The notes under the pieces: generated by a model
What the model was told of the DNA's origin: nothing
Database searches by the model: none
Seen by the model: the letters and a program-made list of their open reading frames with translations, nothing else
Translations under genes and position numbers: made by a program
Source of the DNA: Suillus spraguei
Lineage: Eukaryota > Basidiomycota > Agaricomycetes > Boletales > Suillaceae
Assembly: GCA_016800925.1 (NCBI GenBank)
Contig: JABCPU010000021.1
Coordinates: 1-64,000, forward strand
Direction of reading: 5' to 3'
DNA: 64,000 bases
Shown: positions 1 through 64,000 of the stretch, in pieces
Layout: the number at the start of each line of letters is the position of its first letter
How positions within the stretch are numbered: the first letter of the stretch is position 1

Positions 1-2300
1 ACATTTGGGGTTCTCACTGCACTTTACATTGCCAGAATTCAGGATTCGGTCTCAGTTCTTGGTACTTGACACTCGGTGAACTGTATAAGGAAATAGAAAT
101 TTTACATACAGATTTTGCGAGTTTCAAGTTTCAAGTTTTCGGGTTCGGGTTGGCACTCGGCACTTGTTACATTGCCAGAATTCAGGATTGGGTCCAGTTC
201 TTGGTACTTGACACTCAGTGAACTGTGTAAGGAAATAAATTTACATATACATTTTGCAGTTTCAAATTTCAAGTTTGAAGTGTAAGTTTCGGGTTCGGGG
301 GGGTTCCAGCACTCGGCACTTGTTACACTGCCAGGAATTCGGGATTTGGGTCCCGGGTCTTGGTACTTGACACTCAGTGAACTGTGTAAGGAAATAGAAA
401 ATTTTACATGATACAGATTTTTGCAAGTTTCAATTTTGAAGTTTGAAGTGTGAAGTTTCGGGGTTCGGGGGTCAGGTTCCGGCACTCGGCACTTGTTACA
501 CTGCCAGGAATTCGGGATCGGGTCCCGGTCTTGGTACTTGACACGGTGAACTGTGCAAGGAAATAGAAAATTTACATGATACAGATTTTTGCAAGTTTCA
601 ATTTTGAAGTTTGAAGTGTGAAGTTTCGGGTTCGGGGGTCAGGTTCCGGCACTGGCACTTGTTACACTGCCAGGAATTGGGATTCGTGTCCCGGGTCTTG
701 GTACTTGACACTCGGTGAACTGTGCAAGGAAATAGAAAATTTACATGATACAGATTTTTGCAAGTTTCAATTTTGAATTTTGAAGTTTGAAGTTGAAGTT
801 TCGGTTCGGGGTCAGGTTCCGGCACTCGGCACTTGTTACACTGCCAGGAATTCGGGATTCGGGTCCCGGTCTTGGTACTTGACACTCGGTGAACTGTGCA
901 AGGAAATAGAAAATTTACATGATACAGATTTTGCAAGTTTCAATTTTGAAGTTTGAAGTTTGAAGTTGAAGTTTCGGGTTCGGGGGTGTTCCGGCACTCG
1001 GCACTTGTTACACTGCCAGGAATTCGGGATTCCCGGGTCTTGGTACTTGACACTCGGTGAACTGTGAAGGAAATAGAAAATTTACATGATACAGATTTTT
1101 GCAAGTTTCAATTTTGAATTGAAGTTTGAAGTGTGAAGTTTCGGGTTCGGGGGTCAGGTTCCGGCACTCGGCACTTGTTACACTGCCAGGAATTCGGGAT
1201 TCGGGTCCGGGTCTTGGTACTTGACACTCGGTGAACTGTGAAGGAAATAGAAAATTTACATGATACAGTTTTTGCAAGTTTCAATTTTGAAGTTTGAAGT
1301 TTGAAGTTGAAGTTTCGGGTTCGGGGTCAGGTTCCGGCACTCGGCACTTGTTACACTGCCAGGAATTCGGGATTCGGGTCCCGGGTCTTGGTACTTGACA
1401 CTCGGTGAACTGTGAAGGAAATAGAAAATTTTACATGATACAGATTTTTGCAAGTTTCAATTTTGAAGTTTGAAGTTTGAAGTTGAAGTTCGGTTGGGGG
1501 TCTTCCGGCACTCGGCACTTGTTACACTGCCAGGAATTCGGGATTCGGTCCCGGGTCTTGGTACTTGACACTCGGTGAACTGTAAGGAAATAGAAATTTT
1601 ACATGATACAGATTTTTGCAAGTTTCAATTTTGAAGTTTGAAGTGTGAAGTTTCGGGTTCGGGGTCAGGTTCCGGCACTCGGCACTTGTTACACTGCCAG
1701 GAATTCGGGATTCGGGTCCCGGTCTTGGTACTTGACACTCGGTGAACTGTAAGGAAAATAAAATTTACATGATACAGATTTTTGCAAGTTTCAATTTTGA
1801 AGTTTGAAGTGTGAAGTTTCGGGTTCGGGGTCAGGTTCCGGCACTGGCACTTGTTACACTGCCAGGAATTCGGGATTCGGTCCCGGGTCTTGGTACTTGA
1901 CACTCGGTGAACTTTGCAAGGAAATAGAAATTTACATGATACAGATTTTGCAAGTTTCAATTTTGAAGTTTGAAGTGTGAAGTTTCGGGTTCGGGGTCAG
2001 GTTCCGGCACTCGGCACTTGTTACACTGCCAGGAATTCAGGATGGTCCCGGTCTTGGTACTTGACACTCTGAACTGTAAGAAATAGACATTTTACATGAT
2101 ACACATTTTGTGATTCCAAGTTCCAAGTTTTAAGTTTCGAGGTTCTGGTTCGGGTTCCGGCACTTGGCACTTGTTACATTGCCAAGGATTCATGATTCGG
2201 GTCCTGGTCTTGGTACTTGACACTCGGTGAACTGTGTAGGAAATAGGCATTTTACATATACATTTTTGCAAGTTTCAAGTTTTGAGTTTTGAGTTTCAGC
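1..2300. repeat. Tandem satellite array, ~14 units of ~165 bp
   Basis: The word ttggtacttgacac or a close variant recurs near 60, 201, 360, 531, 698, 872, 1040, 1214, 1388, 1559, 1725, 1890, 2054 and 2210, a spacing of 141-174 bases. Every unit also carries ggcacttgttac, aggaaatagaa and a run of ttgaagtttgaag words. Central units are most alike; the first two and last two are more diverged. The array continues off the left edge. Minus-strand open frames across it are periodic and lack any domain, so I treat it as non-coding. Confidence 0.95.
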
Positions 2301-3165
2301 TTTTATTGCCTCACATTTTTCTGAGCCCAAGTGCCAAATCCTGAGTGCGAACCCCAGTAGTCCACAATTTTGGGGTTCGGCACTTGGGATTCAGCACTCA
2401 GACTCAGACAAATGTCAGGCAATCAAAAAGATTGATTCACACATTTTTGGTAGATATCTTTTTGTCTCGAATCTGTTTACGGCCATGCAAAACCAGAGGC
2501 TACTCAGATGTTCCAGCTTTGCATGGGTCTCACTGGAGTGTCATAACTAAATCATAAGGGCTTGGCCTCCGCTCGTGCGCTGTGCCCCTTATACAAGTAT
2601 GTGCCCCTAATTTTGCATGAAGTCTGAGGGGAGTTCCAGTGAATCCAGAGGGGAACTCCGGAGAACTCTGGCTAGACTGCTCAATAGTGCGCCGACGACT
2701 ACTGGAGGATCATGGCAACCACGCAGGAACTATTTCCGGAGGACAGGAAATACAGGTAAGACTACTGGGTTAAGTCCCAAGTAGAATGGAATGGAGGATG
2801 GACTGCCAGACAAAGTCCAGGGCAAGATAGGAGGGAAGCTCCAGGGGGAAAGATGATCCACAGGATGTCAAGGGTAGGACAGGTCCGGAGGTCCGGAGAT
2901 AGGAGGTCCGGAGATAGGAGGTCTGGAAAGGGAGTGGAGGAGTGTAGGAGTGGAGGACCAGAGAAGTGAAGCTCCATGGATCCAAGGGGAAGTATTTAGG
3001 ACATTGATGAGGATCGGAAGTCTCAATGTCAGAGGAGGGAAAGTCCGGACATAGTGGTGGGTGAGCTGTGCTCAGGGGGCTAGGATATGCATAGGGTTAG
3101 CAAGCTAGCTGCAGAGGTCTGAAGGTCCAGTCAGATGATATACAACTACCTCAGCTCCGCCATGT
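2301..3165. other. No gene seen; LTR scraps and short direct repeats
   Basis: An imperfect inverted repeat lies at about 2319-2408, related to satellite words. Positions 2552-2620 resemble the family A LTR interior (compare 44281-44340), so this is probably an LTR scrap. A 15-base word, gtccggagataggag, is repeated directly at 2891-2920. I see no coding features. Confidence 0.5.
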
Positions 3166-3169
3166 CTAC

Positions 3170-3560
3170 AATTATCATACACATGGGCCCACCCGTCTAT
3201 ATTTTATACCACCTCGGCCCAACCGTCTAATACAATATTTTATATAACACTCTCGGCCCAACCATCTAATATGTGTCTGGGCCCACCCATGTATGTGATA
3301 ACAAGTACCCTTCACATACCTGTCTACCTGATACACATCTACCTTGGTACACCCATCTACATAATATCTAACTACCTCGGCCCATCCGTCTACGGATATT
3401 CATATACATCGGCCCACTCATCTACTCTACATATTCCTTGCATGGGCCCACCCGCCGTCATCGGGGAATAATATTCCTCCCGGCCCATCCGTCATCAACG
3501 AGGATATTTCTACCATGGGCCCATGGTCCGCTGGCCCGTATCATACGGGATATTATGCAT
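3170..3560. repeat. Degenerate repeat built on cggcccacccgtcta
   Basis: The words gggcccacccgtcta, cggcccaaccgtcta, cggcccatccgtcta and close variants recur about every 35-50 bases, separated by AT-rich spacers. The block directly abuts the broken end of the antisense gene relic at 3607. No coding potential is recognised. Confidence 0.7.
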
Positions 3561-3606
3561 GTCTGCTCACTCGTATAATACGGAGATAGTTCACTGTAAT
3601 ATGTGA

Positions 3607-4198
3607 AGCACCAGTCTCCATTTCACCTCCGGCACCCCCAGTCTCCTCCCCAGTCCCATCCACCATCTCTTCCCCAGTCCCATCCGCCATCTCTCCTCCA
3701 TTCTCATCCGCCACCTCTTCCCCAATCTCCTCACCAGCGCCATCCTTGTCCTTCCAGCAGACGTCACAGGACTTAATCTACGAAAAGTCGAAATCAGCGG
3801 ATCCGAAGTTTTTCGGACGACTCACCATGGCATTCTTCTCAGCATCACCCCACTGGCACATCCAGCCCTTATTGACGCAACGGGAGCAGTACCCATCCTT
3901 TGCTCCAGACGCAGGAGCAGCCTTGGCCTTTGCCAACCCATTAATATCTGGATCCGGAAGAGTCCACAGCACTCACCCGAGCCTCAATCAGTGCTCTCCG
4001 CCTCTTCTCCTCCATTTCCCTCCGGATCTCAGCCAACTCAATCTGCTTCAACTCCTCCTGCCTTTTCCGCTCCTCTGCCTCTTTCCGCTTCCGCTCCGCC
4101 TCAGCTTCCGCTGCAGCCTTAGCAGCCGCCAGTTGCTGCTCCAGATCCGCCACAAGGTCAGCAGCAGACTTAGGGGCATCGGATTTCTTTCCAGACAT
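3607..4198 (-). pseudogene. Antisense Zn2Cys6-like gene of LTR family A, copy 1 (internal deletion)
   Basis: This is the homologue of the gene at 45665-46642. The start is the ATG at 4198. Exon 1 encodes an Ala/Glu/Lys/Arg-rich coiled coil. Intron 1 (3928-3976) and intron 2 (3778-3825) both begin GTGAG and end AG. Removing them joins the frame through the first cysteine group (C-x2-C-x6-C) to the second pair of cysteines. Just after that pair, a deletion joins the region to a Gly/Glu-rich C-terminus, so the sixth cysteine is lost. Similarity stops at 3607 without a stop codon. The gene runs opposite to the adjacent LTR, whose TATA and polypurine tract read on the plus strand. Function is unknown. 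Confidence 0.7.
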
Positions 4199-4381
4199 GT
4201 TTGGAGACAAGTTTTGTTAACAAGGATATGAAGTGGGGGTAGGAATCATTTCGGACGTCTGACGTCCGTATATCTGTTGGATTACAGACTCAGCACTACA
4301 ACCATCAAACTTCCCCATCGTCTCACATTAATCTTGTCCGATCCAGATCAACGCTTCTTGTGCCTCAGGGGTTCGGCCCTA

Positions 4382-4395
4382 AGGGGGAATACTGT
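4382..4395 (+). promoter_or_regulatory. Polypurine tract of LTR family A
   Basis: The sequence ctaagggggaatac lies directly before the LTR start TGTCATATACC. A purine run abutting the 3' LTR primes plus-strand DNA synthesis in LTR retroelements, so it orients this element on the plus strand. The same run is found at the other family A copy (45470-45483, minus strand). Confidence 0.65.
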
Positions 4396-5160
4396 CATAT
4401 ACCATACTTCTAATCTCAGATCTGACCATATCCGTCCAGATCCAATCGTTTCCATATCCGTCCGGTCCACAGATCTTGTCCGGACCACCCATCCGAATGT
4501 ACTCACTTCTCGCACCTTAACTCCCTTGTGTACATCTGCGTCTATCTCCTTTCGTCATTTCTCCTGCTACCGGTACTCCGGCTGTTTATATTTCCATCCT
4601 GTGTTACTGATCCGTTTCCTGTGTTCATTTCCGATTCATGCTTACTGATCCGCTGTGCATTAACTAATAGACTTCCGCTACACTTCATACATAGCTCTCG
4701 GTCCCGGACTTGCTGATTATCCGTCTTAGATACTTACAGTATATAAACCACTTGTAGATCTCCGTAGAACCTTAGTTCGAATATCATCTTAGATTCTACT
4801 CATTCTGCCTCCTCCGGACTTAAGCCACTCTCCGCTTTAAGTCACCTTCCGAGACTTAGGATTGATTCCTATAGTCTATACCTCCGACTCTATCTTCGAT
4901 AGTCCATCTCTGTTAGTTTCTAGTTAGGAACTCGTTCCGAAACTAGCCTTAATCTCTGTCCTCTCCTTACGTTCCGGATAACCTTCGGACGTATCATATC
5001 CGACACCCTCGGACACCCGGATCCGTCACGCAACTCCTTCCAGGTCTTCAGACGAATAACTCCTCCCTGAAATAAGGGGCATTACTCGAGAAAGGGGCAC
5101 AGTTTACGAACTGAGGCCAAAGCCCTTCGGATCTCTCTACCCTTGAGTACAGTCTTAACA
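4396..5160 (+). repeat. 3' LTR of family A, copy 1
   Basis: This 765-bp sequence begins TGTCATATACC and ends AGTCTTAACA. It is similar to 45469-44245 and to the solo LTR at 59593-61305. A TATA box (tatataaa, about 4741-4748) reads on the plus strand. The right end falls inside the protease region of the family B element on the minus strand, so this element inserted into it. The 5' half and 5' LTR are absent, so no target duplication can be scored. Confidence 0.85.
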
Positions 5161-5500
5161 TGATGTTGAATTTTCCATACATGGTTCGTTCATCAATCTT
5201 GACCACCAGAAGACAGTAATGTGTGATCGGTCCTCCTTTTATAAGGTTCCATCTGCCGTTGTAACTCGAAATGGGTTTTTTGAGTTTTCGTCGGTTGATT
5301 TGATGGAGTTTCACAAACTCCTCAGAGATGAATGTTCCTGCTGCTCCTGAATCGATAACAGCGGTAGTGTCGACGGATTTTAACGAGTACGCGAGTGGAG
5401 GGTGATAGGGACACGAAGTTCTTTTCTTTCACCTACAGCACGTACAAGTCTTAGTAATACATTGGGAGAAACATACGTCGAGTCTTTGTTTCTCCAAGTC
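5161..5500 (-). pseudogene. Family B chromovirus protease fragment
   Basis: On the minus strand the sequence encodes the part of the retropepsin region matching 53200-53450 of the full-length element, including the flap-side segment after the DSGAAG active site. It breaks at 5160 where the family A LTR begins. The rest of pol is missing from the window, so the insertion was followed by deletion or rearrangement. It is not functional. Confidence 0.75.
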
Positions 5501-5521
5501 AAAAATCCTGCACAATCCGCC

Positions 5522-5767
5522 TTACAGTTTCTTCGTCTTCTTCTTTGACTTTGGTTTGTCGGAGCGGGTCTTCTTCTTTCTATCAGGACAATTATGAATG
5601 TGATGTCCTGTCTTCTTGCATCCGAAGCATTGTCCCTTCTTCATGCATTCAGATCTTTCCGTGTCGGAGATTCGATCTACGACCATTGCATTGGAATCAC
5701 GGTTCGGAATGTACCGTGCATTTCCATAGTTTTTCTTCTTCTGTTGTGGAGCATGTCGCGTCCTCAT
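5522..5767 (-). CDS. Family B nucleocapsid-like CCHC protein (partial)
   Basis: An 81-residue basic frame contains one retroviral zinc knuckle, C-x2-C-x4-H-x4-C (CFGCKKTGHHIHNC), followed by a Lys/Arg-rich tail. Such knuckles bind element RNA during packaging. Its ATG overlaps the gag stop codon as ATGA (5764-5767). The full-length element has the same protein at 52835-53110. It probably continues in frame or by shift into the protease, which is broken here. Confidence 0.75.
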   Translation of the reverse strand: MRTRHAPQQKKKNYGNARYIPNRDSNAMVVDRISDTERSECMKKGQCFGCKKTGHHIHNCPDRKKKTRSDKPKSKKKTKKL

Positions 5768-6327
5768 GGCTTGAAGCGATGATAGGAGTTGTCAATGGAA
5801 ACGCATTGCAGCACAATGTCTCGAAATACTTCGGAGACATCTCCTAGTGCGAAAAGCTTTGTAAGGATACCCCAACTCAGGCCATCTTGGAAGAATTGGA
5901 TCTTCATTGCATTATCGGTGATATGAGCTTTGGCTGCAAGTGCCTCGAAATCAGCGATATAAGTGTGAAGATCTCCAGTTCCTTGCTTAAGGTCCCTGAG
6001 TTTCGTAAGTGTGGTTCCTTTAGTATCCACCGGTTCGAAGGCTTCTTTGAAACTTTTCATAAAATCTACCATTGTCCCATTACCAACTTTTTGTCCAGAG
6101 GTGTCGGTCGATTGAGCGTGATCAAGGAATTGCTCTTTCCAGGATTTGGCATTCTTTTCGGTCATGAAGGATGTTATGAAAATGATCTTCTGTTTGTCGG
6201 TGGTGTAAAGCTTTTCGTTGATGTCAAAGTGCAAGTTGCACGACTGGATAAACTCGCGAGAGTTATCGCGATCTCCATCAAAACCTTTTGGTTGACCGAT
6301 CTTGTATTCAAATTCTTTGGTCACCAT
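5764..6327 (-). CDS. Family B gag capsid-like protein
   Basis: The frame is 187 residues with an ATG start just after a short leader. It is closely similar to 52274-52831 and is intact where that copy has a TGA: codon CGA (Arg) lies here at the equivalent position near 5822. The sequence has the features of a Ty3/gypsy capsid: a helical, charged middle with a DLHTYIADFEAL segment typical of retrotransposon gag. It would form the particle that packages element RNA. Because pol is missing, the copy cannot move alone. Confidence 0.8.
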   Translation of the reverse strand: MVTKEFEYKIGQPKGFDGDRDNSREFIQSCNLHFDINEKLYTTDKQKIIFITSFMTEKNAKSWKEQFLDHAQSTDTSGQKVGNGTMVDFMKSFKEAFEPVDTKGTTLTKLRDLKQGTGDLHTYIADFEALAAKAHITDNAMKIQFFQDGLSWGILTKLFALGDVSEVFRDIVLQCVSIDNSYHRFKP

Positions 6328-6536
6328 GTTTGATGATTCTTCTGATGAGTTATACTTTCTCGGTGCCTACACGCGCTGTCTTGCTGTCCGTTAGGGCTTG
6401 TCTTCTGTCAGAGGGCTTCTCTTGACAATCTGCTCAGCATACGCGTACGCTAGTCTGTTTGATCTGAGTGATCAAGGTTCGGGGTCGAAGACTAGATAGT
6501 CGACGATCAAGTAGACTTTAATCTTTTGTTACAAAC
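6328..6536 (-). other. Leader and primer-binding site of family B copy
   Basis: The sequence between gag and the 5' LTR is non-coding. Plus-strand 6525-6535 (minus strand aagattaaagt) is the primer-binding site. It is complementary to the predicted 5' end of the element RNA inside the LTR, as in the full-length copy. Confidence 0.6.
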
Positions 6537-7002
6537 TGGGGTGGCGTCACCAGCGACAGTGAAAAGACACAGACGGTCTGCTGGGAAGTTCTTACAATGT
6601 CCAAAGGAGGACAAGGTGAAAGTACAAGGAACGCGTTCCGAGTACGATCAAGGGTTCAGCCTCGAAGACAAGTCTAAGAGGTATCCGCGAGAATAGAGAC
6701 TAAGGCTAAGGAGTGCTTAGACTTAGAGACGATTCAAGACGACTTAGGTTGGAGGCCTAAGCGAAGGAGATTCCAGGTAAAACCCAGTAAGATTAAAGTA
6801 GGGAAACTACTACAAGTACACTGTGCTTAAATAGGCCAAGATGTGCGCACAGACCAAGTAACCGTGAGAACGTAACTGCATATCCTAACAAGGAAGGCAT
6901 GTGTTGTACAGATGCGTTGAGCATATGAGTCAAAGTCATGTGACATGATATACAAGTAAGGAAACAGAGGGAAAATGAATAGGGGCACGTACAATTGTAA
7001 CA
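6537..7002 (-). repeat. 5' LTR of family B chromovirus fragment
   Basis: The sequence is 466 bp, TGTTACAATTG to TGTAACA on the minus strand, and similar along its length to the LTRs at 51600-52074 and 58740-59214. The TATA-like tatttaa and the self-priming sequence actttaatctt are conserved. It abuts a Helitron splice acceptor at 7020, so the element landed in a Helitron intron. Confidence 0.9.
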
Positions 7003-7020
7003 ATGCTTATTCATTTCCAG

Positions 7021-10000
7021 CCAGGCACAGATGGTCGAAGATATAATCTTCCCACTGCCAATGATATTGCTGGAATTCTTCCTGGAGACAGATCCGAGGA
7101 GGTGCGTCATGCATGCGACATTATTGTATATTATCAAGGCGGTCCGCTTCGGCGCATAAGTCAACTTAGCCATGCATACGCCTGTCTTCATTATGTCGCT
7201 CTCTTTCCTAAGGGAGAGGATGGCTGGGACCTCTACATTGATATGATCGTTCCTGTGGGTGGGCGTGCACGTGCAAAAAAAGTGACTCAGCTGCTGTATT
7301 ACGCCTTTCGACTTCATCCCCGCCCCCCTCGCCTGGATCACAATAACATCTTTCGTGGTGGAAGGCTGTTCCAGCAGTATGTGGTTGATGCTTGGGCATC
7401 AATCGAGCAGAGCAGACTCAACTGGATAAGAAACAATCAGAAGAAGCTCAGGGCTGACTGCTACCGAGGGCTGACAGATAATGTTTTCAATGATGGAGTG
7501 GGCAATTTAGCTGAGACAGGTCGTTCCATAATCCTTCCCTCCTCTCATAATGGAAGCCCTCGGTATATGCAGCAGCTGCTGCAGGACTCTCTGGCCATCT
7601 GCCGTGCCTGCAAGAAGCCCGATCTTTTCCTGATGATGACTGCCAATGGAAGCTGACCTGAGATTACTGAGAATCTCCTTCCAGGTAAAGAGACATATTT
7701 TGATGCATTATTATGACATGATCCTGACGAGTTTTCTTATGTAGGTCAGAGTGCTGTGGACCGTCCAGACTTGGTTGCTCGCATATTTTACCAGAAGCAG
7801 AAGGCTCTCTTGAAGAAGGTTCGCGATGGCTACTACGGCAAGGTTGCGGGATTGGTGTACACCATTGAATATCAGAAGTGTGGCCTGCCTCACATGCACC
7901 TTCTCATCTTCCTGGATCCAGATCACAAGATTCGCACTGTGGAACAGATCGACTCCTTCATCTCCACCCAAATCCCTGACAGAAATGTCCATCCACAACT
8001 CTATGAGGCTGTACAAAAATACATGCTCCATGGCCCCTGCACTACGCAGCGTTGCTTGGAGAATGGAAAGTGCAAGAAGTGCTATCCAAAGTCTTTCACT
8101 CCCCAGACATTGATGAAGGAGGACGGCTATCCAGAGTATGCCAGGCCAGACAATGGTCACACCATCCAAAAAAATGATGACATCTTCACCAACAAAGATG
8201 TCGTTCCCCACCCCCCGCAACTGCTGGTAGAATTCAACTGCCACATCAATCTCGAAGTCTGTGCTTCTATCAAGTCGGTCAAATACATCCACAAGTACAT
8301 CTACAAGGGAAATGACCATGCCACATTGGAGATGACAGGACCGGTGGATGAGGTCAAAACCTATCTTGACTCCAGATACATCAGCTCCACTGAGGCCGCA
8401 TGGCACATCTTTGAGTTTGGAATGCACCTTGAATGGCCCTCTGTCTATCACTTGCCGGTCCACCTCCCAGATGAACACATGGTGTTTTATGATCCTGAGG
8501 ATAATGCACAGGATGTTCTTGAGCGCGCAGCAACCAAGGAGACTTGCCTCACTGGATGGTTCAAGGCTAACTCCAATAATGTCTTGGTGGCTGCTGGAGC
8601 CCACGACCACCTCTACCAGGACTTCCCCTCAAGATTCGTATGGAACAAGACGGCATGGAAGATACGCCAACGCGGAATAGCGATTGGAAGGATGTACTCT
8701 GCTGCACCCGGCTCCGGAGAGCGCTTCTACCTGAGATTGCTTTTGACTGTAGTAAAAGGTATGGTCCTGACGTCAATTTTTATGAATAAAACTTACCATG
8801 TCTTCAAGGGGCCACCTCCTATGAGAACCTTCGGACAGTTGATGGTGTTTTATGCGACACTTTCAAGGAGGCATGTCGGCGCAGGGGTCTGCTTAAGGAT
8901 GATAATGAATGGATCCAGTGCTTGCAGGACGCCTCTCATATGAGCACTGGACATGGCATGCGCAACCTCTTTGCCATCATCCTCATACACTGCAACCCTA
9001 TAGACCCCAGTGATCTTTGGAACCACTTCAAGGAGAATCTCTGCGATGATCTGCGCCACCGCCTATCACACGTCCCATTCAGCATCCCCGACCCTACAGA
9101 TGAAGAGGTTCATAACTATGGTCTCTATCTCATTGATGGCATGCTCTGCAAAAATGGAAAGTCTTTGCAAGCGATCCCTCAGATGCCTGTACCTCAAATG
9201 GCAGCAAGATGGGGGGCCATGCAGGGAAATCAGCTCATTGCCGAGCAGCTCCAATATAACCAGGAGGAGCTCCAGCAGATGGTGAACCCAGGAGTGCTTT
9301 CTCTTAATCAGGAGCAGAGGACAGTCTTTGATGCAGTGGTCGATGATGCCATGCAACGTAATGAACAAAGACCTGGACATTCATACTTTGTCCACAGTGC
9401 AGGTGGATGTGGAAAGACATATCTCTGCAAGCTCATTGCTTCAAAGCTCCGTGCTGAAGGCAAGATTGTCCTATGTGTGGCTTCCTCTGGAATCGCTTCT
9501 CTCCTCCTGCCAGGCGGACACACGGCTCATTCTCGATTCAAAATTCCAATTCCCATCAATGAGGACAGCTCCTGCAACATCAAGAAAGGAGATGTCATGC
9601 ATGAGCTTCTCAAGGCCACCTCCCTCATCATCTGCGATGAAATTCCTATGCTACACCATCACAATCTGGAATGCCTTGATCGCTCATTGCGCGACCTTCT
9701 GAACGTCGATGCTGATTTTGGAGGAATGATGATGCTCTTTGGAGGAGACTTCAGACAGACCCTGCCGGTGGTGCCTCATGGATCCAGGGAGCAGATAGTG
9801 GGCGCTACATTTTGCAGATCTCGCATCTGGCCAAGGCTTCGCATCTTCCACCTAAAGACAAATATGCAGCTTGGCCAAGACCCCGCCTCTGATGAATTTG
9901 CAAAGTGGCTTCTTGAGATTGGAGCTGGGAAGGGCACACATGCAGATGGAATGGTCGCCCTTCCAATTCATATGCGCTGCCCTGACAATGATATCCGCTC

Positions 10001-10745
10001 TCTCATCAATGCCCTATACTCTCCTATTCTGCTCCCTGGGCATCCTCCTGTGAATGATTCCTTCTTCCTGGAACGTACCATCCTCTCCGCAAAGAACACT
10101 GATGTGGACGAAATCAACGCCAACATTCTTGAATCATTCCCTGGAGATAAAGTGGTCTTCACCAGCGCAGACTCAATCACTGAGAAGGACTACGACTACA
10201 TCCCACCAGAGTACCTTCATACTCTCACGCCATCAGGGTTCCCTTTGCACAAATTGGAACTCAAAGTGGGTGTTCCTCTCATGTCGTTGCACAACTTGGA
10301 CCCCACCAATGGCCTCTATAACGGAACTAGGATGATCCTCCTGTCTTGCACCACGCGCGTCCTCAGGTGTTGTATTCTTAGAGATGGAGTTGATGAAGCT
10401 CATCAAGACGATCAGAACACTGTCCTAATCCCCCACATGACGCTGGATGCCACGTCTGAAGATAACCCTATCCCTTTCAAGCGTCGCCAGTTCCCCGTTT
10501 GTCTTGCATTCGCTATGACAATCAACAAGGCTCAAGGTCAAAGTGTGAAGTGGGTTGGGCTGGATTTGCAGACTCCCGTGTTCAGTCATGGACAGCTGTA
10601 TGTGGCTTTGTCTCGCTGCACTCACCCAGAGAGAGTGCATGCCATCTTTCCGGAGCATGAAGAAGGGTCAAAGACGACCAATGTGGTGTATACAGAAGTG
10701 CTGAGAGGACTTAGAGATAGAGATGATATGGAGGTTGAGGATTGA
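7021..10745 (+). pseudogene. Helitron Rep/helicase, 5'-truncated, one nonsense codon
   Basis: Helitrons are rolling-circle DNA transposons whose protein joins an HUH endonuclease to a Pif1-type helicase. Three exons remain: 7021-7684, 7745-8758 and 8809-10745, with introns 7685-7744 and 8759-8808 that keep frame. Exon 1 follows a splice acceptor and encodes the N-terminal Helitron-like domain. Exon 2 holds the HUH motif (GLPHMHLLIFL), a cysteine cluster (CKKCYP) and the two-tyrosine motif (KYIHKYIYKG). Exon 3 holds Walker A (GGCGKT), Walker B (ICDEIPM), GGDFRQTLPVV and the C-terminal NKAQGQS/ALSR helicase motifs. The faults are a TGA at 7654-7656 where Trp is expected, and loss of the N-terminus to the LTR at 7002. 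Otherwise well preserved, so fairly young. I could not identify a terminal CTRR. Confidence 0.9.
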
Positions 10746-10911
10746 TTGATGTATATTGATGTACTTTTATATAGAGGACCGAATGTATAGTGCACTTTTA
10801 GATGGTGCAGTAGATTTTAGTTTTAGTTTTCTTGAAATGCTGCTCAAAATGTACATGTCTGTTTTAAAATCCACTATGATTGCGAATAAGTTAAGGTGCA
10901 CAAAGTAGTGA

Positions 10912-11075
10912 TTATTAGGATGAAGCCAAGGCCAGAAAGCCAAAAAGAGTGCGAAGCACTCTTTTTGGCTTTCTGTGCCTTGGGCAAAAGTGAATTATTG
11001 GGATGAAGCCAAGGCCAGGAAGGCAAAAAGAGTGCGAAGCACTCTTTTTGCCTTCCTGTGCCTTGGGCAAACAGA
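10912..11075. repeat. Two ~83-bp tandem units, each a 20-bp-arm hairpin
   Basis: Unit 1 contains a perfect hairpin at 10933-10975 and unit 2 one at 11016-11058, each with a GAA loop in the core GCGAAGC. Both are embedded in repeated flanks (aggatgaagccaaggcc, tgtgccttgggcaaa). The two stems differ at two positions in each arm, and both changes preserve pairing. They lie 190-310 bases after the Helitron stop codon and could belong to its 3' end or to a separate element. Confidence 0.85.
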
Positions 11076-11100
11076 ATTATTAGGATGAAGCCTTGGCCAG

Positions 11101-11373
11101 CATCAGGAAATTCGCACATTCCTTAACGTGCCCTTATGCGGACTTATTTACACTTAACTGCCTTGGTGAAATTGAATCTACTTGTCCAAAATTTCAACGT
11201 GAATGAATTCAGAAAAAAAAAGTTGAGATATATTAATATACATGTTTTATTGTATTTCACACTCAAAAAATATAAGATATGCCAGGTGAATGATGTGAGA
11301 GAGAGCAAACAAGTTTTGAGATAAGTGAGTTAAGCTGATTAAGCACGTCAAGGAATGTGTGAATTTCCTGATG
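11101..11373. repeat. Possible MITE: 31-bp inverted repeats, ~273 bp
   Basis: Positions 11101-11131 and 11343-11373 are inverted copies matching at 29 of 31 bases, and enclose AT-rich non-coding DNA. I see no clear target-site duplication. A third GAA hairpin begins just outside the right arm. Confidence 0.55.
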
Positions 11374-11374
11374 A

Positions 11375-11424
11375 GGGAGCAAAAGGAGTGCGAAGCACTC
11401 CTTTTGCTTCCTGTGCCGAAGGCA
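11375..11424. repeat. Third GCGAAGC hairpin plus a small GAA hairpin
   Basis: Positions 11375-11411 form a 17-bp stem (one G-T pair) around GAA, diverged from the two upstream hairpins but still paired. The sequence tgtgccgaaggcaca (about 11411-11425) immediately after it is a second short GAA-loop hairpin. Confidence 0.75.
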
Positions 11425-11956
11425 CAACGGGTGGTGGACTCATGTCAATGATCGACTGTGGTCATTATTCGGTCACATGCATTCTGTACGTGTTTTGCAC
11501 GTGTGACAAATTAAGCGAGTTTCAAAAGTCACTTTGAGTACCACTTTAATAAATTAATAATTATGTAAAATATGCGCCAGTGTGATTTTCATATGCTCGT
11601 GCGAAGAAAAACATAAGGCAGGCATCAGAGGCTTTGCTCCATCTTATTGTAAATATGCTATTTCCACCATTTCATATCGAAAATAATGTGCTAATCGATG
11701 CTTTTTTCCTCAGCCACTACGATAATCATCATAAGTATTCTGGCATACCCCAGCTGTTTCGAGCACAATCACTGATTACTGGGGCTGACCAGTGATAAAC
11801 AGTACAGCAATTTGGTGCGAGATGACACTAGCTGATGTAGAATGTAGTGCCCAATGGATGTCTTCAATGTCTGCTTTGAAGGGCATGTGGTGTCTATGCA
11901 TGCATCTATATGGTAACAATACAAGCGCAAACAGATACCCTGACCTTAAAATACGG

Positions 11957-12770
11957 CTAGAGTATTTCTACGGTACGAATGTCCATGTCATCAACGGAAG
12001 TAATGTCTCTGACTTGTGCAACAATGTTATAGTCCGAGGCGATCCTCTTGTATTCTCTGACACGCTGCTGCGCTAGTAAAAATGCGTCGAAAGGCTGTCC
12101 GAGGCGAACCATGAACCGCAACGCTCGAGAGATGGGTTCCTCTTCAACAGGCGAGCCGCCAGGAAACCCGCTCAAATCATACGGTTGTGAGTCACCAACC
12201 GGGGACCCGGCCTCACTCCAATCTCCTGTGCTCTCCGTATCATCTGTGAAGTCAGGCTGCTCCGCAAAGTCAGGCACTCCGAGGAGATACCGATCCCATG
12301 GACGGACGAGTAAGAATGCCTGCTGAATGGGCTTTGCCCGCGAATACTGAACTATGGTCTCTGCAGTGGTGATGAAGAGATCGTGAAGGCCGTCTGCCTT
12401 GATTCTATACTCCTTGGTTGGACCGCTCTTCCGTCTGACTTCCGTGATACGGAATGAAATGCAAGGCAGATGAAGTCTGCAATTTGCGAATCGAGGAGCC
12501 ATCAGCTGTTCAAGCTGGTCATACATTTTCAATGCTAGAGCTGTAGACACGGATTCGCGCAATGAAGAGACTTGTGTGTGAATATCATCTTCAGACAAAG
12601 GTGGAAGGGTGCGTGAAGGGGTGGTGTAAGAGGTCATATGAGCTGGAAGACAGCTGTTGAACTCGGAAGGTTGTCCGATCCAGTCGAGAACACTGATGTC
12701 GCCTGATTGAGCAACGATTTCCTGTAAGAGCCGCCCAAGCGCACGTTGGGCGCAGTCAGGAACGCATGGG
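11957..12770 (-). pseudogene. HET-protein C-terminal fragment (copy 1)
   Basis: The minus-strand frame matches the C-terminal half of the HET proteins at 14680 and 31883, starting just before GRLLQEIVAQSGDIS and running to the same C-terminus (VEIL). The HET domain itself is missing; at about 12745-12775 the sequence changes to unrelated residues. The same junction is present at 26990, so truncation came before duplication. No start codon or promoter is evident; it is a relic. Confidence 0.8.
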
Positions 12771-12805
12771 GTATGTTCAGTCTCATGGATATCTAGTGAT
12801 CAAAT

Positions 12806-13215
12806 AGGACTACAACCGGTGCGATTTGGTCTAACACGATGCCAGTCAACCTAAAGAAGTATCTGCCGTAGTTGAGTGACGAGCAGCGTGCAGAGCTGTA
12901 CGGAAGTATACATTAGCAGCGTCGTATCCGCCTGGGGATCCTGTGCGCGAGGGCGTCATCAACGGTGCGTTCGAAATAGCTGTGTCATCATGTGGATATA
13001 TATCAATGCATGTGCTCGTCGATTATGTTTTAGCGTACGACGACACGATGAAGATCATGGTAATCGTGGCCACTGTACTGAACGTTGTACCTATTTTACT
13101 TGCTCTCGCAATGCCGAACTGGTACCTAGGGGACAGGCAGAATGTGGTTGATGCTGCTGATCTTACTGGGAGGTTGGCCCTCGAAGATGAGGAGGAGGAG
13201 GAGGAGGAAATGTAG
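12806..13215 (+). pseudogene. Siderophore-iron transporter C-terminal fragment (copy 1)
   Basis: The translated pieces resemble the C-terminus of MFS siderophore-iron transporters: a segment with PVNLKKYLP, LSDEQRAELYGSI and GDPVREGVIN, then, after an intron at 12965-13033 (GTGCGT donor), AYDDTMK and a hydrophobic helix ending MPNWYLGDRQN. A short Glu tail (7 codons) ends it. A TAG follows KYLP, and one base is missing near 12909 relative to the other copy, so it is dead. The N-terminal ~500 residues are absent. Confidence 0.75.
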
Positions 13216-13455
13216 TCTGAGTCTTTCTGGAAAGACATTCTACTCTGTATTTATCATATATCATGACAAGCCTGTTCTGTTGTTTAATTTAGTAACCGCT
13301 ATCATGACGATGGTCCAGCGAACGAGAGGGTTTGGGGTTATTTGGTCCTGTGTACGCCTTCAAGCTTCAAGTTGTGGGTATTTCTTCCTGTATTTGTGGA
13401 GATTAGTACATTGCATCCTAGCTTCATAAATACGGCAAGGTGTCTAGATGACTTA

Positions 13456-14296
13456 CAGCTGTGTGCGTATATAATGGCACTGGCGTGTTGTGGGAAAATC
13501 GTAATTGAGGATTTGGGACTTTGAAAATTTTCACCGTTTTGAGACTTAGAGCAAAATTTAAACAATTGCACCACGTCGGACAACAATACAGTATGGTCAA
13601 CCGAAAGATCTCATCCGACGTCAAACTCGCTGCCATTCGCCTGTATGAGCAAGATATCCTTAGTCTTCGTGAAATCCTTGACTGCATCGGCTTCTCGAGA
13701 CGCACATTCTTCCGCATCCGAAAGCTCTATCAGCACACCGGCGATGTAGTCAAACCACGGAGTGAATTCACAGGTCGTCCGAGGAAGCTGAATCTTGAGG
13801 ATGTTCAGTACCTCGTGGAACTGGTCCACCACCGGCCAGATTGGTTTCTCGACGAGATCACTCGACTCATGTTATGCAACCGCTTCCTTGTACTCCACTA
13901 CACCACCATCTATCGCGAGCTCCATCATGCGGGCGTTTCCCTCAAAAAGCTCCGTAAAAATTGCCAAAGAACGAAATGAAGATCTGCGTGCTGACTACAT
14001 GCGACGGATGGCCCAATACATGACCCCGAGCTCTCATCTGAATCTGATTCGGAGAGGCTCGAGGACAGTTCCATGACATCCGTATCAGTGTCGTCTACAA
14101 ATTCGGCGCTCTTGAATGCTTTGGCCATTGTACGATTTATGAGGAACACGGTATAGCACAGTACAGATATAAAATCGATTATTGGGAACGCGACGCGGCA
14201 TTATGTAACACAGAATGGTAAAAAAAAAACTAAGTCCCAAATCTCAATTGTGATTTTCTCACAACACGCCAGTGCCATTAGTTTCGCAAACTGCTG
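13456..14296 (+). mobile_element. Internally deleted Tc1/mariner element
   Basis: The 841-bp insertion has inverted ends of about 65 bp (cagctgtgtgcg... and its inverse) and is flanked by TA at 13454-13455 and 14297-14298. The duplicate region at 27699-27700 is the uninterrupted site (gatgacttaatatg), which fixes the borders exactly. Only the N-terminal part of a transposase and a short C-terminal tail remain, so it could move only with help. Confidence 0.92.
13593..14151 (+). pseudogene. Tc1/mariner transposase, DDE core deleted
   Basis: The frame starts MVNRKISSDVK and encodes the paired-type helix-turn-helix DNA-binding region of fungal Tc1-like transposases, with segments such as SRRTFFRIRKLYQ and GRPRKL, and a second HTH with TTIYRELHHAGVS. 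A frameshift occurs near 13955. After RADYMRRMAQY the catalytic DDE/D domain is missing and the frame jumps to a tail ending near 14151. It may still bind the ends but cannot catalyse. Confidence 0.85.
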
Positions 14297-14679
14297 TAAT
14301 ATGAGGGAGCTGATCCCCGTTCTGTCTTCGTGGAAGTTGAGTACGGTTCTGTGACTTGATCGACTCTCTTGAAGGCGCGACACATCCAGGATAGGCCATT
14401 ATGGAGTGGTACTTGGGTTCGTGTCTCTTGCCATAGCGTCTAACTTTTATCCATCGTATTTATGTGCCAGCAATCAGTTTCAAGGACACGAGCTGGATAC
14501 AGCCACGCAACTTCTGCTTAGTCTATATCGTTCATTCACGGCAATGCACGCCGTAGGTTGAATCAAGGTAGAATCAACCCGTCCCACAAGGACATCTTTT
14601 GCGGCGATGGTGATGCTCCCAAGTGTGATCATCAAGTACAAATTAACCAGGTTAGAGATATCCGGCCTTCAAAATACAG
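14297..14679. other. Duplicated non-coding flank of HET copy 1
   Basis: The first part completes the segmental duplication (compare 27700-27975). From about 14610 the words gtgatcatcaagtacaaatt match 20190-20215, showing a patchwork of HET/WD40 flank modules. No gene is seen. Confidence 0.6.
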
Positions 14680-16695
14680 CTACAGTATTTCTACGGTACC
14701 TATGTGCATATTATCAACGGAAGAAATGTCTTTGACATGTGCAACAATGTCATGGTCCGACACGATCCTCTTGTATTCTCCGGTACGCTGCCGCGCTAGT
14801 AAAAATGCGCTGAAAGGTTGTCGGAGACGAACCATCAACCGTAAGGCTTCTTTATGGTCCGATGTAATCCTCTTGTATTCTCCGGTACGTTGCCATGCTA
14901 GTGAAAATGGGTTGAAAAGTTGTCGGAGACGAACCATCGACCATAAGGCTTCTGTGCTCTCCGAATCATCCGTGAAGTCAGGCTGCTCTGCAGAGTCAGA
15001 TGCCTCGAGGAGATACCGATCCCATGGACGGACAAGTAACAACGTCCGCCGACTGGGCCTTGCACACGAGAACAGAGGCAGGGGTTCTTTGGTGGTGATC
15101 AGCAAATCATTAAGTCCCTCTGCCTTCATATAATACGTGTCCTGGGCTAGACCGCGGCTCCGGCCAACTTCCATGACACGGAATGAAATGCAAGGCAGAT
15201 GAAGTCTGCAGTTTGCAAACCGAGGAGCGCTCAGCTGTTCAAGCTGCTTATAGAATTCTAATGCCAGATCTGTATCCATGGTTTGTCGCAACGAAGAGAC
15301 TTGTGTGCGAACATCATCGTCAGACAAAGGTGGAAGGGTGCGCGGAGGGGTGGTGTAAGAGGTGATATGAGCTGGAAGACAGCTGTTGAACTCGGAAGGT
15401 TGTCCGATCCAGTCCAGAACGCTGATGTCACCCGACCGAGCCACGATCTCCTGCAAGAGGCGCCCGAGCGCATTCTGCCTCCTCTCGCCATAAATGACAG
15501 GTAGGGTGATGCCAAAAATGCCAAATAACGAGTACGCGACATCTTCCTGCAAAGTGGTGACACGCTTCGATGCCCACTGCAATTTCTCGCGCGCGGCGCT
15601 CATACCTGGACGGAAGGTCACCAGGGCCTGCGCGTCAATGCCCGTCGCATTCTCCAACTCCTTCATAATTGCAGAGGACTCCTTGTGGTTAGGAGAGCGA
15701 TCGCCGAGATATAACGACCAATCTTTTTGATAAAAGATAACGACTTTCGGGGCGACAAATTCTTGAAATGTCCATCCTCGCTTATTCCAAATGCTGCTCG
15801 CCAATGCACCGGGCATGGATGACGGAGGGACATCGGATAGGTAGACGATGGTAAGCGCCGAGTGGCGGTACCAGATGAACATGGAGTTGACCGATTCCTG
15901 CACCTCGGCGTTGCTCCTCTTGTCGATGCAGCATGTGTCCATCCATGCCCATCTATACCCAGCATCACGAGCGAGTTTGCAGAATGACTGCAGTTTCGCG
16001 ATGCCACCGAGTCCGTTCAACTCATACACGACTTTGTCTTGAATGTCGGGCAGCACCGCCTCCGTTTCTTCCCACCTGTGGGATAGCAGGACGCAGCGGA
16101 AGTACGTCCCCACCACGTCTGCGATGCGTTCCGTTCCGAGGTCTGAATGCCTTGTTATGGATGACAAAAGCTCTTTGTGCTCCGCACTCGCTTTAAATGC
16201 ACCTATTTGTGCCGCTCGGTCGCACAAGAGACCCGTAAAGGTATTAAGAAGACGTAGAGGGGCATATTCGAGTTCCGTCCAAACGGCTCTTTGGATAACG
16301 TCTCCTACTTTGGATGGATGGATATACTGCTGACGCAGATCTGCAACACAAGATGAGCATTTCGAGACGATGGAGGAGTGCTCTATGGCTTACCTCGTAC
16401 TTTCGCTTCGGGAGCATGGTCCAACATGGACAACATGATTGTGAAGGCGTCGATAGCTTCGTCGTAACGTTGCAAGCCATGCAGTGCTGCATGTGTCAAC
16501 TGGTATCCAATATGAGACGAAGGATCGAGTTCGATGACCTATGCATTGCGGAAATCAACATGGACTACAGAAGCGTAGAAGTCATCACACCTTTTGCGCG
16601 TCCTGGAGCGCATCCTCCCATAGCATTTTATCTAACTTTGCCTGGATAGACTTTGCAATGGACGCTGCCTGGCTAGATGTTGCCTGGCTAGACAT
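14680..16695 (-). CDS. HET-domain protein with TPR-like N-terminus (HET1)
   Basis: HET domains are cell-death effectors in fungal non-self recognition. Three exons are supported. A short exon ends at 16591 (KMLWEDALQDAQK); exon 16394-16538 (IELDPSSHIGYQL, RYDEAIDAF) is TPR-like; exon 14680-16340 carries the rest. Introns 16539-16590 and 16341-16393 are GT-AG. HET motifs are visible: LLSHRWEE, WAWMDTCCIDK, ALTIVYLSDV and RGWTFQEF. The C-terminal half is the conserved family region, and contains a 34-residue tandem duplication. The start is uncertain: I placed it at the ATG of a Ser/Gln/Ala repeat (16695), but splicing from the WD40 gene upstream is possible. No internal stop was found in the large exon, so it may be functional. 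Confidence 0.8.
14754..14953. repeat. ~102-bp tandem duplication inside HET1
   Basis: The sequence tggtccga...ctcttgtattctccgg through to taaggcttct occurs twice, starting at 14754 and 14855. It keeps the reading frame and doubles a 34-residue C-terminal block (MVRLRQ...RTGEYKRI). The other HET copies have a single block. Confidence 0.85.
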
Positions 16696-16780
16696 TGCCT
16701 GGCTAGGCCTTGCAATAGACCTTGCAATAGACCTTGCCTGGCTAGACGTTGCCTGGCTAGACTCTGCAAAGGTCGTGAAG
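16640..16780. repeat. 15-bp repeats upstream of HET1
   Basis: The words ttgcctggctagac and cttgcaatagac alternate about nine times. On the minus strand one frame is open through them, with Ser-Gln-Ala and Ser-Ile-Ala repeats leading into the first HET1 exon. The HET2 locus has a shorter version (33840-33900). Confidence 0.85.
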
Positions 16781-16822
16781 GTTGAAAGCTATACGACACA
16801 TGTTCAATATGTGGTATATGAA

Positions 16823-17764
16823 TCAAGGACGAAAACATGCCTTTGGAATGATGTCATCGGGTACTGCCCACTCTGTGATCATCTTATCGCCACCTCCACT
16901 GAGGATGTGTTTTCCATCCACGGAGAAAGTGACGCATCTTGCTTTGGATGAGTGCCTGAAGGTGGCAACGGTTCGTTGATCGAAGAGCTGCCAGATACGG
17001 ACATCGTTATCCCCAGATGCCGAGGCAACCAGGGTGCCAGTAGAATTAAAGGCGATGGCATAGATAAATCCAGAGTGGCCCTTCCAAGGATTACCAACCT
17101 GCTGCCAGGTTGATGTATCCCATTCGCGTATGGTAGGATCGATCGAATCGCCGCCTGTGAGAAGGCGTGTGCCATCGGGCGTCCACGCGAGTGACCAATT
17201 GTATTCTGAGTGAGCCTTGAAGGATGCGACGCGTTTTCTTGTGCCTGAATTATAAATTTGAATGTTGTCATATGTTGCGACGGCAAGAAGTTCTCCAGAC
17301 GGCGAATATCGAACGCAGTGGACCTGATCACCACACCCGATCGGATCTGCTTGTTGCTGCCAGGTTTTGGTGTTCCATAGTTTCGTCCTTCTGTCAGATG
17401 AACTACTGGCCAGTACTTTTCCATCGGGAGAAAAGTCCAGCGAGGTGATCACACGATAGTGGGCTTTGATGGGTTGGGTGAGTGATTCGCCCGTTTGTCC
17501 GTGCCAGATGATGATCTCTCCGCCATCATCACCGCTTGCTATCAACTGCCCATCTCGTGATACTGCCAAACTCAACACCCAATCGATATGCCCCTCCATC
17601 TTCTTCAACACAACACCTGTTTCCAAGTCCCACAGACGAAGCGTCTTGTCGTCCGAGGCTGTAACCATCCGCCGTTTATCGGGGAACACTGCGACCGCTT
17701 TTAACCGAGCTTCATGACCTTTGAACTTTCGCAGGGGTTTAGTGACTGGGATAAGCTCCGCCAT
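16823..17764 (-). CDS. Seven-bladed WD40 repeat protein (WD40-1)
   Basis: The single-exon frame is 313 residues from an ATG at 17764. It has about seven WD repeats, each ending in a WD-like pair (RLWDLE, IIIWHG, KLWNTK, IREWDT, RIWQLF, TEWAVP) with GH dipeptides before the blades, enough to form one closed propeller. WD40 propellers are protein-binding platforms, and in fungal STAND receptors they sense ligands. It lies about 130 bases upstream of HET1 on the same strand, and the pair is duplicated at 31883-34892. A GTACCC donor in its last blade could splice to HET1 in frame. No enzyme function is implied. Confidence 0.85.
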   Translation of the reverse strand: MAELIPVTKPLRKFKGHEARLKAVAVFPDKRRMVTASDDKTLRLWDLETGVVLKKMEGHIDWVLSLAVSRDGQLIASGDDGGEIIIWHGQTGESLTQPIKAHYRVITSLDFSPDGKVLASSSSDRRTKLWNTKTWQQQADPIGCGDQVHCVRYSPSGELLAVATYDNIQIYNSGTRKRVASFKAHSEYNWSLAWTPDGTRLLTGGDSIDPTIREWDTSTWQQVGNPWKGHSGFIYAIAFNSTGTLVASASGDNDVRIWQLFDQRTVATFRHSSKARCVTFSVDGKHILSGGGDKMITEWAVPDDIIPKACFRP

Positions 17765-17799
17765 TTTACTAGAAGTTGACGGCGTAGGGGTGGACTTTG

Positions 17800-19170
17800 G
17801 AGGTGTTGTGGGTGTCTTGCTCTAAGCTGCAGAGGTGCGTGTATTGTGCGTTTTATGCTTCATTGCACCTACCTGCCTCGTTTCCTTAGACGCCCAGGCA
17901 CGAACCCTCTACCTCGATCACTCTTATGGCAAGAATGTACCCTATCAGTGTCATACCTGCCGTCCTAGACACTGTAGCCCTACAGCACCTCTGCAATGCA
18001 TACATGCGTCCCAGTCTTCTCGTCAAAGCTTCCAGAATGTATCCCATCCCATCCGTTCGAACAGTCAGTACTTCCCAGCGCTCAAATCTATCCTACATGA
18101 CTCCATAAATATTGTTGTGTTTTCGTGTGGAGCAGCTACTCCAGCACATCACCATATCACTCGAACGCATGCATCTAGTTTATCGCAATATCACCCCTCC
18201 ATCCCGTCGACTCCCAAGTTCTGCGTATTCCGTGAGCAACCAAATTTCATATTCTCACACCTAAAACTCGTCACCAATTCTGTCACAGAGGAGTACTTTA
18301 CTTCCAGCGCTCCGCTATGGTTCAACTCTACTTTGAATTTCACCCACTCTGGAGTTGGACGAAACAGTTTTTAGCTCATTCGCCATTACCTTCGTCGTCA
18401 TTAGAATCCTTCACCACACAACTACCAGTGCAACACGGTCGCTAACCTCCGACGAGCACTACAGACGCTACCGAGACACGAGTTCAAGAGTGTCTTGGAA
18501 TACCATCTACCATGGAATCAATAGTCCCTATGCCTGGGCTGCAAGAAACCAAGTGAGATTGACGCCAGTTCTTTTACTAAAGTTCTCATCCCGATTATCA
18601 TGTATCAGGCTCTGCATGATCTATTTTTTTTTAGCGATTCATGTTTATTTTCGCGTATTTCCATGTGCTGTCTCTTTCGTGAATAACAATTAGTGCACAC
18701 CAAGTCACATGGGAACGACACGATGGATGATGGTTTGCTTGTAGAATGACAGAGCCTACGCCTAAGGATCTTCGCATACACATTCTGTCTACGTCTCTTC
18801 TCTAGCAATATTATCAGGCTGCTTGTAGCTCCGAGTTCTCGAGCCGTTTGGTGCGTCAGGCTAGAGAATCGCTTCAAACTTACTCGTACGGTTGTGATCA
18901 CGCTACGTTTTGAATAATTGTTCCGTAATCTTCTAAAACTAAATTCTCCATAGCTAAACATTTGAAGGGTACGTCTTTTCAATATGGTCTTACGGTGATC
19001 GTCAACGGGTTGCTTATAAACCCAATGCCATGAATAATGTCACCAGTTCTAATAGACAGATGGATGGTCAAATCTAGGCTGCAGCTCAGGTGACTTACCG
19101 CTATGAATTCTGCGGTTGCCCTCCATTCTAGCGGAAGTGTTGAGCATGGTCGAGGTAGATTGACGACTCC
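17800..19170. repeat. WD40 5'-flank module, copy 1
   Basis: The sequence matches 34940-36180, and its right part (18780-19160) also matches 20707-21130. Open frames within it are not shared in phase between copies, so it is treated as non-coding promoter/flank DNA carried along with the WD40 gene. It probably contains the promoter of WD40-1. Confidence 0.75.
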
Positions 19171-20224
19171 CTAGAATTCCCGACTCGGAATATCCAACCT
19201 CGAGATGGGTGGTATGTATTTTTTCACCAATCGTATGTATACTGCTCATGGCATTTCTCCAATAGTTTTAGTCTACGTATATTGCTGATGTAGGTGTGAA
19301 TGTCTTTGCACTGTCTGGACTGCGAGAGAATGCGTGCCAGTGATTGAGCGGTCATGGTTCGTTTGTCCTTCTTTTTGGCAAGCAAAGTGGACCCGCAATG
19401 GTGAACTCGTCCATAGTCGGGTACGCGTAGACTGGGAAGCAGGATAGGCGGGTGTTGAGAATTTGCTCGCAAGATAACTGGTCTTATTTCTATATCTCGA
19501 TTCTATGCTCATTTTCAGAACCTTACATTGTAATGTTTGCAGACGAAACGTTGTCTCATCATTCAGGTCAACTGACCTGCCAGAAGATGATGGTGAGGAT
19601 CTGATATGGAGCAAAGAAGACGATAAAGAATGATGACCTGCAACTCGCAAAGGGTTCTTATAGTTCAAGCTTACCCTCCAAAACGTCAAAATTGATTGTG
19701 TCTCCCAGATTCGGTGGTCTGATTTCCCTGGTATTCATGTTGGGTAAATAGTATGAATGTGCCTTGGACGCCGCGTTATAAGATTGTTCAATTTGATATA
19801 TCGAGTCTGTTCCCCACCACTGGGACATCGCTATCGTGGTATGTGAAATTCATGTTTCAAACCCCGTGATGTAGTTGGTGCGACCCGCTCTGGAGAGTAC
19901 CCATTTCTTACTCCGCAGCTTAGTTGCATCACCATCTGAAACGTTAGTCCGTAATGTGTAGTTTAGGAAAAATCCAGTAAGAATATCCGTTCTTGCCTTA
20001 TTGATTGCGGTGTGTACTTATTGTGGTACGAATCCAAGTACAAAAGCAAATTTAATATGGGTCTTTGAATGAATCTGCACAATAGTTTGGCGCGAGATGA
20101 CAGTGCTGACGGAGAAGGTAATACCTAATGGATAAATCTTCAATGTCTGCTTTGAAACATACGGAATATCTATGCATGCAGGTGATAACACAAGTGTGAT
20201 CATCAAGTACAAATTCACCGGGTT
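19171..20224. other. No gene seen; dispersed duplicated patches
   Basis: Positions 19888-20075 match 28428-28605 closely (ccatttcttactccgcagct and following). Near 20190 the sequence matches the HET1 3' flank at 14625. Short open frames have no recognisable domain. Confidence 0.55.
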
Positions 20225-20706
20225 AGCAAAGTGCCAGCAGGATTAATGGCGATGGTATTGATATGTCCAGAGTGGCCCTGCTAAGGATTACCAACCTGCT
20301 GGCGTATGGTACGATCGTTCGAACAGCCACATGTGAGAAGGCGTGTGCCATCGGGCGTCCACCCGAGTAACCAATTGTATGATGTGTGAGCCTTGAAGGA
20401 TGCGACGCGTTTTCTTCAAGTTGTACCTAAATTATAAATTTGAATATTGCTCGGTGTTGCGATGGTAAGAAGTTCTCCAGACGGTGAAACCTGACTACCA
20501 CACCCGATCGGATCTGCTTGTTGCTGCCAGGTTTTGGTGTTCCACAGTTTCGTCATATTGTCCCATGAACCACTGGCTAGTACTGTTCCATCGGGAGAAA
20601 GTCTAGTGAGTAGATATGATTGGAGTGGGCTTTTGATGGGTTGGGTGAGTGATTTGCCAGTTTCTCCGTGCCAGATGATAGCCTCTCTGCCAGTATCACC
20701 GCTTGC
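20225..20706 (-). pseudogene. WD40 fragment (WD40-3), frame broken
   Basis: On the minus strand this stretch matches the middle blades of WD40-1 (roughly residues 85-235) with small deletions and frameshifts, for example a loss around the blade containing CVRYSPSGE. Its right edge jumps directly into the flank module at 20707, so most of the N-terminal coding part was deleted. It is a third, dead copy. Confidence 0.8.
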
Positions 20707-21130
20707 TTATCGCGCGAACAACGCATTTTGTCTACAGCTCTGTTTTACCAATATTATGACGAAGCTACTTGTAGTCCCAAGTTCTCGAGTCGTTCGCTGC
20801 ATCATGCTAGACAATCGCCTCAAGCTCAGTCATACGATTGTGATCGCGCCAGGTTTTGAATAAGTGCATTGCCCGTAATTTCCTAAACCTAAATCCTCTG
20901 TAGCTAAACATTTGAGAAATGCACCTTTGCTAAGGCACAATAATATAACTTCGCCGTAAAAGACTATTGTTACCTGAGTTGCTTATTACTAGACCAAATG
21001 CGATGAATAATTTAGTTCTGATTGACAGATGGGTGATGAAATTCAGGCTGCGGCTCAGCTTACTTACATCTACGTGTTCTGCGGTTGCCTTCCATTCCTG
21101 CAGAAGCGTTGAGCATGGTCGAAGTGGGAA
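20707..21130. repeat. WD40 5'-flank module, copy 3 (partial)
   Basis: It aligns with 18780-19160 and 35810-36175 (shared words ttctcgagtcgtt, tagctaaacatttga, cagatgg...). It is joined directly to the WD40-3 relic. Confidence 0.75.
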
Positions 21131-22116
21131 AGATGTTTCTATCAAACTGTTAGTTATGGACAAGTCTGGGCCCAGAAACTCTCTTGTCGGCGCCAGCCTA
21201 TCTGTTCACCTTACAATTTTCTGCACCAGGATTCTATTTCAGCTGTCGGCCTGAGCCACCTGGAGCTCATGATCACCACGAGGTCTCCACATCTTCACCG
21301 GTGACGGATGTCAATTAAATAACATCCCCATTATGCAAAATGTTGATCAAATAGGCACTAGTCTTACCAAAAGAACACCGCGCACACATAAGTAGGAGGC
21401 AGTTGGGCATCAGGAACCATTCATGATCTAACAGTGTTATGGATGCTGAAGAAACGCTCTCGCCGTCATAGCCCAACCTATCGGCCGCTCGATCAAACAC
21501 TCCTAAAGTTATGGTTGACTGATTGTAGTCTGTATGGGCATGTAGCAAAGCCAGCCCACAAGACAAGCGCGCCATCCACGAATGATAACACGAGGACTTG
21601 AGATTGTTCCTGTTGTCGGTGCGGTACTAGCGACGGCGAGAAGTGGCCAAGCAATGGCGGTGAGAGATAGTTGTACGTGTGAAGATGGCAGGGTGCTCTG
21701 TGTCGCTGCGTTAGGGCTCACTTCCTATTCTTGGGTCGTCGTCGAGATTGCTAGTCCAAACGTACTCGATAGTACTCAGACGGTAAAGCTAAGTCTCAGC
21801 CTGTAATGGTCACTGCAAGGGATATAGTCGGAATCCTCGCCGGGCTTGGGCGCCTCGGTCAGACCAGGACGCAGAATCTCCATGTCATATGCGTCTACAC
21901 TGGCCATGGAAGGCATGTGGGAACGTGGGAAGCTTTGATCTAAAGAGTGCGACAGTGTCACAGAGCGCTGAGCAATGACCAGCGACAAACAGTACTAGTA
22001 CTTGAACCAGCCAAGTGATATTCCAAGTGTGAACAAAAACACTGGTATAATGTTGTGATAGGTACAAAAACAAAGCTATGACATTTCTACATCTTGTGCC
22101 GCACATATTCCAATTT
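21131..22116. other. No supported gene
   Basis: Several 60-90-residue frames exist on both strands but none has a domain, a conserved copy in the window or consistent splice sites. The stretch lies downstream of the gene ending at 22117 and may hold its 3' untranslated region. Confidence 0.4.
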
Positions 22117-25100
22117 CTATATCCTCTCAGGCTCTGCACCATCTGATCCGCGATCCTGTGCGACCGCTTCCTCTGATCGTGTCTGTTGAGCTGCCGCTAA
22201 TCTCTTATCTTCCTGTCGTTGGGCTAACTTCGACCACGGCTTAGATTGAAGTTCATTCACATCTATAATCGCAAGCTGCTTCTCCAACAAACCGCGGAGA
22301 TCAAGACCATGACGCGCGAGGCGCGGTAGAATAGAGACAAATTGCAGTGCTTGAAGAGGGTCTCTGATGTCGTAGTGTCGAATGTTCCGCTCCATGACGT
22401 AGATTTGCTACATCACTGGTGATTTCCTTCGAAGATAGTGAACGAAGAGAGCACATACCTTATTTGTCATCCATGCCATAGTGACTGCACCAAGTGTGCC
22501 GTTAACAATTAGTCCAAAGACAGGTTTGTCTACGATCCCGAGTTTGGAAAGGAAGGTGACCGATGAAACCAAATACGTTTTCATTTGGTTCATGGAAGTC
22601 GAAATTGCGGACTTGTCCTTCTTTTTGTACTCAGCCAACAAGACTGGAAGTAGTAGGTTTTGTTGACTAGGTTCGTCGCAGGGTGCATCCTTGGAAAGTA
22701 TTGCTTCTTGTGTCTGCGTCACTTGATTGCGATCAGGATGGTGCAGGAATGGGTCGTGCAACTGATTTCGATTGGGTTTTTTGGATTCCGATATGCGAGA
22801 AGAGGAAGGGACCTGAAGGGACCTGCCGGATGTGGTTGTTTGGCGGTGACCGTCGGGCGTTTCGATCTGGTGTGGAGTTTCCCCCGTACTTGTGTCGGGC
22901 TTGTCCGGCTTTGGGCCCTGGACTAGCATGAAAGATTTCAGGAACGTGTCTTTCTCCTCGACACTAGATATGCGCTGTGTCATCGTGGTAGCAACACAAG
23001 AACATGGAACGACAAGGATGGCGTCACATTTTCCAGTGACCGGATCCTTGGAGGAGTGATCTGCAATCACTTCAGCAAAATTGCCCATCAAGAGGCGACG
23101 CTTAATGTCGTCAGAAGATTGAGTTGCTTGATCTCGCGCGGCTGCGGCCTGCTCCCAACTGCCAGCGGTCTCTCTAGTCAAAGGAGTACATTCTTCCTGT
23201 TCAAGGCAGAGGCTCCGGTATTCCTGAATGACCTTGATGGCCCGTGATGCAAAGGAAGTGTCATCTGCAGCGGGATTACGAGCCAAATTTAGCTGTCGCT
23301 CCAGCCTAGACGAATAATTAAATGAGGATCGCCTGGCATATGAATCACGCACAACACATCCCGTTGCGAGGGAGCGGGCTGGAAGAAGTTGAGAAGCAGG
23401 GCATCCCATTCATGACGCCGATCGGCTTCGTTGGCGCCCTGCAACTTTGCAATATCATCACACTGGCGAGCACTGGTGACAGCGTGCAATAGAACTGAAA
23501 ACTTGGACGAAATAAACTCGACATCCTCCAACGACGAAACATCATTTGGGGTGGACTGGCAATTAGGACCGCCGTTCATGGTGCATAGATCTGTTCTGAT
23601 TCCCGACACAAAGCGATCTACCTTGGCATTCGATAGCTGCCCGATGTCATGAGAATTAGTACCGAAAGTGATCCTACAAACTCACTATGGTTCTGATATC
23701 ATCCGACCAGCTAAATTCCGTCATTTTATCATACAACTCTACCATTGTATTAATTCCGGTCTTCTTCGCTAGTTCTTCAGACTGTACTGGGATCCGACCG
23801 ACGGTGAACGCATTGCGTTCAAACAGCCAGTTGGATAATGTCATACTGTCATCAAGGCCGGTATCAGACAGAGCGGCAAATCTGGACGCGAGAAACGATC
23901 ATTGAACGGTGGTCAGCCAAGAAACAGGTTCCATACTGCGAATTTGGGTATGGGCTGGGTGCACGCGATGAGGTCGATGTCCTGACCTCAGATAACGATC
24001 GTGGCGTTGGACTGGTCCTTTTTGATGATCTCTTCGAGGACGATGGTTGCGGCCCTCTTCCTCAGCAGGTAAAATAAGATCATGAATAGAGTAACTGATG
24101 CAAACTTACCGTCCTTTCACGTTTATCGCGCGGGCCTCTTGGGGGGCCCTAAAGCTTCGAGTTAGTTTTGTGTTGATAAGCGTGACACAGCTTAAATTAC
24201 TGACCGGATGTTTGCGCCATGGACTTGTTCATCCTCGACGATCGTCGCAAGCAAGGGAGAACTCATTGTTTCGTATGATACAAGCGCAGTATCCGAGAGC
24301 AGGGGAGGAGTACGAGGACTAGATGAGGATGATGCCTCGCTAAATGGGCATTAACATTCTGACTTACAAGTAAAAATAAAAAGTCGTACCTAGAACTCGT
24401 CTCCACGTGTACCTGGTGGGTCCAAGACGCCACCCGTTCGTCCAATAGTCCTCCAGACTGAGTTTCAAAGTCGGGAAAATCGGATCTCCAGTGCAACGGA
24501 GTCAGGGAATCGACTGCTTCTATCGACATCGAACCCTTGATATCTTCGAAATGAGTCCGCAACCCCAAAATGAATTGGGCAAGGTTGATAGCAGAACAAG
24601 TGTCGGTGAAATCAAACACCCCCATCGAGGAATTTAAGCCGATATCTGCCGCTAAAGCGAGATGCGCTAGAGGCTACAGGAATGTCAACGTGGAAAAATA
24701 TGCAGTGATTTTGAACTTGCCATGTGGCCTTCCTCTGACTGATCGGGGTCGAGCCACCCGAAAATGGCCGTGGCAATCGTACCTGTGCTGGAACAGCACA
24801 GGCCGACAACAGGCTGACGGATCCCCCACACACGTCTCTGATAAAGAGTGCTGCACATTAGAGGAACGATATTATGGGAGTCGGCGACTAGTAAAACTGG
24901 GACCACAGCAGAAAGGCGTCTGCCTCGACCCGAAAGCATGTGCGCTTGCAAGGGCAGGTCGAGTGACTCAATGAAACCATCGCTCGAGTCAGAATCTGCG
25001 GAATCCATCGATTCATCCTCGTCCTCCTCGTTTCGCGAGCTGGTCCTGGACGTGTTAGAATGGGTCCTAGGCGCAGAAAAGATGGCATGTGCAGCAAGAA

Positions 25101-25587
25101 GAGTGGCACGTCCGTCGATGAGATTTAGCGGCTGACTCGCCACGTTCTGAGCTCGTGGCATGATGAACGATGCATCTTCGCTGTAATGATATTTGGTTCT
25201 TGGTTCAATGCTTGACGAGCATGTCACTTACAGAATCATAACATCTGGGGACAACGTAATTGACAGTGCATGGAGGAGCTGAGACCAAAGGGGAACAGTA
25301 GATCTCTCGCCACCGTAATGAGGAAGCTCAGCAAGTGCGCTTAGTCCTGCGGCTGTTGACTGAATCAAGACCTGAAAATCCTTTGCAGTGTATGAATCTG
25401 ATGCAAGTGCTCCATGGGAAACGAGTGGCTTTGAAAAATTCGAGGACGACGCACTGGAAAGATGCTCCGAGACGTTACTTGAGCTGTCGGGACAGTGGAA
25501 CGGAGACAGCAAGGAAGTAATACCGCGCACTGGTTCAGGCCAGCCTGTAGGTTGGGTCACGTAGTGGACAACCCCGCCGAAAGTCAT
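22117..25587 (-). CDS. Ten-exon protein, possible PD-(D/E)XK nuclease-like C-terminus
   Basis: Exons I can place: 25232-25587 (start), 24721-25180, 24390-24673, 24205-24339, 24110-24148, one beginning at 24060, 23686-23881, 23353-23636, 22459-23305 and 22117-22407. The junction between the sixth and seventh exons is unresolved. Introns are 47-56 bases, all GT-AG except 24674-24720, which is GC-AG. The N-terminal half is Ser-rich with an acidic stretch. The C-terminal part contains CDAILVVPCSC, then LLPVLLAEYKKKD and KPVFGLIVNGTLGAVTM. A D...ExK spacing of this kind suggests a restriction-nuclease-like fold, as in a widespread basidiomycete family of unknown function, but the assignment is tentative. 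The C-terminal tail is helical and Gln/Glu-rich. All phases fit and no stop interrupts the exons checked, so it looks like a live host gene. Confidence 0.75.
24674..24720 (-). other. GC-AG intron
   Basis: The donor is GCAAGT rather than GTAAGT. Using the nearby GTTCAA donor instead would shift the frame into an early stop, while GCAAGT joins ...GHM to PLAHLALAADIG in frame. Confidence 0.7.
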
Positions 25588-26185
25588 TATAAGTCAAGCG
25601 GTGTAGACTTTGGAAGCACTTGGTGGTTAGTTGTACTAGCACGTAGTACTTAAAAGTTAATGCTAGGTTCAGCAGTATGCAATTGATCGAAGAATGTCAA
25701 TGATCGACTGTGGTCATTATTCGGTCACGTGCACTCTGTACGTGTTTTGACAAATTAGACGAGTTTCAACACTTTGAGTACCACGCCACTGGCTTTAAAA
25801 TATGTGCCAGTGTAATTTTCATATGCTCGTGCGGAGAAAAACATATAAGGCACGCATCAGAGGCTTTGCCCCATCTTATTGTGAATATGCTATTTCCACC
25901 ATTTCATATCGAAAATAATGTGCTAATCGATGCTTTTTTTTTCAGCCACTACGATAATCGTCATATTCTGGCACACCCCAGATGTTTCGAGCACAACCAG
26001 TTCTTACTGGGGCTGACTAGTGACAAACAGTACAGCAATTTGTTGCGAGATGACACTAGCTCATGCAGAATGTAGTGCCCAATGGATGTCTCTAATGTCT
26101 GCTTTGAAGGGCATGTGGTGTCTATACATGCATCTATATGGCAACAATACAAGCGCAAACAAGATACCCTGACCTTTAAATACAG

Positions 26186-26990
26186 CTAGAGTATTTCTAT
26201 GGTACGAATGTCCATGTCATCAACGGAAGTAATGTCTTTGACCTGTGGAACAATGTTATAGTCCGACGCGATCCTCTTGTATTCTCTGACACGCTGCTGC
26301 GCTAGTAAAAATGCGTCGAAAGGCTGTCCGAGGCGAACCATGAACCGCAACGCTCGAAAGACGGGTTCCTCTTCAACAGGCGAGCCGCCAGGAAACCCGC
26401 TCAAATCATACGGTTGTGAGTCGTCAACCGGGGACCCGGCCTCACTCCAATCTCCTGTGCTCTCCGTATCATCTGTGAAGTCAGGCTGCTCCGCAAAGTC
26501 AGGCACTCCGAGGAGATACCGATCCCATGGACGGACGAGTAAGAATGCCTGCTGAATGGGCTTTGCCCGCGAATACTGAACTATGGTCTCTGCAGTGGTG
26601 ATGAAGAGATCGTGAAGGCCGTCTGCCTTGATTCTATACTCCTTGGTTGGACCGCTCTTCCGTCTGACTTCCGTGATACGGAATGAAATGCAAGGCAGAT
26701 GAAGTCTGCAATTTGCGAATCGAGGAGCCATCAGCTGTTCAAGCTGGTCATACATTTTCAATGCTAGAGCTGTAGACACGGATTCGCGCAATGAAGAGAC
26801 TTGTGTGTGAATATCATCTTCAGACAAAGGTGGAAGGGTGCGTGAAGGGGTGGTGTAAGAGGTGATATGAGCTGGAAGACAGCTGTTGAACTCGGAAGGT
26901 TGTCCGATCCAGTCGAGAACACTTATGTCGCCTGATTGAGCAACGATTTCCTGTAAGAGCCGCCCAAGCGCACGTTGGGCGCAGTCAGGA
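26186..26990 (-). pseudogene. HET-protein C-terminal fragment (copy 2)
   Basis: It is nearly identical to 11957-12770, with the same lost HET domain and the same upstream junction. It ends with the family C-terminus VEIL. Single-base differences from copy 1 (for example two residues in the PRRTMNR antisense stretch) show modest divergence. It is a relic. Confidence 0.8.
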
Positions 26991-27031
26991 ACGCATGGGG
27001 TATGTTCAGTCTCATGGATATCTAGTGATCA

Positions 27032-27412
27032 AATAGGACTACAGCCGGTGCGATTTGGTCTAACATGATGCCAGTCAACCTAAAGAAGTATCTGCCGTGA
27101 TTGAGTGACGAGCAACGTGCAGAGCTGTACGGAAGTATAACATTAGCAGCGTCGTATCCGCCTGGCGATCCCGTGCGCGAGGGCGTCATCAACGGTGCGT
27201 TCGAAATAGCTGTGTGATCATGTGTATATATATCAATGGATGTGCTCATCGATTATGTTTTAGCGTACGACGACACGATGAAGATCATGGTAATCGTGGC
27301 CACTGTAATGAACGTTGTACCTATTTTACTTGCTCTCGCAATGCCGAACTGGTACCTAGGGGACAGGCAGAATGCGGTTGATGCTGCTGATCTTACTGGG
27401 AGGTTGGCCCTC

Positions 27413-27444
<32 letters not shown>

Positions 27445-27475
27445 GGAGGAGGAGGAGGAGGAGGAGGAGGAGATG
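27032..27475 (+). pseudogene. Siderophore-iron transporter C-terminal fragment (copy 2)
   Basis: Same fragment as 12806-13215: GSITLAASYPPGDPVREGVIN, intron with GTGCGT donor, AYDDTMK, a hydrophobic helix and MPNWYLGDRQN. The nonsense codon after KYLP is TGA here but TAG in copy 1. The one-base deletion of copy 1 is absent. The Glu tail is expanded to 18 codons. Confidence 0.75.
27419..27474 (+). repeat. GAG trinucleotide microsatellite
   Basis: About 18 GAG codons are present here, against 7 Glu codons at the same place in the duplicate (13190-13212). Confidence 0.9.
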
Positions 27476-27975
27476 TAGTCTGAGTCTTTCTGGAAAGACA
27501 TTCTACTCTGTATTTATCATATATCATGACAAGCCTGTTATGTTGTTTAATTTAGTAACCGCCATCATGACGATGGTCCAGCGAACGAGCGCAAGGGTTT
27601 GGGGTTATTTGGTCTTGTGTATGCCCTCAAGCTTCAAGTTGTGGGTATGTACATTGCATCCTGAGTCCATATAAATACGGCAAGGTGTCTAGATGACTTA
27701 ATATGAGGGATATTGGACAACTGGTCCCCGTCCTGTCTTCGTGGAAGTTGATTACGGTTCTGTGACTTGATCGACTCTCTTGAAGGCGCGACGCATGCAG
27801 GATAGTTCATTATGGAGTGGTACTTGGGTTCGTGTCTCGCTATAGCGTCTCACTTTTATCCATCGTATTTATGTGCCAGAAATCAGTTTCAAGGACACAA
27901 GCTAGATACAGCCACGCAACTTCTGCTTAGTCTATATCGTTCATTCACTGCAATGCCTCTTTTGCGGCCATGGTG

Positions 27976-28971
27976 ACACTCCTTGAAATTTGTCGTTCAA
28001 AAGGTGTGCTCTCATGGTTCCTTAGAGTTGTTCATTTGTATGTCTCCTGCAGGTTTCACTCTTGCTCGCGGTCCCTGTTTATCGAGCCCTGTTGCCGCTC
28101 GTAGCAGAGTCAATGCTAACGACCCCTCGATATCTTCTATCCTACATGTTCCTCGCCCACCTTTGCCAGCCCTACACTCCAAGTCGATTATCTCATCTTT
28201 ACAAGCAACTCCGTTAGCATTAATATTGGCTTAAATCGTATCTCCGTAGCTTATTTTCTTACTCGTCACCTTTTCATCACTCATCTTTCTCTGCAGTTTG
28301 CAACAGGAAACTTTGTTATCGGCTGTGCCGAGGAGAGTGATGCCTGTCTGATAGGAACGTATAGAACAGGAAGACGAGTCCGATGAGCACCATACAATAC
28401 TTTTACCACAATAAACAAAAACTCCCGCTCTGGAGAGTATCCATTTCTTACTCCGCAGCTTAGTTGCATCACCATCAGAACCATTGGTCAGTAATGTGTC
28501 ATTTAGGAAAAATCCAGTAAGATATTCGCTCTTGCCTTGATTGATTGCGGTGTGTACTTATTGTCGTACGAAGCCAAGTACAAAAGCAAATTTAATATGG
28601 GTCTTTGAATGAAGGGGGCGGTCATGAATGAATCTGTACAATGATTTGGCGCGAGATGACAGTGCTGACGGAGAAGGTCATGCCAACTTCGACAAAACTT
28701 TTGTAGGAGCCTAGCAGAAAGTTTCGATGTCCGGATCAAGGCTGAGAGGCTGGTTGAAGCTCGAGAAGATTTGCTACGCGGAAAACTAAACTGATGGGGC
28801 TAGTGCCTGATAACTCGGTCCTGTTTCACTTCTGCTCACAATCATTAGGGGGATCCTGTTCTATGGCCCGGAAATAACTAATACAGTGGTCACCAGGCAT
28901 GGATCCTCATGTCTTCCTAAAATAACCCCACTCTGGTTGTCACGGGTAGATGATGACACCCTACACTCTAT
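27976..28971. other. No gene seen
   Basis: The stretch contains the duplicated patch 28428-28605 (partner 19888-20075). The remainder holds only short frames without domains. It lies downstream of the F-box gene ending at 28972. Confidence 0.45.
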
Positions 28972-31018
28972 TCACATGATCTCGTGTTCTTTGGATATCT
29001 TCGCAAGTTCGTCTCTTGCGGTCTTATACATGATCTGATTGAACGCTTCCGCATTCTGATCACTGTAACACCAAAGGTCAGTGTGCAGAAGTGAGCCCGT
29101 AGATGGAAAGAGCACGCACTCATCAAAGTCAGCTTCCAAGGATGAACCAGGCGCCGCCGGGGCTATCCTTTCATAATCTCTTCCGTACTCCAAGCTCCAC
29201 TGGAGGTACAATTCAATATCTGGCAGCGAGAAAGTCACACACGACACACCTTAGAAAACAGCTTCGACTTCCACGTGCTCAGTGGGGTATTGGCGTTGCA
29301 GCCCTGATCCACAAAGAGAATATATTCGTACAACGTCTGGACCTTTACCCAAGTCCACGCAGCCTGCGGCACTCCAAGCTCCTCCGTCCGGCACGCGCGG
29401 CACGCAGCCAGGTTGGAAAAAATCCTCGTGAACGCCTTGGCTAGAGAATTGATTTGTACAGGGTCAAAGTTACACTCCAGCCACGAAGGACCAAACTCGA
29501 CCATCTGGATCGAGGGAGATGGGAGGCTGAAATTTGCTTCTGAAATGCTCTCTCCGCAGGCGTCCACAGCCTGCACGCATGCATCGACGCTGGCTTTTGT
29601 AGATGCATCGAGGCACAGCCCAAGTGCTTTTAAGCGGTGACAATATCGCGCATAGTGCACCAGGGACGCAATGCTGGCTGGAGGTTTGTGGGTCGGGATA
29701 ACACGCTGGACGATAGACGAGAGGTATAGTAGCTGCACAGAGCGCCATGTCTGCGCGATGCGCAGATGGTCTTCGTCTGTGAGATAGAGTGGGACACCGA
29801 GACAGGCCGAAAAGATCTCAAGATTCTGGAACTGTAAGGCCTGCTCAATGGCATGTATGTCTAGTATGAATTGGCGAGTGTCTATTCCCGAATCAGCATC
29901 CCAGTGTGAAAGGTCGTTGTTTGAGAGTACGGAAGTCATTATGATCTTCTGCAATGACTCCTTAGACACGGCGGCAACGACCCCTGAAAGTACGAGTGCA
30001 ATATCGACATTTGTATAAAGACCGTGCATCCGTAAAGTCGCGGATTGGATGGCGCGATTGGCTGGCAATGCAAAGAATATGCGACTGATGATATCGGGAG
30101 AGCCATCAAACGTGACGTTCTTCAGCGAGCTGAATGCCTCTGGCGCGGAGGAGGAGAGGCGGGGAATCTCTTCGAAAGGTTTCTCGCAAGCCTGAATGGT
30201 CAGGTCCTCCAACTTGTGAAGCTGTGACGTTAGAACGAGGACTTGTGGTAAGGAAGCGGCAGTCATGTAGAATGATACATGTGTCAGGCTTTGAAGGCAT
30301 GCCATATCCAGATGATCTTGACCTGGGACCTTGGTAAATGATAATAACGGCAGTGCTTCGTGTACATCAACTGCAGAGAAGTGTACAAGTCTGGGCGCAC
30401 ACCGAAAAATAGTCGTGTACACCGACTTAATAAGATCGTCAAGGTCCAGCGGGCGATCGTAAACATATAGATTTTCATCAAAAGAGAGCGAGATGTCGGT
30501 CAATTCAGGTGTGATGAGGGCTGGGAGAAGACGAAGGCCAGCCTCCGATGATACGCGAAAGCGGAGGACATCTACGCGAGGAGTTAAGAGGATATTGTAC
30601 TCGGCAATATCATTTATTAAATTGCGAGGGATAGGTTCCCGTGGTTCCGAAAAGGATAGAGTGCGCACGCGGCTGGATATTGAAATATAACGCTGGCGCT
30701 GAGTCGACTTCAGATCCCCAAGAACCTGCAGAAAAATCAGTTAACTGAAGGCGGTTGGTAAAGGGCCGACGAAACAACCTTTGAAAGCTTATCACTATGC
30801 TCTTCGTGAATTTCTAGAGGAAGCAGCCGAAGAAGCGGGTGCAAGCTGTCGAGATTTCTCCAAAGGAAATCTAATGCAGGATCTCGGAAAGTCTTGCAAA
30901 CCTGAGAAACCCTAGCCATGTCCTTGATGCCCCGGCAGAGGTTGAGTCCCTCGTCATAATTGCACACCTCGCGGAAAATATGGCTGAGCAACTCGGTGAT
31001 TGCGAGGGCGCGATGCAT
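28972..31018 (-). CDS. F-box protein with leucine-rich C-terminus
   Basis: Three exons (30779-31018, 29250-30725, 28972-29199) with introns 30726-30778 and 29200-29249 give 647 residues with all phases consistent. The start is the ATG of MHRALAITELL. The N-terminal ~45 residues fit an F-box (ITELLSHIFREV, then VCKTFRDPALDFLWRNL), which would bind Skp1 in an SCF ubiquitin ligase. The rest consists of irregular leucine-rich repeats (HLDMACLQSLTHVSF, LHKLEDLTIQ, SSLKNVTF) that would select a substrate. This layout is common in large basidiomycete F-box families. No stop or frameshift is seen. The substrate is unknown. Confidence 0.85.
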
Positions 31019-31882
31019 TCGAGTACATGTCGTCTGGACGTTCAAATCTTCATAAGGTGCGATTCGGAGTCGTTATCAGGTTGATACGATGTTCCACTCG
31101 ACTGACAGGTCATGTCAAGCACCACGTGCTAGGAAGAGGCTTTGTACGTAGTAGTAACAGCTTCTTCACTCGAGTCGATCAAAGGTCTCAAAGCAGGTGA
31201 AACAATCATATATAATTGAAACCACAAAGACACCGGTACACGCACAATTTGTAACTGCGCCGGCACCAGCCCCCAACTTGCTTATTCCTGGCGTGTCTGA
31301 CCCAAAGCCCAAGGTATATCTAAGATGAACCTCCAAAGACTTCTCCATCGTGTAACAGTTCGTCTGAAGTACACTTTAACGCTCACAGTGATGAGTGGTG
31401 ATGAGAGGTGCATTAATTATTTCGTGTGCAGGTTTCGAATCTGCACGTGCCAAACTGGTTAGTCATGGCGTACCAAACACAGGTTCGAAACCTGCCAATA
31501 ACAGTTTTTTTTTCCCTTTCTGTGCACCTTGATTTTGGAAGATTTACTCATGAATTCTGGTTTCACTTTCCTCGAAGGTCTATCTTAACCAGTCTTAGTT
31601 GGCAGATGGTTGCTACAACACGGCCTACAAGCTGGCCTGAACCAATGCACAGTATTTCTCCCTTGCTGTCGCGTTCCTCCTAACAGGCCAAGCAACGAGC
31701 AGATGCGTCCTCGAGGTCGTCAGAGTTATTTATGCACCACTCATCTTTATCGTATTTGTCAATTTTCAGACTCAGGTTGCGCTCGCAGGGAATTCAGTGA
31801 CGACGAGTGCAACAGAGCGCTGACCAGCGACAAACAATACAGCAATTTGGTGCGAGACCAATACCCTGACCTTAAAATACAG
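31019..31882. other. Intergenic; HET 3'-flank patch and an inverted repeat
   Basis: A perfect 12-bp inverted repeat (gcaggtttcgaa at 31428-31439 and its inverse at 31484-31495) is the only structure noted. From about 31800 the words agcgacaaacaatacagcaattt match 11790-11830 and 26010-26040, the common 3' flank of the HET copies. The promoter of the F-box gene presumably lies just above 31018. Confidence 0.5.
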
Positions 31883-33840
31883 CTAGAGTATCTCTACGGT
31901 ACAAATGTCCATGTTATCAACGGAAGTAATGTCTTTGACTTGTGCAGCGATGTTATGATCCGATGCGATCCTCTTGTATTCTCCGACACGCTGCTGTGCT
32001 AGTAAAAATGCGTCGAAAGGCTGTCCGAGGCGAACCATCAACCGCAACGCTCGATAGACGGGCTCCCCTTCAACAGGCGAACCGCCGTGAAACTTGTCAG
32101 AGGCATATAGTTGGGAGTCGTCCAACGGGGATCCGGCCTCACTCCAATCTCCTATGCTCTCCGTATCATCTGTGGAGTCGGGCTGGTCTGCAAAGTCGGG
32201 CACCCAGATCAGATCTCGATCCCATGCACGGATAAGTAAGAATGTCTGCTGAACGGGCTTTGCCCACGAGAACTGGACTAGAGTCTCTGCAGTGGTGATA
32301 AAGAGATCGTGAAGCCCGTCTGCCTTGATTCTATACTCGGCTGAACCACGCTTCCGTCTAACTTCCGTGACACGGAATGAAATGCAAGGCAGATGAAGTC
32401 TGCAGTTTGCGAACCGAGGAGCGCTCAGCTGACCAAGCTGGTCATACATTTTCGATGCTAGAGCTGTAGACACGGATTCGCGCAATGAAGAGACTTGTGT
32501 GTGAATATCATCTTCAGACAAAGGTGGAAGGGTGCGTGAAGGGGTGGTGTAAGAGGTGATATCAGCTGGAAGACAGCTATTGAACTCGGAAGGTTGTCCG
32601 ATCCAGGCCAGAACACTGATATCACCCGACCGAGCCACGATCTCCTGCAGGAGCCGCCCAAGCGCACTCTGCCTCCTCTCGCCATAAATGACAGGTAGGG
32701 TGATGCCGAAAATGCCAAATAACGAGTACGCGACATCTTCCTGCAAAGTGGTGACACGCTTCGATACCCACTGCAGTTTCTCCCGCGCGCCGGTCATACC
32801 TGGACGGAAGGTCACCAAGGCCTGCACATCTATGCCCGTCGCATTCTCCAACTCCTTCATAATTGCAGAGGACTCCTTGTGGTTAGGAGTGCGATCGCCG
32901 AGATATAACGACCAATCTTTTTGATAAAAGATAACGACTTTCGGGGCGACAAATTCTTGAAAGATCCATCCTCGCTCATTCCAAATACTCCTCGCCAGTG
33001 CACCGGGCTTGGATGACGGAGGGACATCGGATAAATAGACGATGGTAAGTGCTGAGTGGCGGTACCAGACGAACATAGAATTGACCGATTCTTGAACCTC
33101 GGTGTTGCTCCTCTTGTCGATGCAGCATGTGTCCATCCATGCCCATCGATACCCAGCATCACGAGAGACTTTGCAGAAAGACTGCAGTTTCGTGATGCCA
33201 CCAAGTCTGTTTAACTTGTACACGACTTTGTCTTGAATGTCGGGCAGCATCGCCTCCGTTTCTTCCCACCTGTGTGATAGCAGGACGCAGCGGAAGTATG
33301 TCCCCACCACGTCTGCGATGCGCTCCGTTTTGAGGTCTGAATGCTTTGTTGTGGATGACAAAAGCTCCTTGTACTCCGCACTCGCTTTAAAGGCATTTAT
33401 TTGTGCTGCTCGATCGCACAAAAGGCCCGTGGAGGAATTAAGAAGACGTAGCGAAGTATATTCGAGGGCCTTACAAGCGGCTATTCGGATAGCGGCTTCT
33501 ACTCGGGATGGATGGATATACAGCTGACGCAGATCTGCAGAGCGAGATGGGCATTTCAATACGATGGAGGAGTGCTCTATGGCTTACCTCGTACATGCGC
33601 TTCGGGAGCATGGTCCAACTTGAACAACATCATTTTGAAGGAGTCGATGGCTTCGTCGTAACGTTACAAGCCACGCGGTGCTGCATGTGTCAACTGGTAT
33701 CCAATATGAGACGAAGGATTGAGTTCGATGACCTATGCATCGCGGAAATCAACATGAACTGCAAAGACGTGGAAGTCATCACACCTTTTGCGCGTCCTGG
33801 AGCGCATCCTCCCATAGCATTTTATCTAACTTTGCCTGGA
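31883..33840 (-). pseudogene. HET-domain protein (HET2), one nonsense codon in exon 2
   Basis: It has the same three-exon layout as HET1: introns 33733-33784 and 33535-33587, middle exon 33588-33732, large exon 31883-33534. The large exon is fully open for over 550 codons and keeps the HET motifs (LLSHRWEE, WAWMDTCCIDK, VYLSDVPP, RGWIFQEF). In the middle exon the codon that is CAA in HET1 is TAA (33664-33666), which cuts the TPR-like region. A shorter product starting inside the large exon (for example the ATG at 33559) would retain the whole HET domain, so function is not excluded. Confidence 0.75.
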
Positions 33841-33950
33841 TATACTTTGCCTGGCTAGACTTTGCAATGGACGTTGCCTGGTGGCTAGACTTTGCAAAGG
33901 TCGTGATGGTTGGAATATATACGACACATGTTCAATATGTGGTATAGGAA

Positions 33951-34892
33951 TCAAGGACGAAAACATGCCTTTGAAATGATGTCATCGGGTACTGCCCACT
34001 CTGTGATCATCTTATCGTTACCTCCACTGAAGATGTGTTTTCCATCCACGGAGAAAGTGACGCATGTCAGGTAGGATGAGTGCTTGAAGGTGGCAACGGT
34101 TCGTTGATCGGAGAGCTGCCAGAGACGGACATGGCCATCATAAGACGCGGAGGCAATGAGGGTGCCCACAGGATTAACGGTGATGGCATAGATAAATCCA
34201 GAGTGGCCCCGCCAAGGATTACCAACCTGCTCCCAGGTCGATGTATCCCATTCGCGTATGGTACGATCATGATTACTGCCGCCTGTGAGAAGGCGTGTGC
34301 CATTGGGCGTCCATGTGAGTGAAGTGTTCCAATATGTGTGACCCTTGAAGGATGCGACGCGTTTTCTTGTGCCTGAATTATAAATTTAAATATTGTCGTG
34401 TGTTGCGATGGCAAGAAGTTCTCCAGACGGCGAAAATCGAATGCAGTTGACATAACTGTCACACCCGATCGGATCTGCTTGTTGCTGCCAGGTTTCGGTG
34501 TTCCATAGTTTCGTCCTTCTGTCCCATGAACCACTGGCCAGTACTATTCCATCGGGAGAAAAGTCCAGCGAGGTGATCAAACTATAGTGGGCTTGGATGG
34601 GTTGGGTGAGTGATTCGCCCGTTTCTCCGTACCAGATGATGATCTCTCCGCCTTCATCACCGCTTGCTATCAACTGCCCATCTTGTGATACTGCCAAACT
34701 CAACACCCAATCGATATGCCCCTCCATCTTCTTCAACACAACACCTGTTTCCAAGTCCCACAGACGAAGCGTCTTGTCGTCCGAGGCTGTAACCATCCGC
34801 CGTTTATCGGGGAACACTGCGACCGCTTTTAACGAGCTTTCATGACCTTTGAACTTTCGCAGGGGTTTAGTGACTGGGATGAGCTTTGACAT
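33951..34892 (-). pseudogene. WD40 repeat protein (WD40-2), one premature stop
   Basis: This is a full-length copy of WD40-1 starting at 34892, in the same position relative to HET2. Codon 169 is TAA (34386-34388) where WD40-1 has CAA; after it the original frame continues to the same C-terminus (KACFRP) at 33951. Blades and WD pairs are otherwise conserved. Unless the stop is read through, only about half a propeller is made. Confidence 0.8.
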
Positions 34893-34939
34893 TTTACTAG
34901 AGGTTGACGGCGTTGGGCTGGGTTGAGGTGGACTTTGGA

Positions 34940-36180
34940 GGTATTATGGATGTCTTGCTCCAAGCTGCAAAGGTGCGTGTATTGTGCGTTTTATGCTTCA
35001 TTGCATATACCTGCCTCGTTTCCTTAGACGCCCAGGCACGAACCCTCTATCCTCCATCACTGTTATGGCACCCTACCAGTGTCATGCCAGCCGTACCAGC
35101 GCTCGAATCTATCTCTATCCTACATGAATCCATAATCATTGTTGCTTTTCGTTTCGAGGCTCCAGCTACTCCAGCATCACCATGTCACTCTTCGAACACA
35201 TGTATTTAGCTTACCGAAATATCACCCCTCCATCCCATCGACTCCCAAGTTCTGCGTATTCCGCAAGCAACCAAAATTTCATATTCTCACATCTAAAACT
35301 CGTCGCCAATTCTGTCACGGAGGAGTGCTTTACTTCCAGCGCTCCGCTATGGTTCAACTCTACTTTGAGTTTCACCCACTCTGGACGAAATAGGTTTTTA
35401 GCTCATTCGCCATTACCTTGGTCATCATTGGAATCCTTCACCACACAACTGCCAGTGCAACACGGTCGCTAACCTCCGGCGAGCACTGCAGACGCTACCG
35501 AGACACGAGTTCAAGAGTGTCTTGGAATGTCATCTACCGTTGAATCAATAGTCCCTATGCCTGGGCTGCCGAGAAACCAAGTGGGATTGACGCCAGTTCT
35601 TTTACTAAAGTTCTCATCCAAATTATTATGTATCAGGCTCTGCATAATCTATTTTTTTTAGCGATTCATGTTTATTTTTGCGTATTATGTGCCGTCTCCT
35701 TCGTGAATAACAATTGGTGCACGCTAGGTCACATAGGAACGATACAATGAATGGCCTGCCTGTAGAATGATAGAGCCCACGCCCAAGGAACTTATCACTC
35801 GCATGCACATTCTGTCTGTCTTTGTTTTAGCAATATTATGAGGCTGTTTATAGCCAAGCCGTTTTGTGCGTCATGCTAGAGAATCACTTCAAGCTTACCC
35901 ATATGATTGTGATCGCGCCACGTTTTGAATATCGTAATCTTCCAAAACTAAATTCTCCATAGCTAAACATTTGAAGCGCGCGCCTTTTCAGAATGATTTC
36001 ACTGTGATCGTCAATGAGTTGCTTATTGCTAAACCCAATGCCATGAATAATGTCACTAGTTCTGATAGACAGATGGATGGTCAAATCTAGGCTGCAGCTC
36101 AGGTTACTTACCGTAGCGGTTGCCCTGCATTCCAGCGGAAGTGTTGAGCACGGTCGAGGTGGATTGACAACTTCATCTAA
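34940..36180. repeat. WD40 5'-flank module, copy 2
   Basis: It matches 17800-19170 over most of its length, including cgcctaaggatct-like and tagctaaacatttga segments, with scattered indels. It is the upstream flank of WD40-2, so the duplication unit spans HET, WD40 and promoter. Confidence 0.75.
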
Positions 36181-37006
36181 CACCTCCCTCAGAGGATTGC
36201 TGACTCGGAATGTGCAACCTCGAGATAAGTGGTATGTATTTTTTCACCAATCGTATACTGCTCTCATTTCTCCAATATTGGCGGCAGTGCCGTCGGAGTT
36301 TCATTTTTTTGCAAGTGCGTTGTGTGCGTCTAACTTTGAAACCCAATATTACAGCCATTCGCAGAACGCTAGGCCAAAAAATTTTCACTACATACACAGC
36401 GGTATTCTAACTTCTATTCTCCGATCAGATATTGTTGGAGCTGGAGAACGGTGCTGTATTGAGTGTCTAAGACATGGCGGGAGACGACAAGGAGAGGACA
36501 GTCTACGACGTAGGTATTTATACGTAATTGAGACTGTCTGAACAATGAACGATGACGAAGAGTGAAATACTAAACTCTAACAGATATGTAGGGTGATCTT
36601 CCGCAGTTGAACCTACATTTCAGTGAGGAGAATACCTGGTTGTTGCTCGAGAAATCACATAAGTAGTACTGAGGATAAGTCATGACTCACGCTTGCACCA
36701 AGACTATCGAGGATGTGAGGTCGATCAGCACAAACCGGTGTCCTCATGACTTCACCAGTCTCCCGATATGCCTGCTCAATATAGTATATTTATTTTGTGC
36801 AAATTGTAAAATAATTAGTTTCGGGCAACAGCGAAAGCGAAAGCGACAGGTCAGCGGTCTACTCTGAGCTCCCCTATTAATAATTTAATAATTGACAACG
36901 GCATTCTAGAATTGAGCAGCACTAACAGGTTGATACTTCCCAGGGCTACAATATCAAACGATTATGCTGACGCATCGACTATTTGTAACAGTGCTGACTG
37001 ACTACT
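36181..37006. other. No gene seen
   Basis: The first ~100 bases still resemble 19190-19260. After that no domain, repeat or conserved frame was found. Confidence 0.4.
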
Positions 37007-37346
37007 TTTGGTCAACACTGACTGACCTGACAACACTGAGATTTAGAAATTGAACATGCCAGGATCAGAAGCAAACCATCTCTTGCCACATTTCATCGGG
37101 AAATCAAATCCTTGCACTCGGGATGACTCGCGTCGTAACTATCTTGTCATCACTTTTTTCGAGGGGGACTGACGTGTTTGGTCAACACTGACTGACCTGA
37201 CAACACTGAGATTTAGAAATTGAACATGCCAGGATTAAAAGCAAACCATCTCTTGCCACATTTCATCGGGAAATCAAATCCTTGCACTCGGGATGACTCA
37301 CGTCGTAACTATCTTGTCATCACTTTTTCGAGGGAGACTGACGTGG
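37007..37346. repeat. 170-bp tandem duplication upstream of the protease gene
   Basis: The block starting tttggtcaacactgactg occurs at 37007-37176 and 37177-37346 with only a few differences (for example atcagaagc/attaaaagc and tcgcgtcg/tcacgtcg). It ends about 80 bases before the ATG of the aspartic protease, so it lies in its promoter region. Confidence 0.9.
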
Positions 37347-37425
37347 CTAAGTGCTCACATTGCCATCGCGTTTGCTATCACATATATAGTGGGCCACCGA
37401 GTATGATATGACTTTCCAGTGAGTC

Positions 37426-38886
37426 ATGTTCTCCGTTGCATTCTTGCTAGCACTCCTGGCTTTGTCAGTCACGGGATCTCCAGTTGAAGTTCGCAATTCC
37501 CCCATCACGCTCCCCATGACCAGGAGGCTAACATTATCCAATGTTACTGACCTCTTGCGGCATGATGAAGCTCTCGTTGTGGCCTTGACGAAATACAGCA
37601 CGCATGGCCGACGTGCTTCTGTCCCTTTGATAAACATTCATTCGGGCTACACTGTATCAGTGGGCATTGGCAATCCCCCCACAATCTGTAAGTTCAACAT
37701 CGAGAAAACATGCGGCTGCTAATGTATTATTGAAGACAATTTGATGGTCGACAGCGCTAGCGCGGTCACATGGGTTGGCGCAGGGACTCGGTACGTGAGC
37801 CGCACCGGCATCAACACTAGGGTGCCTGTGGGGGTCAATTATGGTTATGGCTACTTCGAAGGTATGGCATACAACAATATCATAAGTTGAAAATACCCAT
37901 GATTAGTATCTATAGGAACTTTATTCAGAGATTCAATGACTTTCGGTACTGATCAGCTCTCCATCAACCAGATGCCATTCGGTGTTGCTTCTACTGCGGA
38001 GGGCTTCGCTTTTGACGGTGTCCTTGGCATCGGGCCTAGAGGCTTGACACGCGGCATCCTAAACGGAGGCCTACTCCCGACTGTCACTGACTACCTGGCT
38101 CAACAATTCGCCATTCGTGAGCCTATTGTTGGTATCTTTTTCCAGCCAACCGGTGTAGGTACAGTCCTGCATGGCGATGGAGAGATTTCCTTTGGTGCAG
38201 CCAACCCTCAGAGGTACACCGACGTAATTAAATATACGTAAGGCACCTTAGCCTCTGGATCAATCCAGACTGATAGTAATTGTTTTGTTTCAGTGATATC
38301 ACCACCACCCCTCCCTCATCGCAGTATTGGGGTATTAATCAGAGGATTACCTACGGAGGTACAGATATCTTGGGATACACCGCTGGCGTCGCAAATTGTG
38401 GTTACACCTTTCTTTACATCGCATCTGGTGTGTATTTGGAGTGCAGCGAGTAATAATGGTCTCATCATCGTTCGATAGATGCCTTTGAGAGGTACCGGGC
38501 TGCAACCGGCGGTATCATGAATGCGAATGGTCTTCTCCAGATTTCCCTTGACCAGTACAATGCCCTACATGACTTGATCTTCTATATTGGCTCGGTACGT
38601 CAATTCTGTCGGCCCTCACATCCCTTGTTAACCATTTGCACAGGACAGCTACAAATTCGTCCGTAATGCGCAAATCTGGCCTCGTTTTCTCAACTACAAG
38701 CTTGATGGCAGTGGCGGTGACAATGATATATTCCTCGTTGTTAGAGGCCTTGCATCGCCCACTGGCTCAGGGGTTGACTTTATTAACGGCTACGTATTCC
38801 TCCAGCGCTTCTACACGGTGTTCGATAGCACCAGGCCCCGCGTCGGTTTTGCCCGAACCCCGTTCACTCAAGACAACAGCAACTAA
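37426..38886 (+). CDS. Pepsin-like (A1) aspartic protease with altered active site
   Basis: Six exons (37426-37687, 37736-37861, 37916-38237, 38294-38427, 38479-38594, 38644-38886) total 1203 bases, 400 residues; all introns are GT-AG, 48-56 bases. A signal peptide (FLLALLALSVTG) and a propeptide precede the mature part, so the product should be secreted. A1 proteases need two Asp-Thr-Gly motifs. The first is here Asp-Ser-Ala (LMVDSASAVTWVG). The second is Asn-Cys-Gly (VANCGYT), so the second catalytic Asp is replaced by Asn. The substrate-cleft and C-terminal landmarks (GILGIGP-like GVLGIGPR, VDFINGYVFLQRFY, RPRVGFA) are kept. No stop or frameshift breaks the exons. It looks like a catalytically dead paralogue. 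Confidence 0.85.
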
Positions 38887-39144
38887 TATGGAATTGCCAA
38901 AGTATACGAAGCATCGTTTTGCAGACATCACTGAATGGAAGTTAGCAGCCGATATAGTCATATACATCTTAACTGGACTATAAGCCAGAAACCCTGATGC
39001 ATCATTCAGGCAGGTTATCCATACTGCTAGGATATATCATTCCTGTATAGATACATGATCTGCCATATGGCCCACATCTAGAATATTTTTGAATCTCAGC
39101 TGTGCATGTATCACCAGCACATTTTTGCATTTCTGGCTACGTAC

Positions 39145-39482
39145 TGTGGGAATTTCCCCACAACATAATATAATGTAATAGACTGCTTTTTTGTGTATTT
39201 ATGTGACAATTCCCCCTCCAGGGCCAGTTTAAAATAGTGTAGGATATATAACACCTTTGCATTTTCCCCCTCTGATAGGGAGTGTCAAGAGTACCAAGCT
39301 GAGCATGTGGTGTACTGACAAAGTGTCAGTAGTGGACTTCATCTGAGTTTCAGAGAAATGTATAATATTAATATGTATCAAGGCAATTCCTGAAAAAATA
39401 GATGATTTATGTCCTATCCTGCACTCAATGTCTGCTTTAAATTTAAACTTCGTATCTTGAACTCTCAGCCTCATTCACAACA
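39145..39482 (+). repeat. Probable Copia 5' LTR
   Basis: The 338-bp sequence begins TGTGGGAATTTCCCCACA, itself a hairpin, and ends TTCACAACA. It has a TATA box (tatataac, about 39246) and is followed by ggttatgagc, where a primer-binding site should be, and then a gag-like frame. No second LTR was found. Confidence 0.5.
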
Positions 39483-39560
39483 GGTTATGAGCACTATCAT
39501 GTGCAAATAAGAATATTGACTTGAAACATACAAAATCTAATTGAAATATTTGACCCCTAA

Positions 39561-39830
39561 AATGATGGACCAAACTACTGGTTCTTCATTATTGTCATTA
39601 TATTGCATCAAGCACCTTAATGACAATAATTGGCTGGGATAGAAATGCCAAGTCAAAGCAATCATGTTCAAGAAAAGAATAGAAGGATATGTTGAAGGTA
39701 GTACTGCTGAAGTCTGGTTTAGTTCAATTTTTGGGCCTCTAAATGTGAATGCTGAACCAGACTATCGGTTGCATGCAGGCAAGGAGGGCAAACACTGGAC
39801 TGGACCTTTATGAATGTGTTTGCAAGCATT
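39561..39830 (+). pseudogene. Copia gag N-terminal remnant
   Basis: The translation begins MMDQTTG and contains LNDNNWLG, one stop (TAG, where Trp is expected), then KCQVKAIMFKKRIEGYVEG. The pattern Asn-Trp-x-x-Trp-Lys-x-x-x-x-Ala is typical of the Copia gag start. About 85 residues remain before the frame is lost; protease, integrase and RT are absent. Confidence 0.55.
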
Positions 39831-40539
39831 TGGTTAGAGTTCAGAACACTTCAGTCACCCCCAAAAAGGTACCTATTAGGTTGATAGTCCTCTATACAAG
39901 TATTGGCCTAAGAGGTATGATTCCAGAGGTATTTCCTGCAGAGACAACTATAAGAGAAGTCCTGTGGGTCATATTTATGGGATAATTTGGATGGGATTTT
40001 TCCATCATGTGGGTGGTGTCAGGGGTCCTTCAGGCCAATTTTGGTGCAATTTAGGAGGGTTACAATAGGGACCAGTTGGGGTATATTAGAAACTGATCAG
40101 AGAGTATAATAGGGCTTTATATATATATATTCAATTTCTGTCCTATTGAGAGTTATACTCTATGGAGGACATTAATATCTAGTCTTGGGGACCCCCAGTG
40201 TCCCCTATGCATCTCTGAGCTCATGAATGCCCTGGTGTGAAGCATACTTCCACCAGTCTGCCATTCCCACCTGCTGTTTTAGATGTGCAGCTCATTGAAG
40301 ATGAGATGACTTATAATTACATGTGTGTGATATGTGTCTATCGGATAAATGAACAGAGGCGCAATAATGGGGCTTAAGAAGTCATAGCATATGAGAACAA
40401 TAGTAAGATGAGAAGCACTTGGTGGAGGAAAAGTGGGCTTTGGTGGTGAAGGATAACAATGGCCATAGGGGGTATAGGCAATGGCAAGTCTGGTAGAGTA
40501 ATATAGGAAGAATTTGGTGGAGGAAAAGCAGGCTTTCCC
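39831..40539. other. No gene seen; possible decayed element
   Basis: The stretch is AT-rich with a (TA)n tract near 40122. A TGTCAGGGGTCC word at about 40017 could start an LTR but has no partner. No domain was recognised. Confidence 0.35.
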
Positions 40540-41280
40540 ATGGTTCACATATTTGTCAGTCAGGAGTTCCCAGTGTACATGTATTCCTCCATTGGGGTTT
40601 CCCAGCATCCATATAGTCTTAAGATAAAGCTTCCCAGGTGACCTACAATCATATTGGATATTCTCAAAGTACAAATATTTGTTAGATGGAATGTCCCAGG
40701 TTATGTATCATCATGTTGGAAATTCCCAGTTTAAATTCAATCATGCTAGACATTCCCAGAGCACAAATATTCTGTAGTGGGGAATTCCCCTAGGTCATAT
40801 ATTTGTCAGTTGGGACATCCCAAGTTACATATAATTATATTGGAACATCTCAGAGTACAAATATTCTTGAGTGGGACTTCCCATGGTTGATATATTTTCA
40901 CTTGGGACTTCCCATCCTTCATATATTCTTTAGTCAGGACTTCCCATGGTTGATATATGTTTCACTTGGGACTTCCCAGGTTACATGTACTCATGTTGGA
41001 ACATCCCAGAGTACAAATGTTCTTTAGTGGGATGTCCTGTCCTTCATATATTCTTCAGTTAGGACTGTGTCAGTTGGGTGTCCCACATTACAGTCAATCA
41101 TGTTGGACATTCCCAGAGTACATATATGCCTCCAAAGTGACATGATTATATTAGGAAATCCCAAGTTGCATATGTTTGTTTGGTTCGACAATGCCAGCCT
41201 CCATATATTCTCGTTCTGCTATCACAAGCGCTCATTAGGAATTCTCAGCTGACTAATACATTTGTAGCTGGAATGTCGAG
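40540..41280. repeat. Degenerate ~38-bp repeat block
   Basis: Variants of gggacttcccaggttacat and ggaacatcccagagtacaaat alternate about every 35-45 bases, roughly 17 times. Most copies carry a ggg-ac-t-ccca core. No coding potential. Confidence 0.8.
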
Positions 41281-42660
41281 TTCCCATAACAAAGCAGATG
41301 TTCACAAAAATCCTAAGCACATAATGTATATTCATGCACAATAGATGCAAGTACAATCATGAGAACAACCATTTGGATGAAGTAGTATGTGAAATGATCA
41401 GTGACAATTGTGATTAATAGTCATCATAGTCATACTCCTCCACTGGAGATACCCAACCCTCATCATTGGCCCGAGATGGACCAGCGACATCAACCAAATC
41501 TCATGCATATGAGTACTGGGGTCAGATAGGCGATCTGGACTGACCATAGGTATATTGACAAGATAGGTGGATGGGTAGCAAAGGACTATAATAATAATGA
41601 GGTAAATGATCAGGCTGGTGCTGCAAACGGTATTGTTGGTGATGGTCACAGTGATTATGATGCCTAGTTATGGTGATGAATATAAGGGTTCATACAAATC
41701 ACAAAAAGACATACTGTGCAGCACTGCCCTTAATCTGCCTGCTGTTTCTAGTATTCTCACCATCACTCTCATCATCTCATCGGCACTTTCGGACAGGTGG
41801 GATTGCTGGAAGCTTGGAAGATTTCCCAGGTAACATAGGTACAGCATGAGACAGTCGAGAAGTACCCTGAGGGTGCAAGTCTTTCCCCTGCTGTGACACA
41901 GGTTGACGAGTCTGGTGAGGGATCATTCTGGTAGTGATAGTACGTGGAAGTGCTTGAGAGACCAGATGGTGTTTATGATGGGGTGGAGAAGGAGACCAGG
42001 CATATGATGACAAAGGCTGAGGTGTCGGAGAGTTGCGATGGGGAGTTGTAGCATCAGGTAGCTCAATACTAGCTGGAAGATTCTTCATGAACAGAACACA
42101 GTCCATCAAAGTATGAATCACACCACCCTCCATGTCAGTAATCAGGGGAATGTTCAGCATTTCTGGATCTTCATTCACACTTAATTCCTTGGACTCTGTC
42201 AAAGTTTGGGTCACTAATTCTATAATGCAGGCAGGGTTATTCTTACCATCCGACCAAGGCACAAACATCAGCTCTTTGTCCGGAACCTTCGACCCATGTG
42301 ATTTGTCTTTCTTTTTCTTCTTTAGCTCCTGGTGCTCAACATGAGTGAGCTCAGCATTATAATTAGTACCCATGCAGCACTTCAAGTAGGGGCCGACCAG
42401 TGCCTTCAGCTCATCAGTCTTCGAGTCTTTGAATACAAAATCAGGGCTGACTGGAGACACACCTGTAGGCCAGTTGACGACATGTACTTCATGAAGATAT
42501 AGTGCGTTGAGCATAGTCTTCCAGTGAATATTTGTCGCCTCATGTGGAATGCCTAATTCAGCTATGGCCAGTGTAAATACAACAACAGATATAGTCACAG
42601 CAGAACTCACCAAACTTTTTTAGCATCATCAATGGAGCCACCCAGCGATTATGGTCGCAC

Positions 42661-44056
42661 TGTAATGAACATATTGGCACTGGCCTCAAAACCTTACCTT
42701 TTAGCACTCATCTCACATCTATAGGAGTTACCACTTGTCCATGACCATCTTACCCCTTTAGCATTGCCAGTGGCGTTCCACGCTTACTGCACACTGTACT
42801 GACTGCCGCACCACATTCCACATACCGATGTCCTTCCATGTCCTTGCCACGTCCGCATAGCTCCATTTGGTGCGTAGCTTGTTGTATGTTCGTTATCACT
42901 GATTCCATGGCAAGCCTTATTACATGTTGCCTCATGCCGCAGCCGCCTCGCGCTACATTTACATACAGCGGTTACTGTACTTGAGCACTACTGATTTCGC
43001 CTAACACATTCCGATGTAGAGAAACAATCCTGCCTGGGGGGACAGGTATAAGAAGCAGGGAGCAGTATGTTCAGCCCAAAGGGCTTCTGACTAGCCAAAA
43101 CTCAAGGGAAGGAGAGAGGGAACAGTCAAAGACAGTGGTAGTGTTCACTTAGAAAACTAGGTATCCAGGAGCTAACTAGTGAGCTATGAAAGCTGCCAAA
43201 CTAGAAAAGCTACAAGAAGAAAAGCTGCACAAGAACTCAAATGAGTGAGGAGCTATGGTAAGCTGCCCAGGAACTCAATCAAAAGAGGAGCTAACAGTAC
43301 TGGAACTAAGTAGAATCCTTGGTGGTGCAAAGAGTGAAAGGTAAGGTGCTTATGTAATCATCAAAAGTGCGAACCTAAGGTAAGGAAAGTCCAAGTATGA
43401 GACACCATGCAAAAACTACCTTTTCAAGCCCAGCCTGAGTTTGTCTGTCACACCAAGTACATACAATTTAGGATATAAGCACCGCGTACCCTGCACGATA
43501 CAGTACCTTATTTTCACCGTACTATAGGTCAGGATTAGTGTCTAGCTCTGGATCTACCCAGTAGTGGACTTAGTCTTTAAAGTTCCTTACCACTCATTAA
43601 TCAATTTCGCTCATTCACCGTTACCGCTGGCACACTGCTAGATTCTTGACCCCTGTTTTGACTGAACTTCATGCTCACCGCTACTCTACCACTGAGAGTA
43701 CTGTGGACTTCTTTACTGTGTCTTTGCACTGCTCACACCTTACTGCAACCACTGACGTTATTGCTCGTTATTGCTCACTTGACGCTATGTTTACAAGCAT
43801 TATCTCAACCATGGTAGCACCACTACATACGACGCTAGTTCCGGCGGCATCATTGCTGACTGCTGCAACTTACCACTGACTATGACACTATATTCGCACA
43901 TTGGTTTGACTCAAACTTGACTATACTAACAGGCATCCTCCTTTAGGGTCGAATGCTCTTGCCTTGCAAGTGAAGCAGACTAGATGGAGCACAAGACCAC
44001 ACATACTAACTTAGGAGGTAGTTTATCTACAGCCCAGGTTAGGTTGTATCTTTACA
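42661..44056 (+). repeat. Family C solo LTR (copy 1), with a nested insertion
   Basis: It runs TGTAATGAACATATTGG to GTATCTTTACA. Without the nested 438-bp insertion and its duplicated CCGA it is 954 bp, matching copies at 46648-47596 (949), 49126-50077 (952) and 59857-60821 (965). Flanks are gcac and ccga, so no clear target duplication is seen for this copy. It splits the gene at 41402-44244. Confidence 0.85.
43015..43452. repeat. 438-bp LTR-like insertion, 4-bp target duplication
   Basis: It begins TGTAGAGAAACAATCC and ends CTGTCACA. Flanks are CCGA (43011-43014) and CCAA (43453-43456). Other family C copies show the uninterrupted site attccgagtac. A tataag box and a direct gcttctgactagcc-type segment lie inside; no ORF. 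Confidence 0.7.
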
Positions 44057-44244
44057 CCGAGTTTACGAAGATGACACAGTCTCATCAGGGTTTGTGCCTA
44101 AAGTGCCAGTGTAGGGATGATGGGTATGGAAGTGACAATGGAAGCCACCAGGGCCACAATAGAGTAGAGGAAATGGCTTGACAAACTTGTTAGCTTCACA
44201 GTACATACTCTTCATGATATGATCAGGGAATGTCAATAGGACAG

Positions 44245-45469
44245 TGTTAAGACCGTACTCAAAGGGTGAAATATCCGAAGGGCTTTGGCCTCAGTTCGTG
44301 CACTGTGCCCCTTTCCCGAGTAATGCCCCTTATTTCAGGGAGTAGGTATACATCCGAAGATCTGGAAGGAGTTGCATGATGGATCCGGACATCCAAAGGT
44401 TATCTGGAGCATAGAGACAGAACAAGGATTAAGGCTAGCTTTGGAACAAGTTCCTAACTAGAAACTAACAGAGATAGACTATCTGAAGATAGAGTTGGAG
44501 ATATAGACTAAAGGATTCAATCCCAAGTCTTGGAAGATGACTAGAGCGGAGAGTAACTCAAGTATGGAGGAAACAGAATGAGTAGAATCTAAGATAATAT
44601 TTGAACTAAGGTTCTATGGAGATCTACAAGTGGTTTATATACTGTAAGTATCTAGTATGGATAATCAATGAGTCCAGGACTGAGGGCTATGTACGATGTA
44701 TAACGGAAGTCTATTAGTTAATGCACAGCGGATCAGTAAGCACGAATCAGAAATGAAACACAGGTAACGGATCAGTAACACAGGACGGAAGTATACACAG
44801 CCGGGATACCGGAAACAGAAGGAATGATGAAAGGAGATAGACGCAGATATCCACAAGGGAGTTAGAGTGCGAGAAGTGGGCACATTTGGATGGGCGATCC
44901 AGACAGGATCTGTGGACCAGACAGAAATAGAATCGATCAGATCTGATCAGATATGATTGGATCTGGGATCAGAAGTATTGTCACAACCCACAAACGAATT
45001 AACGCAAGGGCAGAGACTAGGACTCAAACTAAGGTTATCACAAAGAGAGAGAGGAGCAAGGACGTCTTGGATTGCTACAGTCGTAGATACAAGAGGTTTG
45101 AACTAAAGAACTACTACAGCGAAAATAGCTAACTATATACACATATTGAAACTGAGATATAAACTGAGTTTGAAACTACTAGCCAATCATAAAATAGAAA
45201 TGAGAATTGTATGATGTGATAGTTGTGACATTGTTATGACATCATATTCTAGAAGGTTCTAAGATCACGTGATACTATCTTATCTAATCTTATCTGATAG
45301 CATCATAAAAGATCTCTTCATCTTCATCAGGAAGTTTGGTTATAGAAGCGGATGTGGGAATTTTGATGGAGTTTGTGTTTGTCTTAGCGTTGGATTTAGA
45401 CGCTTTAGGGAAATTAAGAAAAGAGTAATGATTTGTATTTGGAATTCGTGACAAGTATGGTATATGACA
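44245..45469 (-). repeat. 3' LTR of family A, copy 2, with a nested solo LTR
   Basis: On the minus strand it reads TGTCATATACC to GGTCTTAACA. Without the nested 475-bp LTR and its 5-bp duplication it is 745 bp. The polypurine tract at 45470-45483 precedes it in minus orientation, which makes it the 3' LTR of the minus-strand pol at 47653-51594. Confidence 0.85.
44979..45453. repeat. Solo LTR (family D) nested in family A LTR
   Basis: A 475-bp sequence with inverted ends TGTCAC/GTGACA, starting TGTCACAACCC. It is flanked by a perfect 5-bp duplication AGTAT (44974-44978 and 45454-45458). The other family A LTRs lack it. Confidence 0.92.
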
Positions 45470-45483
45470 GTATCCCCCCCTTA
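45470..45483 (-). promoter_or_regulatory. Polypurine tract of family A, copy 2
   Basis: Minus-strand ctaaggggggatac directly before TGTCATATACC, equivalent to 4382-4395. It orients the element on the minus strand. Confidence 0.65.
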
Positions 45484-45664
45484 GGGCCGAACCCCTGAGG
45501 CACAAGAAGCATTGATCTGGATTGGACAAGATTAATGCGGGACAATGGAGAAGTTTGATGGTTGTAGTGCTGAGTCTGTAATCCGACAGATATACAGACG
45601 TCAGACATCTGAAGTGATTCCTACCCCCACTTCATATCCTTGTTAACAAAACTTGCTTTAAAAC

Positions 45665-46642
45665 ATGTCTGAAAAGAAATCCAATACCCCTAAGTCTGCT
45701 GCCAACATTGTGGCGGATCTGGAACAGCAACTGGCTGCTGCTAAGGCTGCAGCAGAAGCTGAGGTGGAACGGAAGCGGAAAGAGGTGGAGGAGCGGAAAA
45801 GGCAGGAAGAGTTGAAGCAGATGGAGTTGGCGGAGATCCAGAGGGAAATGGAGGAAAAGAGACAGAGGGCTCTGATTGAGGCTCGGGTGAGTGATGTGGA
45901 CTCTTCCAGATCCGGATCCTAATGGATTGGCAAGGCCAAGGCTGCTCCTGCATCCGGAGCAAAGGATGGGTACTGTTCCCATTGCGTCACTAAGGACCAG
46001 ATGTGTCAGTGGAGTGATGCTGAGAAGAATCCCTTGGTGAGTCATACAAAAACCTTCGGATCCGCTGATTTCGATGTTTTGCAGATTAAGTCCTGTGATG
46101 TCTGCCAGAAGGACAAGGCCACTTGTCCTGGAAGGCCCAGATTTGTCAAGGGGCCCAAGGGCCGGAAGAGGCAGCATCCTGCTGGTACTCCATCTCCGAA
46201 AGGCAAGGGCAAGGGCTGTCAGAGGAGCCCTACTCCGGATGTGGTAGATGCGGATGTCTTCTCCAATCCAGTGACTATTGAAGGTATGGATGAGGATGTC
46301 GTCGAGTATGATGACCAGGCTTGGGTGGCCACTGCTAATGGGATCATTGCGGAACTGGTGCTGACCAATGGACTCCTTCAGGATGGTATTGTGGTGGTGG
46401 AAGGGAGTCGGATTGCCATGGAGCGGATGAGCTCTACCATGGAGGCCTTCCTCCAGCAACAGAGGGAGTTCCAGGCCCTGCTCATTGAGGAGATCCGGAA
46501 TGGATTTAGACTTTCCATTCCTGCCGGATCCGACAAGGATGGTGCTGGTGAGGAGATTGGGGAAGAGGTGGTGGATGGAACTGGAGAGGAGATGGCGGAT
46601 GAGACTGGGGGTGCCGGAGGTGAGATGGAGACTGGTGCTTAG
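45665..46642 (+). CDS. Antisense Zn2Cys6-like gene of LTR family A, copy 2
   Basis: Three exons (45665-45886, 45935-46036, 46085-46642) give 293 residues. Both introns are 48 bases, start GTGAGT and end AG; intron 1 also has a TAAT branch-like word and removes an in-frame TAA. The protein starts MSEKKSNTPKSAANIVADLE, has a long Ala/Glu/Lys/Arg coiled coil (residues ~20-72), then C-x2-C-x6-C, 13 residues, C-x2-C-x6-C. This is close to the fungal Zn2Cys6 binuclear cluster, whose linker is usually 5-12. Then come a basic Gly/Lys stretch, a Met/Gln-rich helix and an acidic Gly/Glu tail. The gene is on the opposite strand to the pol and LTR of its own element. A DNA- or RNA-binding role is possible; function is unknown. 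Confidence 0.75.
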
Positions 46643-46647
46643 TCTGG

Positions 46648-47596
46648 TGTAAAGATACAACCTAGCCTGGGCTGTAGATAAACCACTGCCTAAACTAGTA
46701 TGTGAGTCTTGCACTCCGTCTAGTCTGCTTCACTTGTGAGAACAAGAGCATTCGACCATAAAGGGGGATGCCTATTAGTATGGTCAAGTTCAAGTCTAAC
46801 TTATGTGCGAAAGAAGCATCAAGGTCAGCGGTAAGTTGCCGCGGTCAGCAATGATACTGCCGGAACTAGCATCATGTGTAGCGGTGCTACTGTGGTCGAG
46901 ATATGGTCAGTAACAGTTGCGTTGAGCGATTATATCAGCGGTAGCAGTAAGGTTGTGAGCGGTGCAAGGAAACAGTAAAGAAGTCCACGGTACTTTCAGC
47001 GGTAAAGTAGCGGTGCGTGAGAAGTTCAGTCAAAGTAACAGTCAAAGGTCCAGCGGTGTGCCAGCAGTAATGGAGAACGAGCGTGATAGATTAATGAGCG
47101 ATAAAGAACTTTGAAGACTATGTCCACTACTGGGTAGATCCAGAGCTAGACAATAATTCTGACCTATAGTACATGCAATGGTGTAAAATCAGGTACTTGT
47201 ATCGTGCGGGGTACGCAGTGCTTATATCCTAAATTGTATGTACTCGGAATACTCTAGGCGAGATCAGTAGCGCTGGAGTGTTGTAACCACCATAAGTAAA
47301 CATAGTGCAAGGCGCTGTGGCACAAGGCAACATGTAATAAGGCTTGCTGTGGAATCAGTGATAATGAACATAAAACAAATGACGCACCAAATGGAGCTAT
47401 GCGGATGCAGCAAGGACATGGAAGGACATTGGTACGTGGAATATGGTGCGGCAGTTGGTATGGTGTGCGGTAAGCATGGGATGCCGCAGGTACTGCTAAA
47501 GGGGTAAGATGGCCATGGACAAGTGGTAACTTCTGTAGATGTGAAACGATTGTCAAAAGGTGGGGTTTTAAGCCCAGCGCCAATATGTTCATTACA
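46648..47596 (-). repeat. Family C solo LTR (copy 2)
   Basis: 949 bp, TGTAAAGATAC to TTCATTACA as read on the plus strand. Flanks are CTGG (46644-46647) and CAGG (47597-47600), which reduce to CCGG after one CpG transition each. It separates the antisense gene from the pol 3' end. Confidence 0.85.
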
Positions 47597-47652
47597 CAGG
47601 ATCCGGATTTCTGTTACTGCCCTCAATGTACTTGTATTTCGTTATGTACTTT

Positions 47653-49125
47653 TCAAGCAATGGGACCAGGTTTGTCCGGATATGCTGAGTGGAAATCCAC
47701 TATGAGATCCGATGCATTTCCGAGTTCTGTGGCAAGCAACCAGGATGTTCCTTCATCCGTTCCTTTGTATCCAGACCAACAGACAAGATATAGGAGTTGG
47801 CACTGGTGTCTATGATGGTCCAGTTTGGAGTCCAGGATTTCGGATATCTCATACTCCAGTTCTCTGTCAACTTTGACTGGAGGTGGAGGAGGTTGAATGC
47901 GATTAGGGATGGTGTTTGGAACTGCTGGCTCTAACTGTGAAACATGGAATACAGGATGCACGGAATGCACAGAATGCATAGAATCCAGAAGTTGGATGGC
48001 GAAGGAATGACTGCCTGGACGGGATATAATTTCAAACAGACCTAAATTCTTTTCTGAAAGTTTCTTCGATGGACGAGTGGAACAGAAGTACTTGGCTTTG
48101 ATGAAGACTTGTTCTTCAATCCGGAAATGCAGAGCGGGTTGTCTTTTAGCATCCGCAGGTCCTTGATAGCATTTCTGGGCTTTGGACATCTCTACTCAAA
48201 GAAACTGGTGAAGTTCATTAAGGTCTAGGGCATATTCCTGGGCATGGATGGAGGATAGGTCGCATTCTGGATGAATGGAAATGTTCGGATGATAACCCTT
48301 ATTGGTGAAGAAAGGCAAAACTCCAGTAGTGGCACTCGGAGCATTATTGTATGCAAACTCTGTGAGGGACAGTAGCTCAGACCAGTTGTCCTGCTGATAG
48401 TTGCAGTAGATCCGGAGGTACTATTCCAGCGTTTGGTTGGCACATTCTGTTTGTCCATCCCCTTCCAGATGATATCCGGATATGAAGTGTAGGACCATGT
48501 CTAACGCCTTTCCTAAGGAACGGAAGAAGTGGGATACAAACTCTGTTCCTTGATCTGAGGTTACATGGGATGGAACACCATGCTTGGAGAATACATGGAG
48601 GAGAAATAGGCAGGCAAAATCTGGAGAAGTAATGGTGTCATGGGTCAGGACGAATATGGCTTGCTTGGATAGGTGATCTATGATGACGAGGATGGCTGTA
48701 TAGCCGGATGAGTCCGGAAGTTGCTCAATGAAATCCATAGAGATGGAATTCCAAGGTTTCTCTGGGACAGGGAGTTGCTTGAGTAACCCATAGGGTTTAT
48801 GTCTCAGAACTTTGGCTTGGGCACAGGATCTGCAGGATCTGACATATGCTTTGACATAGGCTCGTATCCCAGGCCAGGTGTAGTTGCATCAGATGAGCTC
48901 GAGGGTATGATTCTGTCCAAAATGTCCGGATAGGGGGTGATCATGGCAGTTACGGAGGACGCATAGTCATAAGTCATTGGCTTCCAGAACATAGATACGG
49001 TTGTCGCAGCGAAGGAATCCACTATCGTCCACTGTCCATCTCGGATCCAAAGGTACTGGAAGATGTGTCCGTGCAATAGGATCATTGGGAAGTTCAGTCA
49101 GGATATCTTTCCAAAGGTTTTCCAT
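47653..49125 (-). pseudogene. Family A pol, 3' part: integrase and chromodomain
   Basis: Reading leftward, the pieces are the integrase N-terminal region (FLRCDNRIYVLEAND), the integrase core (MDFIEQLPDSSGYTAILVII, later SDQGTEF), a YNNAPSATTG segment, then VFHVSQLEP (GPY/F-like end) and a chromodomain (YEISEILDSK, LVCWSGYKGTDEGTSW) before the stop at 47653. Stops and frameshifts at about 48420, 48220 and 48800 make it inactive. A chromodomain places it among chromoviruses. In sense order, the antisense gene and 3' LTR follow. Confidence 0.8.
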
Positions 49126-50077
49126 TGTAAAGATACAACCTAGCTTGGACTGTAGATAAACCACTGCCTAAATTAGTATGTTAGTCTTGTGCTCCATCTA
49201 GTCTGCTTTACTTGAAAGAACAAGAGCGTTCGACCCTAAAGGGGGATGCCTATTAGTATGGCCAAGTTCGAGTCTAACTTATGTGCGAAACAAGCGTCGT
49301 GGTCAGCGGTAAGTTGCTGCGGTCAGCGATGTTACCGCCAGAACTAGCATCATGAGTAGCAGTGCTTCCGTGGTCAAGATAAGGTCAGTCACAGTTGTGT
49401 CGAGTGAGCGATGTCGAGCGGTGGTCTCAGCGGTAGCGGTAAGGTTGCAAGTGGTGCAATGAAACAGTAAAGAAGTCCGTGGTACTTTCAGCAGTAAAGT
49501 AGCGGAGCGTGAGAAGTTCAGTCAAAGTAACAATCAAAAGTCCAGCGGTAACGGAGAACGAGCGTGATGTATTAATGAGCGATAAGGAAACTTTAAAGAC
49601 TATGTCCACTACTGGGTTGATCCAGAGCTAGACAATAATCCTGACCTATAGTACGTGCAATGGTGTAAAATCAGGTACTGTATCATGCGGGGTACATGGT
49701 GCTTATATCCTAAATTGTATGTACTCGGAATACTCTAGGCGAGATCAGTAGCGCTGGAGTGTTGTAACCGCCATAAGTAAACATAGTGCGAGGCGCTGCA
49801 GCACGAGGCAACATGTAATAAGGCTTGCCATGGAATCAGTGATAATGAACATAAAACAAACTACGCACCAAATGGAGCTATGTGGATGCAGCAAGGACAT
49901 GGAAGGACATCGGTACGTGGAATGTGGTGCAGCAGTCGGTATGGTGTGTGGTAAGCGTGGGATGCCGCCGGTACTGCTGAAGGGGTAAGATGGCCATGGA
50001 CAAGTGGTGACTCCTGTAGACGTGAGACGAGTGTCAAAATATAGGGTTTTAAGCCCAGTGCCAATATGTTTGTTACA
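49126..50077 (-). repeat. Family C solo LTR (copy 3) inside family A pol
   Basis: 952 bp from TGTAAAGATAC to GTTTGTTACA. Flanks are CCAT (49122-49125) and CCGT (50078-50081). The pol frame resumes on the other side, so the insertion site is exact. Confidence 0.88.
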
Positions 50078-51594
50078 CCGTATCCATGAGAACAGCTGCT
50101 CTAAGAACCGGAGGTGCTAGGGTTGTGGCTCGTAGGGATGAAGCTAACTGTTCAGAGGTGAATACTGGGCGGAAATTATGAGGATTGACTTGTGCATAGT
50201 CCTTATCCCCCTCTTTGGGGTAGATGTCCCAACATCTAGTAAGGGAATCCGGTTTGGCACCAAGTTTTCTGGGATGGAAACAGATGATGAGATTGAACTG
50301 ATGGAGGAATTCGGACCAGCGAGCCTGATGGCGAGAGAGAAGTTTGGTAGTGGAGAAGTACTCAAGGTTTTTGTGGTCCATAACAACATCTATAGGCTCA
50401 GACGAGCCTTCTAGGTAATGTTGCCAGGTCCGAAAAGCTTCGTGGATGGCTAGGAGTTCCTTGTCATGGGTGTCATAATTGAGTTCCAGAGCAGACAGAG
50501 TACAGGAATAATAGGCAACCAGACAAAGCTCTGAGTCCAGACATACAATGGACAGTATTCCGGCTATGGCATAATCAGAGGCATCGGTTTCCACAACTAT
50601 AGGAACATCTGGAATCCAGTGGGTAAGTACCAGAGCGGAAGTGAAGGCTTTTTTGAGTGCTCCGAAGGATTTCCGACAGTCTTCAGAAAGTTCCAAGGAA
50701 TTCCCTTGCATGTAAGCTGAGTGAGGGGAACTACAATATCTGAGTAGTTGAAGATACATCGATGATAGAAATTAGCGAATCCGAAGAAGGATTGAATGTC
50801 CTTGATCTTCTGAGGTTCTGGCCAGTCGACAATAGACTGGATCTTCTCTGACGACATTGTCAAGCCATCTGGAGATAGCAGGTAACCAAGATACTCAACG
50901 GAGGATGAGTGGAATTCGCATTTCTTGGGTTTGGCATAGAGTCAATGTTTACGGAGGCAGCGTAGTACTTTTCAAACATGTTTCCTATGACTTGCGAGGT
51001 CTTCTGAATAGATAAGGATGTCATCCAGATATACAATAACACATATATCCAGCATATTGGCAAACACGCTATTAACAAAGCATTGAAAAGCCACTGGAGC
51101 ATTTGTAAGGCCTTCTGGCATTACCAACCATTCATAGGAACCATAGCGCATTCGGAAGGAAGTCTTCCACTCATCTCCTTCCACTATCTGGACGAGATGG
51201 TAAGCAGAATGGAGGTCAATTTTGGTGTAAACTTTAGTGCAGCTTGGAGAGTCTAGGAGGTCGGCAATGAGGGGTAACAGATATTTGTCCTTTTTGGTAA
51301 TCTGGTTGAGGCCTCAGAAATCTACACAGAGGCGAAGGGAACTGTCCTTCTTTTTCACAAACAGGACAGGGGCTCCGTGAGGAGAGGATGAGGATCGGAG
51401 GAGTGTGGACAAGATGTTTTCATTGAGGAACTTCCGGAGGGCTTCAAGCTCGACTGGAGAGAGAGAATATATGGATACGAGAGGTGGACTAGCTCCTTCC
51501 TCTATCTCAATTTTGAGGTAATAGGGTCGGTGAGGAGGTAACTGTCTGGCTTTGCCTTTATCAAAGACATACGCAAACTTGTGGTATTTGGAAG
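50078..51594 (-). pseudogene. Family A pol, 5' part: reverse transcriptase and RNase H
   Basis: Reading leftward from 51594: YHKFAYVFDKGKA, LPPHRPYYLKIE, the RT fingers and palm ([41 protein letters not shown] with the YLDD active site), then RNase H (VVETDASDYAIAGILS, DVVMDHKNLEYF). A TGA near 51315 and several frameshifts are present. The upstream gag/protease and 5' LTR are not in the window. The element is cut at 51594 by the family B insertion. Confidence 0.85.
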
Positions 51595-51599
51595 GGATT

Positions 51600-52074
51600 T
51601 GTTACAATTGTACGTACCCCTATTCATTTTCCCTTTGTTTCCTTACTTGTATATCATGTCACATGACTCTGACTCATATGCTCAACGCATCTGTACAACA
51701 CATGCCTTCCTTATTAGGATACACAGTTATGTTCTCACGGTTACTTGGTCTGTGCGCACATATTGGCCTATTTAAGCACAGTGTACTTGTAGTAGATTCC
51801 TTACTTTAATCTTACTGGGTTTTACCTGGAACTTCCTTCACTTAGGTCTCCAACCTAAGTCATCCTTGAATTGTCTCTAAGTCTAAGCACTCCTTAGCCT
51901 TAGTCTCTATTCTCGTAAGAACCTCTTGGACTTGTCCTTGAGGCCAGACCCTTGATCGTACTCGGAACGTGTTCCTTGTACTTTCACCTTGTCCTCTTCT
52001 GGACATTGTAGAACTTCCCAGCAGACCGACTGTGTCTTTTCACTGTCGCTGGTGATGCCATCCCAGTCGTAACA
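51600..52074 (+). repeat. Family B 5' LTR
   Basis: 475 bp, TGTTACAATTG to CGTAACA. It contains a TATA-like tatttaa (51769-51775) and the predicted RNA start region actttaatctt (51803-51813). Confidence 0.95.
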
Positions 52075-52075
52075 A

Positions 52076-52086
52076 AAGATTAAAGT
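52076..52086 (+). promoter_or_regulatory. Self-priming primer-binding site
   Basis: The 11 bases aagattaaagt are the exact reverse complement of 51803-51813 in the LTR, located about 28-34 bases after the TATA-like box, where the transcript should start. This is the arrangement known for Tf1/sushi elements, in which the 5' end of the RNA folds back to prime reverse transcription. Confidence 0.7.
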
Positions 52087-52273
52087 CTTTCTGATCATCG
52101 ACTATCCAGTCTTCGACCCTGAACCCTGATTGCCTAGATCAACAAGACTAGCGTACGAGTACGCTGAGCAGATTGTCAAGAGAAGCCCTCTGACAGAAGA
52201 CAAGCCCTAATGGACAGCAAGACAGCGCGTGTAGGCACTGAGAAAGTATAACTCATCAGACGAATCATCAAAC

Positions 52274-52831
52274 ATGGTGACCAAAGAATTTAAATACAAG
52301 ATCGGTCAACCAAAAGGTTTTGATGGAGATCGCGATAACTCTCGCGAGTTTATTCAGTCATGCAACTTACACTTTGATATCAACGAAAATCTTTATACCA
52401 CCGACAAACAGAAGATCATTTTCATAACATCCTTCATGACCGAGAAGAATGCCAAATCTTGGAAGGAACAATTCCTTGATCATGCCCAATCAACCGACAC
52501 TTCTGGACAAAAAGTTGGTTATGGAACCATGGTGGATTTTATGAAAAGCTTCAAAGAAGCCTTTGAGCCAGTGGATACCAAAGGAACTGCACTCACTAAA
52601 CTCAGAGACCTCAAACAAGGAAGCGGAGATCTCCACACTTACATCGCCGATTTTGAGGCACTTGCAGCCAAGGCTCATATCAGCGATAATGCAATGAAGA
52701 TCCAATTCTTCCAAGATGGTCTAAATTGGGGTATCCTTACCAAGCTTTTCGCACTAGGAGATGTTTCAGAAGTATTTTGAGATGTTGTGCTGCAATGCCT
52801 TTCCATTGACAACTCCCACCATCGTCTTTAA
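52274..52831 (+). pseudogene. Family B gag (one nonsense codon)
   Basis: The frame starts MVTKEFKYKIGQPKG and is nearly identical to the copy at 5764-6327. It is interrupted by TGA at 52778-52780, where the other copy has CGA. After that the frame continues to TAA at 52829-52831. Capsid-like helical protein that would assemble the particle. Confidence 0.85.
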
Positions 52832-52834
52832 GCC

Positions 52835-53110
52835 ATGAGGACACGTCATGCCCCACAACAAAAGAAGAAGAATTATGGAAACGCACGTTACATCCCCAAT
52901 CGTGACTCCAATGCAATGGTCATAGATCAAATCTCCGACACAGAGAGATCCAAATGCATGAAGAAGGGACAATGCTTTGGATGCAAGAAGACAGGGCATC
53001 GCATTCACAATTGTCCCGATAGAAAGAAGAAAACCCTGCTCCGACAAACCAAAGTCAAAGAAGAAGAAGATGATGAAGAAACTGTAAGGCAGGTTGTTGT
53101 GGATTTTTGA
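52835..53110 (+). CDS. Family B CCHC nucleocapsid-like protein
   Basis: A 91-residue basic frame with one zinc knuckle, CFGCKKTGHRIHNC (C-x2-C-x4-H-x4-C). It lies between gag and protease and overlaps the next frame by a few bases (53107-53110). It would bind element RNA. It begins 3 bases after the gag stop. Confidence 0.8.
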   Translation: MRTRHAPQQKKKNYGNARYIPNRDSNAMVIDQISDTERSKCMKKGQCFGCKKTGHRIHNCPDRKKKTLLRQTKVKEEEDDEETVRQVVVDF

Positions 53111-53550
53111 CTTGGAGAAACAAAGATTCGATGTATGTTTCTCCTAATGTATTACTAAGACTTGTACGTGCTGTAGGTGAAAGAAAAGAACTTCGTGTCC
53201 CCATCACCCTTCACTCGCATACTCGCTTAAAATCCGTCGACACTACCGCTGTTATCGATTCAGGAGCGGCAGGAACATTCATTTCCGAGGAGTTTGTGAA
53301 ACTCCATCAAATCACACGACGAAAACTCAAAACACCGTTTCGAGTTACTACAGCGGATGGAACTCTTATTAAAGGAGGACCGATCACACACTATTGCCTG
53401 TTAGTGGTCAAAATCGATGAACGAACCATGTATGGGAAATTCAACATCACCAAACTGGGAAGAAGAGATCAAATCCTTCTAGGAATTCCGTGGTTACGAG
53501 CAATGAACCCAAGCATAGATTGGGCTGCTGAAACACTAGTCCTTCCCTGA
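53107..53550 (+). CDS. Family B retropepsin-like protease region
   Basis: The frame contains the aspartic protease motif AVIDSGAAGTFIS (catalytic Asp at 53257-53259) and the later ILLGIPWLRAMNP, which fits the ILG end of retropepsins. It would cut the gag-pol polyprotein. No stop lies inside. It is separated from the RT frame by a stop and a shift. Confidence 0.85.
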   Translation: MTWRNKDSMYVSPNVLLRLVRAVGERKELRVPITLHSHTRLKSVDTTAVIDSGAAGTFISEEFVKLHQITRRKLKTPFRVTTADGTLIKGGPITHYCLLVVKIDERTMYGKFNITKLGRRDQILLGIPWLRAMNPSIDWAAETLVLP

Positions 53551-53607
53551 ACAATGAAATCGGATGAAATAGAAGTTGATATGGATATGGATTGAAAGAA
53601 GAATGGA

Positions 53608-56021
53608 TTGCCCCCAACCTTCAATTGTCATTCTAAGAAATGGCAACATTCCCAACTTCCGAGATCCCTCGCAATCCCTTCTATTCCCAACGATCCCGAA
53701 CTGGAAGAACAAACACCACGTACCACTGATCCTCTTCCGCATGTACAACTGCCACGACCAGTATCACCGATTCCCCGCGCAGAAAAGCACAAGAATGAGT
53801 CTGAACCCGAGCATCGAGCCGGACAAGAACCTATTGAGCAACGGCCAATAGAAGAACAGAAGTATGGAAAAAGAAAAGTGGAAGAAGAGATTCCTGGACG
53901 GGATACAAATGTACCGAAATTATCCAAATTCTACGTTCCACTGAAAACTCTTCAACATACTCCCTCGGCTTCAATCGAGGAAATCCCCAATGAAGAAGAA
54001 GAACCCGTGCCCTCATTGATCCCAACAGAGGATGATGACCAATTCAACACAATGAAAGATGTCTGGCACACGCCAGAAGTACGTGAAATTTCCTCTTATG
54101 AACTAGGAGATGGAGAATTTCTTGTGGAATACGACACCGACGGAGTTAACATGAGAATCATAGAAGAAGTATCCATGGATACACCTCTGACACGTGACGG
54201 AACTTCTCGACTTGAACAACTCCACAACAGCTCCACAATTCCCCTTCCTCCTCCGAAATACAGTAACAAAGCTCAGGAATTCGCCACGGATGAGAAGGAA
54301 AAGAAAAAGAAATCCTTCGAAGAATTGGTCCCGGATTATTTGCACGACTTTGCAGACGTCTTTGCTAAAGACGGACTGAAAAAACTACCCCCTGAACGCC
54401 CTGGTATAGATCATTGGATCAATACTAAACCCGGTTTTATCCCTCGCACGTCTAAGGTTTATCCGCTATCGGAAAAAGAACGTGCTGCTGTCAAAACGTT
54501 TATTGATGAAAACGTTGCGAAAGGTTTTATCTCAGAATCGAAGTTGCCCCAAGCCAGTGGTTTCTTCTTTGTGGGGAAGAGTGAAGAATTGTGTCCCTGT
54601 CAAGATTATCGCTACATCAATGATTGGACAGTCAAGAACGCTTACCCGCTCCCACTCCCTATCTCCCTTGTCGCACGCCTTCATAACGCACAGTTCTTCA
54701 CGAAAATGGATATCCGGTCCGGTTATAACAATATTCGCATCCATCCTGATGATCGCTGGAAAGCTGCTTTTACTACGGAATTCGGCCTTTTCGAACAAAC
54801 ATCATGTTCTTTGGCCTCTGCAATTCACTGGCAACTTTCCAAGCATACATGAATCGCACCTTCCAACAGGAAATCAACGAAGGGTGGATGGTTATCTACA
54901 TGGATGATATCCTGATTTTCTCTACAACTATGGAAGAACATCACGAATGAACCAGACGGGTTTTGATGAAGATAAGAAAAGAACATCTATTCTTAAAACC
55001 AGAAAAATGCACCTTTGATGAAAAGGAAGTGGAATACCTCGGAATGATAATTCGCCCCGGACAAGTTGCTATGGACACTGCTAAAACCAAGGGAATCTCC
55101 GAATGGCCAGTCCCGAAATCTGTAAAAGATGTTCGGTCATTCCTCGGCTTTTGCAACTTCTACCGCACGTTCATTTCCCACTATTCTGACGTTGCCCGAC
55201 CTCTTATCGATTTAACGAAGAAAGATAAGGCCTTTGACTGGTCAACCGAATGTATGGACACCTTCGAAGAACTGAAACGACACTTCACATCCCAACCGGT
55301 ACTCCGTAACCCTGACCCTTCCCGACAATTTGCAATTGCCACCGATGCTTCGCTTGTAGCAACTGGCGGAGTTCTCCTACAGACTGATGAGAATGGTGTT
55401 TATCACCCATGTGCATACCTTTCACAGTCCTTGAATCCCACCAAGCGCAATTATCAGATCTTTGATCGGGAACTCCTTGCCGTAATCCGGGCACTGAATG
55501 AATGGCGCCATTATCTTGAGGGAAACCCACACCCCGTCCTGGTATTTACTGACCACAAGAACCTTCTATACTTTAGAAGTGCACAAAAGCTTACCCGTCG
55601 CCAAGCACATTGGCAATTGATTTTGTCCATTTACGACATTGAACTGCAGCACATTGCAGGTACTAAATTGGCAGTACCTGATGCACTATCTCGCCGACCA
55701 GACTATGACTCTGGCAAAGATGATAACGAGGACAAGACACTCCTCCCTGACACTCTATTTGTTCATCTTATTGATACTGATCTGCAGGATGTCTTATCGT
55801 CCTCCGATCCCCTCGATGACCCCGTCTTCAAGACTGCGTCCGACGCCCTCAATGGCATGTGTCTTCCTCCCATGAAATCGGCACTCTCTGACTGGAAGAT
55901 TGAGGAGAACGTCCTCTATTTTAAGAACCATGCCTACATTCCACCGGCACATCGTCCCGATATCCTGAAACAGTATCATGATCATCCTACCACGGGACAT
56001 CCCAGTAGATTCAAAATTTGA
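53608..56021 (+). pseudogene. Family B reverse transcriptase and RNase H
   Basis: A Pro/Glu-rich linker is followed by RT motifs: GFIPRTSKVYPLSEKE, FVGKSEELCPCQDYRYIND, FTKMDIRSGYNNIRI, then the YMDD active site (54897-54908). RNase H follows (FAIATDASLVATGGVLL, ELLAVIRALNEWRHYLEG, VFTDHKNLLYF). Faults are a one-base deletion near 54802, a TGA at 54948-54950 and loss of frame after 56021. The enzyme would copy element RNA to DNA; this copy cannot. Confidence 0.88.
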
Positions 56022-56745
56022 AGAACTCGTTAAACGAGAAGCTTGGTGGCCTGCTATGGGCTCTTATATTCGGAAATACGTTGAAGGTTGCGTGCTTTGT
56101 CAGCAAATGAAAGCCGACACACACCCTGTTCGCCCTCCGCTTGCCCCAATACCATCCTCTGCGACTTGACCATTTTCTCAGGTCTCTGTCGATCTAATCA
56201 CTGACCTCCCTGTCTCTGGGGGCTTTGACAGTATCATGGTCGTGGTAGACCATGGCCTTATGAAGGGGGTAATTATTATCCCTTGTTTGAAAACCATCAC
56301 TTCCGAGGGCGTTGCTAAACTATTTTTGAAACACGTCTACCGACGATTTGGACTTCATGGCAAAGTCATCTCGGATCGAGGTCCGCAGTTCCTATCGCGC
56401 TTCTCTAAAGAGCTTGCCCGACTTCTCGACTACGTCATTGCTCCATCTACTGCTTACCACCCTCAGACCGATGGCCAGACTGAAAGGCTAAACCAAGAAC
56501 TTGAAACATATCTTCGTATCTATTGCCGCAACAACCCTGAAAATTGGGTAGAACATCTACCAATCGCCGAATTTGTCCACAACCACCGAAAACATGATGC
56601 TAGGAATGCATCACCCTTTTATTTGATGATGGGATATGAACCACGCGCCATCCCTCACCTTATCCCTGATTCATCAGTCCCCGCAGCAGAAGATCGAGTA
56701 CAATCCCTGCAGAAGATAAGAGAAGAAGCAATTGCGAGGAGATAA
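55978..56745 (+). pseudogene. Family B integrase
   Basis: The zinc-binding N-terminus (HPTTGHP in the frame before, then CVLCQQMK) is split by a frameshift near 56010. The core keeps the D,D,E residues: [17 protein letters not shown], and [17 protein letters not shown] at 56167-56169 probably replaced an Arg codon. The frame ends at 56745, overlapped by the next one. Confidence 0.85.
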
Positions 56746-57181
56746 GTACATTCCATGGAAAATCGGAGATAAGGTTTGGCTATCTGCCGCTAATCTTAGA
56801 CTTAAACTCCCATCAAAGAAACTTGCGCCAAAGCGATACGGACCTTTCCCAATCATCGATGTCTTATCTCCCATCACGTTCACACTTAAACTCCCTTCGC
56901 AGTGGAAAATCCATCCTACGTTCCACGCTTCTGTCTTATTGTCCTATAGCGAAACGGACGTACACGGTCCGAACTTCCCCGAACCACCACCTGACATCAT
57001 CGAAGAAGAAGAAGAATATGAAATAGAAGCAATCCTTTCTCACAAAGGAACCGGCACTCGCCGACACTATCTCGTCTCTTGGAAAGGATATTCATTGGGA
57101 GATAACGAATGGCTCCCAGAAAAGAACTTGAAGAACTCCGCTCAAATCTTGAATGCTTATAAGAAGCAACACGCCCTCTGA
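56732..57181 (+). CDS. Family B integrase C-terminus with chromodomain
   Basis: The 149-residue frame starts within the integrase region ([16 protein letters not shown]), has the GPF module ([12 protein letters not shown]) and FHASVLL, then a chromodomain ([29 protein letters not shown]). The aromatic cage residues Tyr and two Trp are present. Chromodomains of chromoviruses direct integration toward marked chromatin. It is originally fused to the integrase; a small frameshift near 56740 separates them here. Confidence 0.85.
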
Positions 57182-57236
57182 CTATCCTTCAGTCAATCAA
57201 CTCGCATCAGCACTTGGTCAACTAACAACACTTCAA

Positions 57237-58706
57237 ATGTCTTTCCCCACTGCTTACATCACCCCTGTCACCATTGCCAACAATGACTCCGACTCCAATG
57301 CTGAACATTACGGAACCCTTGCCACTGAAATCGATAACACCTCTTACGTCGAAGCCACCCTTCGATGTGAAGGACACGCCCTTGAAATTGAAAGGATCCT
57401 CACAGAAAGAGGTGCCTTCCCGGCTCTCCTCCTCGTCAACATCATCCGTACTGCTGCCCTCATTGAAACCACTGCTAATGAAACCACAGACACTACCTAT
57501 CGTCAACGCTTCCTACATCTTCAAAAATGTATTCGTGCTTACGCTATGCTGCTGCTTCCCAGTTCTTTTAAAAGTGATGTTGAAGAAGCTATTCACATCG
57601 TGGCCAAATGTCGAGCAGGTGTTGCTCGACCTCCCTCTCCGCAGGAAGATGCGCCACTTCCTATTCCAGTACCCCCTGCTTCATGCATGTATTCTAGTGT
57701 TGACGCCCTTGCTGGCTTATGCACTGCTGTCCAAGAGATTGGGCAGCTCACCAATGCAGTTGTCGAAACCATCCAGCAATCAGTCGCTGAAACAAGAGCA
57801 GCCAGAAACTTAGTCGAAGAAGCCATCACTGATCTACAACAAACACAAGTCGACCTCGCTTCTCCCCGAACCCCATCTCCCGTCGAACAACCGACTTCAC
57901 CGTCCCCCGTCACAGTCTCCCATGATCATCCCGCATGGCTATATGAACCTTGCACAGAAGAACAGTGTGAGGCCACAAAACTATTAGGAATCCCTGTCAC
58001 TGAGCTGGTAGTGCTCGGTCCTCGACTTCACGACCTTCACATACACCCTCCCATGTCCATTCCGTCGTCATTTGGTCCAATGGATCCTGTCTCGCCAGTC
58101 TTAGTAAAAGACTTAGGTACCACCTCTCCCTCTTCCTCTAACAAACTCCTTGCAGTTGCTGAACGAGGAATCACTCCCGACCTCCCCACATCCGCGTACA
58201 CCTTGACCAGCAAGCAACAGGCACAGCTTCGACGCGATAACGCCTTTGCCTTAAAACGCATGACACGAAAGAAAGGGAAGAAGCGTGCTAGATCCACCAG
58301 CCCTACACCCATTATCTCACCATCACCATCACGCATGTCCATCTCTAACACCGACGAAAACATGAAATGCCGAGTCTGTGGCATCGTTGGACATCGTCAA
58401 AAGAACTGCCTCAACTACCAGTGTCAAATTTGCCTGCAACATGCTCCTACCCATCTGTCCATTTACTGCCCCCAGCGTCGTGGGGAACTGCTGTTTACAC
58501 TTACTTGGAAGGACGATGGATTTTATGATGCACTGCGTAGGTGGGAACAGTATCTTATTAACCGTCAGTGACGAAAAGAAGGCCGATGGGCAAGAACTGT
58601 AGCAGAGGAGGAGGCGGCTTATATGTTAGGAGGAAGTGCCGCTGATGAAGACGTCGCTAACTATGATGACTATGACCCCGTCTATGACAACAACAGAGAT
58701 GTTTGA
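57237..58706 (+). CDS. Extra 3' ORF of family B chromovirus, CCHC at C-terminus
   Basis: The frame opens at MSFPTAYITPV and runs 444 codons to TGA at 58569-58571; read past that TGA it continues to 58706 with an acidic tail. It is open throughout while gag and pol are broken. Features in order: a helical N-terminal region (~150 residues), a Pro-rich segment, a helix-rich middle (LCTAVQEIGQLTNAVVETIQ), WLYEPCTEEQC, a basic stretch, then two cysteine groups: CRVCGIVGHRQKNC (C-x2-C-x4-H-x4-C) and CQICLQHAPTHLSIYC. A diverged relative at 59220-63776 keeps these residues. It is probably an RNA-binding accessory or second gag-like protein. Role unknown. Confidence 0.8.
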
Positions 58707-58726
58707 AAGTCGGTGACTTTCAATGT

Positions 58727-58739
58727 AAAAAGGGGGTAA
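58727..58739 (+). promoter_or_regulatory. Family B polypurine tract
   Basis: The run aaaaagggggtaa directly precedes the 3' LTR and would prime plus-strand DNA. The relic element has a similar run before 63791. Confidence 0.75.
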
Positions 58740-59214
58740 TGTTACAATTGTACGTACCCCTATTCATTTTCCCTTTGTTTCCTTACTTGTATATCATGTC
58801 ACATGACTCTGACTCATATGCTCAATGCATCTGTACAACACATGCCTTCCTTATTAGGATACACAGTTATGTTCTCACGGTTACTTGGTCTGTGCGCACA
58901 TATTGGCCTATTTAAGCACAGTGTACTTGTAGTAGATTCCTTACTTTAATCTTACTGGGTTTTACCTGGAACTTCCTTCACTTAGGTCTCCAACCTAAGT
59001 CATCCTTGAATTGTCTCTAAGTCTAAGCACTCCTTAGCCTTAGTCTCTATTCTCGTAAGAACCTCTTGGACTTGTCCTTGAGGCCAGACCCTTGGTTGTA
59101 CTCGGAATGCGTTCCTTGTACTTTCACCTTGTCCTCTTCTGGACATTGTAGAACTTCCCAGCAGACCGACTGTGTCTTTTCACTGTCGCTGGTGACGCCA
59201 TCCCAGTCATAACA
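58740..59214 (+). repeat. Family B 3' LTR
   Basis: 475 bp, 98.5% identical to 51600-52074; all seven differences are transitions. Confidence 0.95.
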
Positions 59215-59219
59215 GGATT

Positions 59220-59592
59220 CTGGAGAGGTCTTATGGGATGCTTCTGCTTCCCAATTCTTTTACAGCTGATGTTGAAGAAGATATTCACATCATGGCCAAA
59301 CAATGGGCAGGTGTTGCTTGACCTCCCTCTCCACAAAGAGATGTGATCCCCATTCCTCCACCTCCATGCTATTCCTTGAGCACTCATCATAATGTCACTG
59401 CCCTTGCTGGCCTACTTACTGCTGTGCAGGAGGTTGGAAACACCATGAATGCCATCATTGAAACCATCCAACAATCTGTTGCCAAAACTAGAAAAGCTAG
59501 AGAATTAGTTACAGAAGCTACATCCATGATGGATAGCCCACGCACTCCCTCTCCTATTAACACCACCATCGTTGAAGAATACCCCATCTGGC
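59220..59592 (+). pseudogene. Relic chromovirus 3' ORF, part 1
   Basis: Translates to fragments such as LMGCFCFPILLQ and, in frame, LAGLLTAVQEVGN and IIETIQQSVAKTRKARELV, matching residues ~110-250 of the ORF at 57237. It has stops and is strongly depleted in CG. It is interrupted at 59592 by a family A solo LTR. Confidence 0.8.
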
Positions 59593-61305
59593 TGCCATAT
59601 ACCATACATCCGATCTGATCTGATTGATCCTGCTTCCATCCAGTCCATAGATCCTATCTAGACCATTCATCCAAAACTTCCTACTTCTTGCATTCTAACT
59701 CCACTGTGGACATCTGTGTTTATCTCCTTTCAGTAACCCTCCTGCCTCTAGTATTTTGGCTATGTATATTTCCATCCTGCTTATTGATCCACTACCTATG
59801 TTTCATTTCCAACTTGTGCTTATTGATCTGCTGTGCTTTTACTAATAGACTTCCATTGTAACGAACATATTGGTGCTGGCCTCGAAACCTTACCTTTTAG
59901 CACTTGTCTCACATCTATAGGAGTTACCACTTGTCCATGGCCGTCTTACCCCTTTAGCTTTGCTGGCAGCATCCCACGCTTACTGCACACCGTCCTGACT
60001 GCCGCACCACATTCCATGTACCAATATCCTTCCATGTCCTTGCCGCATCCGCATAGCTCCATTTTGTGCATAGTTTCTACATGACTGTTTATCACTGATT
60101 CCATGGCAAGCCTTATTACATGTCACCTTGTGCTGCAGCTGCCTTGCACTATGTTTACATATGGCAGTTACTGTACTTGAGCGCTACTGATTTTGCCTAA
60201 CGCATCCTGAGTACATACAATTTAGGATATAAGCACCACGTACCCCGCACGATACAGTACCTGATTTGTACCTTATTTTCACTGTACTATAGGTCAGGAT
60301 TAGTGTCTAGCTCTGGATCTACCCAGTAGTAGACTTAGTCTTTAAAGTTCTTTACTGCTCGTTAATCAATTTTGCTTGTTCACCATTACCACTGACATAC
60401 CGCTAGATCCTTGACCCCTATTTTGACAGAACTTCACGCACACCACTACTGTACCACTGAAAGTACCGCAGCCTTCTTTACTGTTTCTTTGCACCACTCA
60501 CATCTTACCGCTACCGCTGATATTATTGCTCGTCACCGCTCGCTTGATGACACAGTTACTGACATTGTTTCAACAGCGCTAGTACTGCTACTTACCACGC
60601 TAGTTCCTGCGGCATCATCGCTAGCCGCGGCAGCTTACCACTGACTACGACGCTACATTCGCTCGCTGGTTTGACTTGGATTAGACTATACTAACAGGCA
60701 TCCCTCTTTAGGGTCAGACACTCTTGTTTGACAAGTGAAGCAGACTAGACGGAGCGCAAGACCACACATACTAACTTAGGAGGTAGTTTATCTACAGCCC
60801 AGGTCAGGCACTATATTTACACAGTTATACTTTGTACATAGCCCTCGGACCCGGCTCATTGATTATCTGTACCAGTTACCTACAGTATATATTCCACTTG
60901 TAAACCTCCATAGAACCTCAGTTCAAATATCATCATAGTTCTGCTCATTCTGTTTCTCCAGACTTGAGTTCCTTCTGACTCTAGTTAACCTCTGAGACTT
61001 AGGATTACCTCCTATTGTCTATATCTCTGGCTCTACCTTCAGGCAATCTATCTTCATTAGTTTCTAGTTAGGATTCTGTCTGAAACTAGTCTTATATCTT
61101 GTTCCATACCTATATTCTGGATATCCTTCGGATGTACTATATCTGTTACCTTTGGACATCCACATCCAATATGTGTCTACCTTCAGACACTTTGGATGTG
61201 TACCTTTGCCTCTGAAATTAAGAGCAATACTCAGGAAAGGGGCACAGCATACAAGCTGAGGCCAAAGCTCTTCAGATCCATTACCCTTTGAGTACAACTT
61301 TAACA
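59593..61305 (+). repeat. Family A solo LTR with nested family C LTR
   Basis: It begins TGCCATATACC and ends AACTTTAACA, flanked by a perfect 5-bp duplication CTGGC (59588-59592 and 61306-61310). Without the nested LTR (59857-60821) it is about 744 bp, like the other family A LTR. The relic ORF resumes exactly after it. Confidence 0.93.
59857..60821 (+). repeat. Family C solo LTR (copy 4), nested in family A LTR
   Basis: 965 bp, TGTAACGAACATATTGG to ATATTTACA. Flanks CCAT (59853-59856) and CAGT (60822-60825). Related LTRs show the uninterrupted acttccgttatac, so the original target is CCGT. Confidence 0.88.
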
Positions 61306-61727
61306 CTGGCTATATGAACCTTGTACTGAGGAGCAGTGCAACACTGCTAAAGAACTAGGGATTGAGCCTGCTGAGCTAATTGCACTCAGTCCATGTCTTA
61401 GAGACCTACATATTCATCTGCCTTTGACAATTCCAGCAGCATTCACCCCAGCTGATCCTGTTGCCCCAGTCCTTGCAGAAGCCTTAGGGCCTACATCACA
61501 ATCCTCCCCTGATGAACTCATCACAGTCACTGAATGTCCTGACACCCCTGACCTTCCATCTTCTGCATATTCCTTGATGCCTGAGTAACAAGAGGAACTT
61601 CATTGGGAGAATAATATTGCACTTAAGTGTATGGTGCAGAGAAAAGGAAGGAAGTGAGCATGTTCTAGTATCTAGTAGTCCTCCTCCTGTCATGTCACCT
61701 TTACTGCTCCATGCCATTGTAACAAAC
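61306..61727 (+). pseudogene. Relic chromovirus 3' ORF, part 2
   Basis: Translates to WLYEPCTEEQC and then conserved residues LRDLHIHLPLTIP and DLPSSAYSLMPE, matching the middle of the full-length ORF, with stops in the basic stretch. Interrupted at 61727 by a family C LTR. Confidence 0.82.
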
Positions 61728-63351
61728 ATATTGGCGCTGGCCCCCTATTACATGTTGCCTCGTGCCACAGCCGCCTCGCCCTACGTTTACATACAGCGGT
61801 TACTGTACTTGAGTGCTACTGATCTCGCCTAGAGCATTCTGAGTACATACAATATAGGATATAAGCACCGTGTACCCTGCATGATACAGGACCTGATTTG
61901 TACCCCATTGAACGTACTATAGGTCAGGATTAGTGTCTAGCTCTGGATCTACCCAGTAGTGGACTTAGTCTTTAAAGTTTCCTTACTGCTTGTTAATCGA
62001 TTATGCTTGTTCACCGCTACCACTGGCACACCACTAGATTCTTGACCCCTATTCTGACTGAACTTCACATGCACCACTGAGAGTACCACAGACTTCTTTA
62101 CTGTTTCTTTGGACCACTCGCACCTTACCGCTACCACTGACTTTACCACTGTAGCGAACAAAGTCACGCTGACTATGAAAGTGCTGTTTTACACAAGTTT
62201 CTTGTTACTGCCTACAGCGGCTACCGAGAAAACCCCTATAGCAAGCATTACCCCTTTTCGCTTCGCCAGTACCGTTTTCGCTCTGTGGATCCTTGCCCCT
62301 TACCAAATCTCGCTACCAATGTCCTCCTGTCCATTCCATTTCCGTCTAAGATCCATTGGTGCATAGCATATTCATTTCCGCTGTTACTAAAGCTATGGCA
62401 AGACTTACCTTACCTTCCGTGACACTGCTTGCTTGCTGCGTGCCTCTTAGCTAAATATCTCTATCTTGCTACCATTCTCGCTATGTATTCCGGCTGTTCA
62501 TGGTACATGTTAAAAAGGACTCTTCGCACATTCCGGTACTTTTACTTTTCTCTCTATGGTACACACAGTACTTAGGAATTGTCACCACTACTGTCTCTAA
62601 CAGAATGAAGTCTTTCGCCAAAGTCACTGTCTCTTAAGAATTGTTTTACTGCTGCACGCACCACCACTCTTTACCGTTTTCCCGCGCTTCATCGCTATGC
62701 TTCACCGCTTGTTTTACCGCCAGTTTCCCACGCCTTACCGCAGTTTTACCGCACGCACTACCACAGTTTTACCGCATGCACTACCACAGTTTTACCACTT
62801 TCGCTACCGCTTGTCTACCGCTTTCCCGTGCTTACCGCTAGTTTCCCATGGACCGGAGGTCACCGCTAGCATCTCACTACCTCCGACGGCAGTCTTGCAC
62901 CACAGGTTGGGCATTATTGAACTATATTAACTTAGCATTCCCTTTAGGGTCGAATGCTCTTGCTTTGCAAGTGAAGCAGACTAGACGGAGCGCAAGACTC
63001 GCATACTAGTTTAGGCCGTGGTTCATCTACAGCCCAGGCTAGATTGCATCTTTACGCCGCTCATTATCGCTCACTTGATGCTACATTTTCAAGTATTTTA
63101 TCAACCATGGTAGCCCGCTACATATGATGCTAGTTCCGGCAGCATCGTCGCTGACCACGGCAACTTACCGCCGACTATGACACTACATTCGCTCACTGGT
63201 TTGACTTGGATTAGACTATACTAACAGGCATTTCCCTTTAGGGTCGAATGCTCTTGCTTTGCAAGTGAAGCAGACTAGACAGAGTGCAAGACCACACATA
63301 CTAACTTAGGAGGTAGTTTATCTACAGCCCAGGTTAGGTTGTATCTTTACA
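61728..63351 (+). repeat. Family C solo LTR (copy 5) with nested family C LTR
   Basis: It runs TGTAACAAACATATTGG to GTATCTTTACA with a perfect 4-bp duplication CCAT (61724-61727 and 63352-63355). About 240 bp of the 5' part is deleted. Without the nested LTR and that deletion it returns to about 950 bp. Confidence 0.88.
62150..63056 (+). repeat. Diverged family C LTR nested in copy 5
   Basis: 907 bp, TGTAGCGAACAAAGTC to CATCTTTACG. Flanks CCAC (62146-62149) and CCGC (63057-63060). The Ser/Thr-rich short repeats accgc/accac inside are not coding. Confidence 0.75.
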
Positions 63352-63776
63352 CCATAGTCTCCAATACTGATGAAAACATGAAGTGCTGTATCTGCAATAA
63401 CTATGGACACTGACAGAAGAATTGCCCTGGCTACCAATATCAGATCTGTCAGTACTGGACTCCTACACATCTTTCCCTCTACTGTCCCCAACAAGTTGGA
63501 TCTCCACTATTTACTATCATGTAGAAGGATGAAGGATTTTACATTGCACTCTGTAACTGGGAGAGGTATCTTGCTAATAAGCGTCAGGAGAAAGAAGTTC
63601 ACAAGAAGTGAACTCAAGGGATCCTAGAAGCTGCTGCTCAGAGACAGAAGCACCTTCAAGCAGCTGAGGAAGCTGCCTACATGCTTAGCGGGTTGGTTGA
63701 TGATAAGGACTACAAGTTCAGTAACAATCCCATCTATTACACTAACCAAGATGAATGAAGTCAGTGACTTCATGCT
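63352..63776 (+). pseudogene. Relic chromovirus 3' ORF, part 3 (zinc knuckle end)
   Basis: Translates to SNTDENMKCCICNNYGH, a stop, then QKNCPGYQYQICQYW and a helical tail (LQAAEEAAYML) to TGA near 63758. Matches the C-terminal knuckle and tail of 57237-58706. Confidence 0.82.
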
Positions 63777-63790
63777 TAAAACAGGGGTAA

Positions 63791-64000
63791 TGTTACAATT
63801 GTATGTGCCCCTATACCTTTTCTCGTTATTCTCTATATCACATGATCTGAAGACTTGTTCTTGAATGGTTTGGCATACACATATGCTAAACCTATGACTC
63901 ATGCATTTCAACATGCTTATACTTTACCTGCCTTTCTCTTTAGGATATGCAGTTATATTCTCACAATTACTTGTTCTGTGTGCACATATGACCTTATTTA
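63791..64000 (+). repeat. 3' LTR start of the relic chromovirus
   Basis: Starts TGTTACAATTGTATGTGCC after an acaggggtaa purine run and runs off the right edge. It is much more diverged from 51600-52074 than the two intact LTRs are from each other. Confidence 0.85.

Follow-up and report, generated by a model that had tools for sequence, protein, structure and literature searches.

The window analysed here, a 64,000-nt stretch of contig JABCPU010000021.1 of Suillus spraguei, carries at positions 44245..51594 one copy (copy A) of an LTR retroelement family, family A, in which a gene lies antisense to pol. The pol of copy A was read from the minus strand and gave Pfam matches above cut-off for RT_RNaseH, rve and SH3_Tf2-1; its Chromo match (19 bits, E = 0.0013) fell below the Pfam cut-off of 25.1. 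The host element of the antisense gene is a Ty3/gypsy chromodomain LTR retrotransposon. Along the minus strand, the reverse transcriptase/RNase H region (50078..51594), which ends near 51594 where a neighbouring element starts, is followed by the integrase region (48191..49125; rve core at 48421-48738) and by the C-terminal end of pol, identified with Pfam, with its SH3-like Tf2-1 domain and chromodomain (47653..48189). Copy A pol is not intact, as two ~950-nt insertions break the copy: one (46648..47600) parts the antisense gene from pol, and a second copy of the same repeat (49126..50077) lies within pol. This repeat is probably a solo LTR of a different family. Copy A is also truncated ahead of any 5' LTR.

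The 3' LTR (44245..45469, minus strand; TGTT...TGACA on the plus strand), delimited by blastn and by reading its ends, is made up of an LTR of ~741 nt and an insertion of ~480 nt at about 44982-45458, and most copies matched only the first ~741 nt of this interval (blastn, 20 loci). Adjoining it is the polypurine tract (45470..45486), which reads CCCTAAGGGGGGGATAC on the minus strand. The spacer from the LTR to the antisense ATG (45470..45664, plus strand) had a median identity of 93.0% (n = 24), the highest conservation among ten segments compared between copies, and is a possible antisense promoter or 5'UTR.

Removal of two introns from the antisense gene (45665-46642, plus strand) yielded a 293-aa ORF; pol and gene occupy opposite strands, as the first-pass annotation had read them. 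Exon 1 (45665..45886) provides the start codon and a predicted coiled-coil region, exon 2 (45935..46036) carries the first CxxCx6C, and exon 3 (46085..46642) holds the second CxxCx6C, a basic region, a conserved long helix (EYDDQAWVA...), an acidic tail and the stop. Intron 1 (45887..45934; GTGAGT...AAG) contains an in-frame TAA and varied from 48 to 50 nt among copies, and intron 2 (46037..46084; GTGAGT...CAG) from 47 to 49 nt. A second copy in the window, copy B (3607..4198, minus strand), kept both introns at the same places; most of its exon 3 was removed by a large internal deletion and the normal stop was lost. Its LTR lies at 4437..5160 (+; row C381:4437-5160), where the match to the LTR in its gene-strand orientation is on the minus strand. 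The claim of two 48-base introns was accurate for copy A but not for copy B, in which the introns measure 49 and 48 nt; because intron 1 there is 49 nt, it must be taken out both to keep the frame and to escape the stop. Across copies, the GT donor of intron 1 was kept in 46 of 47 (five of these rows being checked by eye), the exception, L023, having TT, and the spliced ORF was intact in 21/47, a share biased upward because copies were chosen mostly from the best-scoring matches.

Substitutions among the intact copies identified the coding strand. The dN/dS of the antisense frame had a median of 0.16 (180 of 210 pairs with dS > 0.08), against 1.86 for the complementary sense frame in the same comparison, and variable columns in the antisense frame were distributed over codon positions as 46/51/117. 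CpG-aware null simulations of five pairs gave median dN/dS values of 0.55-0.61 (about 0.58), and the observed value lay under all 500 null draws in four of the five pairs. Thus dN/dS across copies, which the first-pass annotation had named as a check, points to purifying selection that acts on the antisense frame and not on the overlapping sense ORF, as judged from these sequence comparisons. It is extremely unlikely that the real gene is instead the 360-aa sense ORF downstream of pol (45632-46714, minus strand) with the antisense frame as its shadow. The longest sense frame was indeed open over a median of 312 codons in the 21 intact copies, and TTA, CTA and TCA were absent from the 29 Leu and Ser codons of copy A (P about 0.003 given the codon usage of pol) and from 19/21 copies, with one each in L026 and L031. 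However, codons ending in A are generally rare in the gene (15 of 104 V, A, P, T and G codons in copy A), the published gene models of other Suillus species follow the antisense strand, and the substitution pattern contradicts a sense-strand gene and ruled it out.

The antisense gene belongs to a family of at least 150 copies in the 86 Mb S. spraguei assembly, with ~300 codons and two short introns. Among the matches listed, exon 3 lay at most 2.5 kb downstream and on the opposite strand in 124 of 150 chromodomain matches and on the same strand in none, the other 26 being without exon 3; pol pieces were found at 18/20 loci, and all 18 were arranged as in the window. The antisense position between pol and 3' LTR (aORF-3R type) therefore holds for most family copies. 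Three elements had the gene flanked by LTR pairs in the same orientation, and perfect 5-bp target-site duplications were found in all three elements tested. The distance from exon 1 to exon 3 was 199 nt in each of the three LTR-paired elements and matched the retention of both introns (194-200 nt) in 96/99 exon 1-exon 3 pairs, none of the 99 showing the spacing of a processed copy (near 102 nt). Both the linkage and the retention of introns through retrotransposition were thus borne out beyond the window, and the introns outlast retrotransposition because they are antisense to the genomic RNA.

More diverged families (L056, L058 and L068) likewise carried the gene opposite to pol, with intron 2 of L056 at the same place as in family A, and protein identity across families and species was ~50%. 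All organism-labelled homologues came from Suillus, and of six pattern matches in viral contigs none was confirmed as a relative. We give almost no credence to the idea that the gene is a functionless hitchhiker descended from a single capture of a zinc-cluster gene of the host. The introns would indeed point to a capture event that took place at the DNA level and left the gene in antisense orientation, but a passenger is contradicted by the selection, dN/dS departing from the null in four of five pairs, and by the copy number together with the diverged families. It is also very improbable that the locus acts mainly as an antisense RNA (a dsRNA or siRNA regulator) rather than through a protein: the tail-to-tail layout makes overlapping transcripts likely, and regulatory antisense transcripts are discussed in the excerpted text of PMC7264820, but purifying selection at the level of codons and the conservation of the protein between families and between species argue against a role of RNA only.

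The spliced product of copy A contained the reported C-x2-C-x6-C-x13-C-x2-C-x6-C. Canonical Zn2Cys6 clusters follow C-x2-C-x6-C-x5..12-C-x2-C-x6..8-C, and the triads of copy A are 13 residues apart and those of P0027 14, which is outside this range. In a structural comparison of the predicted protein, the alignment with LAC9 covered 33 residues at 1.9 Å and 36% identity, and 10 of 11 Foldseek matches in the PDB were Pho7, Leu3, Gal4, Put3 or Hap1; a long helix was predicted at residues 93-168 (pLDDT 95-98 over residues 91-150). Two of 16 family proteins exceeded the Pfam Zn_clus gathering cut-off of 21 (P0027, 21.2; P0042, 21.3), eight were listed below it, and six, copy A included, were unlisted. 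An alignment-profile search of PDB sequences gave weak matches (9slr, E 1.2; LAC9, 3.8; Gal4, 6.4 and 9.9). The earlier description as Zn2Cys6-like stands for the Cys6 region, the fold itself being weakly supported. The second triad aligned to the first half of the Zn_clus profile and, in P0024, the first triad to the second half, a pattern suggestive of triads in half-swapped order relative to Zn_clus. The protein resembles the Zn2Cys6 domains of Gal4, Leu3, Put3 and Lac9 in having two CxxCx6C triads and a long helix after the cluster, but differs in its long inter-triad spacing.

Zinc clusters usually bind CGG-type words, and CGGA was the top tetramer of ~136 in 16/18 family-A stretches, coding regions included, and in one of three diverged-family stretches; in the remaining four it ranked 3-12, with the CpG-decay forms TCCA or CAGA on top. 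Its density was 24.9-36.4 per kb in four elements versus 7.3 in 24 kb of the window without the family, and no such excess was seen in four further gypsy elements from this genome. One more repeat family, without a recognised gene, was rich in CGGA (the L027 flank, among nine flanks ranked), and the notion that CGGA is exclusive to gene-bearing elements was dropped. No recent gain of CGGA between copies was seen in L014-L031 and L014-L019, which differ mainly by CpG decay, and L016 had no preferred CGGA spacing, as of a dimer site, apart from the palindrome TCCGGA, in which two sites overlap (23 cases). We consider it very unlikely that the excess merely reflects constraint on the encoded protein or the loss of CpG from other sequence contexts. 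Although CpG o/e of the rest dropped to 0.47-0.62 once CGGA was masked, CGGA is in absolute terms 3-5 times as dense as in host DNA, where CpG o/e is 0.93, and CGGA/TCCG exceeded synonymous shuffles in all six coding stretches (0 of 1000 shuffles). CGGA/TCCG resembles a half-site of the zinc-cluster type.

Our main reading, to which we assign a probability of about 55%, is that the element encodes a factor that would bind its own scattered CGGA sites and activate or de-silence the element. The accessory gene, carried opposite to pol, tail to tail, would have an antisense promoter, located either in the conserved spacer or in the 3' LTR, and its transcript would be spliced by the host. The predicted product, a nuclear, probably dimeric coiled-coil protein with a zinc-cluster-like region, may bind the CGGA sites that its own family carries in LTRs, introns and coding regions, and such many-site binding may switch the element on or shield it from silencing; CGGA includes the methylatable CpG. 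It is possible, if somewhat unlikely, that the accessory gene is real and under selection while its product serves another step (nuclear import, integration-site choice or chaperone activity), with the CGGA excess otherwise caused, for example by a host factor binding repeats. Selection, linkage and intron retention suit this alternative equally well, and the CGGA-rich repeat family in which no gene was recognised favours a separate cause, but the usual CGG-type preference of zinc clusters and the missing excess in four other gypsy elements argue against one, and that repeat could rely on the factor acting in trans. For proteins of this sort, a plant review puts forward functions in the nucleus or before integration (PMC7264820).

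The same review, as excerpted, describes antisense genes of plant LTR elements (aORF type) at the same place and on the opposite strand in most copies, calls their functions unknown, and reports that the Grande antisense product is nuclear and its gene has its own promoter (PMC7264820). The likeness of family A to these is one of layout, to which it adds a fungal chromodomain element, two short introns, a Cys6 region and CGGA tagging. Descriptions citing Zhao 2011 report brtn, an antisense gene in Boty-like elements of Botrytis cinerea (PMC7264820, PMC8365987, PMC4227169), likewise an extra gene in a fungal element with a chromodomain gag-pol (PMC4227169, PMC8365987), and a Monilinia transcript is said to resemble it (PMC5987419). 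Compared through these citing descriptions, brtn has an ascomycete host versus the basidiomycete host here. The first-pass annotation had regarded a spliced zinc-cluster version as undescribed in fungi; since brtn is already a fungal antisense LTR gene, what seems to be new is confined to the form with introns and a zinc cluster, none having been found in the titles and abstract starts of the open-licence literature searched.

HTLV-1 HBZ, as far as the partial sources go, is similarly an antisense retroelement gene for a DNA-associated factor; it is spliced, with its promoter in the 3' LTR. Unlike the family A protein it is a bZIP factor, from a retrovirus, and no homology is claimed. Family A pairs a predicted biochemical activity with a predicted DNA target in one element, its introns are stably passed on through retrotransposition, and it suggests that a retroelement can tag its own copies for its factor to find. 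In this it would resemble VANC of Arabidopsis VANDAL, whose short target motif is reported to be concentrated in the TE family that encodes it and scarce elsewhere among TEs (PMC5735166), but the VANC motifs are arranged as tandem repeats that lie chiefly in non-coding DNA, whereas family A CGGA is dispersed and also coding. Element and protein also differ, and in family A binding and anti-silencing are putative. Tentatively, a half-swapped zinc-cluster protein, antisense and spliced, may recognise CGGA seeded element-wide, which would make family A a class I system of self-recognition and anti-silencing that is VANC-like but independently built, and that a non-autonomous repeat rich in CGGA may also use.

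In an assembly of 86,217,890 bases on 1,256 contigs, where the window lies on contig C381, a search with exon 1 of the antisense gene gave 217 candidates, and all 150 of those scored matched, placing the number of gene copies at 150 or more. The loci retrieved comprised 20 of up to 10 kb, four of 6–7 kb, 20 short ones and a further six, and 47 gene starts were read in the window and loci L009–L052. As the first-pass annotation had claimed, splicing of copy A (45665–46642, plus strand) yielded 293 residues with zero stops, and two short introns recurred across copies. Intron 1, measurable in 45 copies, was 48 nt in 15, 49 nt in 29 and 50 nt in one, and intron 2 was 47–49 nt. Donors were GTGAGT or GTAAGT almost throughout (locus L023 had lost both, reading TT and AT), and CTAAT/TTAAT/CTGAT-like words preceded the acceptors. 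The earlier proposal that splicing restores the frame was also borne out: the 49-nt intron 1 preserves the reading frame only when removed, and reading intron 1 from its initial base encountered a stop codon in all 21 intact copies (293–305 aa). In 18 of these, intron 2 contained a stop as well; of the three without, two carry an intron 2 of 47 nt.

The spacing between exon 1 and exon 3, which reports both introns, was measured by pairing the 150 listed exon 1 matches with exon 3 rows aligned from the first codon (118 of 150), excluding the row of the query from family C, the diverged relatives. Of the 99 exon 1 matches that could be paired, 96 had a spacing of 194–200 (outliers 145, 165 and 680) and none lay near the processed value of 102. 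These spacings indicate that the introns persist through retrotransposition, matching the expectation, also put forward in the first-pass annotation, for introns antisense to the genomic RNA.

Substitution patterns were compared among the 21 intact copies only (210 pairs, which share ancestry and are not independent). Median dN/dS in the gene frame was 0.16 among the 180 pairs with dS >0.08, as against 1.86 in the complementary sense frame, and medians by dS bin were 0 (11 pairs, dS <0.03), 0.12, 0.14, 0.12 and 0.17. Variable columns at codon positions 1, 2 and 3 numbered 46, 51 and 117 of 287 each, or 17, 19 and 81 once CpG-decay columns were removed. When differences were redistributed over equivalent bases with CpG status preserved (500 draws), null medians were 0.55–0.61, and four of the five pairs tested had observed ratios (0.15–0.19) lower than every draw, while the fifth, copy A and L011 (0.50), did not, perhaps as a result of decay after insertion. 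Among the family C loci, exon 3 of L056 and L068 gave a ratio of 0.37 (dN 0.098, dS 0.26), and L041 and L056 gave pN 0.28 and pS 0.77. These substitution patterns mark the antisense gene as a protein gene under selection. The sense strand over the gene (45632–46729, minus strand) is also open, with a median of 312 codons in intact copies, yet shows no purifying selection; its openness is due in part to scarce A-ending codons.

Of the 20 loci of up to 10 kb, 18 contained some part of pol, invariably arranged as in the window, and L017 and L024 had none. The conserved linkage and orientation anticipated from the window held more widely: among the 150 chromodomain matches listed, 124 were followed downstream, within 2.5 kb, by an exon 3 match on the opposite strand (median distance 229 nt, maximum 1,184), none by one on the same strand, and 26 lacked a partner; several of these (e.g. 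on contigs C412 and C464) do have the gene in the loci retrieved. With the 150 listed gene matches as the starting point, 124 were opposite, one was on the same strand and 25 had no partner. Three insertions (contigs C827, C463 and C396), picked from 44 LTR match rows as same-orientation LTR pairs flanking the gene 6–8 kb apart, were bounded by identical 5-bp duplications (GTCAT, CAATA and GTTTG, respectively). By eye, no matching duplication was seen at L011, whose two LTRs are only 86% alike. At the contig end in L010 (G000:C464, 4011–5011), exon 1, spacer and LTR end occur twice, inverted and head to head; the inverted second gene fragment could be an assembly effect.

Protein searches returned overlapping lists of 12, 20 and 104 proteins, in which every entry carrying an organism name comes from Suillus spraguei, luteus, cothurnatus, bovinus, tomentosus, occidentalis, brevipes, paluster, variegatus and placidus. 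In the published gene model P0024, an exon junction coincides exactly with intron 2 as placed by eye in L056, and P0026 and P0027 are full-length models ordered as a charged helical start, Cys6, a basic stretch and a DDQAWV-type helix; all three models are predictions rather than observed transcripts.

CGG-type words were counted in search of a target motif. In L016, a family A locus, CGGA/TCCG occurred 157 times vs 48.8 expected from dinucleotides (z 15.5; next tetramer 5.1), and TCCGGA 23 times vs 2.3. Tetramers were ranked in 21 stretches, 18 of them family A, and CGGA came first in 16 of the 18 (L009, L012–L016, L018–L020, L023, L025–L028, L030 and L031) and in the diverged L056. In the other four stretches, the family A loci L032 (rank 4) and L029 (rank 12) and the diverged L058 (rank 3) and L068 (rank 5), the top words were TCCA or CAGA, CpG-decay forms of CGGA. 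CGGA density in four elements was 31.7, 36.4, 33.7 and 24.9 per kb, compared with 7.3 in 24 kb of the window of similar GC and CpG content (12001–36000); for TCCGGA the values were 3.4–5.0 and 0.04 per kb. The LTR, spacer, introns, exons and pol of L016 and L025 all contained CGGA, the one exception being L025 exon 2, and TCCGGA occupied all three pol codon phases in L016. Both words exceeded synonymous shuffles in six of six coding stretches, with at most 2 of 1,000 shuffles reaching the observed count.

Within the window, CGGA ranked first in tiles 4001–8000, 44001–48000 and 48001–52000, which hold copies A and B, and fifteenth in 1–4000, which contains part of copy B (gene at 3607–4198, minus strand); its best value in the other 12 tiles was rank 5 (z 2.4, 12001–16000), the rest being below z 1. 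No CGGA excess was found in the gypsy element at 51600–59150 (tiles z 0.3 and −0.7) or in the gypsy flanks of L016, L025 and L020 (z −3.2, 1.2 and 0.4), which match an RNase H query at 34–38% identity. Seven of nine flanks tested lacked an excess (ranks 27–134); the exceptions were the flanks of L028 (z 3.6, rank 11) and L027, the two parts of which gave z 12.1 and 9.1. The latter flank belongs to a separate CGGA/TCCGGA-rich repeat (1–3950, G000:C857; also L022 1934–3555) with at least 40 copies, made up partly of short tandem repeats. Its 4 kb gave no pol match, its only matches to the antisense gene fell in repetitive parts of the faulty model P0001, and it has 59–70 nt in common with the family A LTR. 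It may be a non-autonomous partner using the same predicted factor, or may instead signal that CGGA is favoured for some other reason.

An approximately 950-nt repeat (46648–47600, 49126–50077, 59854–60823 and 61721–63353; also L029) probably represents solo LTRs of a different family; it is rich in the CGG-type CCGC/ACCGC (ACCGC 9 vs 1.3 expected in 46648–47600) and may be a further element family that carries a self-tag of its own. Tandem repeats of ~170 nt at 1–2330 are very rich in CCCGA/CCGAA (CCCGA 37 vs 3.6 expected). The second gypsy-type element (51600–59150) is rich in AAGA/CTTC, has repeats at 51600 and 58740 that share 300 nt at 100% identity and are likely young LTRs, and has an inverted relative at 5274–7003. 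By eye, long ORFs at 7716–10745 resemble Helitron replication/helicase proteins, and several related, tandem-like ORFs (280–569 aa) at 11957–33583 resemble HET-domain genes.

The packaged RNA is not favoured by a protein translated from an antisense transcript, so we infer that selection on this gene is most easily understood if the product acts on the DNA of its own family. The dense CGGA sites would fit such a predicted factor, which might activate transcription, block methylation or act in some other way. A review (PMC7264820) covers antisense genes of Grande, RIRE2, Retand, PvRetro13 and Boty, gives their functions as unknown and advises searching for antisense and spliced transcripts; the kind is thus already known, a fungus included, and no spliced or zinc-cluster case came up in topic searches of open-licence papers. 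A parallel is offered by Arabidopsis VANC21: its motif, YAGTATTAY, is enriched in VANDAL21 but scarce elsewhere among TEs (PMC5735166). VANC motifs lie mostly in non-coding tandem repeats, whereas the CGGA sites of family A are scattered, coding sequence included.
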